A stretch of DNA of 64,000 nt from Calliopum simillimum (taxonomy: Eukaryota; Arthropoda; Insecta; Diptera; Lauxaniidae). Where the stretch lies: contig OX638368.1 of assembly GCA_951812925.1 (NCBI GenBank), forward strand, positions 74,558,422 to 74,622,421, written 5' to 3'. Under the pieces are notes generated by a model. It did not search any database and was not told where the DNA came from. It saw only the letters and a list, made by a program, of their open reading frames with translations. Position numbers and translations under genes: made by a program. Positions 1 through 64,000 of the stretch are shown here, in pieces (position 1 is the first letter of the stretch; every line of letters begins with the position of its first letter).

Positions 1-1227
1 TTTAAAACCGCATTTAAATTACGTCAATAGCTTAATTTTTCTCAAAAATATCGTAGACTGAAATAATGACAAAAAACGTTTTTTGCACTTTTTTAACTTT
101 TTAGGTTTGGATATCTCCGAGAAAAATAAAGATATCGACATTATTTGAATTAGGTTTAGAAGATTGATTAGAGCTTTCCATTTTTGCATCAGAATTTACG
201 GATATACGTCCTGTTATATAGCTCCAAAACACAGCAATAAAACATAGCATCGGCTTTTTTCCTTGTTTAGGCGAAGATATCTCAAAAACCGTATGAGATA
301 CAGCAATTTTAAGGCCGGATTCGGATTCAGCATTGCAAAATACATTAAAAATAACTATTTTTATATTTGTTTGTTGTGTTTTTTTTTCCAGTTTTTTTTT
401 ATTTTATATGGGATATGTATTTTTGCGATATTTCGCGGGGATGGTCAGCTACGATTGCGGGGTTTGCATTTTTCAGACCACTAAACTAATGCAAATGAAA
501 CCCTATTCACAGATTTTCTCCACATATTCAAAAAACCTATCGAGTGTTCAAGAGCACCGTGCACTTTTATATTAAAAACATACATACAAAAATATACATA
601 AATAAAATTGAAAAAAAAAACTACCATTTTATAGCAAGAAACGAAGTTATGAATTCTTTTAGTAATTTCGTTACGAATTCGTATTTTCTGCGAAATAATT
701 CCAAGTGATTTTTTTCACCACAATTATCATTACTTATGCATGATAAATAAAGTGTGAAAAGTCTATTGCAAAGTCGTGTGGGCATAAAAAGTAATTAAGA
801 CACAAAGGTCGGTAAAATCAGTTTTTTGCAAATATCTCGCTACTGCTAACTTTTACAGAAAATTCAATTTTGTAGCACAAGAAATTTCCTACAAAAGTAC
901 GTAAGAAATGTTCTCGTACGACTTATAGTTTAGGCGATCACCCAATTTAAAAGTTGTGAACAGTCATATTAAAATATCTTACTTTTTAAATTGCGATAAC
1001 TCTTCAATAAGGAGTTGTGCAAACAAAATTAAAATACCGCTTAAAAGATAATGTAATTCTCTATATAGCATACTAATTTTTTTTTCAAACTCATGACCTA
1101 AAAGATATTCTTGAAAAACCGATAAGGCTTTGAAAATACTGGTTTTTGAAGGATATCTCCGAAACGAAGGGTCAGAAATAGCATCGATTGTGTAAAAAAT
1201 CACAAGATATACAAAAATTAAGCAATT
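1..1227. repeat. AT-rich repeat DNA, arm-like foldback module
   Basis: No gene is seen. Bases 60-360 resemble the inner arms of the foldback elements at 2960-3275 and 4190-4492: a segment around GCACTTTTTTAACTTTTTAGG-like sequence (about 85-125) is followed about 190 bp later by a second segment starting GATATCTCAAAAACC (about 276). This is probably one end of another foldback element whose other arm lies left of the window. The remainder is low-complexity A/T sequence. Short open frames here have no recognisable domain. Confidence 0.5.
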
Positions 1228-1333
1228 GTACACATAGAAGTAACCGTTTAGAAGATATTCTAAAAAAAAACCTTAAAATGACAAAAAACCGGTTTTTATT
1301 GAATATTTTCTATACGGTTACTTCTATGTGTAC
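1228..1333. repeat. 106-bp hairpin next to the outer foldback
   Basis: The left arm (1228-1260) begins GTACACATAGAAGTAACCG and the right arm (1301-1333) ends with its inverse, CGGTTACTTCTATGTGTAC. The stem is about 30 bp with a few mismatches and a 40-nt A-rich loop. The right arm ends exactly where the outer foldback element begins, so the TSD of that element is part of the stem. Confidence 0.7.
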
Positions 1334-3367
1334 TAGAGCGCCCACAAAATATATGAAATGTGCAAAGTTGTGAATTTGTTTGCTCCCCGTCCATTTCCTG
1401 AAATTAGAGATCAAAAACATAAGATCTCAATAAAAATTTGGAATCGGTAGTGGAAAAAACCCAGCCGGTTTTTGATCAAAGGTCGAAAATTTGACTAAAA
1501 AAAGGCAAGTCGCTTTGACTGCCCGTTACTTCAAAACTATTCATTTTTTCCTAATGTTTTTAAGACAACACGGTGGTTTTTAAAAAATTTTAACTTTTTG
1601 AAATACCACCCGCGATTTTTTTCAGGGATAATGTTGGGGGACCCTTCTAGTATCTAAATCCGCAAACCGCGAAATCGAACGTCCTGCCGTTTTTTTTTTT
1701 CGACCTTTTAGTTTTTTTAACGATTTTTGAGTATGTCTCGGTGTGTATATACATATTATGTACACATTTATATGTATATACGTACATATATATACTTGTA
1801 TATATATATGTGTAATGTATATATATGGATATATATATACATACATACATACATACATATAAAAGGTATCGTTTCCGCACCATTTATTTTTTAAAAAAAT
1901 CGGTTTTTTCGTATTTAAGAAAAACACAAACAAAAATCGGAAACCAAAGTAGTCACTTCAGATGTGATTTTTGATGCTTAATCCGATTCCGGTATTAGAA
2001 ATGCTCTATTACGTCTGGACTTTGGGATACCCTTACATATATGTTTAAAGGACACCATTTTTTTCCCTATTTTTTAAGTTATATAACAAGATAAGGTAAT
2101 ATTATGCCGTAAAATCTGGTATAACAGTTAATAGCCCTAGTTTTGTCCTTGAAAACTCAATCAAACCGATAACGATATCTTTTTTTTTGTCGGAGATATC
2201 TTTGCCTAAAAAGTTAAAAAAGTGCAAAAACACGATTTTTGGCTATATTGGATGTTATATGCAGGACACACAAAATTTTTTTGGGAATTTCTATTGCCAG
2301 AAACATTTAGTACGTTTTTTTGGCTTTAAATTGAGCTATCAAATGTTTATCTGCAATATTTCTCTGCAAAGTTATGTTAACTTTAAAATCACACCATGAA
2401 ACTTAAAGCGAAAAATCTCGGTTTTCGGCTATATTTGAGGTTGTATACAGTACGGACGAAATTTGTCTGCTCTTTTTTACTAACCGAAGCATTTAAAACC
2501 ATTCTTTATCTTCAAAATAAGCTATCAAACGGTCTCTTGTGATTTGTTTTCCACAAAGTTATGACCATTTAAAAATTACATTATGGAGTGCAAACTCACA
2601 GTGTACGAGTATTCCTTATATTGCTGCAACATGTCGTCTTAAAATAGTCATAACTTTTTAAAAAACAATTACAAGAGACCACTTGTTGGCTCATTTTGAA
2701 GATAAAGAATGGTTTTAAATGCTTCGGTTAGTAAAAAAGAGCAGACGAATTTCGTCCGTACTGTATACAACCTCAAATATAGCCGAAAACCGAGATTTTT
2801 CGCTTTAAGTTTCATGGTGTGATTTTAAAGTTAACATAACTTTGCAGAGAAATATTGCAGATAAACATTTGATAGCTCAATTTAAAGCCAAAAAAAAACG
2901 TACTAAATGTTTCTGGCAATAGAAATTCCCAAAAAAATTTTGTGTGTCCTGCATATAACATCCAATATAGCCAAAAATCGTGTTTTTGCACTTTTTTAAC
3001 TTTTTAGGCAAAGATATCTCCGACAAAAAAAAAAGATATCGTTATCGGTTTGATTGAGTTTTCAAGGACAAAACTAGGGCTATTAACTGTCATACCAGAT
3101 TTTACGGCATAATATTACCTTATCTTGTTATATAACTTCAAAAATAGGAAAAAAAATGGTGTCCTTTAAACATTTATGTAAGGATATCTCAAAGTCCAGA
3201 CGTAATAGAGCATTTCTAATACCGGAATCGGATTAAGCATCAAAAACCACATCTGAAGTGACTACTTTGGTTTCCGGTTTTTGTTTGTGTTTTTCTTAAA
3301 TACGTAAAAAACCGATTTTTTTAAAAAATAAATGGTGCGGAACGATACCTTTTATATGTATGTACAT

Positions 3368-5232
3368 TAGAGTGGTCCAAATTTTGTATGGAAAAACCAA
3401 AAGTGTTAAAAAGTCAAGGTGCGCGCGACTTTTCTGAATCCTCAGATCCTGCTGATTACAAAAAGTGCTTTGGAACCAAAAAAAAATTGCGTTTAGATAT
3501 TCCGCAACGAGCTTGAAGGTACTTTTTTAGGAATTTTTGAGTTTTTGAGTACTTTTTTTAATTTGAACGCTATATCGTTTTTACCAGATAAGGTATTTGC
3601 AAAAATTAAATTGCTTTTTGGTAAAAATATTTTGAGCCAAATTCTGCATCAATAATAATAAATCTAGTCTTTCCCAATTTTTTTTATCGGCACTTTAAAC
3701 TTCAAAATTTGTTAATTTTTTGAAGTGTTTGCACATTCAAGAACCGATTTTTTTCTTATTTTGCTCTAGCAAAATTTTTTTTATATTACTATTTTTTTAT
3801 GCATTAATTTATCTATCAAATGACTCCAACAACTAAGCTATAAGCTTCACTTACTTACTAAAAACCGTAAAATATAATCAAATTTGGCAAAAAAAAAACT
3901 TTGAGTTTAAAATTTTCGTGGTGAAACAGAAACAACAATAGTCATTTACGATGTATGTGTTCATGAAAATTCTAAATCCGGTCTCAGAATTGCTCTATCT
4001 TACACGGTCTTAGAGATATCCTAACCTAAAAATGCAAAAAACACCGTTTTTGCTATTTTTGAAGCTGTTATATCACAACATGGTAACTTTCAGCATGGTA
4101 TGGAAGTTAAAAGTGACAGCCTTTTTCTTCAAAACCCAATTTAAATTATATCGATATTTCTTTGTTCCTCCGAAATATCGTAAGCAGAAATAACAAAAAA
4201 ACGTGTTTTTTGCACTTTTTCAACTTTTAAGGTTAGGATAACTCAGAAGATAAAAAAGATATCAGTATAATTTAAATTGAATTTTAAAGAATCAGACTGG
4301 CACTTTTAACCACTATACCACTTTTTGTGGTCAAGTAACCTTGACTTGTAATATCACTTTAAAAAGAGCAAAAACGGTGTTTCTTATACATTTATGTAAA
4401 AATATCTCCTTAACCATACAAGATGCAGCAATTTCGAGACCGAGTTCGGAATCAGCATCAACAAATACATCCAAAATGGCTATTTTAGTTTCTTTTTGAT
4501 TTATTTTTTTTTTTAGTTTCCTTAGAAAATCTATGAAAACTATCTGTTAACCTATTTTGCCAAAAATAACATGAAGTGGCAAAGTTTCAATATTGCGAAG
4601 AATGTTGTTTTACTCAGAAGATTAGGAACTAATGATTTTATAAGAAAAAAGTGGTACTTTACGTCATCCCATTAAGATATCTTATTTGAATGCCTTGAAA
4701 ACATGAAAATAAATTTATTTTTTAAGTCCAAATTAATTATACTTAATTGTTTTTAGTGGGTAAAAGTGTTACTAAAAGCTTAGTTGTTGAAATTATTTTA
4801 AAGATAAACTAATGCTTAAAAATATAAAAATTTTAAAAAAAATTTGCTAGAGCAAAATAAGAAAAAAATCGGTTCTTGAATGTGCAAACACCTCAAAAAA
4901 TTAACAAATTTTGATGTTTAAAATGCTGCTAAAAAAAATTGGGAAAGACTAGATTTATTATTGATGCAGAATTTGAATCAAAATATTTTTATAAAAATGC
5001 AATTTAATTTTTGCAAATACCTTATCTGGTTAAAAAGATATAGCGTTTAAATTAAAAAAAGTACTCAAAAACTTAAAAATTCCTAAAAAAGTACCTTCAA
5101 GCTCGTTGCGGAATATCTAAACACAATTTTTTTTTGGTTCCAAAGCACTTTTTGTAATCAGCAGGATCCAAGGATTCAGAAAAGTCGCGCGCACCTTGAC
5201 TTTTTTACACTTTCGGATTTTGGACCACTCTA
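3368..5232. mobile_element. hAT-like foldback element (TAGAGTGGTCC ends)
   Basis: Ends read TAGAGTGGTCC inward on both sides. The flanking 8-mers are ATGTACAT (3360-3367) and ATGTATAT (5233-5240), 7 of 8 identical. Long imperfect arms (about 3368-4100 and 4180-5232) share, for example, the TTGCTCTAGCAAA-type segment near 3770 and 4845. The element lies in the right arm of the palindrome at 1570-7213, so it is younger than that palindrome. It has no transposase. Its inner arms share a ~300-bp module with other foldbacks in the window. Confidence 0.75.
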
Positions 5233-5334
5233 ATGTATATATATATCCATATATATATATTACACATAAATATATATATAAGTATATATATGTACGTATA
5301 TACATATATATGTGTACATAATATGTATATACAC

Positions 5335-7032
5335 TAGTGTGTATTGAAATATATGGGCTAGTTTTAAAACCCAATTCCACACTCAAATTATGAAACAAGA
5401 GAGATAAACAATTCAGGAAATATAAATTTTTTGACTTTAAAATAAATTCCTAGCTGGCCAAATGGCCATTGTTTATAAAAACCGAGTGATTTTGCACTGG
5501 AGCCTATCTAACGGTAGATTTTTTTCCAAAAAACACTACAGATCTCAGTTTGTAGTCCGAAAGAACTTATGTAAGCAATTTTTCAGAGAGATTGTATGAC
5601 GTGCAGGAGTGTCAGCAAAGAAAAAAAAAGCACTTATTTTCAATCAAACGTTTAATTTTTGTACTAGAGTCCATCTAACGGTTCATTTTTAAAAAAAAAA
5701 CTTGTGGCACTTCATTCATCATAAAAAATAAACAATGCACCCAAATTTCAAGATTGATTGAGCGACGTGTTAGCGAAGGATTAAAAAATGGTATACAGCC
5801 ATTTCATGCCTATCGTAACAAGATCTGCCACACCCCTTCCGATTTCGCTGAAATTTGGTACATGGTTTCGTTTTATGCCTAAACTTTGAGAAATGGCATA
5901 GCTCTTTTTCGTGAGATATAGCTAAAAAGTGCCATTGTGCTTCGAAATAAATTTTTTCTCTGAGTTCCTTTGGACGTAATCGTATTGCAGCACGGCGTGT
6001 TTCATTTTCAAAATCTTTCGAGGAATTTAAAATGATGTAAATTACAAAAAAACCTACATTATACATTGTACTCGGGTACGTTTTTTGTAGTTTAGTACTA
6101 AAATAGTAATAAATGTAGTACTTTTTATCAACTACGAAAAATTTGAGCTTATAGCTTGATTTAATACCTTTCCAAAACAGGTCTAAACATGAAAATCGGT
6201 TAAGAAATGGCCAAGTTGTTGGTATTTATTTAAGGAGAGTTTGTCACATTTTAGCGATTTTTCCACTTTTTGCACAAGCCACAAAAAAAATCGCAAATTT
6301 TTTTTTTTCCATTTCCCAAAGTTAAGTCATGAAACGAAACCATGTACCAAATTTCAGCGAAATCGGAAGGGGTGTGGCAGATCTTGTTACGATAGGCATG
6401 AAATGGCTGTATACCATTTTATAATCCTTCGCTGACACTCCCACACGTCGTTCCACCAATCTTAAAATTTGGGTGCATAGTTTATTTTTTATGACGAATC
6501 AAGTACCACAAGTTTTTTTTGAAAAAATGAATCGTTAGATGGACTCTAGTACAAAAATTAAACGTTTGATTGAAAATAAGTGCTTTTTTTTCTTTGCTGA
6601 CACTCCTGCACGTCATACAATCTCTCTGAAAAATTGCTTACATAAGTTCTTTCGGACTACAAACTGAGATCTGTAGTGTTTTTTGGAAAAAAATCTACCG
6701 TTAGATAGGCTCCAGTACAAAAAGTATTCGTTTCATTGAAGATAATCGTTTCTTATTCCTTTGCTGACACTCCTGCACGTCATACGATCTCTCTGAAAAT
6801 TTGCACACATAAGTTTTTTTAGACCACAAATTGAGATCTATGGTGTTTTTTGGAAAAAAAATTACCGTTAAATAGGCTCCAGTGCAAAATCACTCGGTTT
6901 TTATAAACAATGGCCATTTGGCCAGCTAGGAATTTATTTTAAAGTCAAAAAATTTATATTTCCTGAATTGTTTATCTCTCTTGTTTCATAATTTGAGTGT
7001 GGAATTGGGTGTTCGTTTTTCAATACACACTA
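5335..7032. mobile_element. hAT-like foldback element (TAGTGTGTATTG ends)
   Basis: Ends read TAGTGTGTATTG inward and are flanked by a perfect 8-bp TSD, ATATACAC (5327-5334 and 7033-7040). Arms of about 0.7 kb (5335-6060 and 6300-7032) include a piece matched on both strands around 5790-5890 and 6335-6425. Part of the right arm is present twice (about 6590-6700 and 6760-6880), a local duplication. No transposase is seen. The element sits in the right arm of the palindrome at 1570-7213. Confidence 0.8.
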
Positions 7033-7575
7033 ATATACACACCGAGACATACTCAAAAATCGTTAAAAAAACTAAAAGGTCGAAAAAAAAAAACGGCTGG
7101 ACTTTCGATTTCGCGGTTTGCGGATTTAGATACTAGAAAGGTCCCCCAACATTATCCCTGAAAAAAATCGCGGGTGGTATTTCAAAAAGTTAAAATTTGT
7201 TAAAAACCACCGTGACAACTTTTGTAGAAAATGACTAGGGCAACATTATCTTCTTAGAAAGTTTTGGTCCAAAAATTAAATTTGGGGCTGTGTCGGTGCG
7301 AAAATTTCAATTTTTTAAGAAAATTTTAATAATTTTTTTTTTATAAATTGGTTTTTTGTAATTTTTTAAGGAAGGGATATTTGTTCTTGAATTCTTGTAT
7401 TGCAGGGGATCAAATGTTGATTAATATAACTCAAAAAAATTATTTAAAAATTGATTTTTTAATTGAACTTTTAGTCATATATTTGCAAAGATCGACTTAC
7501 ATATATGTAAATCTATCAATGCATTTTTCTAACACATAATTATGACAAATCAAGGAATGGATTAAAAACACGGCT

Positions 7576-7622
7576 ATAGTGACATATGTTTCGTCTTTCG
7601 CCACAAAGACTCATCAGACTAT
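7576..7622 (-). ncRNA. Type I hammerhead ribozyme 1
   Basis: The minus strand reads CUGAUGA (7617-7611), a 6-bp stem II (GUCUUU with AAAGAC around a 6-nt loop), GAAA (7592-7589), then AC-AUAU-GU forming a 2-bp stem III, and GUC before the predicted cut between 7581 and 7580. Stem I pairs AUAGU with ACUAU (5 bp). All hammerhead core residues are present. The very short stem III is typical of hammerheads in metazoan retroelements, which often cut as dimers. Confidence 0.85.
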
Positions 7623-7705
7623 TTTTGTTGTAATTATAATTATATTTATTTTACTAAATTAATTATAATTGAAAAATTGCAAGTTTGAAAACTTTTTGTG
7701 TTTTT

Positions 7706-7780
7706 GGCCTGGGCGTGAGTTGAACCAAGGAACTCGCGGTTGGTAGCAGAAGTCGTTACCACTGCACCAGCCTTGCCCCG
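7706..7780 (-). ncRNA. tRNA-like head with A and B boxes
   Basis: On the minus strand an A box TGGTGCAGTGG (7769-7759) is followed by a B box GGTTCAACTCA (7726-7716), close to the consensus GGTTCGANTCC. The spacing fits an internal RNA polymerase III promoter. It lies about 85 nt upstream of hammerhead 1 on the same strand. It is not a standard tRNA gene: the arms pair imperfectly and it recurs within a repeat, so it is best read as a SINE-like head. Confidence 0.7.
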
Positions 7781-8122
7781 CTGCGAAGCCGACTTTTGCC
7801 AGTTTTGTTAGTGTGTTAATACGTATTGATATATCACAATTGTTGTTTTCTGTTATTTATTGATATTTGGTATAGTTGTTCCTTTGGAACAAATTCAATA
7901 CCGATTGCAGGTGTTTCCACCTTATCAGGGCGTGTTCTCCCAAATAACTTTAAGAATTTTTAAGTGTGTTACTTAATGACATTTTATATATGGAAAATTG
8001 ATTTTTTAATTGAACTTTTTTTTAGTCATATATTTGCAAAGATCGACTTACATATAAATCTATCAATGCATTTTTCTAACACATAATTATGACAAATCAA
8101 GGAACGGATTAAAAATACGGCT

Positions 8123-8169
8123 ATAGTGACATATGTTTCGTCTTTCGCCACAAAGACTCATCAGACTAT
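8123..8169 (-). ncRNA. Type I hammerhead ribozyme 2
   Basis: This is identical in core to hammerhead 1: minus-strand CUGAUGA (8164-8158), GAAA (8139-8136) and GUC (8130-8128), with the predicted cut between 8128 and 8127. Stem I is 5 bp, stem II 6 bp, stem III 2 bp. A Helitron is inserted 11 bp upstream of its stem I, leaving the ribozyme core intact. Confidence 0.85.
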
Positions 8170-8180
8170 TTTTGTTGTAA

Positions 8181-8741
8181 TCTATATATATAAAAATGAA
8201 AGCGTCCGTATGTAGCTTATGAACGCGGAAACTACAAGGCCGATTTACATAATTTTTTTTTTAAATTGTTTGTGGGTGGGATGCCACTGAGGGGAACGGG
8301 GGTTGCACCCCCCATACGAAAAAAATACAAAAAATGCTATATCTCTACAGTTATACAAGCTATGATTATGAAAGTTGATGAACTTACGCATAATGTACAC
8401 ATCTACCATTCACCATGTAAAACTTGGGGGATATTGGGTGTAGGAGAATTGCATCCACTTTTCAAAAATACACAAAATGCTATATTTCTCCACATATCGC
8501 AGATATCGTTATAAAACTTGGTACATACATGAATATTTTATCTACCATTTACTTTGAAAAACTGGGCGGGGGGTGAGAAGGGGGAGTTGCATCCTTCATA
8601 TAAAAAATATATAAAATGCTACATGATACATGGATCTTTAAAAACCTTGGTGATTGGAAGAGAGGGACGATGGAGATGGATGGGACTTCGTACGTAAAGG
8701 CATCGGGAATGGGCGGACGAAGTCGCAACCAGGCCAGCTAG
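8181..8741 (+). mobile_element. Non-autonomous Helitron
   Basis: It starts TCTATATATATAAAAATG, the usual insect Helitron 5' start, and ends with GC-rich near-palindromic sequence followed by CAGCTAG. It sits between A and T (8180 and 8742). Removing it restores the sequence TTGTAATTATAATT seen intact at 7626-7640. The interior has degenerate units with ATGCTATATYTC and runs of G. No Rep/helicase is encoded. Confidence 0.85.
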
Positions 8742-8813
8742 TTATAATTATATTTATTTTACTAAATTAATTATAATTGAAAAATTGCAAGTTTGAAAAC
8801 TTTATGTGTTTTT

Positions 8814-8856
8814 GGCCTGGGCGTGAGTTGAACCAAGGAACTCGCGGTTGGTAGCA
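8814..8856 (-). ncRNA. Truncated tRNA-like head
   Basis: This is the 3' half of the tRNA-like segment (B box on the minus strand near 8823-8833). It stops in the anticodon-loop region, where it meets an oppositely oriented copy of the hammerhead 3' product. The A box is missing. Confidence 0.6.
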
Positions 8857-8995
8857 CTATAGCCGTGTTTTTAATCAGTTCCTTGATTTGTCATAATTAT
8901 GTGTTAGAAAAATGCATTGATAGATTTATATGTTTATATGTAAGTCGATCTTTGCAAATATATGACTAAAAAAAAGTTCAATTAAAAAATCAATT

Positions 8996-9252
8996 GAGGA
9001 GTGGCCGTACCAAAGGGCCTAAGTACCATTTCGAGGCAAAAGTAATGTCATACCTTTTATGTGCTTTATAGTCGGTTATTTGACTGTTATAATTTTTTCA
9101 ACATAATGCCATGAATTTCAAACTATCAAGTAAATTTTTAGTGAAAACAGAAAACAATTTTATTAATTTGTAACAAAATGTCACCCGTTTCATATAATGA
9201 CATTACTTTCGCCTCGAAATGGTACTTAGGCCCTTTGGTACGGCCACTCCTC
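8996..9252. mobile_element. 257-bp MITE with ~40-bp TIRs, AATT flanks
   Basis: TIRs begin GAGGAGTGGCCGTACC and extend about 40 bp with essentially no mismatch. AATT is present at 8992-8995 and 9253-9256, and its removal restores the tail sequence TCAATTTTCTATATATAAAA seen near 11430. Too short to encode a protein. Confidence 0.85.
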
Positions 9253-9417
9253 AATTTTCTATATATAAAATGTCATTAAGTAACACACTTAAAAATTAAA
9301 GTTAAAGTTATTTGGGAGAACACGCCCTGATAAGGTGGAAACACCTGCAATCGGTATTGAATTTGTTCCAAAGGAACAACTATACCAAATATCAATAAAT
9401 AACACAAAACAACAATT

Positions 9418-11043
9418 GAGGCGTTGCGTGCATTAACGCCCTAAGTCGACTTAGGGCGTTTTTGCGCCCATCGCTTTTTTGAAAAGCTTGAGTCCTCAAA
9501 TATATGTGTACTTAATTTCAACTTCCAATTACGATCACAGAATGTGGTAGAGCAATATATATATACTGTTTAAAGAGTTGCGTGCAAGAAGGGCGTAGTG
9601 CAACTTGGGGCGTTTTTGCATAAATCAGTTCGCGGTAGGAAAAAAAGGTTTTTACTCAAAACCAAGGTGCCGAGCGAAAAAATTATATATGGAAAAAAAT
9701 GCTTAGAATTGTCCAAAGAGTACGTGTGATTTTATTTAGATTTTTTTTTTTTTTAGCCAAATTTCGAAAAATTATAAAATGTTCGAAAAAATTCTGAAAA
9801 AATTCACACATATTTTTTGGACGATTCCAAGCATTTTCTGCGTAATATACTTTTTTGTCGTAAGGTACCTTGCTTTTGAATTAAATCCATTTTTCCGGCT
9901 GGGTAAAAAAATTGCTATGGTTGAGTGACCATATTTTGATAAATTTGTAGCCTAAGAAATTTTTCAATAAAGCATTTTAAAGGAAACTTTATCTCCTTAT
10001 TTTTTATTAAATTTTGTCTTTTCCTATCTTTGATCTAAAATAAGTTATAGTCAAAAGAGTAAAAAAAGACAAGAATTCGAAAATTTTTTTTGATTTCAAT
10101 ATTCTATAAATTCATTAAAATCCATAGCGCCGCTTTTGTGTAGTATTGAATCAAAATATTCAAGCCTTTAAAAGTGGGTGGGACACTCTTGCCATCCCAT
10201 CCACATTTCGCTATTTATAATCAGCATTTGTCTACCAAACTGAGCCACCATTTGCGAAATATTGCCTAATAAATTCTAATTTTAAAGAATTTGCTACGCC
10301 TTTCTATGAGTACCTACAGGGTTAGAATTTATCCCAGTCTTAATATTATACTAATATAAAACATTGTAACAAATTTCGTTAAAATCTCTATAACCGTTTA
10401 CAAAAAAAAATATTTACCAGGTGCAAAACTTAATGCAATGTATGCATGCATTTTATAAAATTAAAATTTTAAGGAAATAAACAAAAATGCACATTTATAA
10501 ATAATTACGGTGAAAGTATATTTCATTCCCCTCATTTTAAAAAAAAAAATCATTAAAATCAGAATAGTTTTGCCGGTTTCCCAAGCAAAATGCTAACGTT
10601 ATCAGGTGCAAAACTTAGATGCAAATGTATGCGTGCATTTTATAATATTAAAATTTTAAAGAAATAAACAAAAACGCACATTTATAAATTATTGGGGTGA
10701 AAGTATATTTCATTCCCCTGATTTGAAAAAAAAATCATTAAAATCGGAACAGTTTTGCCGGTTTCCCAAGCAAAATGCTAACGTTACTCCAGTGATAGTC
10801 AAATGGATTTATGCAAAAACGCCCTACAATTTAAGTTTTTCCTTCTTCGATAATTCTGTCAATATGCGTTAGTATTATGTGTTAGCGGTAATTATTTACT
10901 CATTTTATTAGGTTTAATTGAATAAATTTGTTTTTCAAGGTTTAAATGATGGTTTGTTCTTTTTATCAGCATTTAAAAACTTTAAATTGAATTATCTCGA
11001 AATGCCATTTTTCGACTTGGGGCGTTATTGCACGCAACGCCTC
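9418..11043. mobile_element. 1.6-kb element with GAGGCGTTGCG ends, AATT flanks
   Basis: TIRs read GAGGCGTTGCGTGCA inward and continue through an ACGCCC.AAGTCGA segment. AATT flanks both sides (9414-9417 and 11044-11047), and the empty site ACAATTGTGATATATC is intact at 7827-7842 on the other arm. The interior contains several ACGCCC/GGGCGT motifs and a 185-bp tandem duplication. Its open frames are short and match nothing I recognise. Same flank and similar first bases as the 257-bp MITE suggest a related family. Confidence 0.8.
10418..10787. repeat. 185-bp tandem duplication
   Basis: Two head-to-tail copies start CAGGTGCAAAACTTA at 10418 and 10603 and end near GCTAACGTTA. They differ by a few substitutions and run-length changes. 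They lie inside the element at 9418-11043. Confidence 0.85.
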
Positions 11044-11104
11044 AATTGTGATATATCAATACGTATTAACACACTAACAAAACTGGCAAAAGTCGGCTTC
11101 GCAG

Positions 11105-11179
11105 CCGGGCAAGGCTGGTGCAGTGGTAACGACTTCTGCTACCAACCGCAAGTTCCTTGGTTCAACTCACGCCCAGGCC
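11105..11179 (+). ncRNA. tRNA-like head upstream of hammerhead 3
   Basis: A box TGGTGCAGTGG at 11116-11126 and B box GGTTCAACTCA at 11159-11169, 32 bp between boxes. The copy is nearly identical to the one at 7706-7780. It lies 84 nt upstream of hammerhead 3 in the same direction. Confidence 0.7.
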
Positions 11180-11262
11180 AAAAACAGAAAAAGTTTTCAA
11201 ACTTGCAATTTTTCAATTATAATTAATTTAGTAAAATAAATATAATTATTATTACAACAAAA

Positions 11263-11309
11263 ATAGTCTGATGAGTCTTTGTGGCGAAAGACGAAACATA
11301 TGTCACTAT
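11263..11309 (+). ncRNA. Type I hammerhead ribozyme 3
   Basis: CUGAUGA at 11268-11274, stem II GUCUUU/AAAGAC, GAAA at 11293-11296, stem III AC-AUAU-GU, GUC at 11302-11304, predicted cut after 11304, and stem I AUAGU/ACUAU. Core identical to hammerheads 1 and 2. Confidence 0.85.
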
Positions 11310-11658
11310 AGCCGTGTTTTTAATCCGTTCCTTGATTTGTCATAATTATATGTTAGAAAAATGCATTGTTAGATTTATATGTAAGTCGATCTTTGCAAAT
11401 ATATGACTAAAAGTTCAATTAAAAAATCAATTTTCTATATATAAAATGTCATTAAGTAACACACTTAAAAATTCTTAAAATTATTTAAAAATATTAAGTT
11501 TTAAGGTATGGAGCCGGTCTCAATGTTGGAAAAAAATTAGCATTTTAATTTTTCTCTTTTAATCGCTTCTTTATTGGATGCAAGCAAATGCATTGTTGGT
11601 TGTTATTAAATGCATCATTTAGAACTGCGTTCGCCTTCAAAATGAGCTATGAAATGGG

Positions 11659-12490
11659 TTTTTCAAAAAGTTATGACCATTTTAAAATGACATCATGAAA
11701 GTTAAAAATCATGTTTGGATTCTCTATAGCAATTGCCATATTGCTATATCTTTTATAATGCTATTTAAAAATGGTCATATAACTTTTTAAAGAAAAATCA
11801 TACAAGACCATTCTGTAACTCATTTTAAAGAAGAAGAACAGTAATAAATGACGCATTTTTTTCGTATTCAGTAAATACTCGCGTTCAATTTCACATCTTT
11901 ATGCAGTTCACGACAACTTGGTTGAAATTATTTCCTGGGCTGCGTGCACGAAATTTTCGATTATCTCTGCTGGAACAGTCCAAAAACGCTCTAAAATGAA
12001 AATAATTGCAATTTTTGTGTTCAGCGATCCCAAATTAGTTTAGAAAATATGACTACCAAAATGATTTCTTACCAAATAAAAATTAAGAAGAAAAACTAAA
12101 AAAATAAAATAAATTATTTTCCTTAACTTTGAAACGGGCTCCATTTCTTAAAAACTAATATTTTTTTATGATTTTTCTTTTAAATTAATTAACATTTAAT
12201 TCCCTACAACATAAGGATTCCAGAATAAATATTCCGCCATTTGAAAATTACAAAGAACCAATTTATAGAAAAAAAGTCATGAAAAGTTTCTTAAAAAATT
12301 CAATTTTTGGAACGGCGGTCATATATACTAATAATAGAGCTGGGGTATTGAAATTTGATACAGATGTTTTTTACATTAAAATAATAAAAATCTGTGAATA
12401 TGAACAAAATCCGCCGACGGACACGCCTACCTCCCATACAAAGTTGGGGCGTGGTGCGAATTTTTTTCAAAATGGGTATCAATTTTCAAT
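11659..12490. repeat. Direct repeat, copy 1
   Basis: Repeated at 15221-16275 in the same orientation. Shared segments include TCATGAAAGTTAAAAATCATG, the block around GCAGTTCACGACAACTTG, and the block with CCGCCGACGGACACGCC. Copy 1 lacks 234 bp present in copy 2 (15421-15654). It contains an internal short inverted repeat (AAAGTTATGACCATTT and AAATGGTCAT). No gene seen. Open frames here and in copy 2 are related only because the DNA is repeated. Confidence 0.8.
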
Positions 12491-12499
12491 AACTTGACC

Positions 12500-13019
12500 C
12501 CGCTAATTTTAAAAAATGTTAAAAATTTTGCGCTATCCTTTATAGTTTTCAAGTTATGAGGAATAAACGAAATCTACTTTATTAAAACTAGATTTTGTTT
12601 GTTTGTGTCCCTTATTAACTCGGAAACTAAGTAACCGATTTTAAAGAAGTTTTTATATTATGCTAGTACAAAAAAAGGCTAAGCTATATACTAAAAAAGT
12701 GGGCTAATCATATCACCGAAACTCTTTGACGCAGATAAATGAGGTTTGGTAAATGTGGAAAAATCATCTGGACAAATAATGTTCACCGGACAAATGGGCG
12801 GTACCACGCCATCAAAAAAAAAAAAAATTCATCATATTTCTGAAAATATTTGAGGAAGATAGATATTATTTGGTACATATGAAAAGACCATCAGAACAAA
12901 TATTCTGCACTAGAAAAATGGGCAGCGCCACGCCTACCAAAACATTAACTTATCAATATCTCCGAAAATGTTTAATGCAGATTGATAATGTTTAGCAAAT
13001 ATGTTAAAGAAAAAAAAGT
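12500..13019. repeat. Degenerate Helitron-like start and ~130-bp repeats
   Basis: From about 12573 the sequence TTTATTAAAACTAGATTTTG followed by TTAACTCGGAAACTAAGTAACCGATTT resembles the 5' part of insect Helitrons, without a clean start. About two to three units of roughly 130 bp follow, marked by GGGCGGTACCACGCC (near 12793) and GGGCAGCGCCACGCC (near 12922). No end was found. Confidence 0.35.
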
Positions 13020-13290
13020 TTTTAAGTAAATCATCGACGATTTCTACATAATTTTCACTTTTCCTGTTTCCAAAAAAAGCCATCGACTATAAGTTTATAG
13101 AAATTGAAAGCTGCCTCTTCATCTACAGTTAACTGCAATTTGAACCACTCATCCTCAAGTAATTTTTTAATCTGAGGCCCGTCGAAAATCCCTTCTTTGA
13201 TTATAGCGTCGGACAGTTTAGGAAAAACCGATTTTAAATGTAGAAACGCATCTCCAGATTTTTCTAATGCCCTTACCTGTCACCTTTCTC
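13020..13290 (-). pseudogene. Fragment of a repeated arthropod protein, N-terminal part
   Basis: A minus-strand open stretch of about 85 codons starts with residues like ALEKSGDAFLHLKSVFP and contains KEGIFDGPQIKKLL. One single-base frame change lies after the FFWKQ residues. From memory of the family, this matches a protein found many times in arthropod genomes, usually followed by a HSHLDFFPPN segment. Here that second segment lies at 15013-15213, upstream on this strand, so the order is reversed. Function is unknown to me; it is dead here. Confidence 0.5.
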
Positions 13291-13936
13291 TTAAAAAATT
13301 TTTTTTTTTGAATTTAAGAAGACTGTAAGCTTAAAATTGATAAATATATTGTAAAACGTTGCAGAATGTAAAGAAATAAAAATATTTTTTTTTTCTCAAA
13401 AACTGCTACAGGAAAAAATTCATAGAAAAAAAAGTTCTCAAAAAAAGCAGTAGGGACTTTGCATTTCGATTAAGCATACTTGGAAACATATTATATTGAA
13501 AAATAATGAAAATCAGAAAATGTATTTTTTTTTTTTTTAATGTCAAAGTTTGCAATTTTTCCAATTTTACCATTTTTTTTAAATATTTGAAAAAGCACTA
13601 TAATTCACATAAAATCGGCAAAAAAAAATAAATATTTTTAACAAAGTAGAAACAATATACTTTCTAACGATATGCTACATTAGTGGATAGGGCTTAAAAC
13701 AAATTAACTAGAGTGTTGATCCAGTAGTTACTAATTTTAAAAGTTCTGTAGAGCATTTTTTCTGACTAAAGTCCAACTTTGGGCTCACTGTGTTGTTAAA
13801 CCAAAACAAAATTTTAAACTTTTATAGTTTTTTTTTTGTCCCTAAGTATTATTTGACAATTGGCGTAAAAATTTTTTAAATCCATAGCACTTTCAAATTT
13901 TACCTATGTATTTATGATCACAATCTCCCATTGTGC
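13291..13936. other. AT-rich sequence, no gene seen
   Basis: Long A and T runs, no open frame with a recognisable domain, no terminal repeats found. It lies between the protein fragment and the right arm of the outer foldback. Confidence 0.5.
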
Positions 13937-14241
13937 GACACAGCCACAAATTTAATTTTTGGACCAAAACTTTCTAAGAAGATAATGTTGACCTAGTCAT
14001 TCTCTACAAAAGTTGTCTTAAAAACATTACGAAAAATGAATAGTTTTGAAGTAACAGGCATTCAAAGCGACTTGCTTTTTTAGTCAATTTTTCGACCTTT
14101 GTTCGAAAACCGGCTGGGTTTTTTCCACTACCGATTCCAAATTTTTTATTGAGATCTTATTTTTTTGACCTCTAATTTCAGGAAATGGACGGGGAGCAAG
14201 CAAAATCAGAATTTTGCACATTTGGGCGCTCTAATGTGTAA

Positions 14242-15012
14242 ACATATCACTTACTTTTTGTTGATCTTGTGGTTCTCTATAAAATTGGATTAGTAGCAAG
14301 ATATCAAAGATTCGGATGAATTAAAGCGCGTACGCAGACCAAAGTGAAAAAGATTGAAACCAAAGTTTTACAAAGCCTCTGTAAAGCACGGAGTACGGAG
14401 TGTAATGGTCTGAGGTTTTTTCTCTGGTCAAGGGAGTGGGCCAATTCATTAGACTAAAAGAATTATGGATTGTTTTTTTAATTAAATTAGTTTACAAAAT
14501 TCAAAAAAATCTCTGTGGTCCCCTAAGCTCAAAAAAAAAAAATTAAAAAAAAAATATTCATGGATATCGGCCGAATCATTTTTTTGCTTTTTTTGAAAAA
14601 GGTGACCAATCATTATTCCGAATAAATTCCGTTTGGACTGACGGATTTGACCAAAATTATATTTTTATGGAAGACAATTAAATTGTCAAGAACTTTTTTA
14701 TACATTTCGACCTCATCTGAATATTAACTGCGGAGATATGAATTTATATTTACGAACTTTATTATATTTTTTTGGGAATTCTGTGATCGAAAACTCTTTT
14801 TATCACCTCAAAAAGAAAGAATCTGCCAAATGACCTCACAATTTATACCTTTTTTGCAAAGCATAGACTTTTAAGCCTTCAATGAGCAAAATCCATGGAC
14901 TTATAAGAAAGTTACAGACCTTAAAGTGAGATCACCTTTCTTTAAAATTTTTCTAACTTTTCTTTAATTTGGATTAACATCTCTCAAAGACTTTATTTTA
15001 TCATTTTTATTT
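14242..15012. other. AT-rich sequence, no gene seen
   Basis: Flanks the outer foldback on the right. No repeat match inside the window and no coding signal were noticed. Confidence 0.45.
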
Positions 15013-15213
15013 TTAAAAATGGTTAAGACTTTTTCTATTTTCCTTGCTGCCATCCTTTTGACTTTCTCTTATAAGAAACCAGTTGTAGTCTCCCATCATT
15101 GCTTCATCCCAGTATCCTTTGTATCTTTTCTCAATATTTTTTATCTGTTGATGGAATCTTTCATCATGTTCATCACTTAAATGACCAAGGTTTGGTGGAA
15201 AGAAGTCCAAATG
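15013..15213 (-). pseudogene. Fragment of a repeated arthropod protein, C-terminal part
   Basis: A 65-codon frame reads DFFPPNLGHLSDEHDERFHQ, then a YKGYWDEAMMGDYNW segment and a basic tail. The DEH.ERFHQ and MM.DY.W signatures belong to the same repeated arthropod protein as the fragment at 13020-13290. The first methionine is accidental; the frame runs in from AHLDFF at 15213, where similarity stops and the direct repeat begins. Truncated, no promoter seen. Confidence 0.5.
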
Positions 15214-15220
15214 TGCGACT

Positions 15221-16275
15221 TTTTTTCAAAAAGTTATGACTATTTCAAAATGACATCATGAAAGTTAAAAATCATGTTTGGATTCTCTATAGCAATTGCC
15301 ATATTGCTATATCTTTTATTATGCTATTTAAAAATGGTCATAACTTTTTAAAGAAAAATCATACAAGACCATTCTGTAACTCATTTTAAAGAAGAAGAAC
15401 AGTAATAAATGACGCATTTAATAGAAAAGACCAAAACGATTTTGTGCGTGTTCTACACAACCTCAAAAATCGTGTTTTTTAAACATTAGGAGTGAGGTAT
15501 CTCACAAACCATAAGTGATATAGTGATTTCGCGTACAATTTCGAATTCAGCATTAATAAATACATCTAAAATAACTATTTTGGTTTTGGTTTTTTAAATA
15601 CCGTTTTTCGACCTCATTTTAAAAACCATGCCATGAACCGATTTTGAAAACTTTTTTTTCTTATTCAGTAAATACTCGCGTTCAATTTCACATCTTTGTG
15701 CAGTTCACGACAACTTGATTGAAATTTTTTGCTGGGCTGCGTGCACGAAATTTTCGATTATCTCTGCTGGAACAGTCCAAAAACGCACTAAAATGAAAAT
15801 AATTGCAATTTTCGTGTTCAGCGATCCCAAATTAGTTTAGAAAATATGACTACCAAAATGATTTCTTACCAAATTAAAAATTAAGAAGAAAAACTAAAAA
15901 AAAATAAATTATTTTCCTTAACTTTGAAACGGGCTCCATTTCTTAAAAACTAATATTTTTTATGATTTTTCTTTTAAATTAATTAACATTACAAGGAACC
16001 AATTTATAGAAAAAAAGTCATGAAAAGTTTCTTAAAAATTGAATTTTTAGACCGACATACAATGGGAGGGTTTGTATGGAACGGCGGTCATATATAGTAA
16101 TAATAGAGCTAGGCTATTGAAATTTGGTACAGATGTTTTTTACATTAAAATAATAAAAATCTGTGAATATGAACAAAATCCGCCGACGGACACGCCTACC
16201 TCCCATACAAAGTTGGGGCGTGGTCCGAGTTTTTTTTCAAAATGGGTATCAATTTTCAATAACTTGACCCCGCTA
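15221..16275. repeat. Direct repeat, copy 2
   Basis: Second copy of the repeat at 11659-12490, with 234 extra bases (15421-15654) that include the GATATCTC/AATTCAGCAT module shared with the foldback arms (15494-15585). Copies differ by substitutions and indels, so the duplication is not recent. Confidence 0.8.
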
Positions 16276-16572
16276 ATTTCATAGCGGAATATTCAAAAAC
16301 CCGCCTATTAATGTTAGAAATCTAACATTTACAATTAAAACCTTGCAAAAGCAAGAATCTCACTAGCAGTGGACAAATAATCCACAACAGTGAGGTATTA
16401 ATTGTGAATTGTGGAGATAGCATGTCTCAAAGCCCAATTTGAGAGTGCATTCAACATAATAACAATTAAGAAATATTTGCAAATGAACACAGCTGATAGC
16501 AACAAGTGTACTTACATAAAGAACAACAACAAGTGTTATTTATGTGAGGATCTTTGACGAGGTAAATCGTTC
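16276..16572. other. Unassigned sequence upstream of tRNA-like head 4
   Basis: Contains a short palindrome GTTAGAAATCTAAC near 16314 and a hairpin-like TTGCAAAAGCAA near 16352. It may be the 5' part of the hammerhead element that follows. No gene seen. Confidence 0.35.
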
Positions 16573-16650
16573 CGTAGCGTGGCTTAAGTGGTAGAGGTCT
16601 GCTGCACTCTTTCATTAGAAGGCTGCGGTTCGATTCTAGTAAGAAGCAAA
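16573..16650 (+). ncRNA. tRNA-like head of second hammerhead family
   Basis: A box TGGCTTAAGTGG at 16580-16591 and B box GGTTCGATTCT at 16627-16637, near-consensus and 35 bp apart, fit an internal pol III promoter. The sequence differs from the other tRNA-like heads, so it derives from another tRNA or has diverged. The hammerhead core starts 11 nt downstream. Confidence 0.7.
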
Positions 16651-16660
16651 GATTAACTAA

Positions 16661-16749
16661 AAATAGGTCTGATGAGGCTATGTACATATATATATATGCA
16701 AATATATACATGTGTATTTGGCAATAGCCGAAACATATGTCACCAATTT
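16661..16749 (+). ncRNA. Type I hammerhead ribozyme 4, expanded stem II
   Basis: CUGAUGA at 16669-16675; stem II starts GGCUAU and closes AUAGCC (16724-16729) around a 42-nt AU-rich insert that can itself fold; GAAA at 16730-16733; stem III AC-AUAU-GU; GUC at 16739-16741 with the cut after 16741. Stem I is GGU/ACC plus UAAA/UUUA around one mismatch. The core and the stem III loop equal those of hammerheads 1-3 while stems I and II differ with pairing kept. Confidence 0.8.
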
Positions 16750-17582
16750 CCAAGTTAATATTTGTAGCGTCGCACACTGCGTTGGCCCATAGACAAATAA
16801 TAAAAATAATATCATGCAGCTTAAGTTAATTTTTTGGCTTACTTTGAAGATTTTTTAAAGTGTCCCAACTTATACGGCACATTTTTTTTCGACCAAAAAA
16901 GTTGTCTTCATTTAAATGGCTATATTTTTTGACTTGATCACGATATCAAATAACTATCTACAAAAAGTTGTAGCCAATGACCATACCTTTTTATTGGTTT
17001 ATCTAAAATACTCTTCAAAATCGGAACCCATCCCAACCTATACGACATTCCCTTACAGCTAAAAATAAGTGATAGGGGCAATTTTTTGGATTTCAGTTTA
17101 AGCTGAAATTCAGTGCTTAAACACGTTCTGAATATTTTACACTAATTTGAGGTCGATTATCACATAAAAAATACCAATAAAAGCTGTACATTTTAATCGC
17201 ACGGCAACTCTTATTAATCATTGCGAAGTATGTAACATAAGCTTGTCAAAGGTCAACTCAAACTTGCATTGAAAAATGTTTATAAATAAATTTGTTGGTT
17301 GTTTGTTATTTATGTTTTTGTTGTCCGAGCCCCACAGCATGCAGGGTTAATTTTTTTAAACATTCATTCCTTGGATCATGTAACTACATACATACAACTG
17401 CATTAATGCACTTGTAGTTATGTATACATGTGACCTGAGTGGGTATGCTGAGAAAAAGCGAAAAAGCCGAGAAAAAATTCTAAAAAATAGCACATTAAAA
17501 CTCATAATTTTTTTCATTTTCATAATTAATTTTAAGCTTTACTTGATTTAAAGCTTGAAGCTAAATAGCCAAGAAGTTGTAT
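16750..17582. other. AT-rich sequence with a hairpin
   Basis: Two diverged copies of a CCCAACTTATACGGCA-type segment occur near 16864 and 17033. An inverted repeat around TGCATTAATGCA (about 17378-17431) can form a hairpin with CATGTAACTACATA and TATGTATACATG arms. No gene seen. Confidence 0.45.
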
Positions 17583-20079
17583 TCACCTTTAACTCCTAGG
17601 AGGAGCATAGGGCCAATATGAAACATCTCCATTTGTTGCGATCCTTTGCGATGACTTTGATCTCTTGCCACGACTTTCCCGATTCTTGGATTTCCTTCTC
17701 CAGCGACCTTTTCCAGTTGGTTTTGGATCCACCACGTCCTCTACTGCCTTGTGGATTCCACCCAAGGGCCTGGCGACAAACTTCGCTGTGTGGATTCCGG
17801 AGAGTGTGACCAATCCATCTCCATTTGCGCAGCTTGACCTCGATTGCTATAGCCCTCTGATTGCATTTTTGATGTAGCTCGGCATTTGATATAGTGCGAG
17901 GCCACCAAATACTTGCAGCTTGTTCATTAGTTGTTCAGTCACAAGCCATTTTTTGCACCCATATAACATGACCGATTGCACATTTGAGTCAAAAATGCGC
18001 ACTCTCGTTTTGGTGGATATAACGGAAGAAGACCATGTTTTGTTCAGTTGAGCAAACGCGCCTTTTGCTTTTGCTATTCTTGAGTTGATATCCTCTTTTG
18101 CTCCACCATCCACGGAGACAATGCTGCCTTAATACGTGAAACTACCGACGTTTTCGATGTCATCACTGCCAGCTCTAAACGTGATGTCATTCCTGTTTGC
18201 GTTTAGCTTCATGCTTTTAGTCTTGGATACGTTGATTTTTAGGCCGGCCTTTTGTGATTCCAAGGCAAGGTCTTCAATTTTGCTTTGCATATCTAAATGT
18301 TTGGACGAAAAGAGGCAGATGTCGTCAGCATAGTCGAGATCTTCAAGATGTTCGGAAAAGTTCCATTGGATACCCCTTTTAAGAGATTTATCTAAGATAT
18401 CGACAAGAACGATAAGAAAGAGAGATGGTGATAGTAGACACCCCTGCCGTACGCCTGAATTAGTGGTGAATGTCGGTGACAACATTGTGTAACACACTGC
18501 ATTTAAAGCCTTCATATTGTGCACGTACTAAGTTTATGGCCTTTGCGGCAATACCTCTTCGTTGCAGTGAAACCCAGATGTTTTCTCGGGAGACACTGTC
18601 GAAGGCAGTGCTGTAGTCTACAAAGACAAGTTGAAGTGCAGCACGCCACTCGCATGATTGTTCGACAATTATTCTGAGGGTGTTGATTTGATCCACGCAT
18701 GATCGGTTTCGCCGGATTTATGCTTGCTGCTTTCGAATGGCCGAATCAAGTTTTTCGCTTACTCTGTTCAGAAGGACTTTCGTCAACATTTTTGATTGTA
18801 CTGATAGCAAGGTAATGCCTCTATAGTTTCGGCAATCGCTTAGGTCAACTTTTTTCGGCAATTTGACTAACATGCCATGTAACCAATCTTCTGGCAAACG
18901 CTCTTTGCTCCAGATTTTGGTGAGCAGAGGATGAAGAATTTTAGCTAATGTTATGGGGCATGCCTTTGGCAGTTCAGCTGATATTTGGTCTATGCCGGCG
19001 GCCTTGTTGTTTTTCATGCTTTGAAAAGCTTTCACTATTTCATCGATTGTATTCGGCTACTACTGCGAGTCACTGCGGCAGTTGTAGTTGGTGATTCTGG
19101 TTGCGGGGATCTGGTAGACATGGCATTTAGTATATCACAAAAATACTCTTTCCATCTCTTTAGTTGGTCGTCCGCGGATGTTAAGAGATTTCCATTTTTG
19201 TCTTTGATAGTGGGGCTCTGTTGGTGTTTTCTGCCAGATAAGCTGCGGGTGATATCGTTAAGCTGCCTGAGGTTTTGAGCATTTGCAGCGCCTTCGGCTT
19301 CGTTCGCGAGGTCGTTATACATTCTTCTTTTGTCTTGTCTGACTTATTTACTGAGAGAGTTAAAGACCTTTTCGGCGTCGTTGTTTTGCGCTCTAGCTTT
19401 AGCGCTCTAGTTTTAGCGCCGTCTCTTATCCAGTGCTCCTTGTTCGAGGGTCGAAACCCAAGTATTTTTTCAATGCAGTTTAAGAACGCCGCCTTAGCGG
19501 CCCTCCATGATGTTTGTGTACTTCCACCACAATCGAACTGTTTTAAGCTCTTCTACGAAAGATCTGCGTATCTCGTCGTTCTTAAGCTTAAGCACGTCGA
19601 ATTTTTTTGCTACAGATTGTTCGCTGGGACGTTTATTAGCGGCAAGTTTTAGTCGAATGACCGCCACGAGAAGATGGTTATTGGAGCCAATGTCAGCGGC
19701 TCTCTTTACTCGTACGTTCAGAAGAATCCCTCTCCATTTTCTTCTAATGCAGAAGTAGTCGATTTGGTTTTCGGAGATGTTGTCTGGAGTCACCGAAGTA
19801 GCTTTATGGTATTTTTTGTGTGGGAATAGTGTACTTTCAACGACAAGAGCGGCTGCATTGCAGGCGTCAATGAGAAGCTCTCCATTATAGTTTCTCGCAC
19901 CCAAACCATGTCGTCCAATCAAATTTCAAGGTTGAATTTGTGGAGTTCTCTTACGGCTTGGTGTATTTTGCCTGGTTCAACGCTACACCCTTCCACACCC
20001 TGGCTGGTCACCCGCTTTTAGTCGCATTTTACGACAGGCATGCTTACCTCGCGCAAATTCTGACTCCATATCCGCAGGG
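17583..20079 (-). mobile_element. RTE-type non-LTR retrotransposon, copy 1 (broken)
   Basis: Minus-strand RTE element colinear with the copy at 38.2-41.6 kb. The 3' end is the CTCCTAGGAGGAGCATAG segment near 17598 and the 5' end is CCCCTGCGG at 20070-20079. Endonuclease and RT fragments remain, but two internal stretches of the endonuclease part are deleted: the frame stops near 19920, jumps to sequence equivalent to 40969-41020, and jumps again to the equivalent of 41513 at about 19980. The element is dead. Confidence 0.8.
17589..19922 (-). pseudogene. RTE endonuclease/reverse transcriptase, multiply frameshifted
   Basis: Minus-strand fragments follow the RTE order: an endonuclease C-terminal part (from 19922: GRHGLGARNYNGELLIDACN), a linker, the RT start (NYRGITLL near 18820), motif A (FVDYSTAFDSV), motif B (GVRQGCLLSPSLF), motif C (LDYADDICLFS) and the C-terminal region. 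At least five frame changes or stops separate them, including a stop at about 18718 also present in copy 2. Confidence 0.8.
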
Positions 20080-21583
20080 GTATTAGCCAAAAAGGCTAAT
20101 AGCTAATTGTTAATTGACAAATTTTGAACTCCGATATCTATTAACTTGAGGTTTTCATTTTACTATTTCAAAATGCCATAACTTAGTAAATTTTTGGGAT
20201 TTTCCAGTGATCGAGCTGTCATTTTATTCAAAATTGAATGCATTTTTACTTGAAAATGCAAGAAAAGGGTTTTTTTATTTTGTAAAGATAAGGTACCTAT
20301 TCCACTGGACGGTCACAATTATAGCTGCAATAGGCGCAGAGATATGGCATTTAAGGTGTTTTTTTTTTATATTAGGACTCTCATACACGACTCTCTTAAA
20401 TGTTTCGTAAATATTCAACAATGTTCAAAGCCATATCTGCAATAAACGCATACAGCGATTAAAGTGTGTTTTTGGGCTTAAGATCGAATAAAGATTATGA
20501 AAATGTGTAAAAAACTTTTTACTTTAAAACTTTATACACACGGGTAGCTTGAACGACAAAAAAGGCGATCCCCGATTCCGCCAAAAACTAAGTACGTACT
20601 TCGACTCTTAAGACCATTTATAATCAGAATATAACATTGACAACATCGCACTACATTCTCCCAGCGTTTTACTATATCTTTTATGTAGCGGCATTATTTT
20701 TCTATATCTTTTATGTAGCAGCATTATCTCCATATAAAAAAAATACAACAAACAAAAATAAAAATAGTAATTTTCGATGAATTTTGCGATGCTGAATTAA
20801 AATCCGGCATCAGAATTGCTCTAGCTTGTATGGTTTTTGAGATATACACTGGCGAGCAAAACTGAGTGCATGGTTGTAACGGGTCTATTAACAGCCCATA
20901 AAACCGTTAACACTGAAGCAAATGGTTTGCATTTTTCAGAGATTTTTCTCTATTTATTGAGCTATTAGATGATATTAATTTGAGTGTGGAAATTTATCAT
21001 GCAAAATTTTTTTGATGAAAACCTCAGAAAACTAAATTTTTTCGAATATATGATTTTGGGAGAAAACATACTTGGTGTTAAATATTTAAAGTTTAGTTAG
21101 GATGGCGTTGATTTTTTTACAAGTTTGAGGTAGATTGGAATATTTCTTCTTCCGCCCAGAGTGGTTTTCGAAGAAAATTGGGCGGATAGAAAAGCACACT
21201 TTAATCGCTGCATGCGTTTATTGCAGATATGGCTTTGAACATTGTTGAATATTTACGAAGCATTTAGAGAGTCGTGTATGCGAGTCCTAATATAAAAAAA
21301 ACACCTTAAATGTCATATATCTGCGCCTATTGCAGCTATAATTGTGACCGTCCAGTGGAAAAGGTACCTCATCTCTAGAAAATAAAAAACCCTTTTTTTT
21401 TGCGTTTTCTAAAAATGCATACAATTTTGAATAAAATGACACCTCGATCACTGGAAAATTCCAAAAATTTACTTAGTTATGGCATTTTGAAATCGTAATA
21501 TGAAAAACTCAAGTTAATAGATATCGGAGTTCAAAATTTGTCAATTATCAATTAGCTATTAGCCTTTTTAGCTAATACCCCTG
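20080..21583. repeat. 1.5-kb inverted repeat with ~400-bp arms
   Basis: The left arm (about 20080-20480) starts TATTAGCCAAAAAGGCTAAT and the right arm (about 21183-21583) ends with its inverse. Arms also share CACTGGACGGTCACAATTAT-type sequence. The ~700-bp centre has a short tandem repeat, TATATCTTTTATGTAGC twice near 20670-20720, and a minus-strand copy of the foldback module at 20761-20846. RTE 5' ends touch both outer edges. No coding signal seen. Confidence 0.75.
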
Positions 21584-22437
21584 CGGATAAGGGGTCAAAT
21601 ATACCCGAGGTAAGCATGCCTGTCGTAAAAGGAGACTAAAAGCGGGTGACCAGCCAGGGAGTGGAAGGGTGTAGCGTTAGACAGCGTTGCGCCTTGAAAG
21701 AAAAACCCACAATGCCCGTAACTGGCACTGACAAGGCGAGTCGATGCTGCCTTAAAAAGAGCATCATGACGAAATCCTGAAGCGTCTGACCCAGAGTGGG
21801 CAGCTCAAAGGTCAGCGTCTGTTCCAGATTGGGCGGCTGAAATTGAAAGTGAATTTCGCCACTATAGTTACAGCGCTTGCCGGATCCAGCTTTAAGCTGA
21901 TAACTTACTGCGTTTGGCGTTGCTGAGAAGATTATACTAATGACGCATGGATCGAAAAACGATGGGAAGTAACTCTCCAAGTGGTACCCACCAGAATGTG
22001 GTTAATCCACCTGCCTCGGCAGCATGCACATCGGATTTGGAGGTGCAAGAAACATGCATAGTTATGAATGATTCTCCTATAACTGAAACCAATATGGTTC
22101 GTCAAAATTTTAAATCCTTTCGATGAAAACTCGAACACGCATGTAATGTCTGAACTCTTAATGAAACAGGCAAAATACACCAAGCCGTAAGAGAACTCCA
22201 CAAATTCAACCTTGAAATTTTGAGATTAAGCGAGTGTAGATGGAACGGTGCCGGCGAATATGTACTTCCTGACAGCGAAAAATTTTTATAAGTAAAACTG
22301 CAGTAAAGGCAGTTCTGGAATGGAACCCTGTGAACGAAAGGCTCATTTGGTGCAGATTTCGAACCCCCGCAAGAAATATTACCATCTTCCAAGCATACGC
22401 GCCCACCGAGTTGGCAGAGAGAGAAACCAAAGATGAA
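21584..22437 (+). mobile_element. RTE 5' fragment, inverted relative to copy 1
   Basis: Starts CCCCTGCGG and follows the 5' region of the RTE at 41.6-40.7 kb in plus orientation, including the 5' leader and the start of the endonuclease, up to GAAACCAAAGATGAA at about 22437. Indels break the endonuclease frame, for example near 22140 and 22285. Only the N-terminal half of the endonuclease is present. Confidence 0.75.
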
Positions 22438-22639
22438 GAACGATGCGATTTAAAGAATAACAAGTAATGTTTCAAAAATATTCCTCACTTCACACCGAAA
22501 GTGTAATATAATTTTTCTATCATTATTTTCGTATGTAAAAATTACGACGCTAATGCATTTGTGACAATATGTTGTGTGTCATCAATTGTAAAAGATAGTT
22601 TTTATTTCCATAATTTACTTCAACCTAATTGTTGAATCT

Positions 22640-23040
22640 TTTATTATGACCAAAATAATGGAGTTGCATCTAATTGAACTATACTGTGGAAATTTCCGCG
22701 GAATGTAGATGTAGCAATTTAAAATCAAATCTTGAAAAGTCCTTTCAGTCGTACTGAAATTTAAGAAAACCCCCGAATTATAAGAAAACGTCCTTGGAGC
22801 CTCTAATCCGACCAAATTAATCGAGGTGCACAATATTGTGGAAGAGTACGCGAAATGAAAATGTAGCAGTTTAAAATTAAATCTTAAAAAGTCTTTTCAG
22901 TTGTACCATAGTTTAAGAAAACGTCACGCGGCTCGTGTGTGTAGTTTTGTTATTTTTTAGGCTTCGTTTTCGACCAAATTTAATGGAGTTTCATGAAATT
23001 TAACTTTACTGTGGAAAGCCACAGGAAATGCAGCTTAAAA
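22640..23040. repeat. Degenerate ~180-bp tandem repeats
   Basis: About two copies of a unit with AATGGAGTT, ACTGTGGAAA, TAGCAATTTAAAATCAAATC, TCAGTCGTACTG and TTTAAGAAAAC segments, starting near 22655 and 22830 with a partial third from about 22980. The copies are diverged. No gene seen. Confidence 0.55.
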
Positions 23041-26017
23041 CATAACTGAAGTAAATTTAATTCAGTATCAATGAAAGGATATAGGTAAATCTTGAACCAA
23101 TAAAACTAAATTTTGCCAAACTCTCAATGACCCTTTAAACTAATTTCTTCAACAAAATTGGAAAAAATTTCAGTTTATTTTTTTTAAATTTCAAAACTGT
23201 GACAAGCTCAACCACATGTATATCAGAAATTTTATGACCAGTTTGAAAATGGTAAAATGATTTAATCTATTTATTTTTAATATTTTAACTAGCTAAAAAG
23301 TTGTTGAAAAAGGAGTAAAAATTGTCTGGTTGCCGAAAGAGGGAAAAAATGTTAACCGAGCACCATTATTTTTCCTTCCCCAATTTTTCTCTCTAATATT
23401 TTAGCCCCTATTTCCACCTCTTGAGAGGGCTCACATACAAAATTGATATTTTTATCCAAATTTTGTATGGGAGCCCACTTAGGCTCTCAGAAGGCTAGAA
23501 AAATAGTTTAAACAAAGGCGGATAGGCAAAAGCCAAAAGGTGTCCGGCTTGGCATGTAATGTCCCACATAAGTACTCTTAAACATATATGTTTTGCAACA
23601 GAAGTTATAATATTTTTTTAATTTCAGGCAATACCTCAAATCACTAAGGAAAACGGAACAGTCGTATGCCCAATTACAAAAACTAAATTTTCAAACCCAA
23701 AAGTTGAAAAGGTCTTTGTAATGTAAAAATAGATATACTTACTATAAAATTGGTAATTTTATTTGACCTTTATTGATGTAAATATGTTGATTTTAAATAA
23801 TCGAGCTTAAGATCTTGTTTTCAATATATAATGTTCGAATATTTTTTGTAATTATTTGTATGTAGATCTGCTGATAATGATTTCAAAGAAGGATGGAAAT
23901 ATTCAACAACAAAAATATTAAAAACAAGACCTTAAACTCGATTATTTAAAATCATTATATGTAAAAATAAATATGTAACTTTTCGACCTTTTTTAAAATT
24001 TATATATCACTATTTCATCAAATATATATATTTTATAAGAATCTATTCGTTTAAATTAGTTATTTGACGTTACTTGATGGACTTTCATCGAGTAATGTAA
24101 AAAAGGAATCGGTACGCGTTGAGTTCCTCCTGGAGATTAATAGTAATAGTCTAAGATCTAGTAGCTCATTTGCTTTTTAAACAAAATTTAGTTTTTTCGC
24201 ATATTTGTGAATTAGGAAATATATTTATGCCAGGGTGCCGATCAAATTGCGATAACTCACGAACCGTGAGTTTTTACGAAAAAAAGATCTCTTATGGAGA
24301 GTCATATGATCGACAACAAATTCTCAGAATTTTTGGAAAAACTTGAAAAGAAATCACTAACCACAAAATTGAAGAAAAAATTTAAAAAAGTAAAACATCA
24401 GTAGGCGCACGTTTAATTACCTATTTTGGAATATTGTAACGTGCTGAAAAAATTTCTTAACATCCACTTTTAATTTCATTTAACTTTTTTTTTGTAGACA
24501 TAAAGCATGGAATACGTTTTTGTTTTAATTAATTTTTCAAATTTTAATTATTTTTCAAAATGTAAACAACTCTTGACTAATAATTTTTATTTTGACGGTT
24601 TGCCCAGAAAAAATTGGTCTGGGTAAGAATTTAAATTTTTATTTGTGATAAAACTTTTATAAATATTTACAAATATTTATAAATGTAAATGTGCTGCCAA
24701 ATCTCGTACTATGGCCTCAAAGAGTCGTAATTTTAGCTGCAGCTTTTCCCTACTCTGCGGTTAGGAACACGATGGCAACGAAAAGGCGATATTAGCAAGA
24801 AAAGACTCGTCGAATTGCTAAAAAAACTTTTGTCAAAAATCTGTGTGTACTGCAAACAGCGTGGAGCAGCTAGCCAGGAAGGATTGTTATTGAATAATAA
24901 GAAGCAGTAGTCTTGTTTAAAAATTTTGCACAATTGCTTATAAATTGTTGTTTCATTTTATTTAAAATTAATAAAAGTATTTGCTCCTGCTTCTGCACGT
25001 TGTTAACGACGTATATGATAATAATACAAATCTGTTTCAAATTAAATTTTTATATTAAAAAAAAGAAATTAAACTAGGTACGATTTTTTCATTGAAAGTA
25101 ACGTAATTGATTGGTCGCAAAATTTCAAGTGAAGATTTTGAAAAGTTGGTGAATAGTTAGAACAAATATTAAAATTGAGAATATTGAGGTAGGTCCGCAT
25201 AATGATTTTATTCTAAAGAGTTTTATATTTTTATTTTTCATATAAAAAAATAACCATTTGTGAAGTAACCTTAGAACGGTTGCGTTTAATTTAAAATTTT
25301 AACTTTATGTAAGCTTTTAAAATTGATAATTTTTAGCGATTTTTTAAGAATATATTTTATTTTTGGAGAAGGCCTAAGGTCAAAAATAAAAAATTCAGAA
25401 CTAGATACGATTTTGAAGGTTGGTAAAGAACTATAATAAAATTTACTTTCAAACAAAAATATTTAAAGACAAAAAGGGCCAAATTGGCTTTAAAAAAGAA
25501 AAAATTTTTTTTCTTTTCACTCAAAATTATTTTTTTTTTTTTTTCAAAAGCTAATATCTTTCAGCACTAACCCTGAAAATTTCATTAAAATCAGATCAAA
25601 ATCCGAGGAGCTATGAATTTTCAAACATGTGAGTATCTAAAAGTTTATTCGGACTTCATATGGCCGCCATCTTGAATTTTTTCAGAATTTTGAATAATCA
25701 TTTTACCACAGTTCATAAAAATCGGAGATGTCATCCAAAAAAAAAAATAGAAGAAAACTTTCTTTAAAAAAATAAGTCAGTTGAGTTTTGAAAATTGATA
25801 TTGATTTTTACAAAGAATTTTGAATAAATACAAGATTAGCTAAAATATTGAAAAAATTCGATGACCTAAATGGGCAGAAAGAAAGGATTTATTTTTATGA
25901 AATGCGTATAGCATTTATGTAAGAAGGTAGTCGGTTTGTCAGCAGTAGTCAACAGCCGTAGTTATCTTTTATCAGCGTTCATTATGGCAGCAAGCATCAA
26001 TTATCAGTAACCATCGT
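23041..26017. other. AT-rich sequence without a supported gene
   Basis: An inverted repeat with ~38-bp arms (23790-23827 and 23915-23952, shared core TCGAG.TTAAG.TCTTGTTTT) is the only structure noticed. A 66-codon minus-strand frame at 24733-24933 has no recognisable domain. The rest is A/T rich with no end repeats found. Confidence 0.45.
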
Positions 26018-26070
26018 GCCCTATGCTCCTCCTAGGAGTTAAAGGAGAATAGATACGTACATACATACAT
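26018..26070 (+). mobile_element. RTE 3' end with ACAT microsatellite tail
   Basis: About 33 bp match the RTE 3' terminus (CCTATGCTCCTCCTAGGAG), followed by TACATACATACAT. The full copy at 38.2 kb shows the same 3' end followed by a (TATG)n tail in the opposite orientation. This is an extremely 5'-truncated insertion or a relic. Confidence 0.65.
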
Positions 26071-26254
26071 CGTGAGTCGGCAGTTCTTTTTTAACCATTG
26101 TCGTTCGCAGTTGATCCGTTGCAAAGTAGTCGCAGTCATTATAACTTAAAGACTTTGTTTTAAAATTCGATTGTCAGCAATTTGCATTTGGGGGCTCAAC
26201 CGCTCAAAACTGATGCAAAGAAATAATAATTAACAGCAAAGGAAAAAGTGTATA
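26071..26254 (+). mobile_element. LTR end and primer-site-like start of the outer gypsy-like element
   Basis: The segment ends CAGCAATTTGCA and then reads TTTGGGGGCTCAACCGC, which has the form of a primer-binding site after an LTR (the TGGGGGCTC start is known from tRNA-Pro-primed retroelements). Gag and Pol remnants of the outer element follow on the same strand once the mariner insertion is removed. No second LTR was found in the window, so the boundary is inferred. Confidence 0.35.
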
Positions 26255-26492
26255 CGAAGGGCCTAACAAAAGTTCGCTTAGTAGAATTGAAAAAACAGTA
26301 TAAACAATTTTTTAAATTTATAACTTTTTTCTTCTGTTTGTATTTTCTCAACGTAATCGCCATTTATATTGATACATTTTTGAAGTCGATAATTTCATCT
26401 TGAAAAACAGTCTTCAAAATCGGCTTTTTTCATCATTAACCGCATTTATTATCTCCTCATTGCTGTTGAAGACTCTCCCTCTCAATTTTTTT

Positions 26493-27440
26493 TTTATACC
26501 CTTCACCAAGGGTATATTCACTTTGTCCTTCCGTTTGTAACGCAGAGAAGAAGGCGCGGCAGGTATGGAAAAGTATATATATTCTTGATCAGCGTCACCT
26601 TCTGAGTCGATATAGCCATGTCCGTCTATCTGGCTGGCTAGCTGGCTGGCTGGCTGGGTGTGCGTGGAAATACATTTTTTGGGAAAACTGACCAACATAA
26701 TTCAATGAAGTTTGGTATTCTGCCTCCGTCGTAAAAGTTAGCTCGGGGGATTGAAAATGAGCGAAATCGGTCAACGGACACGCCCACCGCCCATACAAAA
26801 AATATATTCAAAATGCAAAAATAAGAGCATTATTTGCAATAACAGAAGCAAAATACACATAAGCACTAGGGAAAGTAAGTGTAAGTTCTGAGCAAAAGCT
26901 AGGCGAATTCAAACTAGAGGGCGTGGCACCTCCCATACAAACAAAACTTTCAAAATGTTATACGGAAAGCATTTTTTGAGATAACCCAACCAAATTACAC
27001 TCAAACACTCGGATCTATAAATGCAAGCTATGCGCAAGATCTAGGTAAACTTGGACAAGAGGGCGTGGCACCTCCCATATAAGCAAAAGTTTCAAAATTA
27101 TATAATGAAATTGTTTTTTGAGATAATCCAACCAAATTTCACTCAAACACGAAGAACATTAATCATAACCTCTGAGCTTAAAGTAGGCGAAGTAGGATTA
27201 GAGAGCGTGGCACCTCCCATATAAGCGAAAGTTTCTAAATGCTATACTGAAAGGTTTTTTTAAGAAAACCTAACCGAATTTTACTCAAACACTCAGAACA
27301 GTAAATGCAAGCTCTACGCAAAATCAAGGTAAGCTCGGAGGCGAGGGCGTGGCACTTCCCATATAAGCAATTTGTTCTTATACTCTCCTAATAATATACT
27401 TGAAATGAAGTGTAGGGTATTTAGTTTTTGGCCAGGCCAA
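26493..27440. mobile_element. Dipteran dispersed repeat inserted in mariner
   Basis: Starts TTATACCCTTCACCAAGGGT and contains the motif family TATATATTCTTGATCAGCG, GAGTCGATATAGCCATGTCC and a (CTGG)n run (26629-26660), common in fly noncoding DNA. It ends near GTGTAGGGTAT, partly inverse to its start. It contains the 140-bp minisatellite. It separates the mariner WLFPK region from the C-terminal part. Family name not known to me. Confidence 0.65.
26918..27372. repeat. ~140-bp minisatellite, more than three units
   Basis: Units are marked by GGGCGTGGCACCTCCCATA at about 26923, 27061, 27204 (GAGAGCGTGG) and 27346, giving periods of about 137-143 bp. Each includes ACTCAAACAC and a GAGATAAYCCAACCAAATT-like segment. 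The last unit is truncated. Confidence 0.8.
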
Positions 27441-28273
27441 AGATACCACCCTTACTAGTTTATTTTTGGAAACAACCAGAAGTCACAAGGCGCTAGATCT
27501 GGGGAATAAGGTGCTGGACGAATTCCTTCGATGCCTGAAAGCGCAATAAAACCGGTCGTTTTTTCAACAGTGTGCGCTGGCGTATTATCATCATCATTTT
27601 GGAAATTTTTTGGTAAGCAGGTTTCAGTATACCACTTAGCAGTAACCGTCTGATCTTTTTCCAAAGGAATAGCAGCTACAAATTTCTCTCTGGTAAAGTA
27701 ACTGACATCATTACTTTTGTTGCTTTAACAGGTGGATTTGCATCTTCTGGGTTCCATACCATGGATTGTTGTTTGGTTTCAGGAAATACTTAGCAAAACG
27801 CACACGTGCCTCTTTTTGAGCATCACTTAAAATTCTAGGAACCCATAGAGCAGATTTCTTCGTGTATTCAAGGTAATTTTTTAATATTCGCGATACAGCC
27901 AAGGCATTCAAGCCCAGTTCCTCAGCAATGATTTCCTGGGTCAATCTTGGATCTTCGTCAATTTTAGACTTCACCAGCGCTACACTTGCACAATCAGTAG
28001 AAGATTTTGGGCGGCCTTCTCGTCCTCCACAGAAAAATTATCTGACTGGAATCTTCGGAACCACTTTGAAATAGTCACGAGGGATGGCACATTAACTTCA
28101 AATGCTATTTGGCATTCACTAAATATTTCCACAGGTTTGAGCTTACGTCGAAATCCAAAGAGAATAGTAAACCGAATCTCTTGCTGCGTTGGCACTGAAA
28201 TATCTGCTGACATTGTTTCACGAATTTTACGTTTTTCTTCTTTCGACCGATCTTTCTGAAAATTAAAATGATA

Positions 28274-29462
28274 AGGAGTGAGATCGAAAAAATCTTAACA
28301 CACGTTTTACCTAATAATTTTTTTTGGATGTAAAATTTAAAAATTTCTTTGATCTAGTTTTCTTTGAAAAATATTTCAGTTATTATTTTTGATGACAAAC
28401 ATGTTGATTTGTTGTGAGTTCAATCAAAATGAGTGTAGAAAAAGAAAGAAAAGTACGTCTTAAAATTATTAAAAATTTTCAAAAAAAATCCAAATTAGTC
28501 CTACCAAAAATTGGCCAAAGAATTGATGGTTTGCCAACAAACTGTTTCCAATATGATTAAACAGTTTCGGTAAGAAAACAAGGACCACATGATATTGGGA
28601 AAGCCAAAAAAATTTAAAGCATATTGAAAAGATCTCCAAACACATCTGTTAGAAAAGCTGCCCGGTTAGCCTAGTGCGCTGACTATTTAATGCGAAAAGT
28701 TAAAGCTAATGCAGGTTTGAAAACATACAAAGTCCAAAAAGTTCCAGACAGGAATGCTGCAAAAAATTTAAACGCCAAAAGTAGGGCTCGGAAATTAAAA
28801 TCGAATTTCATACAAAAATATTCATGTTGTATAATGGACGACGAAACATATGTACTGGCAGATTTTACGCAGCTTCCGGGTCAAAATTTTTATGTTGCTG
28901 ATGCTCGAAGAAATATCGAAGAACAATTTAGAATCCAAAAGCAGACAAAATTTCCTAAAAAACTCCTTGTTTGGGCTCTATAAATGCCGAAATATACATC
29001 AAAGATTGTTTGAAAAAGGACTTCTTCCTTTTATAAGAGAGCACAATGTGTCCATATATTTTGGGCCTGACTTGACATCTTGTCACTACGACAAGAAAGC
29101 TCTGGAGTGGTACCAAAGTAATAACATAGTTTCTGTACCAAGAGAGGCCAATCCTCCAAATTATCCGGAGCTAAAACCAGTGGAGAGATATTGGTCTCTT
29201 GTGAAAAGAATCTTAAAGAGCACAAAAAAGGTGACCCAAAATATCGAAGATTTTTAAAGGAGATGGGCAAACTGTTCCAAAAAGGTGTCTTACCAAAAAA
29301 GGTCCACGAGTTCATAAATAGTGGCTAGAACAATGAAAGTTATATTTTTTTCTGTAATTTGTAAAATATTATCAATTAAATAAAAAAAAAATCAAGACTA
29401 TGATCAAACGTTTTAAAATTATTGAATTTTATACATGTTAAGATTTTTTCGATCCCACTCCT
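28274..29462 (+). mobile_element. Tc1/mariner-superfamily element, TA flanks
   Basis: 26-bp TIRs start AGGAGTGAGATCGAAAAAAT on the left and AGGAGTGGGATCGAAAAAAT on the right (read inward), one mismatch. TA dinucleotides lie at 28272-28273 and 29463-29464. The 1189-bp length fits a Tc1-like element with one transposase. It sits just upstream of the mariner coding start. Confidence 0.9.
28429..29327 (+). pseudogene. Tc1-like (DDxE) transposase, degenerate
   Basis: Starts MSVEKERKVRLKII at 28429 with a helix-turn-helix containing QKLAKELMVCQQTVSNMI (after a frame change), then MDDETYVLADFTQLPGQNF (first catalytic D region), YFGPDLTSCHYDKKALEW, and NYPELKPVERYWSL with the catalytic E, ending near 29327. 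Stops and frame changes near 28500, 28580 and 28983 inactivate it. The first D and the E are visible; the second D is probably replaced, since the expected QD is read as PD or lost. Confidence 0.8.
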
Positions 29463-29515
29463 TATATCGTAAGACTATAACAAATTGTGCACACGAACTT
29501 TTGTTAGGCCCTCCG

Positions 29516-30420
29516 TAAAGTTGATGGGGTGCACCCAAGAAAAAAAAGCGTCGCAAGTCTAAAAAGTGGTGCTCTACATAACTATAACACGCGGCAGCGG
29601 GTGAAACAGTTAATTTCTAGAAGTTTTACAAAAATTACAGTCAACATGTCCCATAGAAACACAGGCGAAAATGAAATTTGACCCACGGTAGTGTCGTGTC
29701 AGATGACTTTGAAACGGTTGTCGGCGGTTCTTCTAACGTGCAGTTGTGTGTGTTGATGCGCTTACTCGCTCTAAAAGAGAGTTTTTCTAAAATAGTGCCG
29801 GAGTGTGACGGTAAAACGGTACCGATAAAAAAGTGGTTTGAAATTTTTGAATCCAATGCCGACGTACATATATGGATTAAATAAAAAACAAAAATATATG
29901 TGTTCAGGCACTCAATAAAATTACAAAAACTGCTCAGTTTCTCTTTGAGTCAATTGCGTTGAGCGCGAAAGAAAAAAAACAGAAACAGAAACATTTCATA
30001 AGTATATGCTCAAAATGAAAAAAATTGCTGCACTAGGTAATGTAAATGACATTTCTGTTTTGCGTTATTTTGACGGTTTGAAAATAAAGTCGGAGTGTAA
30101 AATTGCGTTATACGGTTCTAAGTCTTTTGCTGAGTTAATAGAGAATTATGACATTGTGGTGGGAGCATCTCCTTTTGCATTTGATATCACGTAGAAATCA
30201 AATAAAAGAGACGAATCAGTGAAAAAAACAAAAAACAATGAACACGTACAGAAAGAGCATTGTTATAATTGTGGTGCTTCAGATCATAAGAGATCAAAGT
30301 GCACAAGAGAACAAAATTTTTCGAGGGTAACAAGAACGGTTATATATCAAAAAATTGTGATCAAAACAAAAGAGTTGACAGTTCTCGCGTAAACAAAATA
30401 TCCGATAAGAGACGTTTGAA
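29516..30420 (+). pseudogene. Outer gypsy-like element, gag remnant
   Basis: Fragments include PIKKWFEIFESNADV (about 29823-29868), a segment ending SFAELIENYDIVVG (about 30120-30165) and a zinc knuckle, CYNCGASDHKRSKC (CX2CX4HX4C, about 30261-30302). Stops and frame changes separate them. The order capsid part, then knuckle, then protease is that of Ty3/gypsy Gag-Pol. Confidence 0.65.
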
Positions 30421-30620
30421 AAAAGTAAATATTAATGGTGAACAGTTTGAAAGTTTGGTGGACACTGGGGCTGATGTCTCGATTATAAAAGAAAGTGCGT
30501 ATAAAAGATTAAAAAAAAATTTAAATATTAATGGTGAACAGTTTGAGTGTTTGGTGGACACATGGGCTGATGTCTCGATTATAAATATAAGAAAGTGCGT
30601 GTAAAAGATTAAAAAAACTG
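30421..30620 (+). pseudogene. Outer gypsy-like element, duplicated protease active-site region
   Basis: Aspartic protease motif LVDTGADVSII at about 30456-30488. A 96-bp unit covering it is repeated immediately (units start 30428 and 30524). In the second unit the motif reads LVDTWADVSII, so the catalytic DTG is lost. A further protease part, with LLGFDFLNK, follows near 30770. Confidence 0.75.
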
Positions 30621-31039
30621 TCTCTGGCAAAAAGTAATTTAACTGTTTATGGTTTAGAAAATATGCCAAGTAAAGTTTTATCAAGCTTTGTTGGTACGGT
30701 GAAAGTTGATGGACTAAACATTGAACAAAAATTTTTCGTTGTGCCTGATAAAGAAATTGAACATTATGTGCTGCTAGGTTTTGATTTTTTGAATAAATTT
30801 TTTGGTCGTTGGATGAAAATGGATATTCTTTCAAACATTATTGACAAATAATAAAAGTGAAGATTGGCAAAAGTAATTTAAATGAAGCTGAGGCAGACAC
30901 ATCACCAGAGTATGCAGCAGAAATCAACAACATTATTCAAACGTATTCACCAGGAATATACAATGCAACTAGATGTTCAAATGTAATGCAGATAACTCCA
31001 GATAAGATGACAAGAAATCGTTAAGGAGCAAATAATTGA

Positions 31040-31368
31040 GTGGATTCAAAAAGGTATAATTCGATTACTCTAGCAGAGTGGTCGTGGTGAAGAAAAACGA
31101 TGGCACTTCAGAGTGTGTATCGATATACGGCAATTAAATAAAATGGTTCTGAAAGATAGTTTTCCAGTCCCATTGGTGGATGACGTGCTTGAGAAGCTAC
31201 ATAAAGCTAAGTATTTCTCTGTGATGGATCTTGAGAATGGATTTTTTCACGTCCCCACTCGTCCACTAACGGAGCTACTAAAAAAGATATGCCGTTTAAG
31301 ATGGGACAGAATGAGTTGCACGCTGTCGAGTGTCTTGAATTTGCACTAATGAATGAATCTACACATAT
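31040..31368 (+). pseudogene. Outer gypsy-like element, RT N-terminal fragment
   Basis: CIDIRQLNKMVLKDSFPVPL and KYFSVMDLENGFFHV are RT motifs 1-2 of gypsy elements. The next residues, RPLTELLKK, belong to the tether between RT and RNase H, so the part with the YxDD catalytic motif is deleted. After one frame change the tether continues until the inner gypsy-like element begins at 31369. Confidence 0.8.
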
Positions 31369-32299
31369 TGTAGTAGTATATTATGTATATATGTATTAGG
31401 CCGGGTTTCTTTGCGTACAAAAAAAGAAAAAGTTCAAATTTTTTTATTCTTGTTTCATATAAAAGTATTTGAATTTTTTCTTTTTTCGTATTGTATTTTA
31501 AAGTATTACCCACGACGTATATGAATAAGATATTAAAATTTTATTTGTTTGACCTACTCGCCGGTCTGTGCAATTTGGTTAGACACAAATAAAGTTGCTG
31601 AAAGATAAATAAAATGTTGCTATGCCAACGCTGCGTTTAATTTACTGAAAATTTTATATTAAACAGACGCAGAATTCGAAAAACAAACGTATTTAGACAT
31701 TTCGTTTGTCCGCTTTCAGCAACATTTTATCAATTTTATCAAATTCCACAGACCACAGTAACGAACTGTGTATCTTGATAAAAATATACGTCGTTGGTAG
31801 TACATCAAAATTTCAACGCAATTTACGGAGGCTCGATATTTATTTTAGACCCATGGTTTCTTGGGCAAAGTTTTTTAGAACTTTTAGTAGATTTATTTGT
31901 TGCTATACTCTTTGCCGCAAAAAAAGTTGACCCTGCCTAATATGTATATTATATTATTATAAAAAGGGGAATACATACATAAATGTATATTATCACCCTT
32001 TATTTATATTAGCACCCATTAAAAGTATAATTTATATTATAGTACTGTAATCATAGATACCCAATATACGTAACATTACATAAGTTCCGGCAACATTGTC
32101 AAATCGACATTATAAATATCGCAGTGTGGCAACATAAGTTTAAGTGTATATATCTGTCCCACTCATTCATTAGGTTATCCCATTAATTGTCACACAATTG
32201 TACAAACTCGAAAATATAAGAAAATTAATAAAAGGCGTCAGTCGTTAAAGTATAACCGAACTGAAAACACGCATTGAAAGCGTTGTGTTGTTAATTATA
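31369..32299 (+). repeat. 5' LTR of inner element, with MITE
   Basis: Matches 36717-37067 over about 330 bp, with shared segments such as AATCGACATTATAAATATCG and AATAAAAGGCGTCAGTCGTT. It is longer because of a MITE (31396-31940) and about 45 bp to its right lost from the 3' LTR. The LTRs differ at many positions, so the insertion is not recent. Confidence 0.85.
31396..31940. mobile_element. 545-bp foldback MITE in the 5' LTR
   Basis: Ends read TTAGGCCGGGT and TTAGGCAGGGT inward, flanked by TATGTA (31390-31395 and 31941-31946). The interior is an imperfect hairpin: ACGACGTATAT near 31511 pairs with ATATACGTCGT near 31786, and GGTCTGTG near 31563 with CACAGACC near 31748. No protein. Confidence 0.75.
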
Positions 32300-32378
32300 C
32301 TCGGGTACAAACTCAGAAGTGGGATCAGAGTGAAATTTTTTTTTTTATTCTTTACCAACGCAAAACAAAATTTTGAAG

Positions 32379-32537
32379 ATGGATAATTTGATTGATGCTG
32401 AAAAATATACGGTCGGCCAGCTGAAACATTGGCTTCGTAGCTTGAATTTGTCTGCAAGTGGAAACAAAGAAGATCTGGTGCAACGTATAGAAGAGGTTCC
32501 AGTTGAGCGACGCCATATTGCATCAAACATTTTTTGA
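32379..32537 (+). CDS. SAP-domain N-terminus of inner element Gag
   Basis: A 52-codon frame from ATG at 32379 contains YTVGQLKHWLRSLNLSASGN followed by KEDLVQRI, the two-helix SAP pattern (a DNA-binding fold) with the conserved L, L and G. A frame change near 32533 separates it from the rest of Gag, which starts in another frame with acidic residues and continues at 32631. SAP domains are known at Gag N-termini in some arthropod LTR elements. Confidence 0.7.
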   Translation: MDNLIDAEKYTVGQLKHWLRSLNLSASGNKEDLVQRIEEVPVERRHIASNIF

Positions 32538-32630
32538 AATAGACGCCAACAACGATGAGACTACAAAAGGAATGAAAATAATAGAAGACGCTAAAAGCGA
32601 AGACGGCGATAATAAGGAGCGAAGACTAAA

Positions 32631-33620
32631 ATGAACGATTCAAAAATAAACGAGCATCAAAATGTTGAACAAACGAGTGACAGTGGGAATAAAATAAGCA
32701 AAAGAGAGCAACATGCAAATGATAGGAACCAGAATGAAAGTGGTGAAATTAAAAGTGACGTACCTGAAAATAACAGCGTGTTGAATTTCGAGTTGAAAAC
32801 TATCAGACGACAGCTAGATTTAATTCAACGTAAAAATGATTTATTAAAAACTGAGATGTCACTGTACAAGTCAACAAATACAAATATTTCGCTAAATATA
32901 AACAATAACAGTGCTTCCAACAATATATCTTTAAGTATGTTTATGGATATGCTGCCATCGTTTGATGGAAAAACTTCGTTAAATATTTGGGCTGCACAAC
33001 TATTGTGCGTGTTTACAAATTGGATGACGACATGACATGATGCGCATGCTTATCATGTCAAAATTAAAAGACAGAACGCAGATATGGCTGCATTCAAGTG
33101 AAGATTATTTAATCATACCAGCCAAAGAGCTTGTCGGCAAAATTATTGCTACTTTGATACATATAGTAATAAACTGAAATGAAAGTTTCGCAACATATTT
33201 CCATGAAAAAATAAATTTGGGGTCCCAAATTCATTTTGAAGACGACGAATTGATCGACAATATAATAGAAAGAATTCCAGACGAGCAACTACCGAATCAG
33301 GCATATATGCAATGTTACAAGTCAACGGACCAGTTGCTGCAAGCGTTCTCTAAAGTGCAACCGCCGAAGGAAAAAATAAAACAGCCACGTAGAAACAATA
33401 TTTCTTCTGTCGCTGATGCTGGTGCTGCTAAGGAAATTTATTTAAGGTGCTACAACTGTAATTCAGTAGGCCATTATGCTTCAGAATGCCGTTAGCCGAA
33501 AAGAGAAGTAGGAGCCTGCTATGTGTGGGGAAGTGCTAAGCATCGGGTTACAACTTGTCCCAATAGAAAAATGTTGTCAAAATCAAATAATGAAGAATAT
33601 GTAAGAATTTTTAAAAAATT
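32631..33620 (+). pseudogene. Inner element Gag: coiled coil, capsid part, zinc knuckle
   Basis: A polar region with a probable coiled coil (LKTIRRQLDLIQRKNDLLK, about residues 46-64) is followed by FMDMLPSFDGKTSLNIWAAQ, typical of the Gag capsid start. A frame change at about 33000 and a TGA near 33176 break it. The zinc knuckle CYNCNSVGHYASEC (33451-33492) is CX2CX4HX4C. A second knuckle follows but its second cysteine is W. Confidence 0.75.
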
Positions 33621-35400
33621 TTTAGTGAAAATGCTGATACATTTTTGGTTTCAGAATGCATCATAGACTCGGGTAGCCCAGTCAGTTTCGTAAAAATTTC
33701 ATGCCTTGAAAACAAATTTGAAAGTTTTGAAAAATTTCATTTTAATTACAATGACTTTGAAAATGTCAATTGCTTTGATTTAAATAAAAGTAAGTTAAGT
33801 GTTTTTGGAAAAATAAAAAGTTACGTCATTGCTAACAACCACAAATTTTATTTTGATTTATTAGTTATAATTTTAAAAATGATTGTTTAACAAATAGCTA
33901 TAAAAATGATTATTTGAAAGAAAACCAAGCACAAATTAATGACGGAAGGAAAAATGAAATTGAAAAGATTGTTTTAACATTTTGTCGCTAGAATGTACAG
34001 AATCGAATGAAAGTTATAACCTTAATATTGGAACGAATTGTAGTTATGGTTTTGTAAAGCAATTAAATAATGTTTTCAAACGATTTTATTATGAAGCAGA
34101 AAAGCTCAAAGTTCCGACTGTGAAGTGTGAGATGAAATTAAATCTTGAAAGTTCAAAACCTTTCCATTGTCCCCCTTGGCGCTTATCATACTCAAAAAAG
34201 CAGAAATTACAAAATTTAATAGATGAATATTTAGAAGAAGGGTTTATTAGGCCGAGTGATTCAGAATATGTTTCTCCGATAGTACTAGTGAAAAAAAAAA
34301 CCGTTGACTTGAGAATGTGCGTTGACTACCGAACGCTTAACAAAGGAGCATTAAATACAATTACCTAATACTCTTGATCGATGATCTGATAGATAAGTTG
34401 TCGGGAAAAACTATTTTTACCAAATAAGATTTAAAAAATGGTTTTTTTCATGTGTATATGCATAAAGATTCAGTCAAATATACCTCTTTCATAACTCCTG
34501 TAAGTCAGTACGAATGGTTGCGAATGCCATTCGGGCTTCGAAACGCATCTTTGGTTTTCCAAAGATATGTTAATAAAATATTCTCTGATGTGATCAAAGA
34601 GCACAAAGTTATAATTTACCTCGATGATATAATGATATCAACGAAAAGTATCGTCATATAGAAATACTAACAGAAGTTTTCAAACGCTTAGTAGCAAACA
34701 AATTAGAACTAAAGTTAGACAATTGTGAGTTTCTTCACTCAGAAGTAAAATATTTGGGATATATTACATCAGGAAAAGGAATTAGACCAGATGATAAAGG
34801 GCTACAGGCAGTACAAAATTTTCCAGTTCCAATTAAAACACACGAAGTACAGAATTTCTTAGGCCTGTGCTCCTACTTTAGACGACTTGTTAAAGATTTT
34901 TCGGCTATAGCAAAGCCTTTATATGATGTGATTAAAAAAGGAAAAGTGTTTAGTTTCGGAACAGAGGAATTCGAATCTTTTGAAACACGTAAGCAAAAAC
35001 TGTTAGAGTCGCCAATTTTGGCTTTATATAATCCTAATGATCCTACCGAATTGCATTGTGATGCAAGTTTTTTAGGTTTCGGTGCTATTCTTATGCAAAA
35101 GAAAGAAGACGGAAAGCAGCATCCCATATTTTATTTCTCAAAGCGAACGAGTGAAACCGAGTCAAAGTATCACAGTTTTGAATTAGAGATTTTCGCAATA
35201 ATATATGCATTACAAAGGTTTCGGGTAAATTTGCAGGGTATTAAGCTTAAGATCATAACAGATTGTAATTCTTTGACAATGGCGCTTAATAAAAAAGAAT
35301 TAAATCCTAGAATCGCCCGTTGAGCGTTAGAGTTACAAAACTATGACTACGTATTGGAACCCCGAGCAGGAAATAGAATGCAACATGTAGATGTATTAAG
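33621..35400 (+). pseudogene. Inner element protease, RT and RNase H
   Basis: Protease motif CIIDSGSPVSFV (33657-33692). RT: SPIVLVKKKTVDLRMCVDYR (33982-34368 frame), then a frame change; PFGLRNASLVF and YLDDIMIS (34614-34637, catalytic DD present). The tether and RNase H lie in a 189-residue frame (34754-35323): VQNFLGLCSYFRRL, LHCDASFLGFGA (RNase H D), SFELEIFAI (E) and IITDCNSL (D). An in-frame stop follows ELNPRIAR at 35323. At least four breaks in all. Confidence 0.85.
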
Positions 35401-36600
35401 TAGAAATACAAGCATCTTAACGATAGACTCAAACACATTCGAAGAAAATTTACCAATTTACCAATGCAAAGATAAAAATTACAAAGTTTGCGATTACAAA
35501 AGTCAGAACAAAAATGCTATGAAATGCGAAATGGTGTGCTATACAGAAAAAGAGATGATAATTCTCTTTTATTCTACGTACCTGAAGAAATTGAAGACCA
35601 TGTATTGTATTAATACCATGACGAGTTAGGCCACATAGGAATGGACAAAATGACAGAACTGATAACGAAAAGCTACTGGTTCTCAAAGGTTAGAATGAAA
35701 GCGGGACAACACATAAAAAATTGCCTTAAATGCATAGTCTACTCGACAAAACACGGTAAAGATGAGGGATTTTTACACAATATACCAAAAAGATCGAAAC
35801 CATTTGACCATTATGGACCTGTTGATAAAAGTAGGTCAAAAAAACACATACTTGTCGTAGATGCATTTACTAAATTCGTTCGACTTTATACAACCAAAAC
35901 CACAAATTCAAAAGAAGCGATTGTGGCGCTTAAAGATTATTTTAGAGCGTACAGTATAGTGTCTGACAGAGGCAGTTGCTTCACTTCAAGAGTTTGAAGA
36001 CTTTTTAGTAGAAAACGACGTGAATCATATCAAAATAGCAACTGGATCGCCTCAAGCTAACGAATTAATAGAAGTATAGGGCCAATGATAGCCAAATTGT
36101 TGAACCAGAAAAAAGTTTATATATGTAGAGCATGCTTTAAACAATACAAATCAGAGACCAATTAATCAACACTTTAGCAAAATGGTTTTTGGTGTTGATC
36201 AGAGAGGAAAGGTTGCAGATATGCTAAAGGAAAGCTTAGAAGAGTTGAAAGGCGAAACAAATTGTAGAAATTTGGAGCAAATAAGAAAACAGCAGTTCAA
36301 TGTCAAGAAAAAAGTTAATTGTACAACAAAAAATATGTAGATTCCAAACGACAGAAACCGCAAAATTATAGAAAAAACGATTATATAATGATAAAAAATG
36401 TTGATTCACATACAGTAGTGTCCAAGAAATTAATATCAAAATTTAAAGGCCCATACAAAATAGTAAAAGTATTGTGCAATGATAGATATGAAGTGGGTGA
36501 TGTGGAAGGTTTTCAACAGTCGAGAATTCCTTACAAAGGAGTGTGGGCCGCTGCAAATATTCGACCATGGATTAATAAAAATGAGAAAATCAATAGATGA
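35401..36600 (+). pseudogene. Inner element integrase
   Basis: The zinc-binding HHCC region is split: HDELGHIG (about 35618-35641) lies before, and NCLKCIVYS (35722-35748) within, the 118-residue frame. The catalytic core retains a D in ILVVDAFTKF and a D in IVSDRGSCF, then breaks at 35997. The region with the expected third acidic residue reads SPQANELIE with a stop just after. A C-terminal part with FKGPYKIVKVLCNDRYEV lies at 36319-36600. Confidence 0.8.
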
Positions 36601-36716
36601 TAATAATTGTATAAAAGTGATGTTCAAACCACTATGTATTATATTAGTTATATTAATAAATAAGCATATTTTGTAAGATAAGGATATCAGGAGCTCTCCG
36701 AATCACGGTGGCCAAT

Positions 36717-37067
36717 TGTAGTAGTATATTATGTATATTATCACCCTTTATTTATATTAGCACCCAATAAAAATATCATTTATATTATAGTAGTGTAATC
36801 ATGAATACACAATAAACGTAACATTATTATTCCCGCAGTATTGTCAAATCGACATTATAAATATCGCAGAGTGGCAACATAAGTTTAAGTGTATATATCT
36901 GTCTCACTCATTCATTAAGTTATCCCATTATTGTCATTTGATCGTTATGCATGCATACACACAATTGTACAAATTCAAAAAATATAAGAAAATTAATAAA
37001 AGGCGTCAGTCGTTAACGTATAACCAAACTGAAAACACGCATTGAAAACGTTGTGTTGTTAATTATA
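36717..37067 (+). repeat. 3' LTR of inner element
   Basis: Starts TGTAGTAGTATATTATGTAT and ends TTGTTAATTATA. No MITE. It contains CATTTGATCGTTATGCATGC, absent from the 5' copy, so the LTRs also differ by indels. Confidence 0.85.
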
Positions 37068-37084
37068 GTCGTCTGAAATATTAA

Positions 37085-37262
37085 CAACAGAGGGTCAGAT
37101 ACAGAGCTGCACATAGACGCTTCGAAGGAAGGTTTTGGAGCAATATTGTCGCAGAAGGCAGAAAATAAGTGCCACCCAGTATTTTATTCGAGCAAAAGGA
37201 CAAGCCCACAAGAATCAAAGATGTACAGTTAGTCGCTTGAGGTGAAAGTTGCATCCTTGTCG
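37085..37262 (+). pseudogene. Outer gypsy-like element, RNase H fragment
   Basis: ELHIDASKEGFGAILSQKAE, then CHPVFYSSKRTSPQESKMYS, is the RNase H start of a gypsy Pol, with the first catalytic D. An in-frame stop lies within it (AATAAG region near 37168 or a frame change). It continues the tether that ends at 31368, which shows that the inner element inserted here. Confidence 0.8.
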
Positions 37263-38213
37263 CCTAAAAATGTTACGCAGGGCTTGGAAAAAGGTTTTGA
37301 AATTTAATAAAATTTGGACTTATACCACAAACATCCCGGCTAAGGTTCAGTTGCTTTCCCGTATTTCCCCCGCGCAAATATAAAATAAATTAATTTAAAA
37401 TTCCATGCTCATCTACTTACTTATCCGTTGCCGCAGTATCCTGTCTGAAAAATTCCCCAGAATTCCCCCAAAAAAGAAATTTACCAATTCATGTTTTACG
37501 TTTCTACTGTGTTAGAAAAATTGTTAAGTTTTATTTTAAGAAAAATATTGTATCAAAAAGGCTTAAATGATAGGTAAATTAATAGGTTCATCAATGTTAA
37601 GTTCTTAAACCTAGATTTATAGCAATTCATTAAATCTTTGCCCGAATGGCTTAAGAACTAATTCTATATTCTACTTATACAAATTAATTTGGAAAAAAAA
37701 AAAATTTATGTATGAACTAGTTATTGAAAATTCAAATAGTAATGAAACATTTACACACTTCAATGTGTTTTCAAACAGAAAAAGAATGTAAATAGGTAAG
37801 GTAAAGTCTAACTATTATAATTTTTTTTTTAAATTATGATTCTTAAATCTAAATACCATAGTATATACAAATAAAATGAAACCTGATTAAATGTAGATGA
37901 TGATTAATATTTGCTGATCCTTGCTAATGTTCCTCATGGGGCTTGATGTTGTATGTTGTTTGCTGGTTTGTTTGTTGATGCGCCGTACCGATGGTGTTTA
38001 TGATGTTCTTTTTTTTATTTGCTGTTTAACATTGATTTGATCGCCGCTTGATATTTTGGTCGAACTAATGTTGGTTAGCTGGTAGGTAAGCTTTTCATAG
38101 TGGAATCTCAGAGGTATAATGCACAGCACCGAATTTACTGACGCACGCGCGCACTAAAACTAGCTTCAGCGCTAATATTTGTAAAGCTTTAGATTGTAGG
38201 TTTCTTATTTTAT
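37263..38213. other. AT-rich sequence, no gene seen
   Basis: No integrase of the outer element is recognisable here, so the outer element is probably truncated just after RNase H. There are no end repeats and no recognisable protein. Confidence 0.45.
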
Positions 38214-38366
38214 TATGTATGTATGTATGTATTCTCCTTTTACTCCTAGGAGGAGCATAGGGCCAATATGAAATCTCTCCATTTGTCACGATCCCTTGCG
38301 ATGACTTTAATCTCTTGCCACAACTTTCCCGATTCTTGGATTTCCTCTACTGCCTTGTGAATTCCA

Positions 38367-39341
38367 TTAAAGAGCCTGGCTACAAACTTCGCTGTGTGGT
38401 TTCCGGAGAGTGTGACCAATCCATCTCCATTTGCGCAGCTTGACCTCGATTGCTATAGCCCTCTGATTGCATTTTTGATGTAGCTCGGCATTTGATATAG
38501 TGTGAGGCCACCAAACCTTTAGTATTCGCCTTAAGCATTTGTTGACGAATACTTGCAGCTTGTTCGTTAGTTGTTCAGTAACAAGCCACGTTTTGCACCC
38601 ATATAACAAAACCGATTTCACATTCGAATCAAAAATGCGCACTCTCGTTTTGGTGGATATAACGGATGAAGACCATATTTTGTTCAGTTGAGCAAACGCG
38701 CCTTTTGCTATTCTTGAGTTGATATCCTCTTTTGCTCCACCATCCATGGAGATAATGCTGCCTAAATACGTGAAGCTTTCGACATTTCCGATGTCATCAC
38801 TGCCAGCTTTAAACGTGATGTCATTGCTTGTCTTTAGTTTCATGCTTTTAGTCTTGGATACGTTGATTTTTAGGCCGGCCTTTTGTGATTCCAAGACAAG
38901 GTCTTCAATTTTGCTTTGCATATCTGAATGTTTGGACGATAAGAGGCAGATGTCGTCAGCGTAGTCGAGATCTTCCAGATGTTCGGTAAAGTTCCATTGG
39001 ATACCCCTTCTGGCCTTTTTAAGAGCTTTATCTAGGATATCATCAAGAACGATAAGGAAGAGTGATGGTGATAGTAAACACCCCTGCCGTACGCCTGAAT
39101 TAGTGGTGAATGTCGGTGACAACAACCCATTGTGTAACATACTGTATTTAAAGCCTTCATATTGTGCACGTACTAAGTTTATAGCCTTTGCGGCAATACC
39201 TCTTCGTTGCAGTGAAACCCAGATGTTTTCTCGGGAGACACTGTCGAAGGCAGTGCTATAGTCTACGAAGACAAGTTGAAGTGCAGCACGCCACTCGCAT
39301 GATTGTTCGACAATTATTCTGAGGGTGTTGATTTGATCCAC
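38367..39341 (-). pseudogene. RTE reverse transcriptase, catalytic and C-terminal part
   Basis: 324 residues in the same frame as the preceding segment, separated only by the stop at about 39360. RT motifs: A, FVDYSTAFDSV (catalytic D); B, GVRQGCLLSPSLFLIVLDDI; C, LDYADDICLLS (catalytic DD). A thumb-like part follows with FTYLGSII and CLRRILKVWWPHTISN. The C-terminus is cut by a deletion near 38345. The catalytic residues are intact. Confidence 0.85.
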
Positions 39342-39362
39342 GCATGATCGGTTTCGCCGGAT

Positions 39363-41245
39363 TTATGCTTGCTGCTTTCGAATGGCCAAATCAAGTTTTT
39401 CGCTTACCCTGTTCAGAAGCACTTTCGTCAATACTTTTGACGGTTTTGAGAGCAAAGTAATGCCTCTATAGTTTCGGCACTCGCTTAGGTCACCTTTTTT
39501 CGGTAGTTTGACTAGCATGCCATGTAACCAATCTTCTGGCAAACGCTCTTCGCTCCAGATTTTGGTGAGCAGAGGATGGAGAATTTTAGCTGCCTTGTTC
39601 TTTTTCATGCTTTGGATAGCTTTCACTATTTCATCGATTGTAGGCGGTGGTGTTTGTATTCGACTACTACTGCGAGTCACTGCGGCAGTTATAGTTGGTG
39701 ATTCTGGTTGTGGGGATGTGGTAGACTTGGGATTTAGTATATCACAAAAATACTCTTTCCATCTCTTTAGTTGTTCGTCCGCGAATGTTAAGAGATTTCC
39801 ATTTTTGTCTTTGACAGGACGGCTCTGTTGGAGTTTTCTGCCAGATAATCTGCGGGTGATATCGTAAAGCTGCCTGAGATTTTGAGCATTTGCAGCGCTT
39901 TCGGCTTCGCTCGCGAGGTCGTTATACATTCTTCTTTTGTCTTGTCTGCACGATCGCCTGACTTCTTTACTGAGAGAGTTAAAGACCTTTTCGGCGATGT
40001 TCTTTTGCGCTCTAGCTTTAGCGTCGTCTCTCAGTTTTTTCGCGCTTTTTCTTTTTTCAACAAGACCCCACGTTTCCTCGCTCATCCAGTGCTTCTTGTT
40101 CGAGGGTCGAATCCCAAGTATTTTTTCACTGGAGTTTAAGAAGGCCGTCTTAACTGCCCTCCATGATGTTTTAATACTTCCACCACAATCGAACGGAGCT
40201 GTTTTAAGTTCTTCTACGAAAGATCTGCGTATCTCGTCGTTCTTAAGCTTAAGCACGTCGAATTTTTTTGCTACAGATTGTTCGCTGGGACGTTTATTAG
40301 CGGCAAGTTTTAGTCGAATGACCGCGACGAGAAGATGGTGGTCAGAGCCTATGTCAGCGGCCCTCTTTACTCGTACGTCCAGAGACTCCCTCTCCATTTT
40401 CTGCTAATGCAGAAGTGGTCGATTTGGTTTTCAGTGATGTTGTCTGGAGACACCCAAGTAGCTTTATGGCACTTTTTGTGTGGGAATAGCGTACCTTCAA
40501 CGACAAGACCGGCTGTATTGCAGGCGTCAATGAGAAGCTCTCCATTGTCGTTTCTCGCACCCAAACCATGTCTTCCAATCACGTGCTCAAGGTTAAGGTT
40601 TTCTGAGCCTACTTTGGCATTCAAATCGCCCATAACCATTATGATGTCGTTTTTGTGAGCACTATTTATTGCTGCGGCGAGCTGGCTGTAGAATTCATCT
40701 TTGGTTTCTCTCTCTGCCAACTCGGTGGGCGCGTATGCTTGAAAGATGGTAATATATCTTGCGGGGGTTCGAAATCTGCACCAAATGAGCCTTTCGTTTA
40801 CAGGTTTCCATTCCATAACTGCTTTTACTGCAGTTTTACTTAACAAAAATCCAACTCCATCCCTGTGGATGTCATTTTGCGCTCTACCGGAGTATAGAAA
40901 TTTTTCGCCGTCAGGAAGTTTATATTCGCCGGTACCGTTCCATCTACACTCGCTTAATCCCAATATTTCAACGTTGAATTTGTGGAGTTCTCTAACGGCT
41001 TGGTGTATTTTGCCTGGTTCATTTAGAGTTCGGATATTCCAAGAGCCAATGCGTGTTCGAGTTTTCATCGAAAGGATTTTAAAATTTTGAGAAACCATAT
41101 TGGTTCCAGTTATAAGAGAATCATTCCTAACTATGCATGTTTCTTGCACCTCCAAATCCGATGTGCATGCTGCCGAGGCAGGTGGATTAACCACACTCTG
41201 GTGGGTACCACTTGGAGAGTTATTATTCATCGTTTTTCGATCCAT
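39363..41245 (-). pseudogene. RTE endonuclease and RT N-terminus, one frameshift
   Basis: The first frame (41245-40367, 292 residues) has APE endonuclease motifs: GSWNIRTLN (N), LGLSECRWNG (catalytic E), YAPTE (Y), MGDLNAKVG (D, N) and ENQIDHF. A single-base shift near 40393 moves it into the second frame (40397-39363, 344 residues) with the last endonuclease motif SDHHLL, a linker, and the RT start (CRNYRGITLL). The frame ends at a TAA just after RKQQA. Confidence 0.85.
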
Positions 41246-41618
41246 GCTTCATTAGTATAATCTTCTCGGCAACCCCCCACGCAGTAAGTTATAAGCTTAA
41301 AGCTGGATCCGGCAAGCGCTGCAAATATAGTGGCCAAATTCACTTTTAATTTCAGCCGCCATATCTGGAACAGACGCTGACCTGGGAGCCGCCCACTCTG
41401 GGTCAGACGCTTCAGGATTTTGACAAGATGCTTATTTTAAGGCGGCATCAACTCGCCTTGTCAGTGCCAGTTACGGGCATTGTGGGTTTTTTTTCAGGTC
41501 GCAACGCTGTCCAACGCTACACCCTTCCACACCCTGGCTGGTCACCCGCTTTTAGTCGCTTTTTACGACAGGCATGCTTACCTCGGGCATATTCTGAGCC
41601 CTTGCCCGCAGGGGTAAG

Positions 41619-41984
41619 CAGTTTTAATTCTTTTGCTTTTTTTTTTATTTATTGTCACTTTCGGTCACTTGTTTTTTTTTGTTTGATACAATGTCTTTCG
41701 CTTTTAATCATCACGTAATTTTATAGTTTTAATGAGAAATTAAATTAGTTTCGTGTTGAATGAAATTTTGCACGATTTTATGCTTGACAGCAGAAATGTG
41801 TTTTTGCTTTTTTTTTTAGCTTGTTAAATGTCATAACAAAAGAAACTCTGAGTTGCAGATTTACATGCAGGTATTGGTATGCATTTTGACACTTCGCCTT
41901 ATTCCTTTTGTGGAATTCGTATGCTGTATAGGATGTCTCTTTTTAACATTAGTGGGCACAAACGCACGGCATTAACGAGCAGCA
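41619..41984. other. Flank of RTE copy 2, no gene
   Basis: T-rich sequence with no coding signal. It ends with the left TSD of the Jockey fragment, CATTAACGAGCAGCA (41970-41984). Confidence 0.5.
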
Positions 41985-42519
41985 TTACATCCTATGTTAA
42001 ACCGAAACTCTTCACTTAATGTCAAAAATAAAGTTCTTCTCTATAATATGTGCATCAGACCTATAATGACTTACGGCTGCCAAATTTGGTTTTCAAATAT
42101 TGCTAAAACTCACTTAAAGAAACTCCAGATAATTCAAAACAAAAACTTGAAAATTATTCACAAATTCTCCGGTAGATATCCAACTATTGAGCAGCATGAA
42201 AATTTTGAACATAAACCAATCAACTCAACGACGAGAGATTTGACGCTGAAATTGAGTGATAGATGCAGATTTTCTAACATAGATTATATAAGGAATTTAC
42301 TTGAATAACTTCACTAATAACTTTGGAAAAAGTTATTCAGTGCGTTTATTTCATTTCTTATAAAAATTTTTTACGATTACATAAGGTTTTTTCAATTCTT
42401 AATTTTTCCTTAATTAATTAACTTTTTGATGTAATACCTCTAAGTTAAATCTCAAATAATGTAATTTCTTTTATCAAAAAATAATGATTTTAAAGTTCAA
42501 TAAATACAAATTACAATTA
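41985..42519 (+). mobile_element. 5'-truncated Jockey-like retrotransposon, copy A
   Basis: A 104-codon frame (41994-42308) has the C-terminal RT part of Jockey-type elements: NVKNKVLLYNMCIRPIMTYG, CQIWFSNIAK and LQIIQNKNLKII. A 3' UTR with AATAAA (42500) ends ATACAAATTACAATTA. The 15-bp TSD CATTAACGAGCAGCA lies at 41970-41984 and 42520-42534, so this is a target-primed insertion truncated at the 5' end, about 535 bp. It is present again in the second unit. Confidence 0.9.
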
Positions 42520-42629
42520 CATTAACGAGCAGCAAAACAATTTTAGAGCGTATTTTAAGCGATCACCTGTTTCGTGCCTCTTTTGATATTCGCGGGAGCG
42601 CTAGCGCTTCACTAATTATTTTGCAGTAG

Positions 42630-42745
42630 TGCTGCGACATCGACATCGATGTTGATGAAACATCGATGTTTTGCAAGAACATCGACTGTTTTTAACATCG
42701 ATGTTTAAAGTTCGATTTTTTGCCTCGATGTTTTTATTCGATGTT
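42630..42745. repeat. Cluster of CATCGATG palindromes
   Basis: About six occurrences of ACATCGATGTT or close variants within 115 bp, on both strands because the motif is palindromic. Copied at about 60150-60265. It could be a decayed short tandem repeat or a factor-binding cluster. No gene is adjacent. Confidence 0.6.
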
Positions 42746-43705
42746 TTCACAAATTTCGTTTGGAAAAATTTTGTTTTCACAAGTTTTGTTTGCACAAATT
42801 TTGCTTAGACAATTCGCATTCAAGATTGGAATGGGCGTGATAACAAATTTTTGGAACAGCGTTTTTTGTGTACATACGCGTCGTCTATTTCTAAAAAAAA
42901 CATTTTTTTTTGCATAAATTAATGTTAAATAGCTAATTGTTTGCATTTATTTATTTACTTTGAAGTTTGAGGCAAAAACGCTGTCAAATATATTACTACG
43001 TCATAGTTATGTTACCGTAGCCAGATTAGGGACATTTTCTGCTTTTGAACACAAAAAATTTTTTTTTTTTTTTTTTGTTGTTTAAGTTAACCTGAAGCAC
43101 AATATTTTAGCATTGTTTTTTTTCTGTATTTTTTTAAAACTTTTAATTTTGAACTCAATGGAAAGAAATTTGTACATATATTTTTTTTTTTTTCTGTTAA
43201 ATTTTGTCGTGTGTATCTATTTAAATATTTTGGCACAAAAACATATACATATTTTTTTCAAATAAATACAGGATTGCGATTTTTATAAATCTTTTCAGGG
43301 ATAAGTGAAAAAAAAAATTAAATGAGAAAAAAATCCGTTGATCTGGTAACACAGCATTATGTCATCGTCAGCCAATCAAAATCATTTAAAATTAAAAAGT
43401 TATCTGATTGGTGTTTGACTCAATATGGCGGATGTGCATTAGGCATGCGCTTATTTTACGATTTTCTGATTTTCGTTCATGCCGCCCCCTGAAATCCTTC
43501 TAATGGTCATAAAAACAAATACTATGAAGTTTCACGGCGATCGGATAACGATAACCCGGCCCGCAAGAGGTTTCAGGCAAAACATAATGAAAATTTTTTT
43601 TAAACTTAATTAAATTAGTCAAAGCATAACTTTATCTTATAGCAAATTTAAATACCTTTCCAACAAGTTATAATTGTTTAAAATCGGGTGATAAATACGA
43701 ATTCT
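42746..43705. other. AT-rich sequence, no gene seen
   Basis: Long T runs at 43058-43077 and 43179-43195. The overlapping frames here have no recognisable domain. The sequence is shared with 60266-61220 of the second unit. Confidence 0.45.
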
Positions 43706-43810
43706 ATGAATTTTTCTTTTATCGACATTAGCAAAATTGCCGCAAAATGCTATTCTACTACATATGTTATTTTGCGGCAATTTTGTTAATGCCGTAAAAG
43801 AAAAATTCAT
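43706..43810. repeat. 105-bp hairpin, ~42-bp arms
   Basis: Arms ATGAATTTTTCTTTTA... (43706-43748) and ...TAAAAGAAAAATTCAT (43769-43810) pair with few mismatches, core GCAAAATTGCCGCAAAAT. The loop is ~20 nt. Present again at about 61226-61330, where the loop differs by one base (CATATGTTA to CATATGGTA). Confidence 0.8.
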
Positions 43811-44072
43811 ATTTTGTTAAATTTCGACTTTTTAAGGAAGTTTTTCGTTTTTTAAAAGGTGTAAAATTTTTTTTTGTCAAAATTACATCGTAGGTTTTAA
43901 AGTTCATCAAAAAACAAACAAAATGAATGTTTTTATGTTGGTCTAAAACAAATTTTTCAAATTGTTTGGCAACATTTTATAATGAATGCTAAAAAAAAAA
44001 TATTAAAAATATATTTTTGCTTTTAGCCACCTTTAAAAATGCATTTAAAAATCTGAAAAAGTTTATGGGATA

Positions 44073-47000
44073 TGTAACGGTATGGAAGCGTTTGCACTAT
44101 CTTGGTCAAGGTGAAAACAGACTAAGACCTCATGACTTCAGAGCGGGCTCTGCACACCTAGCTATGCTTCGGTCTTAGCTCAGGGAAAGTGGGGGTGGGT
44201 GTGCTCATAGCCATGAAGAGGCGCTACATAACCAAAATTTGGTGCAGATAGATAGACGTATTAAAGGAGTAGAAAAAGGAAAGGATAATTGACCGAAAAA
44301 TACATAGGCTATGGTAACTATTTGAAACACGGAATCTAAACTAGCATTGCACAACATGACACAAGACAAAACCTTCCGAATCTAAAGACTTGTTAGGTCG
44401 AAGACAAGCTATGGTGACAAACGCCTATCTTCTTCATAACCCACCCAACCTATTATCGGAGTAAAAATATCTGTTCCGATAACCCTCATGTAACCATATG
44501 ATGTCTCCTTACATCTCCCTACAAAGCCTCATAGTAGCAAAGAGAAATTTAATTTAGAATTTCATTATAATTTTATTCGTAATTCAAGAAATAACAAAAC
44601 CGCAAAAATTCATGTTTCTGAATTAATATTAAAGTATTTAACAATACTAAATACTTATGATCATACAAAAATATACCCAGCTTATAAGATAAACTTAGCA
44701 AATTTATATACACATTTTTAGTTTTGTTAATTAAGCTAATCGATAGAAATCAAAATTTGTGTCCAATCGTGGTGCTAATATTTTCGCCTATACTGTACTA
44801 CAAGTGCAATTATGAGAGTTCATTGAGAAAGCAAAGTAAAAGTCTACACTCTCATTAGAAAAATCACAGTACAAAACAAGAGCAATTAAAACTTATAAAA
44901 GCAAATCAAATGAGATCAAAGGAGAGTCTCCACTACTCGTAGATCTCTACACAAAGCATAGCTTATGCTGTAACAAATAAAATTTGTGAGATTCTCACGG
45001 CTAAATTTTTTGTTATGCTCTATGTATCTCTTGTTTTTACATTAAGTTTGGATTTTACTTTAGATTTAGATTCTTTTAACTTTACTATAGATATTAAGCT
45101 AGTAGTATACTCATTTTAGTTTTTCAATTAATGTTTTAAAATTTAAATATGCCACAAAATAAAATGTTTTAATTAATTTATTTCACAACACATACCTTAA
45201 ATGTTGATAGATTTTTCAGCAAACCGATGATCGACGAAGGCCTTCATGGATCCTCGATGAGTTGATTTTCAGCTTTGAAGTAAGTTTCTCTACATTATTA
45301 TTGTGGCTTATGCGTTTTTAGTCACAACAATTATTCAATAAATAGTTACCTAAAAGCACTATTGATTGGAGTTAAAATTTTTTCCTAATTTAGATTTGAG
45401 TATAGCAAATTAAATCAGGTTTGAAAATTCTCAAATATTCTAAAGCTTAAAACAAAACTAGTGACTTTCAAAATCGTATTTCAAAATTATTTAAGTTTAA
45501 TTTCCAATCTTAAGCTTAGACTATGGCACAATGACAATTCATATTTTTCACTTTTTGACGTTCAATTTAAACTATAGATTTTTGGAAATTTAAGAACCCT
45601 GTTATCAAAATTCTTAATTTTAAATTCTAAATTTCATTTTTAAAGAATTTGAAATTCACATTTTTAGATTCTTAAGTTTGCTATAGGATTTAATTCAGTT
45701 TTTAGTTTTTAATTTACATTAATATAAAAAAATGGAAATTATAGTATATTAAGAGGTTCTTAAAATTAAGTATTTTATCTGATTTTTAAGCATTTCAAAG
45801 ACATATTTTTAATAAGTGAATTCTTAAAAACCAAGTTTAGCATTTAAGATGTTAAAGCCTTAGATCTAAGTTTTAATTTTAGGGGAATTTAAAATCCATA
45901 TTTTTAAATTCTTAAATTCTTTAGCCTTATTTTAATATTTAAGTACTTTAAACTTAGTCCATGAGACCTTTTTCTTTAGGAGAATTTAAATCTTTTTCTT
46001 CAAATTCGCCGTGTTAAACGCTTAAGTTTTTCTACGCTAAATTTAGTCTTTAGGTTAAATTGATTGAATTACGTTAATCAAAAACGAATATATGTAAAGG
46101 ATATTTTGGCATAGCACTTTAAGTAATTCTTAGTGGAAAATTCCTTTAAAACCAACAAAAAACCTCGTAAATGATATCCTCATGCGTCTGGACTTATTAG
46201 CCGGGGTTGTCCTTGAGATGACCCCGTTGACTTTAACCGTCTTCTAATCTAAAGAAGGTCATGTACTTTTGTACCACAAGTGCCACGTTGATTTTGAATT
46301 TTTTTGGAGTCACAAGAAGATGAGTGAGGTGGTGGATGAAAATATGTCCACATCAATATAATTGTTTAACAGGAATCTGGGTGGCAGCAACCACTGCAGC
46401 CGCAGATTATGTCCCGGTTCTTCTCCTAATTTTGGGACAAAAAAAAAAAAGTGTGGCTAGAACTTTGATATACACTGTATAATTACTCGAAAGACTTACC
46501 TAAATACGAGTATTCTTTTTTCCTAGTCCAATAATTCAGAATTTTTATTCTGGCACTAATCGGCGAAATCTTAAAATTTATTGGCTTTTCAGTTGCTGTA
46601 CTTTTGTACTAATTTAATAATTCACTATGTTTGTATATGCTTTTTAAAAAATCGTATACGCAGCTTTCTGTTTCTCGTCAAAATGAAAGAGGGATCGTTT
46701 AATAATCTTGTGCATAGCATACCAAAATACCTAACATAAAAAAAAAATCAACGGTATCGCTATGGAATTTTATGCAAAAAATATGTTTTGATCGACCATG
46801 GTGACACATAGGATACTATACCTATAATGCATGATTTTTACATAGAAATTATCTAGGATAATTTTTTATTCAGATTTAAGTATTTAAATCATATCCCATC
46901 CCTGAAGATATGTAAAAGATATTTGGCCATTTTATGAGAATTTCGAGCCTATTTGTTGACTTGAGAAATAAATCGAATAATTTGGAATTTTACTACCTGC

Positions 47001-47371
47001 AAAATTTTCAAAGACGGAAATGAGATTTCAATCATTTATTAATATGCTTGTAAAGTATGTCTGATTTTTTTAACAACCAAAAATATACTTTAACATTTGC
47101 CTTTTTGATGTACCATATTGAAATGCTTCCCGTTGTTTTTGTAGGGGTGCAAATGCATTGCCTAACAGCCATGTTTAAAAAAAAAAATGCATTAGCCAGA
47201 GAATGCATCGGTAAATTGCATTCAATTATTATATTGAAAGCTCTTCTTTTTACAAGTTGAAAAATAAGTAGGATGACCATCTGTAATGACATTATTTATT
47301 TTTTCTTAAATTACAAAATTGTAATTACAGAAATGTTAAATAAACGAAAACTGAAATATCTATTCCTCACA
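44073..47371 (-). repeat. 3' LTR of the RING-Gag element (3299 bp)
   Basis: Starts (plus strand) TGTAACGGTATGGAAGCG and ends TATTCCTCACA. Very long for an insect gypsy LTR. It contains an open frame of 86 codons on the minus strand (47292-47032), present in both LTRs with one residue different, but without a recognisable domain. Much of the LTR is AT-rich. The internal boundary lacks an evident polypurine tract. Confidence 0.95.
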
Positions 47372-47471
47372 AAGCAGATACTGTTCAAAGCTAGCTGAAG
47401 GATAGGATCTGAAAAAGGAAGAGTTCTCCAACGTAATTAAACACCAGATGTAATTTAAACAATGAAACTCT

Positions 47472-50400
47472 TTACCACATATCTTTGGCATGATATGTTC
47501 CTACCTCCTTTCCATTCAAATCCTCTAGGACATAATAAGAATTTCCTAACTTTTTCTTTACTTTCGCCTTTACACATGTTGGTGCAAGTTTAGCATTGAA
47601 ATGTTTGACCAAGCTGCTTTGGGCAAAATTTCTGCGTATTACTTCTTCTTCAATATTAAAATTTCTTGACCGTGATCGTAAGTTATATGTTTTCAGATTC
47701 TTGTCATAGGATTGTCTTAGTTTTGTTAAGATGGAATTTCTTAAAATTTGAAATTCGTCCTCACGATTCAGTTTTATTTTACCTTCTGACAAAAGATCCA
47801 AGTTTTTGAGGAGCTTGTAATCTTCACCGTGGGTCATCATTTGCTGTCCGAATACGATAAAGTAAGGCGATTCACCAATTGACTGGTGAATGCTGTTTCT
47901 GAGTGAACTGTTAATGCTACCTAGGTAACTCTCCCAATCTCGCTGATCCTTACGAATATAGGATCGCAATGCTTCATTTATCGACCTATTCACCCTTTCG
48001 GATGCATTTGCTTGTGGTGAATATACTGCGGTACACATGTGGTTTATGCCAAATTTTCTAAGAAACGCTTCAAACTCTTTGCATTTAAACTGATTTCCGT
48101 TGTCTGTTATAATTGTTTCCGGTACACCGAAACAATCAAAAATTTGTTCATTTAGAAAATTAATAATATTTTTAGAAGTAAATTTGCGCAAAGGTTTGAG
48201 AAACGTGAATTTCGAAAAGTGATCAAGGACAATGCAAATACCGATATTAGATCTAGGAAAAGGTCCTATCAAATCCATATACAGCTTCTGAAACGGACGT
48301 GTGCTTTCAGACATTTGACCCATAGGCGGTCGAAGAATTTGGGTTGGAACTTTAGAGGTTTTGCACAGTTCGCAATTCAAAACGTACTTTCGAACTTCTA
48401 CAACATGACCTGGCCAATAGAAATGTCTTCGGATACGTTCCAGGGTTTTGGCAATGCCACCATGGGCTGCATTTGGAACATCATGAGCGACATAAATAAC
48501 TTTTTCACGAAGTTCTTCTGGGACGTATAATTTCCATTCATGGATATCGTCTGCAGAAAAGTAAGGGCGATGATAAATAAATTTATCGATTATTTTAAAA
48601 TCTGGTAAGTTTTCGACTCCTAATTTCTCTCGCATTTTCCGGTAGTTTTCGGTATCAAAAGCTGGTGAATTTAAATCTATTTCCGGCAAATGTTCTACAT
48701 CAAGTTCAGCAATTTCATTTTCATCCTCAAATGCTCGAGACAGTGCATCGGCAACTTTATTTTCGCTACCTTTCCTATGTTCTATCACAAAACGGTATCC
48801 TTGTAGCTTCAGTGCCCACCTTGCTAATTTGCCACTTAAATCTTTTTGGTTCATTAACCACTTCAGACTTGCATGATCCGTCACTACTCGAAACTCATAT
48901 CCTTCGATATATGGCCTAAATTTCTTTATAGCCAGCACCACTGCAAGGCACTCCATTTCCGTTACAGAGTAGTTTCTCTGCGCTTTATTTAATTTTTGGG
49001 ACATATAAGCGATGGGACGTTCGTCTCCATTATCGTCTTTTTGCGCTAAGAGAGCACCAACTCCATACCGGCTGGCATCACATTGGACTATGAACTCCTT
49101 ATCGTAGTTAGGATGGGCAGGGAATGAGGCAGACGTCAGTTTTTCTTTTATAGCAAGGAACGCACTTTCCGCTAAAGGATTCCATTGGAACTTCTTGCTT
49201 TTGGTCAAAAGTTCAGTAAGATGAAACGTTACAGCAGAATAATCATGGATGAACCTACGGTACCATCCGACCATTCCCAAAAACTGTCGCATTTGACGAA
49301 CTGACTTTGGAACAGGATAATCTTTTATTGCTCGTATTTTTTCCGGGTCAACTTTCAAAGCACCATTTCCTACAATGTAACCTAAGTAATTGACTTCGCT
49401 CAAACCAAAACTACTCTTTTTGATATTAATCGTAAGACCAGCCTTTCGCAATTGTGAAGCAACTTCTAACAAATGGACAATATGCGCTTCGAATGAAGAC
49501 GAAACTACCAGTAAATCATCTAAATATACAAAGACATGCGTTTTAAGATGATATGGTATGACTTTGTTCATAAGTCTACACATACTTTGCGGCGCATTGC
49601 ACAATCCGAATGGCATTCGTACAAATTGGTACAAAGGCCTATTAGGGATTGTGAAAGCTGTTTTTGGTCGTGAAGATTCGTCAAGTTTAATTTGCCAAAA
49701 GGCATCTTTCAAATCAATTTTTGAAATTACATGGACAGGTGGCAACCTCGAAATGAGACCATCGATATTTGGGATGGGATACGCGTCTTTAACAGTTACC
49801 TCATTAAGCTTACGGGAGTCTAAACAGAAACGCACTTTGTCAGGTTTGACTATTAAAACACCTGGTGAAGACCACGAAGAGCTTTTAGCCTCCTCTATGA
49901 CTCCTAACTTTAGCATTCTGTCAATCTCTTGACAAAGAAGTTTTTTCCTAGCAGGTGAAATGGGGTAATGTCGTTGTTTAATAGGGACTGCATTTTGAGT
50001 ATCAATAGTGTGTTCTATCAGAGAAGTAAGACCAAGACCTTCAGATTCAGATGTTGGAAAAGCCGCAATAGTCGAATTGAGCTTTTTGTTCTGATCGCGC
50101 GTTAAATTTATCTTGTTGCTATTCATTTCGTTAGCGCAAACTTCACTGATTACGTTCCCTAAAGAAATTTCTATTCCAAATTTATCCCAAAAATCCATGC
50201 CACATATAATATCTTGCTTAAAGGATGGGACAATCATAAATTCAAGATCTACAGTTTTATCGGCGTAAATTATCGGAATTCTTATCGAACCCACGACCTG
50301 TTGTTTTTGGCCGTCTGCTGTTTTGACCTTGGTATAATGTTTTACGTAACGATAAGTTTTCACTATATTTTCTGCTAATTTACCACCGATGCAACTTCTA

Positions 50401-50543
50401 TTTGCTCCACTATCCAGTAAACCATAAAAGTTTTCCCCAAAAATTACAAGTTTAACATATGGCCTATTATCATTTTTTTGAAATTCAACGGATGAAATCA
50501 CGCATTCACGAAGTGACTTTATACGATGCCAGAAATTTTTCAT
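47472..50543 (-). CDS. pol: Pol: protease, RT, RNase H, integrase (1023 aa, intact)
   Basis: One uninterrupted frame. The upstream stop is at about 50590, so the ATG at 50543 need not be the true start; Pol is probably made by frameshift from Gag. Domains: aspartic protease DSG at 44-46; RT with D277 (KIDLKDAF) and YLDD at 340-343; RNase H with D489, E529 and D556; integrase zinc finger H687, H694, C724, C727; integrase core D757, D814, E849 with 34 residues between the last two (DD35E). The C-terminus ends YHAKDMW. No chromodomain is seen. All catalytic residues visible are intact. The layout PR-RT-RH-IN is Ty3/gypsy. The protein would copy and integrate the element. Confidence 0.95.
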   Translation of the reverse strand: MKNFWHRIKSLRECVISSVEFQKNDNRPYVKLVIFGENFYGLLDSGANRSCIGGKLAENIVKTYRYVKHYTKVKTADGQKQQVVGSIRIPIIYADKTVDLEFMIVPSFKQDIICGMDFWDKFGIEISLGNVISEVCANEMNSNKINLTRDQNKKLNSTIAAFPTSESEGLGLTSLIEHTIDTQNAVPIKQRHYPISPARKKLLCQEIDRMLKLGVIEEAKSSSWSSPGVLIVKPDKVRFCLDSRKLNEVTVKDAYPIPNIDGLISRLPPVHVISKIDLKDAFWQIKLDESSRPKTAFTIPNRPLYQFVRMPFGLCNAPQSMCRLMNKVIPYHLKTHVFVYLDDLLVVSSSFEAHIVHLLEVASQLRKAGLTINIKKSSFGLSEVNYLGYIVGNGALKVDPEKIRAIKDYPVPKSVRQMRQFLGMVGWYRRFIHDYSAVTFHLTELLTKSKKFQWNPLAESAFLAIKEKLTSASFPAHPNYDKEFIVQCDASRYGVGALLAQKDDNGDERPIAYMSQKLNKAQRNYSVTEMECLAVVLAIKKFRPYIEGYEFRVVTDHASLKWLMNQKDLSGKLARWALKLQGYRFVIEHRKGSENKVADALSRAFEDENEIAELDVEHLPEIDLNSPAFDTENYRKMREKLGVENLPDFKIIDKFIYHRPYFSADDIHEWKLYVPEELREKVIYVAHDVPNAAHGGIAKTLERIRRHFYWPGHVVEVRKYVLNCELCKTSKVPTQILRPPMGQMSESTRPFQKLYMDLIGPFPRSNIGICIVLDHFSKFTFLKPLRKFTSKNIINFLNEQIFDCFGVPETIITDNGNQFKCKEFEAFLRKFGINHMCTAVYSPQANASERVNRSINEALRSYIRKDQRDWESYLGSINSSLRNSIHQSIGESPYFIVFGQQMMTHGEDYKLLKNLDLLSEGKIKLNREDEFQILRNSILTKLRQSYDKNLKTYNLRSRSRNFNIEEEVIRRNFAQSSLVKHFNAKLAPTCVKAKVKKKLGNSYYVLEDLNGKEVGTYHAKDMW

Positions 50544-50667
50544 ACGAGTTATGGAACGTAAACGTCTCTTTGACGGTTGACCGAAAATTTTAGACTATTG
50601 AGATTATTATCTGAAGACTTTGAAACATTTTCTGAGACTAAGTTATTTTTCAAAATAGAGATAGGAG

Positions 50668-51234
50668 TTATTTTCGAAATTTGGTTTGTGGATGTCCGTT
50701 CATCCGACGAACATCCGATTGGTAGTTTTCCGGCTGAACTGAACATTTTTGACAATTGGGTTTATAAACATCGGCTAATCCACAACCATAACAAAAGATA
50801 CGTCGTTGTTTTAGACAATCTCTATAACCGTGGCCTTCGTCTTCGCAATTCCAGCATCTCAACAATGGCTTGGTCACAACATCAATTTCCTCATTAAGTT
50901 CCAACCGAGCATCCGTTTCGTCATCATTGAGCACTTCAGAAACATTTTTACAAAGATAAAAAGGTCGCGAAGCATTACTATACTGAATATCTCTAACGAA
51001 TTTTTCATGCTTGTGAACTTCACGTCTTAAATCTGAAATATTTCGAAAACTAAGATGTAATAATTCATGACGTAGGTCTGGTTTGAGATTTCTCACTATT
51101 GTCTCTACTAACTCTGTATCATTCATGGGTATTCTTAAGCGATCAGTGATAACTGTGATGGAATCTAGAAAAACATCAAATGGTTCATTTGGTTTTTGCT
51201 TGCGTCTACGGATATCTTCTTTCAGATCATAATC
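50668..51234 (-). CDS. gag: Gag C-terminal part with zinc knuckles
   Basis: This frame begins at DYDLKEDIRRRKQKP (51234), where the capsid frame shifts, and contains the rest of the capsid-like region (LVETIVRNLKPDLRHELL), then the nucleocapsid: CWNCEDEGHGYRDC (CX2CX4HX4C) and a second cluster CYGCGLADVYKPNCQKC. It ends at 50668. Another frame (50755-50549) overlaps its end and lies between it and Pol, so the Gag-Pol junction needs two frame steps or contains errors. Confidence 0.85.
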   Translation of the reverse strand, partial: DYDLKEDIRRRKQKPNEPFDVFLDSITVITDRLRIPMNDTELVETIVRNLKPDLRHELLHLSFRNISDLRREVHKHEKFVRDIQYSNASRPFYLCKNVSEVLNDDETDARLELNEEIDVVTKPLLRCWNCEDEGHGYRDCLKQRRIFCYGCGLADVYKPNCQKCSVQPENYQSDVRRMNGHPQTKFRK

Positions 51235-51611
51235 AGTAGAAGTTCTTTGTACTGTCTGCGCAAAGCTTCACACAAATCGAACCACTCCAAATTATCTTCT
51301 TGGCGATGGTATCGCCAGAACCACTGCTTAGCTTTTCCTTCGAAAAGCGAATGAACATGCTGACATAGCACGTTAAAATTTCCGTTTAAATGGGTTGCAG
51401 TTAAAGTGTTAATTCTGTAGATGAACTCATCAACAGTAACATCATCTGAAGAACCACTAAACTTAATGTGCCAGTTATAAATAAATTTTAGAGACACGGT
51501 CGTCAGAAGGAGAAAAATTTTCAACAACTGGATACTGTCGAGGTGCTCTGGGATTTGCAATATTTCGATTAGCTCCAGCAGCTTGATCTGGAGGCCAATA
51601 TAAGTTCTCAT
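51222..51611 (-). CDS. gag: Gag capsid-like middle part
   Basis: The useful part is about 51490-51235: WHIKFSGSSDDVTVDEFIYR, then HVHSLFEGKAKQWFWRYHR and LCEALRRQYKE, the conserved retrotransposon Gag capsid core. It is in a different frame from both neighbours. The frame enters at a four-A run near 51487 and leaves near 51238, consistent with one extra and one missing base. These may be real mutations or sequence errors. Confidence 0.85.
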   Translation of the reverse strand: MRTYIGLQIKLLELIEILQIPEHLDSIQLLKIFLLLTTVSLKFIYNWHIKFSGSSDDVTVDEFIYRINTLTATHLNGNFNVLCQHVHSLFEGKAKQWFWRYHRQEDNLEWFDLCEALRRQYKELLLIMI

Positions 51612-52170
51612 CTTGAGGTGTATTTGGGCGCGCTGGACGTTCAGTAGGCCCTAAGTTCATATTTCTAAGCAAGACTTGTAATTCATTAGAAATTGTGGCA
51701 GCAACATCGCCACGAAATGATTCCAGTGAACCAGCAACTAGTTCTTGTACACGTTGTTCACTAAGTTGGTTATTGTTAGCATGTGAATGCCGAGGACTGA
51801 AATTGCACCTATTGCGACTATTTTGATGAAGTATTTGTGGAGATTGGTGAGCACCCTCTAATCCTTGAGTTCGAGTGAACATTCTGGTTTGGGGTCGCTC
51901 TACAGTTCTTCTAGCTCTATTTAAACTACTTTGCTGGCCAACAATATTCACCAGATCTGTAGCACTGCAAACATGTCTACAAACTGGACAGGTATTATTT
52001 TCTTCTAGCCAAGTATGAATACATATGCTGTGGAATTTGTGCTTGCAAATAGTTTCAACTTTGTTACCATCACCTGACAAAGATTCGCTACAAATAGCAC
52101 ACAAGGTATCGTTCGTCGAGTCACGTTCAACTTGACTTGGAATATTATCAGTACTCCGAGCGAGTGGCAT
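51475..52170 (-). CDS. gag: Gag N-terminal part with RING-H2 finger
   Basis: 231 residues from ATG at 52170. Residues 24-64 form a RING-H2 finger: C24, C27, C42, H44, H47, C50, C61, C64, with the W54 and P62 typical of ubiquitin E3 ligases (CxxC ... CxH..H..C ... CPVC). A linker rich in R, Q, N follows (about 80-150), then an LVAGSLESFRGDVAATISNE helix, and a proline-rich stretch leading into the capsid part (NFSPSDDRVSK). The frame then shifts at about 51487. The continuous design suggests a RING-Gag fusion. E3 activity is inferred. Confidence 0.85.
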   Translation of the reverse strand: MPLARSTDNIPSQVERDSTNDTLCAICSESLSGDGNKVETICKHKFHSICIHTWLEENNTCPVCRHVCSATDLVNIVGQQSSLNRARRTVERPQTRMFTRTQGLEGAHQSPQILHQNSRNRCNFSPRHSHANNNQLSEQRVQELVAGSLESFRGDVAATISNELQVLLRNMNLGPTERPARPNTPQDENLYWPPDQAAGANRNIANPRAPRQYPVVENFSPSDDRVSKIYL

Positions 52171-53106
52171 TTTTAAAAATCGTCAGAAAAACAAAATCTC
52201 AAAATAAAAAAAATATAGGATTTGAAAAGTGGGGGGGCGGGAAAAAAAACTTTAAAGAAACTCCAAAATACCAAAACAATATTCTACAATATCGTTTATA
52301 ATTTTGCAAGAAAATTCAGCAATACAATAACTGAAAATATCTCAGTATGATAATATGAAAGTAACTGAAGTCATCAATTTACTTTTCAACATAACAAGAT
52401 ACGTAAGACAAACTTTTAAGCAAGAAAGAAAAAAAATATGTATCAAAAATGAAGTCTTTGCTACTTTCTGAGGGCTTAAATGTGGATAAAATTAATAGAC
52501 ATCGAAATTCGTCTCTATCTTCAAAATCGAATTCTTCTTCACAAGTTGTGCAAATGTATCAAAAAAAAAAAATTTAACTGATTTAAAAATATTTAAATGA
52601 TTTATTTCAGTGAGGATAATTATACCTTTCTATGGCAGATATAAATCTCAAACAGAAAATAAAAATGAAAAACAAAAAAAAAAACATTTTGCCATATTAT
52701 CACAGTTCCAAAAATGGAAATATGAAAACAAAATATTAAAAGAAAAAAATTTGAAAATATGTCTGAAATTCATTGGATTAGCAGAAGATCAGTAATTACC
52801 AGTCTTGAGAATCATAAAGCAATGAAATCACAAATCATAAAAATTAAACAACAAACTTTTGAAGTACAAAAGTTTTCCTTCGGTTAGAATCCGAAATTAT
52901 CCAGAAATCTACAATTCCATAAGGACGACGATTATACCATAAATTAGGGTTGAAACCACAGGAATTTATTATCGATCAAGGGAAAAGGCATAGGAAAAAG
53001 AAAGGAACCAGAAGCGAAATTAGTGGGACATTGTTTCAGATAAAAAAAAATTCAGTTTTAGATAACTACCATTGGTATGTTTGGTAAAGATCTCTGATAC
53101 TTTTGT
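52171..53106 (-). other. Leader between primer site and gag
   Basis: About 0.94 kb, A/T-rich, with a GTGGGGGGGCGGG run near 52229. A splice or packaging function cannot be judged. The plus-strand frame at 52610-52795 has no recognisable domain. Confidence 0.55.
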
Positions 53107-53124
53107 GCCCCACGTTGGGCGCCA
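53107..53124 (-). promoter_or_regulatory. Primer-binding site, tRNA-Lys type
   Basis: The plus strand reads GCCCCACGTTGGGCGCCA, the 3' end of eukaryotic tRNA-Lys(CUU) with CCA, so the minus (element) strand TGGCGCCCAACGTGGGGC is an 18-nt perfect complement. It lies 7 nt (53125-53131) inside the 5' LTR edge. This fixes the element's orientation. Confidence 0.9.
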
Positions 53125-53131
53125 TTAATTA

Positions 53132-56100
53132 TGTAACGGTATGGAAGCGTTTGCACTATCTTAGTCAAGGTGAAAACAGACTAAGACCTCATGACTTCAG
53201 AGCGGGCTCTGCGCACCTAGCTATGCTTCGGTCTTAGCTCAGGGAAAGTGGGGGTGGGTGTGCTCTTAGCCATGAAGATGCGCTACATAACCAAAATTTG
53301 GTGCAGATAGATAGACGTATTAAAGGAGTAGAAAAAGGAAAGGATAATTGACCGAAAAATACATAGGCTATGGTAACTATTTAAAACACGGAATCTAAAC
53401 TAGCATTGCACAACATGACACAAGACAAAACCTTCCGAATCTAAAGACTTGTTAGGTCGAAGACAAGCTATGGTGACAAACGCCTATCTTCTTCATAACC
53501 CACCCAACCTATTATCGGAGTAAAAATATCTGTTCCGATAACCCTCATGTAACCCTATGATGTCTCCTTACATCTCCCTACAAAGCCTCATAGTAGCAAA
53601 GAGAAATTTAATTTAGAATTTCATTATAATTTTATTCGTAATTCAAGAAATAACAAAACCGCAAAAATTCATGTTTCTGAATTAATATTAAAGTATTTAA
53701 CAATACTAAATACTTGTGATCATACAAAAATATACCCAGCTTATAAGATAAACTTAGCAAATTTATATACACATTTTTAGTTTTGTTAATTAAGCTAATC
53801 GATAGAAATCAAAATTTGTGTCCAATCGTGGTGCTAATATTTTCGCCTATACTGTACTACAAGTGCAATTATGAGAGTTCATTGAGAAAGCAAAGTAAAA
53901 GTCTACACTCTCATTAGAAAAATCACAGTACAAAACAAGAGCAATTAAAACTTATAAAAGCAAATCAAATGAGATCAAAGGAGAGTCTCCACTACTCGTA
54001 GATCTCTACACAAAGCATAGCTTATGCTGTAACAAATAAAATTTGTGAGATTCTCACGACTAAATTTTGTTTTATGCTCTATGTATCTCTTGTTTTTACA
54101 TTAAGTTTGGATTTTACTTTAGATTTAGATTCTTTTAACTTTACTATAGATATTAAGCTAGTAGTATACTCATTTTAGTTTTTCAATTAATGTTTTAAAA
54201 TTTAAATATGCCAGAAAATAAAATGTTTTAATTAATTTATTTCACAACACATACCTTAAATGTTGATAGATTTTTCAGCAAACCGATGATCGACGAAGGC
54301 CTTCATGGATCCTCGATGAGTTGATTTTCAGCTTTGAAGTAAGGTTCTCTACATTATTATTGTGGCTTATGCGTTTTTAAGTCACAACAATTATTCAATA
54401 AATAGTTACCTAAAAGCACTATTGATTGGAGTTAACATTTTTTCCTAATTTAGATTTGAGTATAGCAAATTAAATCAGGTTTGAAAATTCTCAAATATTC
54501 TAAAGCTTAAAACAAAACTAGTGACTTTCAAAATCGTATTTCAAAATTATTTAAGTTTAATTTCCAATCTTAAGCTTAGACTAAGGCACAATGACAATTC
54601 ATATTTTTCACTTTTTGACGTTCAATTTAAACTTTAGATTTTTGGAAATTTAAGAACCCTGTTATCAAAATTCTTAGTTTTAAATTCTAAATTTCATTTT
54701 TAAAGAATTTGAAATTCACATTTTTAGATTCTTAAGTTTGCTATAGGATTTAATTCAGTTTTTAGTTTTTAATTTACATTAATATAAAAAAATGGAAATT
54801 ATAGTATATTAAGAGGTTCTTAAAATTAAGTATTTTATCTGATTTTTAAGCATTTCAAAGACATATTTTCAATAAGTGAATTCTTAAAAACCAAGTTTAG
54901 CATTTAAGATGTTAAAGCCTTAGATCTAAGTTTTAATTTTAGGGGAATTTAAAATCCATATTTTTAAATTCTTAAATTCTTTAGCCTTATTTTAATATTT
55001 AAGTAATTTAAACTTAGTCCATGAGACCTTTTTCTTTAGGAGAATTTAAATCTTTTTCTTCAAATTCACTGTGTTAAACGCTTAAGTTTTTCTACGCTAA
55101 ATTTAGTCTTTAGGTTAAATTGATTGAATTACGTTAATCAAAAACGAATATATGTAAAGGATATTTTGGCATAGCACTTTAAGTAATTCTTAGTGGAAAA
55201 TTCCTTTAAAACCAACAAAAAACCTCATAAATGATATCCTCATGCGTCTGGACTTATTAGCCGGGGTTGTCCTTGAGATGACCCCGTTGACTTTAACCGT
55301 CTTCTAATCTAAAGAAGGTCATGTACTTTTGTACCACAAGTGCCACGTTGATTTTGAATTTTTTTGGAGTCACAAGAAGATGAGTGAGGTGGTGGATGAA
55401 AATATGTCCACATCAATATAATTGTTTAACAGGAATCTGGGTGGCAGCAACCACTGCAGCCGCAGATTATGTCCCGGTTCTTCTCCTAATTTTGGGACAA
55501 AAAAAAAAAAGTGTGGCTAGAACTTTGATATACACTGTATAATTACTCGAAAGACTTACCTAAATACGAGTATTCTTTTTTCCTAGTCCAATAATTCAGA
55601 ATTTTTATTCTGGCACTAATCGGCGAAATCTTAAAATTTATTGGCTTTTCAGTTGCTGTACTTTTGTACTAATTTAATAATTCACTATGTTTGTATATGC
55701 TTTTTAAAAAATCGTATACGCAGCTTTCTGTTTCTCGTCAAAATGAAAGAGGGATCGTTTAATAATCTTGTGCATAGCATACCAAAATACCTAACATAAA
55801 AAAAAAATCAACGGTATCGCTATGGAATTTTATGCAAAAAATATGTTTTGATCGACCATGGTGACACATAGGATACTATACCTATAATGTATGATTTTTA
55901 CATAGAAATTATCTAGGATAATTTTTTATTCAGATTTAAGTATTTAAATCATATCCCATCCCTGAAGATATGTAAAAGATATTTGGCCATTTTATGAGAA
56001 TTTCGAGCCTATTTGTTGACTTGAGAAATAAATCGAATAATTTGGAATTTTACTACCTGCAAAATTTTCAAAGACGGAAATGAGATTTCAATCATTTATT

Positions 56101-56431
56101 AATATGCTTGTAAAGTATGTCTGATTTTTTTAACAACCAAAAATATACTTTAACATTTGCCTTTTTGATGTACCATATTGAAATGCTTCCCGTTGTTTTT
56201 GTAGGGGTGCAAATGCATTGCCTAACAGCTATGTTTAAAAAAAAAAATGCATTAGCCAGAGAATGCATCGGTAAATTGCATTCAATTATTATATTGAAAG
56301 CTCTTCTTTTTACAAGTTGAAAAATAAGTAGGATGACCATCTGTAATGACATTATTTATTTTTTCTTAAATTACAAAATTGTAATTACAGAAATGTTAAA
56401 TAAACGAAAACTGAAATATCTATTCCTCACA
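53132..56431 (-). repeat. 5' LTR of the RING-Gag element (3300 bp)
   Basis: Same ends as 44073-47371 and near-identical throughout. Differences are mostly single substitutions, with a few one-base indels (for example one extra A near 54380). It should contain the element promoter; no convincing TATA/Inr pair was assigned. Right flank is TSD GATA (56432-56435). Confidence 0.95.
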
Positions 56432-57321
56432 GATATTCTGTCATGATGTAGAACGTGATGTCAAAGTATATCTAAGAAATTCGAAAAAATTTTTTTTTTG
56501 AACAGCCCTAGTGTACATCTATGGAAACGTTTTTTTTTTTTAAATCTAACAGATATTTTTAGGGTTTTAAGGTTATTTTCTGAAATTTTGTTTTGTGAGT
56601 TATAAGTCGTACGGAAACAATTATTAGGTCATTTTATAAGCTACAATATTGCGCCACAATATTTTTCTCTAAATGTAAGCGTTAAATACAATAGATATTT
56701 ATAAAAAACTGATTTTGGACGCCATTTTTCCAGTATGGCGGTGCGAGCGAACTCGACTCGAGGTAGCAAAGTTGAAATTCTGAAAGAGCACATCGAAATC
56801 TATAAAATAACTCATCTGCAAAAATCCCGCAAAACTTTAAAGGTAAAACTACCAAATGACTGTACTAAATAAAAAATAATTGAAATCTCATTGTTCACAA
56901 ATCGTTACTATATGTTTAAGATGATATCGTAGTGTTAGTAATAAAAACAAGACATGTTCATATTTTTTGTTTTGAGAAAAAACTGTTTTAAGTTCTTTGG
57001 ATTTCGTTTTTGTATTGGATTCTGAAATTTTCTGCTTTTTTTTTCATGAAATACATTTAAAAATTTTTCTTTTATGTGTGCTTAAATCAAAATATCAAAA
57101 ATGTAGATGTTCAGTTTTAGTATTAACCCTACAATATTAAAAACTATGTTAATAAATCAGCTTTACTTATATTTATACATTTATCTATGTAAACTAAGAA
57201 GGAACTTATCTATTTAAAATTATACTGCAAAAGACGTCAATAAATCAGTATTTTCATTATCTGAAGATGGTTGTATTTCATAAAGTAGGAATTATGTGCA
57301 AGGAACATATTTATGTACTAT

Positions 57322-57550
57322 AGTAGGGGAACTGATGCTATTGTGGTATAGCTTATATTTAGGTGGAATTTCAAAAAGAACTAATGTATCAATTTCAGCC
57401 AAATTTGTTCATGCTGATCATTGAAGTATTGGCTACAGAATATATTTCAACAAAATGTGTGCAACTTCATTAAAAAAAGTTATTGAGCAAAATCTGAAAA
57501 AAGTCAAAAAGGCTGTTTTCAAAAAGTTGGCAGGTAATGTGGTATATATC
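57322..57550. mobile_element. Truncated left end of TIR element (unit A)
   Basis: Starts AGTAGGGGAACTGATGCTAT and stops at the unit A/B join, just after one GTAATGTGGTATA motif. The intact copy is at 62477-63627. Confidence 0.75.
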
Positions 57551-58765
57551 TCAGTTTTTTCGCGCTTTTTCTTTTTTCAACAAGACCCCACGTTTCCTCG
57601 CTCATCCAGTGCTTCTTGTTCGAGGGTCGAATCCCAAGTATTTTTTCACTGGAGTTTAAGAAGGCCGTCTTAACTGCCCTCCATGATGTTTTAATACTTC
57701 CACCACAATCGAACGGAGCTGTTTTAAGTTCTTCTACGAAAGATCTGCGTATCTCGTCGTTCTTAAGCTTAAGCACGTCGAATTTTTTTGCTACAGATTG
57801 TTCGCTGGGACGTTTATTAGCGGCAAGTTTTAGTCGAATGACCGCGACGAGAAGATGGTGGTCAGAGCCTATGTCAGCGGCCCTCTTTACTCGTACGTCC
57901 AGAGACTCCCTCTCCATTTTCTGCTAATGCAGAAGTGGTCGATTTGGTTTTCAGTGATGTTGTCTGGAGACACCCAAGTAGCTTTATGGCACTTTTTGTG
58001 TGGGAATAGCGTACCTTCAACGACAAGACCGGCTGTATTGCAGGCGTCAATGAGAAGCTCTCCATTGTCGTTTCTCGCACCCAAACCATGTCTTCCAATC
58101 ACGTGCTCAAGGTTAAGGTTTTCTGAGCCTACTTTGGCATTCAAATCGCCCATAACCATTATGATGTCGTTTTTGTGAGCACTATTTATTGCTGCGGCGA
58201 GCTGGCTGTAGAATTCATCTTTGGTTTCTCTCTCTGCCAACTCGGTGGGCGCGTATGCTTGAAAGATGGTAATATATCTTGCGGGGGTTCGAAATCTGCA
58301 CCAAATGAGCCTTTCGTTTACAGGTTTCCATTCCATAACTGCTTTTACTGCAGATTTACTTAACAAAAATCCAACTCCATCCCTGTGGATGTCATTTTGC
58401 GCTCTACCGGAGTATAGAAATTTTTCGCCGTCAGGAAGTATATATTCGCCGGTACCGTTCCATCTACACTCGCTTAATCCCAATATTTCAACGTTGAATT
58501 TGTGGAGTTCTCTAACGGCTTGGTGTATTTTGCCTGGTTCATTTAGAGTTCGGATATTCCAAGAGCCAATGCGTGTTCGAGTTTTCATCGAAAGGATTTT
58601 AAAATTTTGAGAAACCATATTGGTTCCAGTTATAAGAGAATCATTCCTAACTATGCATGTTTCTTGCACCTCCAAATCCGATGTGCATGCTGCCGAGGCA
58701 GGTGGATTAACCACACTCTGGTGGGTACCACTTGGAGAGTTATTTTCCATCGTTTTTCGATCCAT
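57519..58765 (-). pseudogene. RTE endonuclease fragment in unit B
   Basis: The same endonuclease as at 41245, with 292 residues in the first frame (58765-57887), four or so residue differences, and the same single-base frame change (near 57913). The second frame runs only to the unit join, after KRKSAKKLR, so it lacks RT. The identical frame change shows it was already present before duplication. Confidence 0.85.
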
Positions 58766-59505
58766 GCTTCATTAGTATAATCTTCTCGGCAACCCCCCAC
58801 GCAGTAAGTTATAAGCTTAAAGCTGGATCCGGCAAGCGCTGCAAATATAGTGGCCAAATTCACTTTTAATTTCAGCCGCCATATCTGGAACAGACGCTGA
58901 CCTGGGAGCCGCCCACTCTGGGTCAGACGCTTCAGGATTTTGACAAGATGCTTATTTTAAGGCGGCATCAACTCGCCATGTCAGTGCCAGTTACGGGCAT
59001 TGTGGGTTTTTTTTCAGGTCGCAACGCTGTCCAACGCTACACCCTTCCACACCCTGGCTGGTCACCCGCTTTTAGTCGCTTTTTACGACAGGCATGCTTA
59101 CCTCGGGCATATTCTGAGCCCTTGCCCGCAGGGGTAAGCAGTTTTAATTCTTTTGCTTTTTTTTTTATTTATTGTCACTTTCGGTCACTTGTTTTTTTTT
59201 GTTTGATACAATGTCTTTCGCTTTTAATCATCACGTAATTTTATAGTTTTAATGAGAAATTAAATTAGTTTCGTGTTGAATGAAATTTTGCACGATTTTA
59301 TGCTTGACAGCAGAAATGTGTTTTTGCTTTTTTTTTTTAGCTTGTTAAATGTCATAACAAAAGAAACTCTGAGTTGCAGATTTACATGCAGGTATTGGTA
59401 TGCATTTTGACACTTCGCCTTATTCCTTTTGTGGAATTCGTATGCTGTATAGGATGTCTCTTTTTAACATTAGTGGGCACAAACGCACGGCATTAACGAG
59501 CAGCA

Positions 59506-60040
59506 TTACATCCTATGTTAAACCGAAACTCTTCACTTAATGTCAAAAATAAAGTTCTTCTCTATAATATGTGCATCAGACCTATAATGACTTACGGCTG
59601 CCAAATTTGGTTTTCAAATATTGCTAAAACTCACTTAAAGAAACTCCAGATAATTCAAAACAAAAACTTGAAAATTATTCACAAATTCTCCGGTAGATAT
59701 CCAACTATTGAGCAGCATGAAAATTTTGAACATAAACCAATCAACTCAACGACGAGAGATTTGACGCTGAAATTGAGTGATAGATGCAGATTTTCTAACA
59801 TAGATTATATAAGGAATTTACTTGAATAACTTCACTAATAACTTTAGAAAAAGTTATTCAGTGCGTTTATTTCATTTCTTATAAAAATTTTTTACGATTA
59901 CATAAGGTTTTTTCAATTCTTAATTTTTCCTTAATTAATTAACTTTTTGATGTAATACCTCTAAGTTAAATCTCAAATAATGTAATTTCTTTTATCAAAA
60001 AATAATGATTTTAAAGTTCAATAAATACAAATTACAATTA
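59506..60040 (+). mobile_element. 5'-truncated Jockey-like retrotransposon, copy B
   Basis: Copy of 41985-42519 in unit B, with an identical 104-residue translation (59515-59829) and the same 15-bp TSD on both sides. It is a duplicate by unit copying, not a second insertion. Confidence 0.9.
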
Positions 60041-61225
60041 CATTAACGAGCAGCAAAACAATTTTAGAGCGTATTTGAAGCGATCACCTGTTTCGTGCCT
60101 CTTTTGATATTCGCGGGAGCGCTAGCGCTTCACTAATTATTTTGCAGTAGTGCTGCGACATCGACATCGATGTTGATGAAACATCGATGTTTTGCAAGAA
60201 CATCGACTGTTATTAACATCGATGTTTAAAGTTCGATTTTTTGCCTCGATGTTTTTATTCGATGTTTTCACAAATTTCGTTTGGAAAAATTTTGTTTTCA
60301 CAAGTTTTGTTTGCACAAATTTTGCTTAGACAATTCGCATTCAAGATTGGAATGGGCGTGATAACAAATTTTTGGAACAGCGTTTTTTGTGTACATACGC
60401 GTCGTCTATTTCTAAAAAAAACATTTTTTTTTGCATAAATTAATGTTAAATAGCTAATTGTTTGCATTTATTTATTTACTTTGAAGTTTGAGGCAAAAAC
60501 GCTGTCAAATATATTACTACGTCATAGTTATGTTACCGTAGCCAGATTAGGGACATTTTCTGCTTTTGAACACAAAAAATTTTTTTTTTTTTTTTTTTTT
60601 TGTTTAAGTTAACCTGAAGCACAATATTTTAGCATTGTTTTTTTTCTGTATTTTTTTAAAACTTTTAATTTTGAACTCAATGGAAAGAAATTTGTACATA
60701 TTTTTTTTTTTTTTTTTGTTAAATTTTGTCGTGTGTATCTATTTAAATATTTTGACACAAAAACATATACATATTTTTTTCAAATAAATACAGGATTGCG
60801 ATTTTTATAAATCTTTTCAGGGATAAGTGAAAAAAAAAATTAAATGAGAAAAAAATCCGTTGATCTGATAACACAGCATTATATCATCGTCAGCCAATCA
60901 AAATCATTTAAAATTAAAAAATTATCTGATTGGTGTTTGACTCAATATGGCGGATGTGCATTAGGCATGCGCTTATTTTACGATTTTCTGATTTTCGTTC
61001 ATGCCGCCCCCTGAAATTCTTCTAATGGTCATAAAAACAAATACTATGAAGTTTCACGGCGATCGGATAACGATAACCCGCAAGAGGTTTCACGCAAAAC
61101 ATAATGAAAATTTTTTTTAAACTTAATTAAATTAGTCAAAGCATAACTTTATCTTATAGCAAATTTAAATACCTTTCCAACAAGCTATAATTGTTTAAAA
61201 TCGGGTGATAAATACGAATTCTATG

Positions 61226-61330
61226 AATTTTTCTTTTATCGACATTAGCAAAATTGCCGCAAAATGCTATTCTACTACATATGGTATTTTGCGGCAATTT
61301 TGTTAATGCCGTAAAAGAAAAATTCATATT
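61226..61330. repeat. 105-bp hairpin, copy B
   Basis: Unit B copy of the hairpin at 43706-43810. The arms are unchanged apart from minor differences, and one loop-edge base differs. Confidence 0.7.
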
Positions 61331-62476
61331 TTGTTAAATTTCGACTTTTTAAGGAAGTTTTTCGTTTTTTAAGAGGTGTAAAATTTTTTTTTGTCAAAAT
61401 TACAACGTAGGTTTTAAAGTTCATCAAAAAACAAACAAAATGAATGTTTTTATGTTGGTCTAAAACAAATTTTTCACATTGTTTGGCAACATTTTATAAT
61501 GAATGCTAAAAAAAAATATTAAAAATATATTTTTGCTTTGAGCCACCTTTAAAAATGCATTTAAAAATCTGAAAAAATTTATGGGATATTCCGTCATGAT
61601 GTAGAACTTGATGTCAAAGTATATCTAAGAAATTCGAAAAAATTTTTTTTTTTAACAGCCCTAGTGTACATCTATGGAAACGTTTTTTTTTTTTTTAAAT
61701 CTAACAGATATTTTTAGGGTTTTAGGGTTATTTTCTGAAATTTTGTTTTGTGAGTTATAAGTCGTACGGAAACAATTAGGAGGTCATTTTATAAGCTACA
61801 ATATTGCGCCACAATATTTTTCTCTAAATGTAAGCGTTAAATACAATAGATATTTATAAAAAACTGATTTTGGACGCCATTTTTCCAGTATGGCGGTGCG
61901 AGCGAACTCGACTCGAGGTAGCAAAGTTGAAATTCTGAAAGAGCACATCGAAATCTATAAAATAACTCATCTGCAAAAATCCCGCAAAACTTTAAAGGTA
62001 AAACTACCAAATGACTGTACTAAATAAAAAATAATTGAAATCTCATTGTTCACAAATCGTTACTATATGTTTCAGATGATATCGTAGTGTTAGTAATAAA
62101 AACAAGACATGTTCATATTTTTTGTTTTGAGAAAAAACTGTTTTAAGTTCTTTGGATTTCGTTTTTGTATTGGATTCTGAAATTTTCTGCTTTTTTTTTC
62201 ATGAAATACATTTAAAAATTTTTCTTTTATGTGTGCTTAAATCAAAATATCAAAAATGTAGATGTTCAGTTTTAGTATTAACCCTACAATATTAAAAACT
62301 ATGTTAATAAATCAGCTTTACTTATATTTATACATTTATCTATGTAAACTAAGAAGGAACTTATCTATTTAAAATTATACTGCAAAAGACGTCAATAAAT
62401 CAGTATTTTCATTATCTGAAGATGGTTGTATTTCATAAAGTAGGAATTATGTGCAAGGAACATATTTATGTACTAT

Positions 62477-63627
62477 AGTAGGGGAACTGATGCTATTGTG
62501 GTATAGCTTATATTTAGGTGGAATTTCAAAAAGAACTAATGTATCAATTTCAGCCAAATTTGTTCATGCTGATCATTGAAGTATTGGCTACAGAATATAT
62601 TTCAACAAAATGTGTGCAACTTCATTAAAAAAAGTTATTGAGCAAAATCTGAAAAAAGTCAAAAAGGCTGTTTTCAAAAAGTTGGCAGGTAATGTGGTAT
62701 ATATCAGGGGTTGAAACCATTTCCATTTCTCTTGCATCTATAAAAATATGTTTAAAGTAGAGTTTCCGAGTTTTGTGGTTGCTACATTTTAGCCCAGATT
62801 GGTGAGGTTATACAACTAAAACAACAGTTATATGCGAAATAAAATGAGTATTTCGTTTCAACGATTAACGCAAAACAAAGTAAAATTAATTTGGCTGAAA
62901 ATAATTATTACAATTTTTTAAAATATTCTGTAGTTATTACTGCAAATTTGAAGTTATTACTGCAGAAATAGGGTATTACTGCAGCTTATTTCAATGCCTG
63001 GTATATATGGTGGCACAATGTGATATATATACTGATCAGTACTTGTAAAGTGGGTGGGTAATGTGGTACATATAAGTAGGGTAATGTGGTACACTTAACC
63101 ATTCAACCAAATATAAAGTTTGAAAGGTATGAAAAAAGTTCATAATAACATTTACATTGGTTCTCAAACTCATAGTTCTTATTAAAAAATAAACAGCCAT
63201 CAAATTATGTTCAGAATGTCAAGAAATGTTCATATACCACATTAGCGAAGCCCGACTATACAACATTGGCCAATTTTTAGAAAATACAAAATTGTAAAAA
63301 TCAAATTGGAAACTTTGTGAATTTACAAAGTTAAATTTTTATTTCGCAATACTTAGGACTTACTTTAATTAAAAAAAAAAAACAACTTTTTCTTAACAAA
63401 ATTTTTTTGCAAAAAATCCAGAAAAAAAAATCAACCAAACGCAACCTACGTTTCGTTCAATAGACATCGGAAAAATTTTGTTTGGTCCATGACAGCAACA
63501 TATCCCTGGTTTTTCATGTTTTCTGACAGGATAAAAGCAGTGACGTTCGCAGGTTCTTTCCTAAATCGGAGATATGCGACCATACCACATTGAAAAACTA
63601 TACCACAATAGCATCAGTTCCCCTACT
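62477..63627. mobile_element. 1.15-kb TIR element with GTAATGTGGTA motifs
   Basis: TIRs of about 30 bp read AGTAGGGGAACTGATGCTAT inward from both ends. A GTAATGTGGTA motif recurs near 62690, 63058 and 63079, with inverse TACCACATT near 63235 and 63587, like subterminal transposase sites. No transposase and no clear TSD seen. It spans the right edge of tandem unit B. Confidence 0.75.
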
Positions 63628-64000
63628 TGTGTTGCATTTAATGCAAAAGATTATTATATATAATCTCAGCACAACAAGAAAGTGATACGATTTTAGATTT
63701 CTAAAATGCGCGAGTCCCCAAAACTTTAATATTTCAAATCAACTGTGCATTGCAAAATTCAAAAAGGATTTCAGAGACAAAAATTAAGGCTTTTTAGCCA
63801 TAAAATTATCAAATTGTAAATTTTTAAAATAATGTTTATGCAAGTAAAACAATTTAAAAGTTTTCAATAAGGAAAAAATTATAAAAAGTATACAAGTGAC
63901 CTGGTCTATGAAAAGGGTGCTTAGGTGTCAAAAAAAAATTTTAGAATTTTTTGCCGATTCGCATGGAATTGACCTTTGATAGTTGTTTACCAGCTGTTTT
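63628..64000. other. AT-rich window end, no gene seen
   Basis: No open frame, repeat or end sequence was recognised in the last 373 bases. Confidence 0.45.

Follow-up and report, generated by a model that had tools for sequence, protein, structure and literature searches.

The 64,000-nt window of the Calliopum simillimum genome analysed here carries a hammerhead-bearing repeat that is probably a non-autonomous retroelement with monomers of ~547 nt, namely an animal non-LTR retrozyme resembling a Penelope pseudo-LTR (pLTR) that has recruited a SINE-like head with A and B boxes. This reading is supported by three identical hammerheads, copies elsewhere in the genome, a 547-nt spacing, a 20:0 bias in the orientation of neighbouring copies, target-site duplications (TSDs) and a recurring 3' end. 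A first-pass annotation of the same DNA had described two direct hammerheads 547 nt apart with a tRNA-like head between them; the head-to-head insertion, its TSD, the third hammerhead, a second element and the copy number go beyond that description.

Hammerhead ribozymes of the 547-nt unit

The two reported type I hammerheads lie on the minus strand at 7576-7622 and 8123-8169, as annotated, and share an identical 37-nt core (7581-7617 and 8128-8164). The same core recurs on the plus strand at 11268-11304, within a third hammerhead (11263-11309) that belongs to an opposite-strand array, and had no match in 100 shuffles. All parts of a type I hammerhead are present, with a CUGANGA / GAAA / H17 core, a stem I of 5 bp (AUAGU/ACUAU), a stem II of 6 bp (GUCUUU/AAAGAC) and a minimal, palindromic stem III of 2-3 bp (ACAUAUGU). 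Cleavage is predicted between 7581 (C17) and 7580 in the first copy and between 8128 and 8127 in the second.

The Rfam model Hammerhead_1 (RF00163) was covered from position 1 to 45 of 45 at both minus-strand sites with 21.5 bits (E 0.06). The gathering score is 34, and the Infernal search suggested in the first-pass annotation returned no match at that curated threshold anywhere in the 64-kb window; by Rfam score these sequences would be, at best, minimal or divergent type I members. A structure-aware scan, which required the core, a stem I and a stem II of at least 4 bp each, and pair 15.1-16.1 plus the next pair, found exactly the three identical hammerheads in the window and none in 60 dinucleotide shuffles, while a laxer scan matched 4 sites in the window and, for comparison, 2 in 100 shuffled sequences. 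The full model coverage and the structure-aware scan bear out the earlier description of complete cores with paired stems. For the isolated stretch the hammerhead fold has -5.0 kcal/mol, whereas the fold of minimum energy reaches -7.9 (z 0.12), so thermodynamics does not favour the hammerhead there. Judged by sequence and fold pattern, the two reported hammerheads are genuine, with cleavage as a prediction. Minimal hammerheads, possibly acting as dimers, are also carried by Penelope elements (PMC7761336; PMC7229834).

The complete monomer extends from cleavage site to cleavage site (7581-8127, minus strand), has 547 nt with identical hammerheads at its ends and has a GC content of 0.32; its translation contains no long ORF. 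Unit positions are numbered below such that position p corresponds to window position 8128-p.

A composite head-to-head insertion

Both minus-strand hammerheads are part of a single insertion of ~4 kb, from about 7447 to 11480, in which a minus-strand and a plus-strand array stand head-to-head within one 16-bp TSD. A BLAST comparison of unit and window gave unit positions 380-547, 1-547 and 1-134 for the minus array, and 1-547 followed by 1-~179 for the plus array; the two meet at 8855/8856. The minus array consists of a main part at 7447-8180 (unit 495-547, 1-547, 1-134) and a remainder at 8742-8856 (unit ~380-494). The plus array begins at 8856-8995 with unit position 1, which is the 5' end of the predicted cleavage product, one base being ambiguous with the minus array. 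It continues at 9253-9417 (unit ~130-290) and ends at 11044-11480 (unit ~287-547, then 1 to ~179), where the BLAST alignment extends to unit 186, inside the TSD.

The left copy of the 16-bp TSD (AAAATTATTTAAAAAT, 7436-7451) overlaps the array end by microhomology, and the right copy (AAAATTATTTAAAAAT) lies at 11477-11492. Among 4000 control pairs of AT-rich windows, 13 shared at least 16 nt and 19 did so at 13 nt, so the TSD of the window is by itself good, not decisive.

Three later transposons interrupt the composite, which must be old enough to have received three insertions. One of them (8181-8741, plus strand, with TC...CTAG ends), which we take from its end motifs to be Helitron-like, is inserted between A and T, and the 25-nt join of its empty site is present in the unit. 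The other two are inverted-repeat DNA transposons, one of 257 bp at 8996-9252 (TIR GAGGAGTGGCCGTAC, TSD AATT) and one of 1.6 kb at 9418-11043 (TIR GAGGCGTTGCGTGCA, TSD AATT). They differ in length, have similar TIR starts (GAGG[A/C]G) and AATT duplications, and sit in one small host element.

Copies across the genome

Pattern matching with up to 2 mismatches over the assembly (690 Mb, 334 contigs) gave 2156 matches to the hammerhead core (reversed control, 0) and 1223 to the head, defined as unit 350-386 (control, 0). Protein matches to one retrotransposon of this DNA were headed by two flies, Teleopsis and Calliphora, at 55% identity, which fits a dipteran host. The segment upstream of the head, searched with a pattern that was off consensus, had 945 matches, 28 of them exact among the matches listed. 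Statistics on position were drawn from 100 hammerhead and 100 head places listed, all of which are exact and lie on contig 1. In this set of 200 listed places, 34 pairs of same-strand neighbours were spaced by 539-568 nt with a mode of 547, which supports a hammerhead-delimited monomer recurring in tandem elsewhere in the genome. Opposite-strand neighbours within 3.5 kb were arranged minus-plus (head-to-head) 20 times and plus-minus (tail-to-tail) never, again among the 200 listed places and with this window included in the count; minus-plus pairs numbered 16, 19, 20 and 21 at limits of 1, 2, 3.5 and 6 kb, with no plus-minus pair throughout.

Among the exact heads examined on the first 60.41 Mb of contig 1, 31 of 46 are followed by an exact hammerhead 151-172 nt downstream, and 31 of the 100 exact hammerheads listed have an exact head upstream. 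Most clusters (62 of 78 among the first 100 places) held a single exact hammerhead; tandem runs reached 7 consecutive listed heads at steps of 544-547 nt (66.536-66.539 Mb). Viral contigs had no match to the hammerhead pattern, and the only viral match to the head (L001) lies in bacterial-looking coding sequence and is apparently due to chance.

Individual copies were read from 300 kb of evenly spaced genome sample. L012 (8336-8895) contains unit 331-547 and 1-~180 in sense orientation, an inverted arm that ends at unit ~127-142, and a TSD of 13 nt. L022 is also inverted, with ends near unit 179 and 274, not ~130 and ~179, and L004 is a fragment of unit 122-179. L025 is divergent, with a decayed hammerhead that Rfam does not match. 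Two copies are more divergent still and inverted: L008, in which stem II of the hammerhead is changed and the TSD has 15 nt, and L020, which lacks the hammerhead, is flanked by a 16-nt A-rich repeat (a weak TSD) and lies in what looks like an intron of a fatty-acid-synthase-like gene. TSDs were thus seen in 4 of the 7 insertions examined (16 nt in the window, 13 in L012, 15 in L008 and 16 in L020) and were looked for without success at L022, L004 and the second element described below.

A 3' end near unit 179 is common to the window, L012, L022 and L004, and the 3' ends of the copies read are internal and without A tail. In the window and in L012 the inverted arm falls short of the end at ~179 by ~40-50 nt; L022 deviates. 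The 5' ends vary (unit 1, ~25, ~331 and others), and just one is at the cleavage site. L012 (~8506) and L025 (~7930), which belong to different subfamilies, both start near unit 331-334, that is 25-28 nt upstream of the A box, a position that would fit a pol III start. An AC-rich hairpin (TTAAGT-AACAC-ACTTAA, unit 152-168, 7960-7976 on the minus strand, predicted at -2.3 kcal/mol) adjoins the recurring 3' end at ~179 on its upstream side. The window and L022 have an unbroken hairpin, L012 and L004 a damaged one, and it is therefore a lead, not proof. Pfam detected no Penelope ORF in 10 of the 146 frames of at least 110 residues in the sample and the window, and no ORF for RT and GIY-YIG was found in the copies read; the element is therefore not filed as an autonomous Penelope.

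Promoter boxes of the SINE-like head

The minus strand of the unit contains an A box (TGGTGCAGTGG, 7759-7769, unit 359-369) that agrees at 11 of 11 positions with the consensus TRGYNNANNNG, and a B box (GGTTCAACTCA, 7716-7726, unit 402-412) that agrees at 10 of 11 with GGTTCRANTCC. A comparable pair occurred in none of 2000 shuffles of the unit, but 9 were found when the whole window was shuffled 60 times. Both boxes occur at pol III spacing in the window unit, L012, L025 and the second element. L012 and L025 each score 10/11 for the A box and 11/11 for the B box, which reads GGTTCAACTCC in both, and in L025 the stretch between the boxes has been altered by an indel and many substitutions; L008 has a B box of 9/11. 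The boxes of the annotated head are consequently present in other genomic copies, as the 1223 head matches, the 31 of 46 heads followed by a hammerhead and the boxes of L025 indicate. The head as a recognisable tRNA was rejected, since neither ARAGORN nor Rfam, even at E<=10, matched a tRNA in it. Of the tRNA-like head proposed in the first-pass annotation the candidate boxes stand and the tRNA identity does not; 'tRNA-like' applies to the boxes alone.

Two possible pol III terminators lie between the B box and the hammerhead on the minus strand (7672-7691): a TTTT at 7691-7688 (unit 437-440) and a TTTTT at 7676-7672 (unit 452-456). The T4 and T5 runs are also found in L012, and L025 has two T5 runs; the window unit thus has possible terminators before its end. 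Because of these runs a pol III transcript would be expected to stop before the hammerhead, which makes a self-sufficient unit doubtful for the 547-nt family and argues against pol III as the maker of a multimer. The earlier suggestion that the unit would be self-sufficient for transcription does not fit these runs, and self-sufficient pol III transcription of the predicted unit is weakly supported.

A second element of the same layout

A second element with the same layout and a divergent sequence was found by our own scan on the plus strand at 16580-16741. It has an A box (TGGCTTAAGTG) at 16580 that scores 11/11, a B box (GGTTCGATTCT) at 16627 that scores 10/11, and a hammerhead-like motif from CTGATGA at 16669 to GAAACATATGTC at 16730-16741. 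This motif has a long AU-rich stem II loop and a stem I of 3 bp before a mismatch, and its GAAACATATGTC stem III is common to the hammerhead of the 547-nt family. It is among the 4 window matches of the laxer scan, for which 100 shuffles gave 2, and Rfam lends it no support (13.8 bits, E 5.5, the level of chance). Before 16830, a point past the hammerhead, T runs remain shorter than 4 nt, and a self-sufficient pol III unit would therefore be more plausible for this putative element than for the 547-nt family. L009 contains a degenerate relative of parts of the second element.

Relation to known hammerhead elements

Several properties of animal non-LTR retrozymes are found here, since these likewise have type I hammerheads, low GC, tandem noncoding monomers and, when present, TSDs of more than 4 bp (PMC7229834). 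In the 547-nt family, type I hammerheads bound the tandem monomers, the unit has no ORF, and TSDs of 13-16 bp were seen in 4 of 7 insertions. Its monomer of 547 nt is longer than the ~170-400 nt given for animal non-LTR retrozymes, and it forms head-to-head insertions, of which the consulted part of that description makes no mention (PMC7229834). Penelope has been proposed as the partner of these retrozymes, and insects are named among their hosts (PMC7229834). According to the portions consulted of a 2020 review, retrozymes apparently lack transcriptional promoters, unlike the unit with its A and B boxes, and show no motif that betrays their partner (PMC7761336).

The resemblance to hammerhead-bearing Penelope repeats noted in the first-pass annotation was strengthened by the head-to-head layout, the unequal ends and the TSD. 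The hammerhead pLTRs of Penelope show the same combination of head-to-head inverted repeat, tandem arrangement, unequal ends, TSD, minimal hammerhead and AT-rich target (PMC3846280; PMC11167929). The family differs from Penelope in that no ORF was seen, in its SINE-like head, and in TSDs of 13-16 bp against 8-10 bp (PMC3846280). The likeness to plant LTR retrozymes, which had also been suggested, was not upheld. Those elements have type III hammerheads, LTRs of ~350 bp, a TSD of 4 bp and a tRNA-Met PBS, whereas we find a type I fold, TSDs of 13-16 bp and insertions whose layout is head-to-head and not LTR-like.

Sm-alpha and Sj-alpha of schistosomes are SINE-like hammerhead elements (PMC8490949; PMC6155905). 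As described in the consulted parts of these papers, they are, like the 547-nt element, short SINE-like retroposons with a type I hammerhead, in hosts of a different phylum. Sm-alpha and Sj-alpha carry pol III boxes; if this is right, the same combination exists in another phylum. We know of no Penelope footprint for either. In insects, the pDo500 family of Dolichopoda cave crickets is also a tandem hammerhead repeat of ~500 bp, but a satellite, and the terms tRNA and polymerase III are absent from the main text of its description (PMC2837043). Helenus TRIMs with tRNA-like LTRs, found in arthropods too, have an A/B-box head within a terminal repeat; they differ by their LTR, PBS, PPT and animal TSD of 4 bp, and the consulted part of their description mentions no hammerhead of their own (PMC10886601). 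Mostly at the level of titles and the beginnings of abstracts, a literature search revealed no recognised insect element combining a tRNA head with a hammerhead. Insect hammerhead repeats, animal retrozymes and Penelope hammerheads are thus already known. What is new is the presence of promoter boxes and of a head-to-head/TSD footprint on a retrozyme-like element, with several divergent relatives in one genome, although Sm-alpha may combine the same parts.

Insertion mechanism and alternative explanations

A Penelope-type mode of insertion is suggested by the head-to-head layout, the unequal ends and the TSDs of 13-16 bp, which resemble published Penelope inserts. Those consist of a head-to-head inverted pLTR with a TSD and an optional 31-bp tail at one end, and genomic Penelope copies are mostly head-to-head (PMC3846280). 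A purified Penelope protein cuts AT-rich DNA on both strands and extends both; reverse transcription begins within the RNA, where an AC-rich stem-loop lies 111-118 nt into the ORF, with the hammerhead cut at +26 (PMC11167929). In the mechanism that we favour, a tandem copy would first be transcribed and its minimal type I hammerheads would cleave the multimer at the C17/A1.1 junction, possibly dimerised by means of the palindromic stem III. Monomers or oligomers, linear or circularised by ligation, would then be bound in trans by a Penelope-type RT/GIY-YIG endonuclease. Both strands of an AT-rich target would be cut 13-16 bp apart, each 3' end would prime reverse transcription inside the RNA, and the two cDNAs would meet head-to-head within the TSD; this end product is seen in the DNA, and the order of events is our reconstruction. 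Run-off of the RT at a self-cleaved 5' end would yield a plus array that starts at unit 1, as in one case only.

Several observations do not favour this non-autonomous Penelope-like retrozyme. Penelope insertion in vitro does not need hammerhead cleavage, and its authors report no reads that start or end at the hammerhead cut (PMC11167929), which speaks against an essential role of the hammerheads. In 3 of 7 insertions a search for a TSD gave none, the ends of L022 differ, 5' ends are variable, the Rfam score is below gathering, the hammerhead fold is not that of minimum energy, and no Penelope ORF was present among the 10 frames scanned.

The same Penelope-like layout, unequal ends and TSDs would also be expected if the 547-nt unit were the pLTR of an autonomous Penelope whose copies are truncated or without ORF, with A and B boxes lying within or invading the pLTR. 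An ATG in CUGAUGA, with the predicted cut ~33 nt downstream, recalls the +26 of the anole element, but its frame ends after 24 codons; tandem runs, in which as many as 7 listed heads follow one another at steps of 544-547 nt, leave no space for an ORF, and the translated unit has no long one, so we regard this origin as rather unlikely. A self-sufficient ribozyme unit driven by pol III, in which an internal promoter would give a multimer that is then cut and circularised, is unlikely in turn. The boxes are kept in copies as divergent as L025, and the second element has no T run before 16830, but the T4 and T5 runs of the window unit and L012, the two T5 runs of L025 and the absence of a tRNA model match speak against it.

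Mobilisation by a LINE would account for the A and B boxes of a tRNA-SINE in which the hammerhead is a passenger, and twin priming would explain the inverted 5' ends. A TSD length of 13-16 bp is common for LINEs, LINEs are also able to produce 5' inversions, and the starts of L012 and L025 just upstream of the A box would fit. What makes this explanation very unlikely is that the element forms tandem arrays, that the 3' ends of the copies read are internal and carry no A tail, and that opposite-strand neighbours among the listed places are head-to-head by 20:0. Ordinary satellite DNA with a chance hammerhead, amplified by recombination, would produce 547-nt tandem arrays, and pDo500 is a precedent for a ~500-bp hammerhead satellite in an insect (PMC2837043). 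It appears extremely improbable here: copies are dispersed, since 62 of the 78 clusters formed by the first 100 places hold a single exact hammerhead, TSDs were seen, the inversion rule applies, and one relative occupies an apparent intron.

Beyond the retrozyme that we favour, a broader generalisation is conceivable, if on balance doubtful: a class of SINEs without LINE or LTR partner, which would combine an internal tRNA-type promoter with processing (and perhaps circularisation) by their own hammerhead and with two-sided, internally primed reverse transcription by Penelope enzymes. The divergent families sharing that plan would be the 547-nt family, L025, L008 and the second element.

The literature, in the parts consulted, settles neither the transcription of animal hammerhead elements nor the enzyme that mobilises them. 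Because there are ~2000 ribozyme copies with TSDs and ends that recur, and because the head-to-head rule is strict, the Penelope hypothesis becomes testable from DNA alone; the A and B boxes of divergent relatives would let a pol III assay test the promoter hypothesis. The Penelope-like insertion scars hint at how ribozyme elements may spread. If true, the combination of SINE, hammerhead and Penelope would provide animal retrozymes with a promoter and with the partner that could not be named in the 2020 review.

Elsewhere in the window, ARAGORN predicted tRNA-Cys genes at 42644-42731 and 60165-60252; both are apparent false positives in ATCGATGTT-rich repeats of a duplicated block. Within 40029-47371 and 53130-62705, a retrotransposon-rich region, segments of 1.1 to 4 kb recur at ~99% identity in rearranged order.
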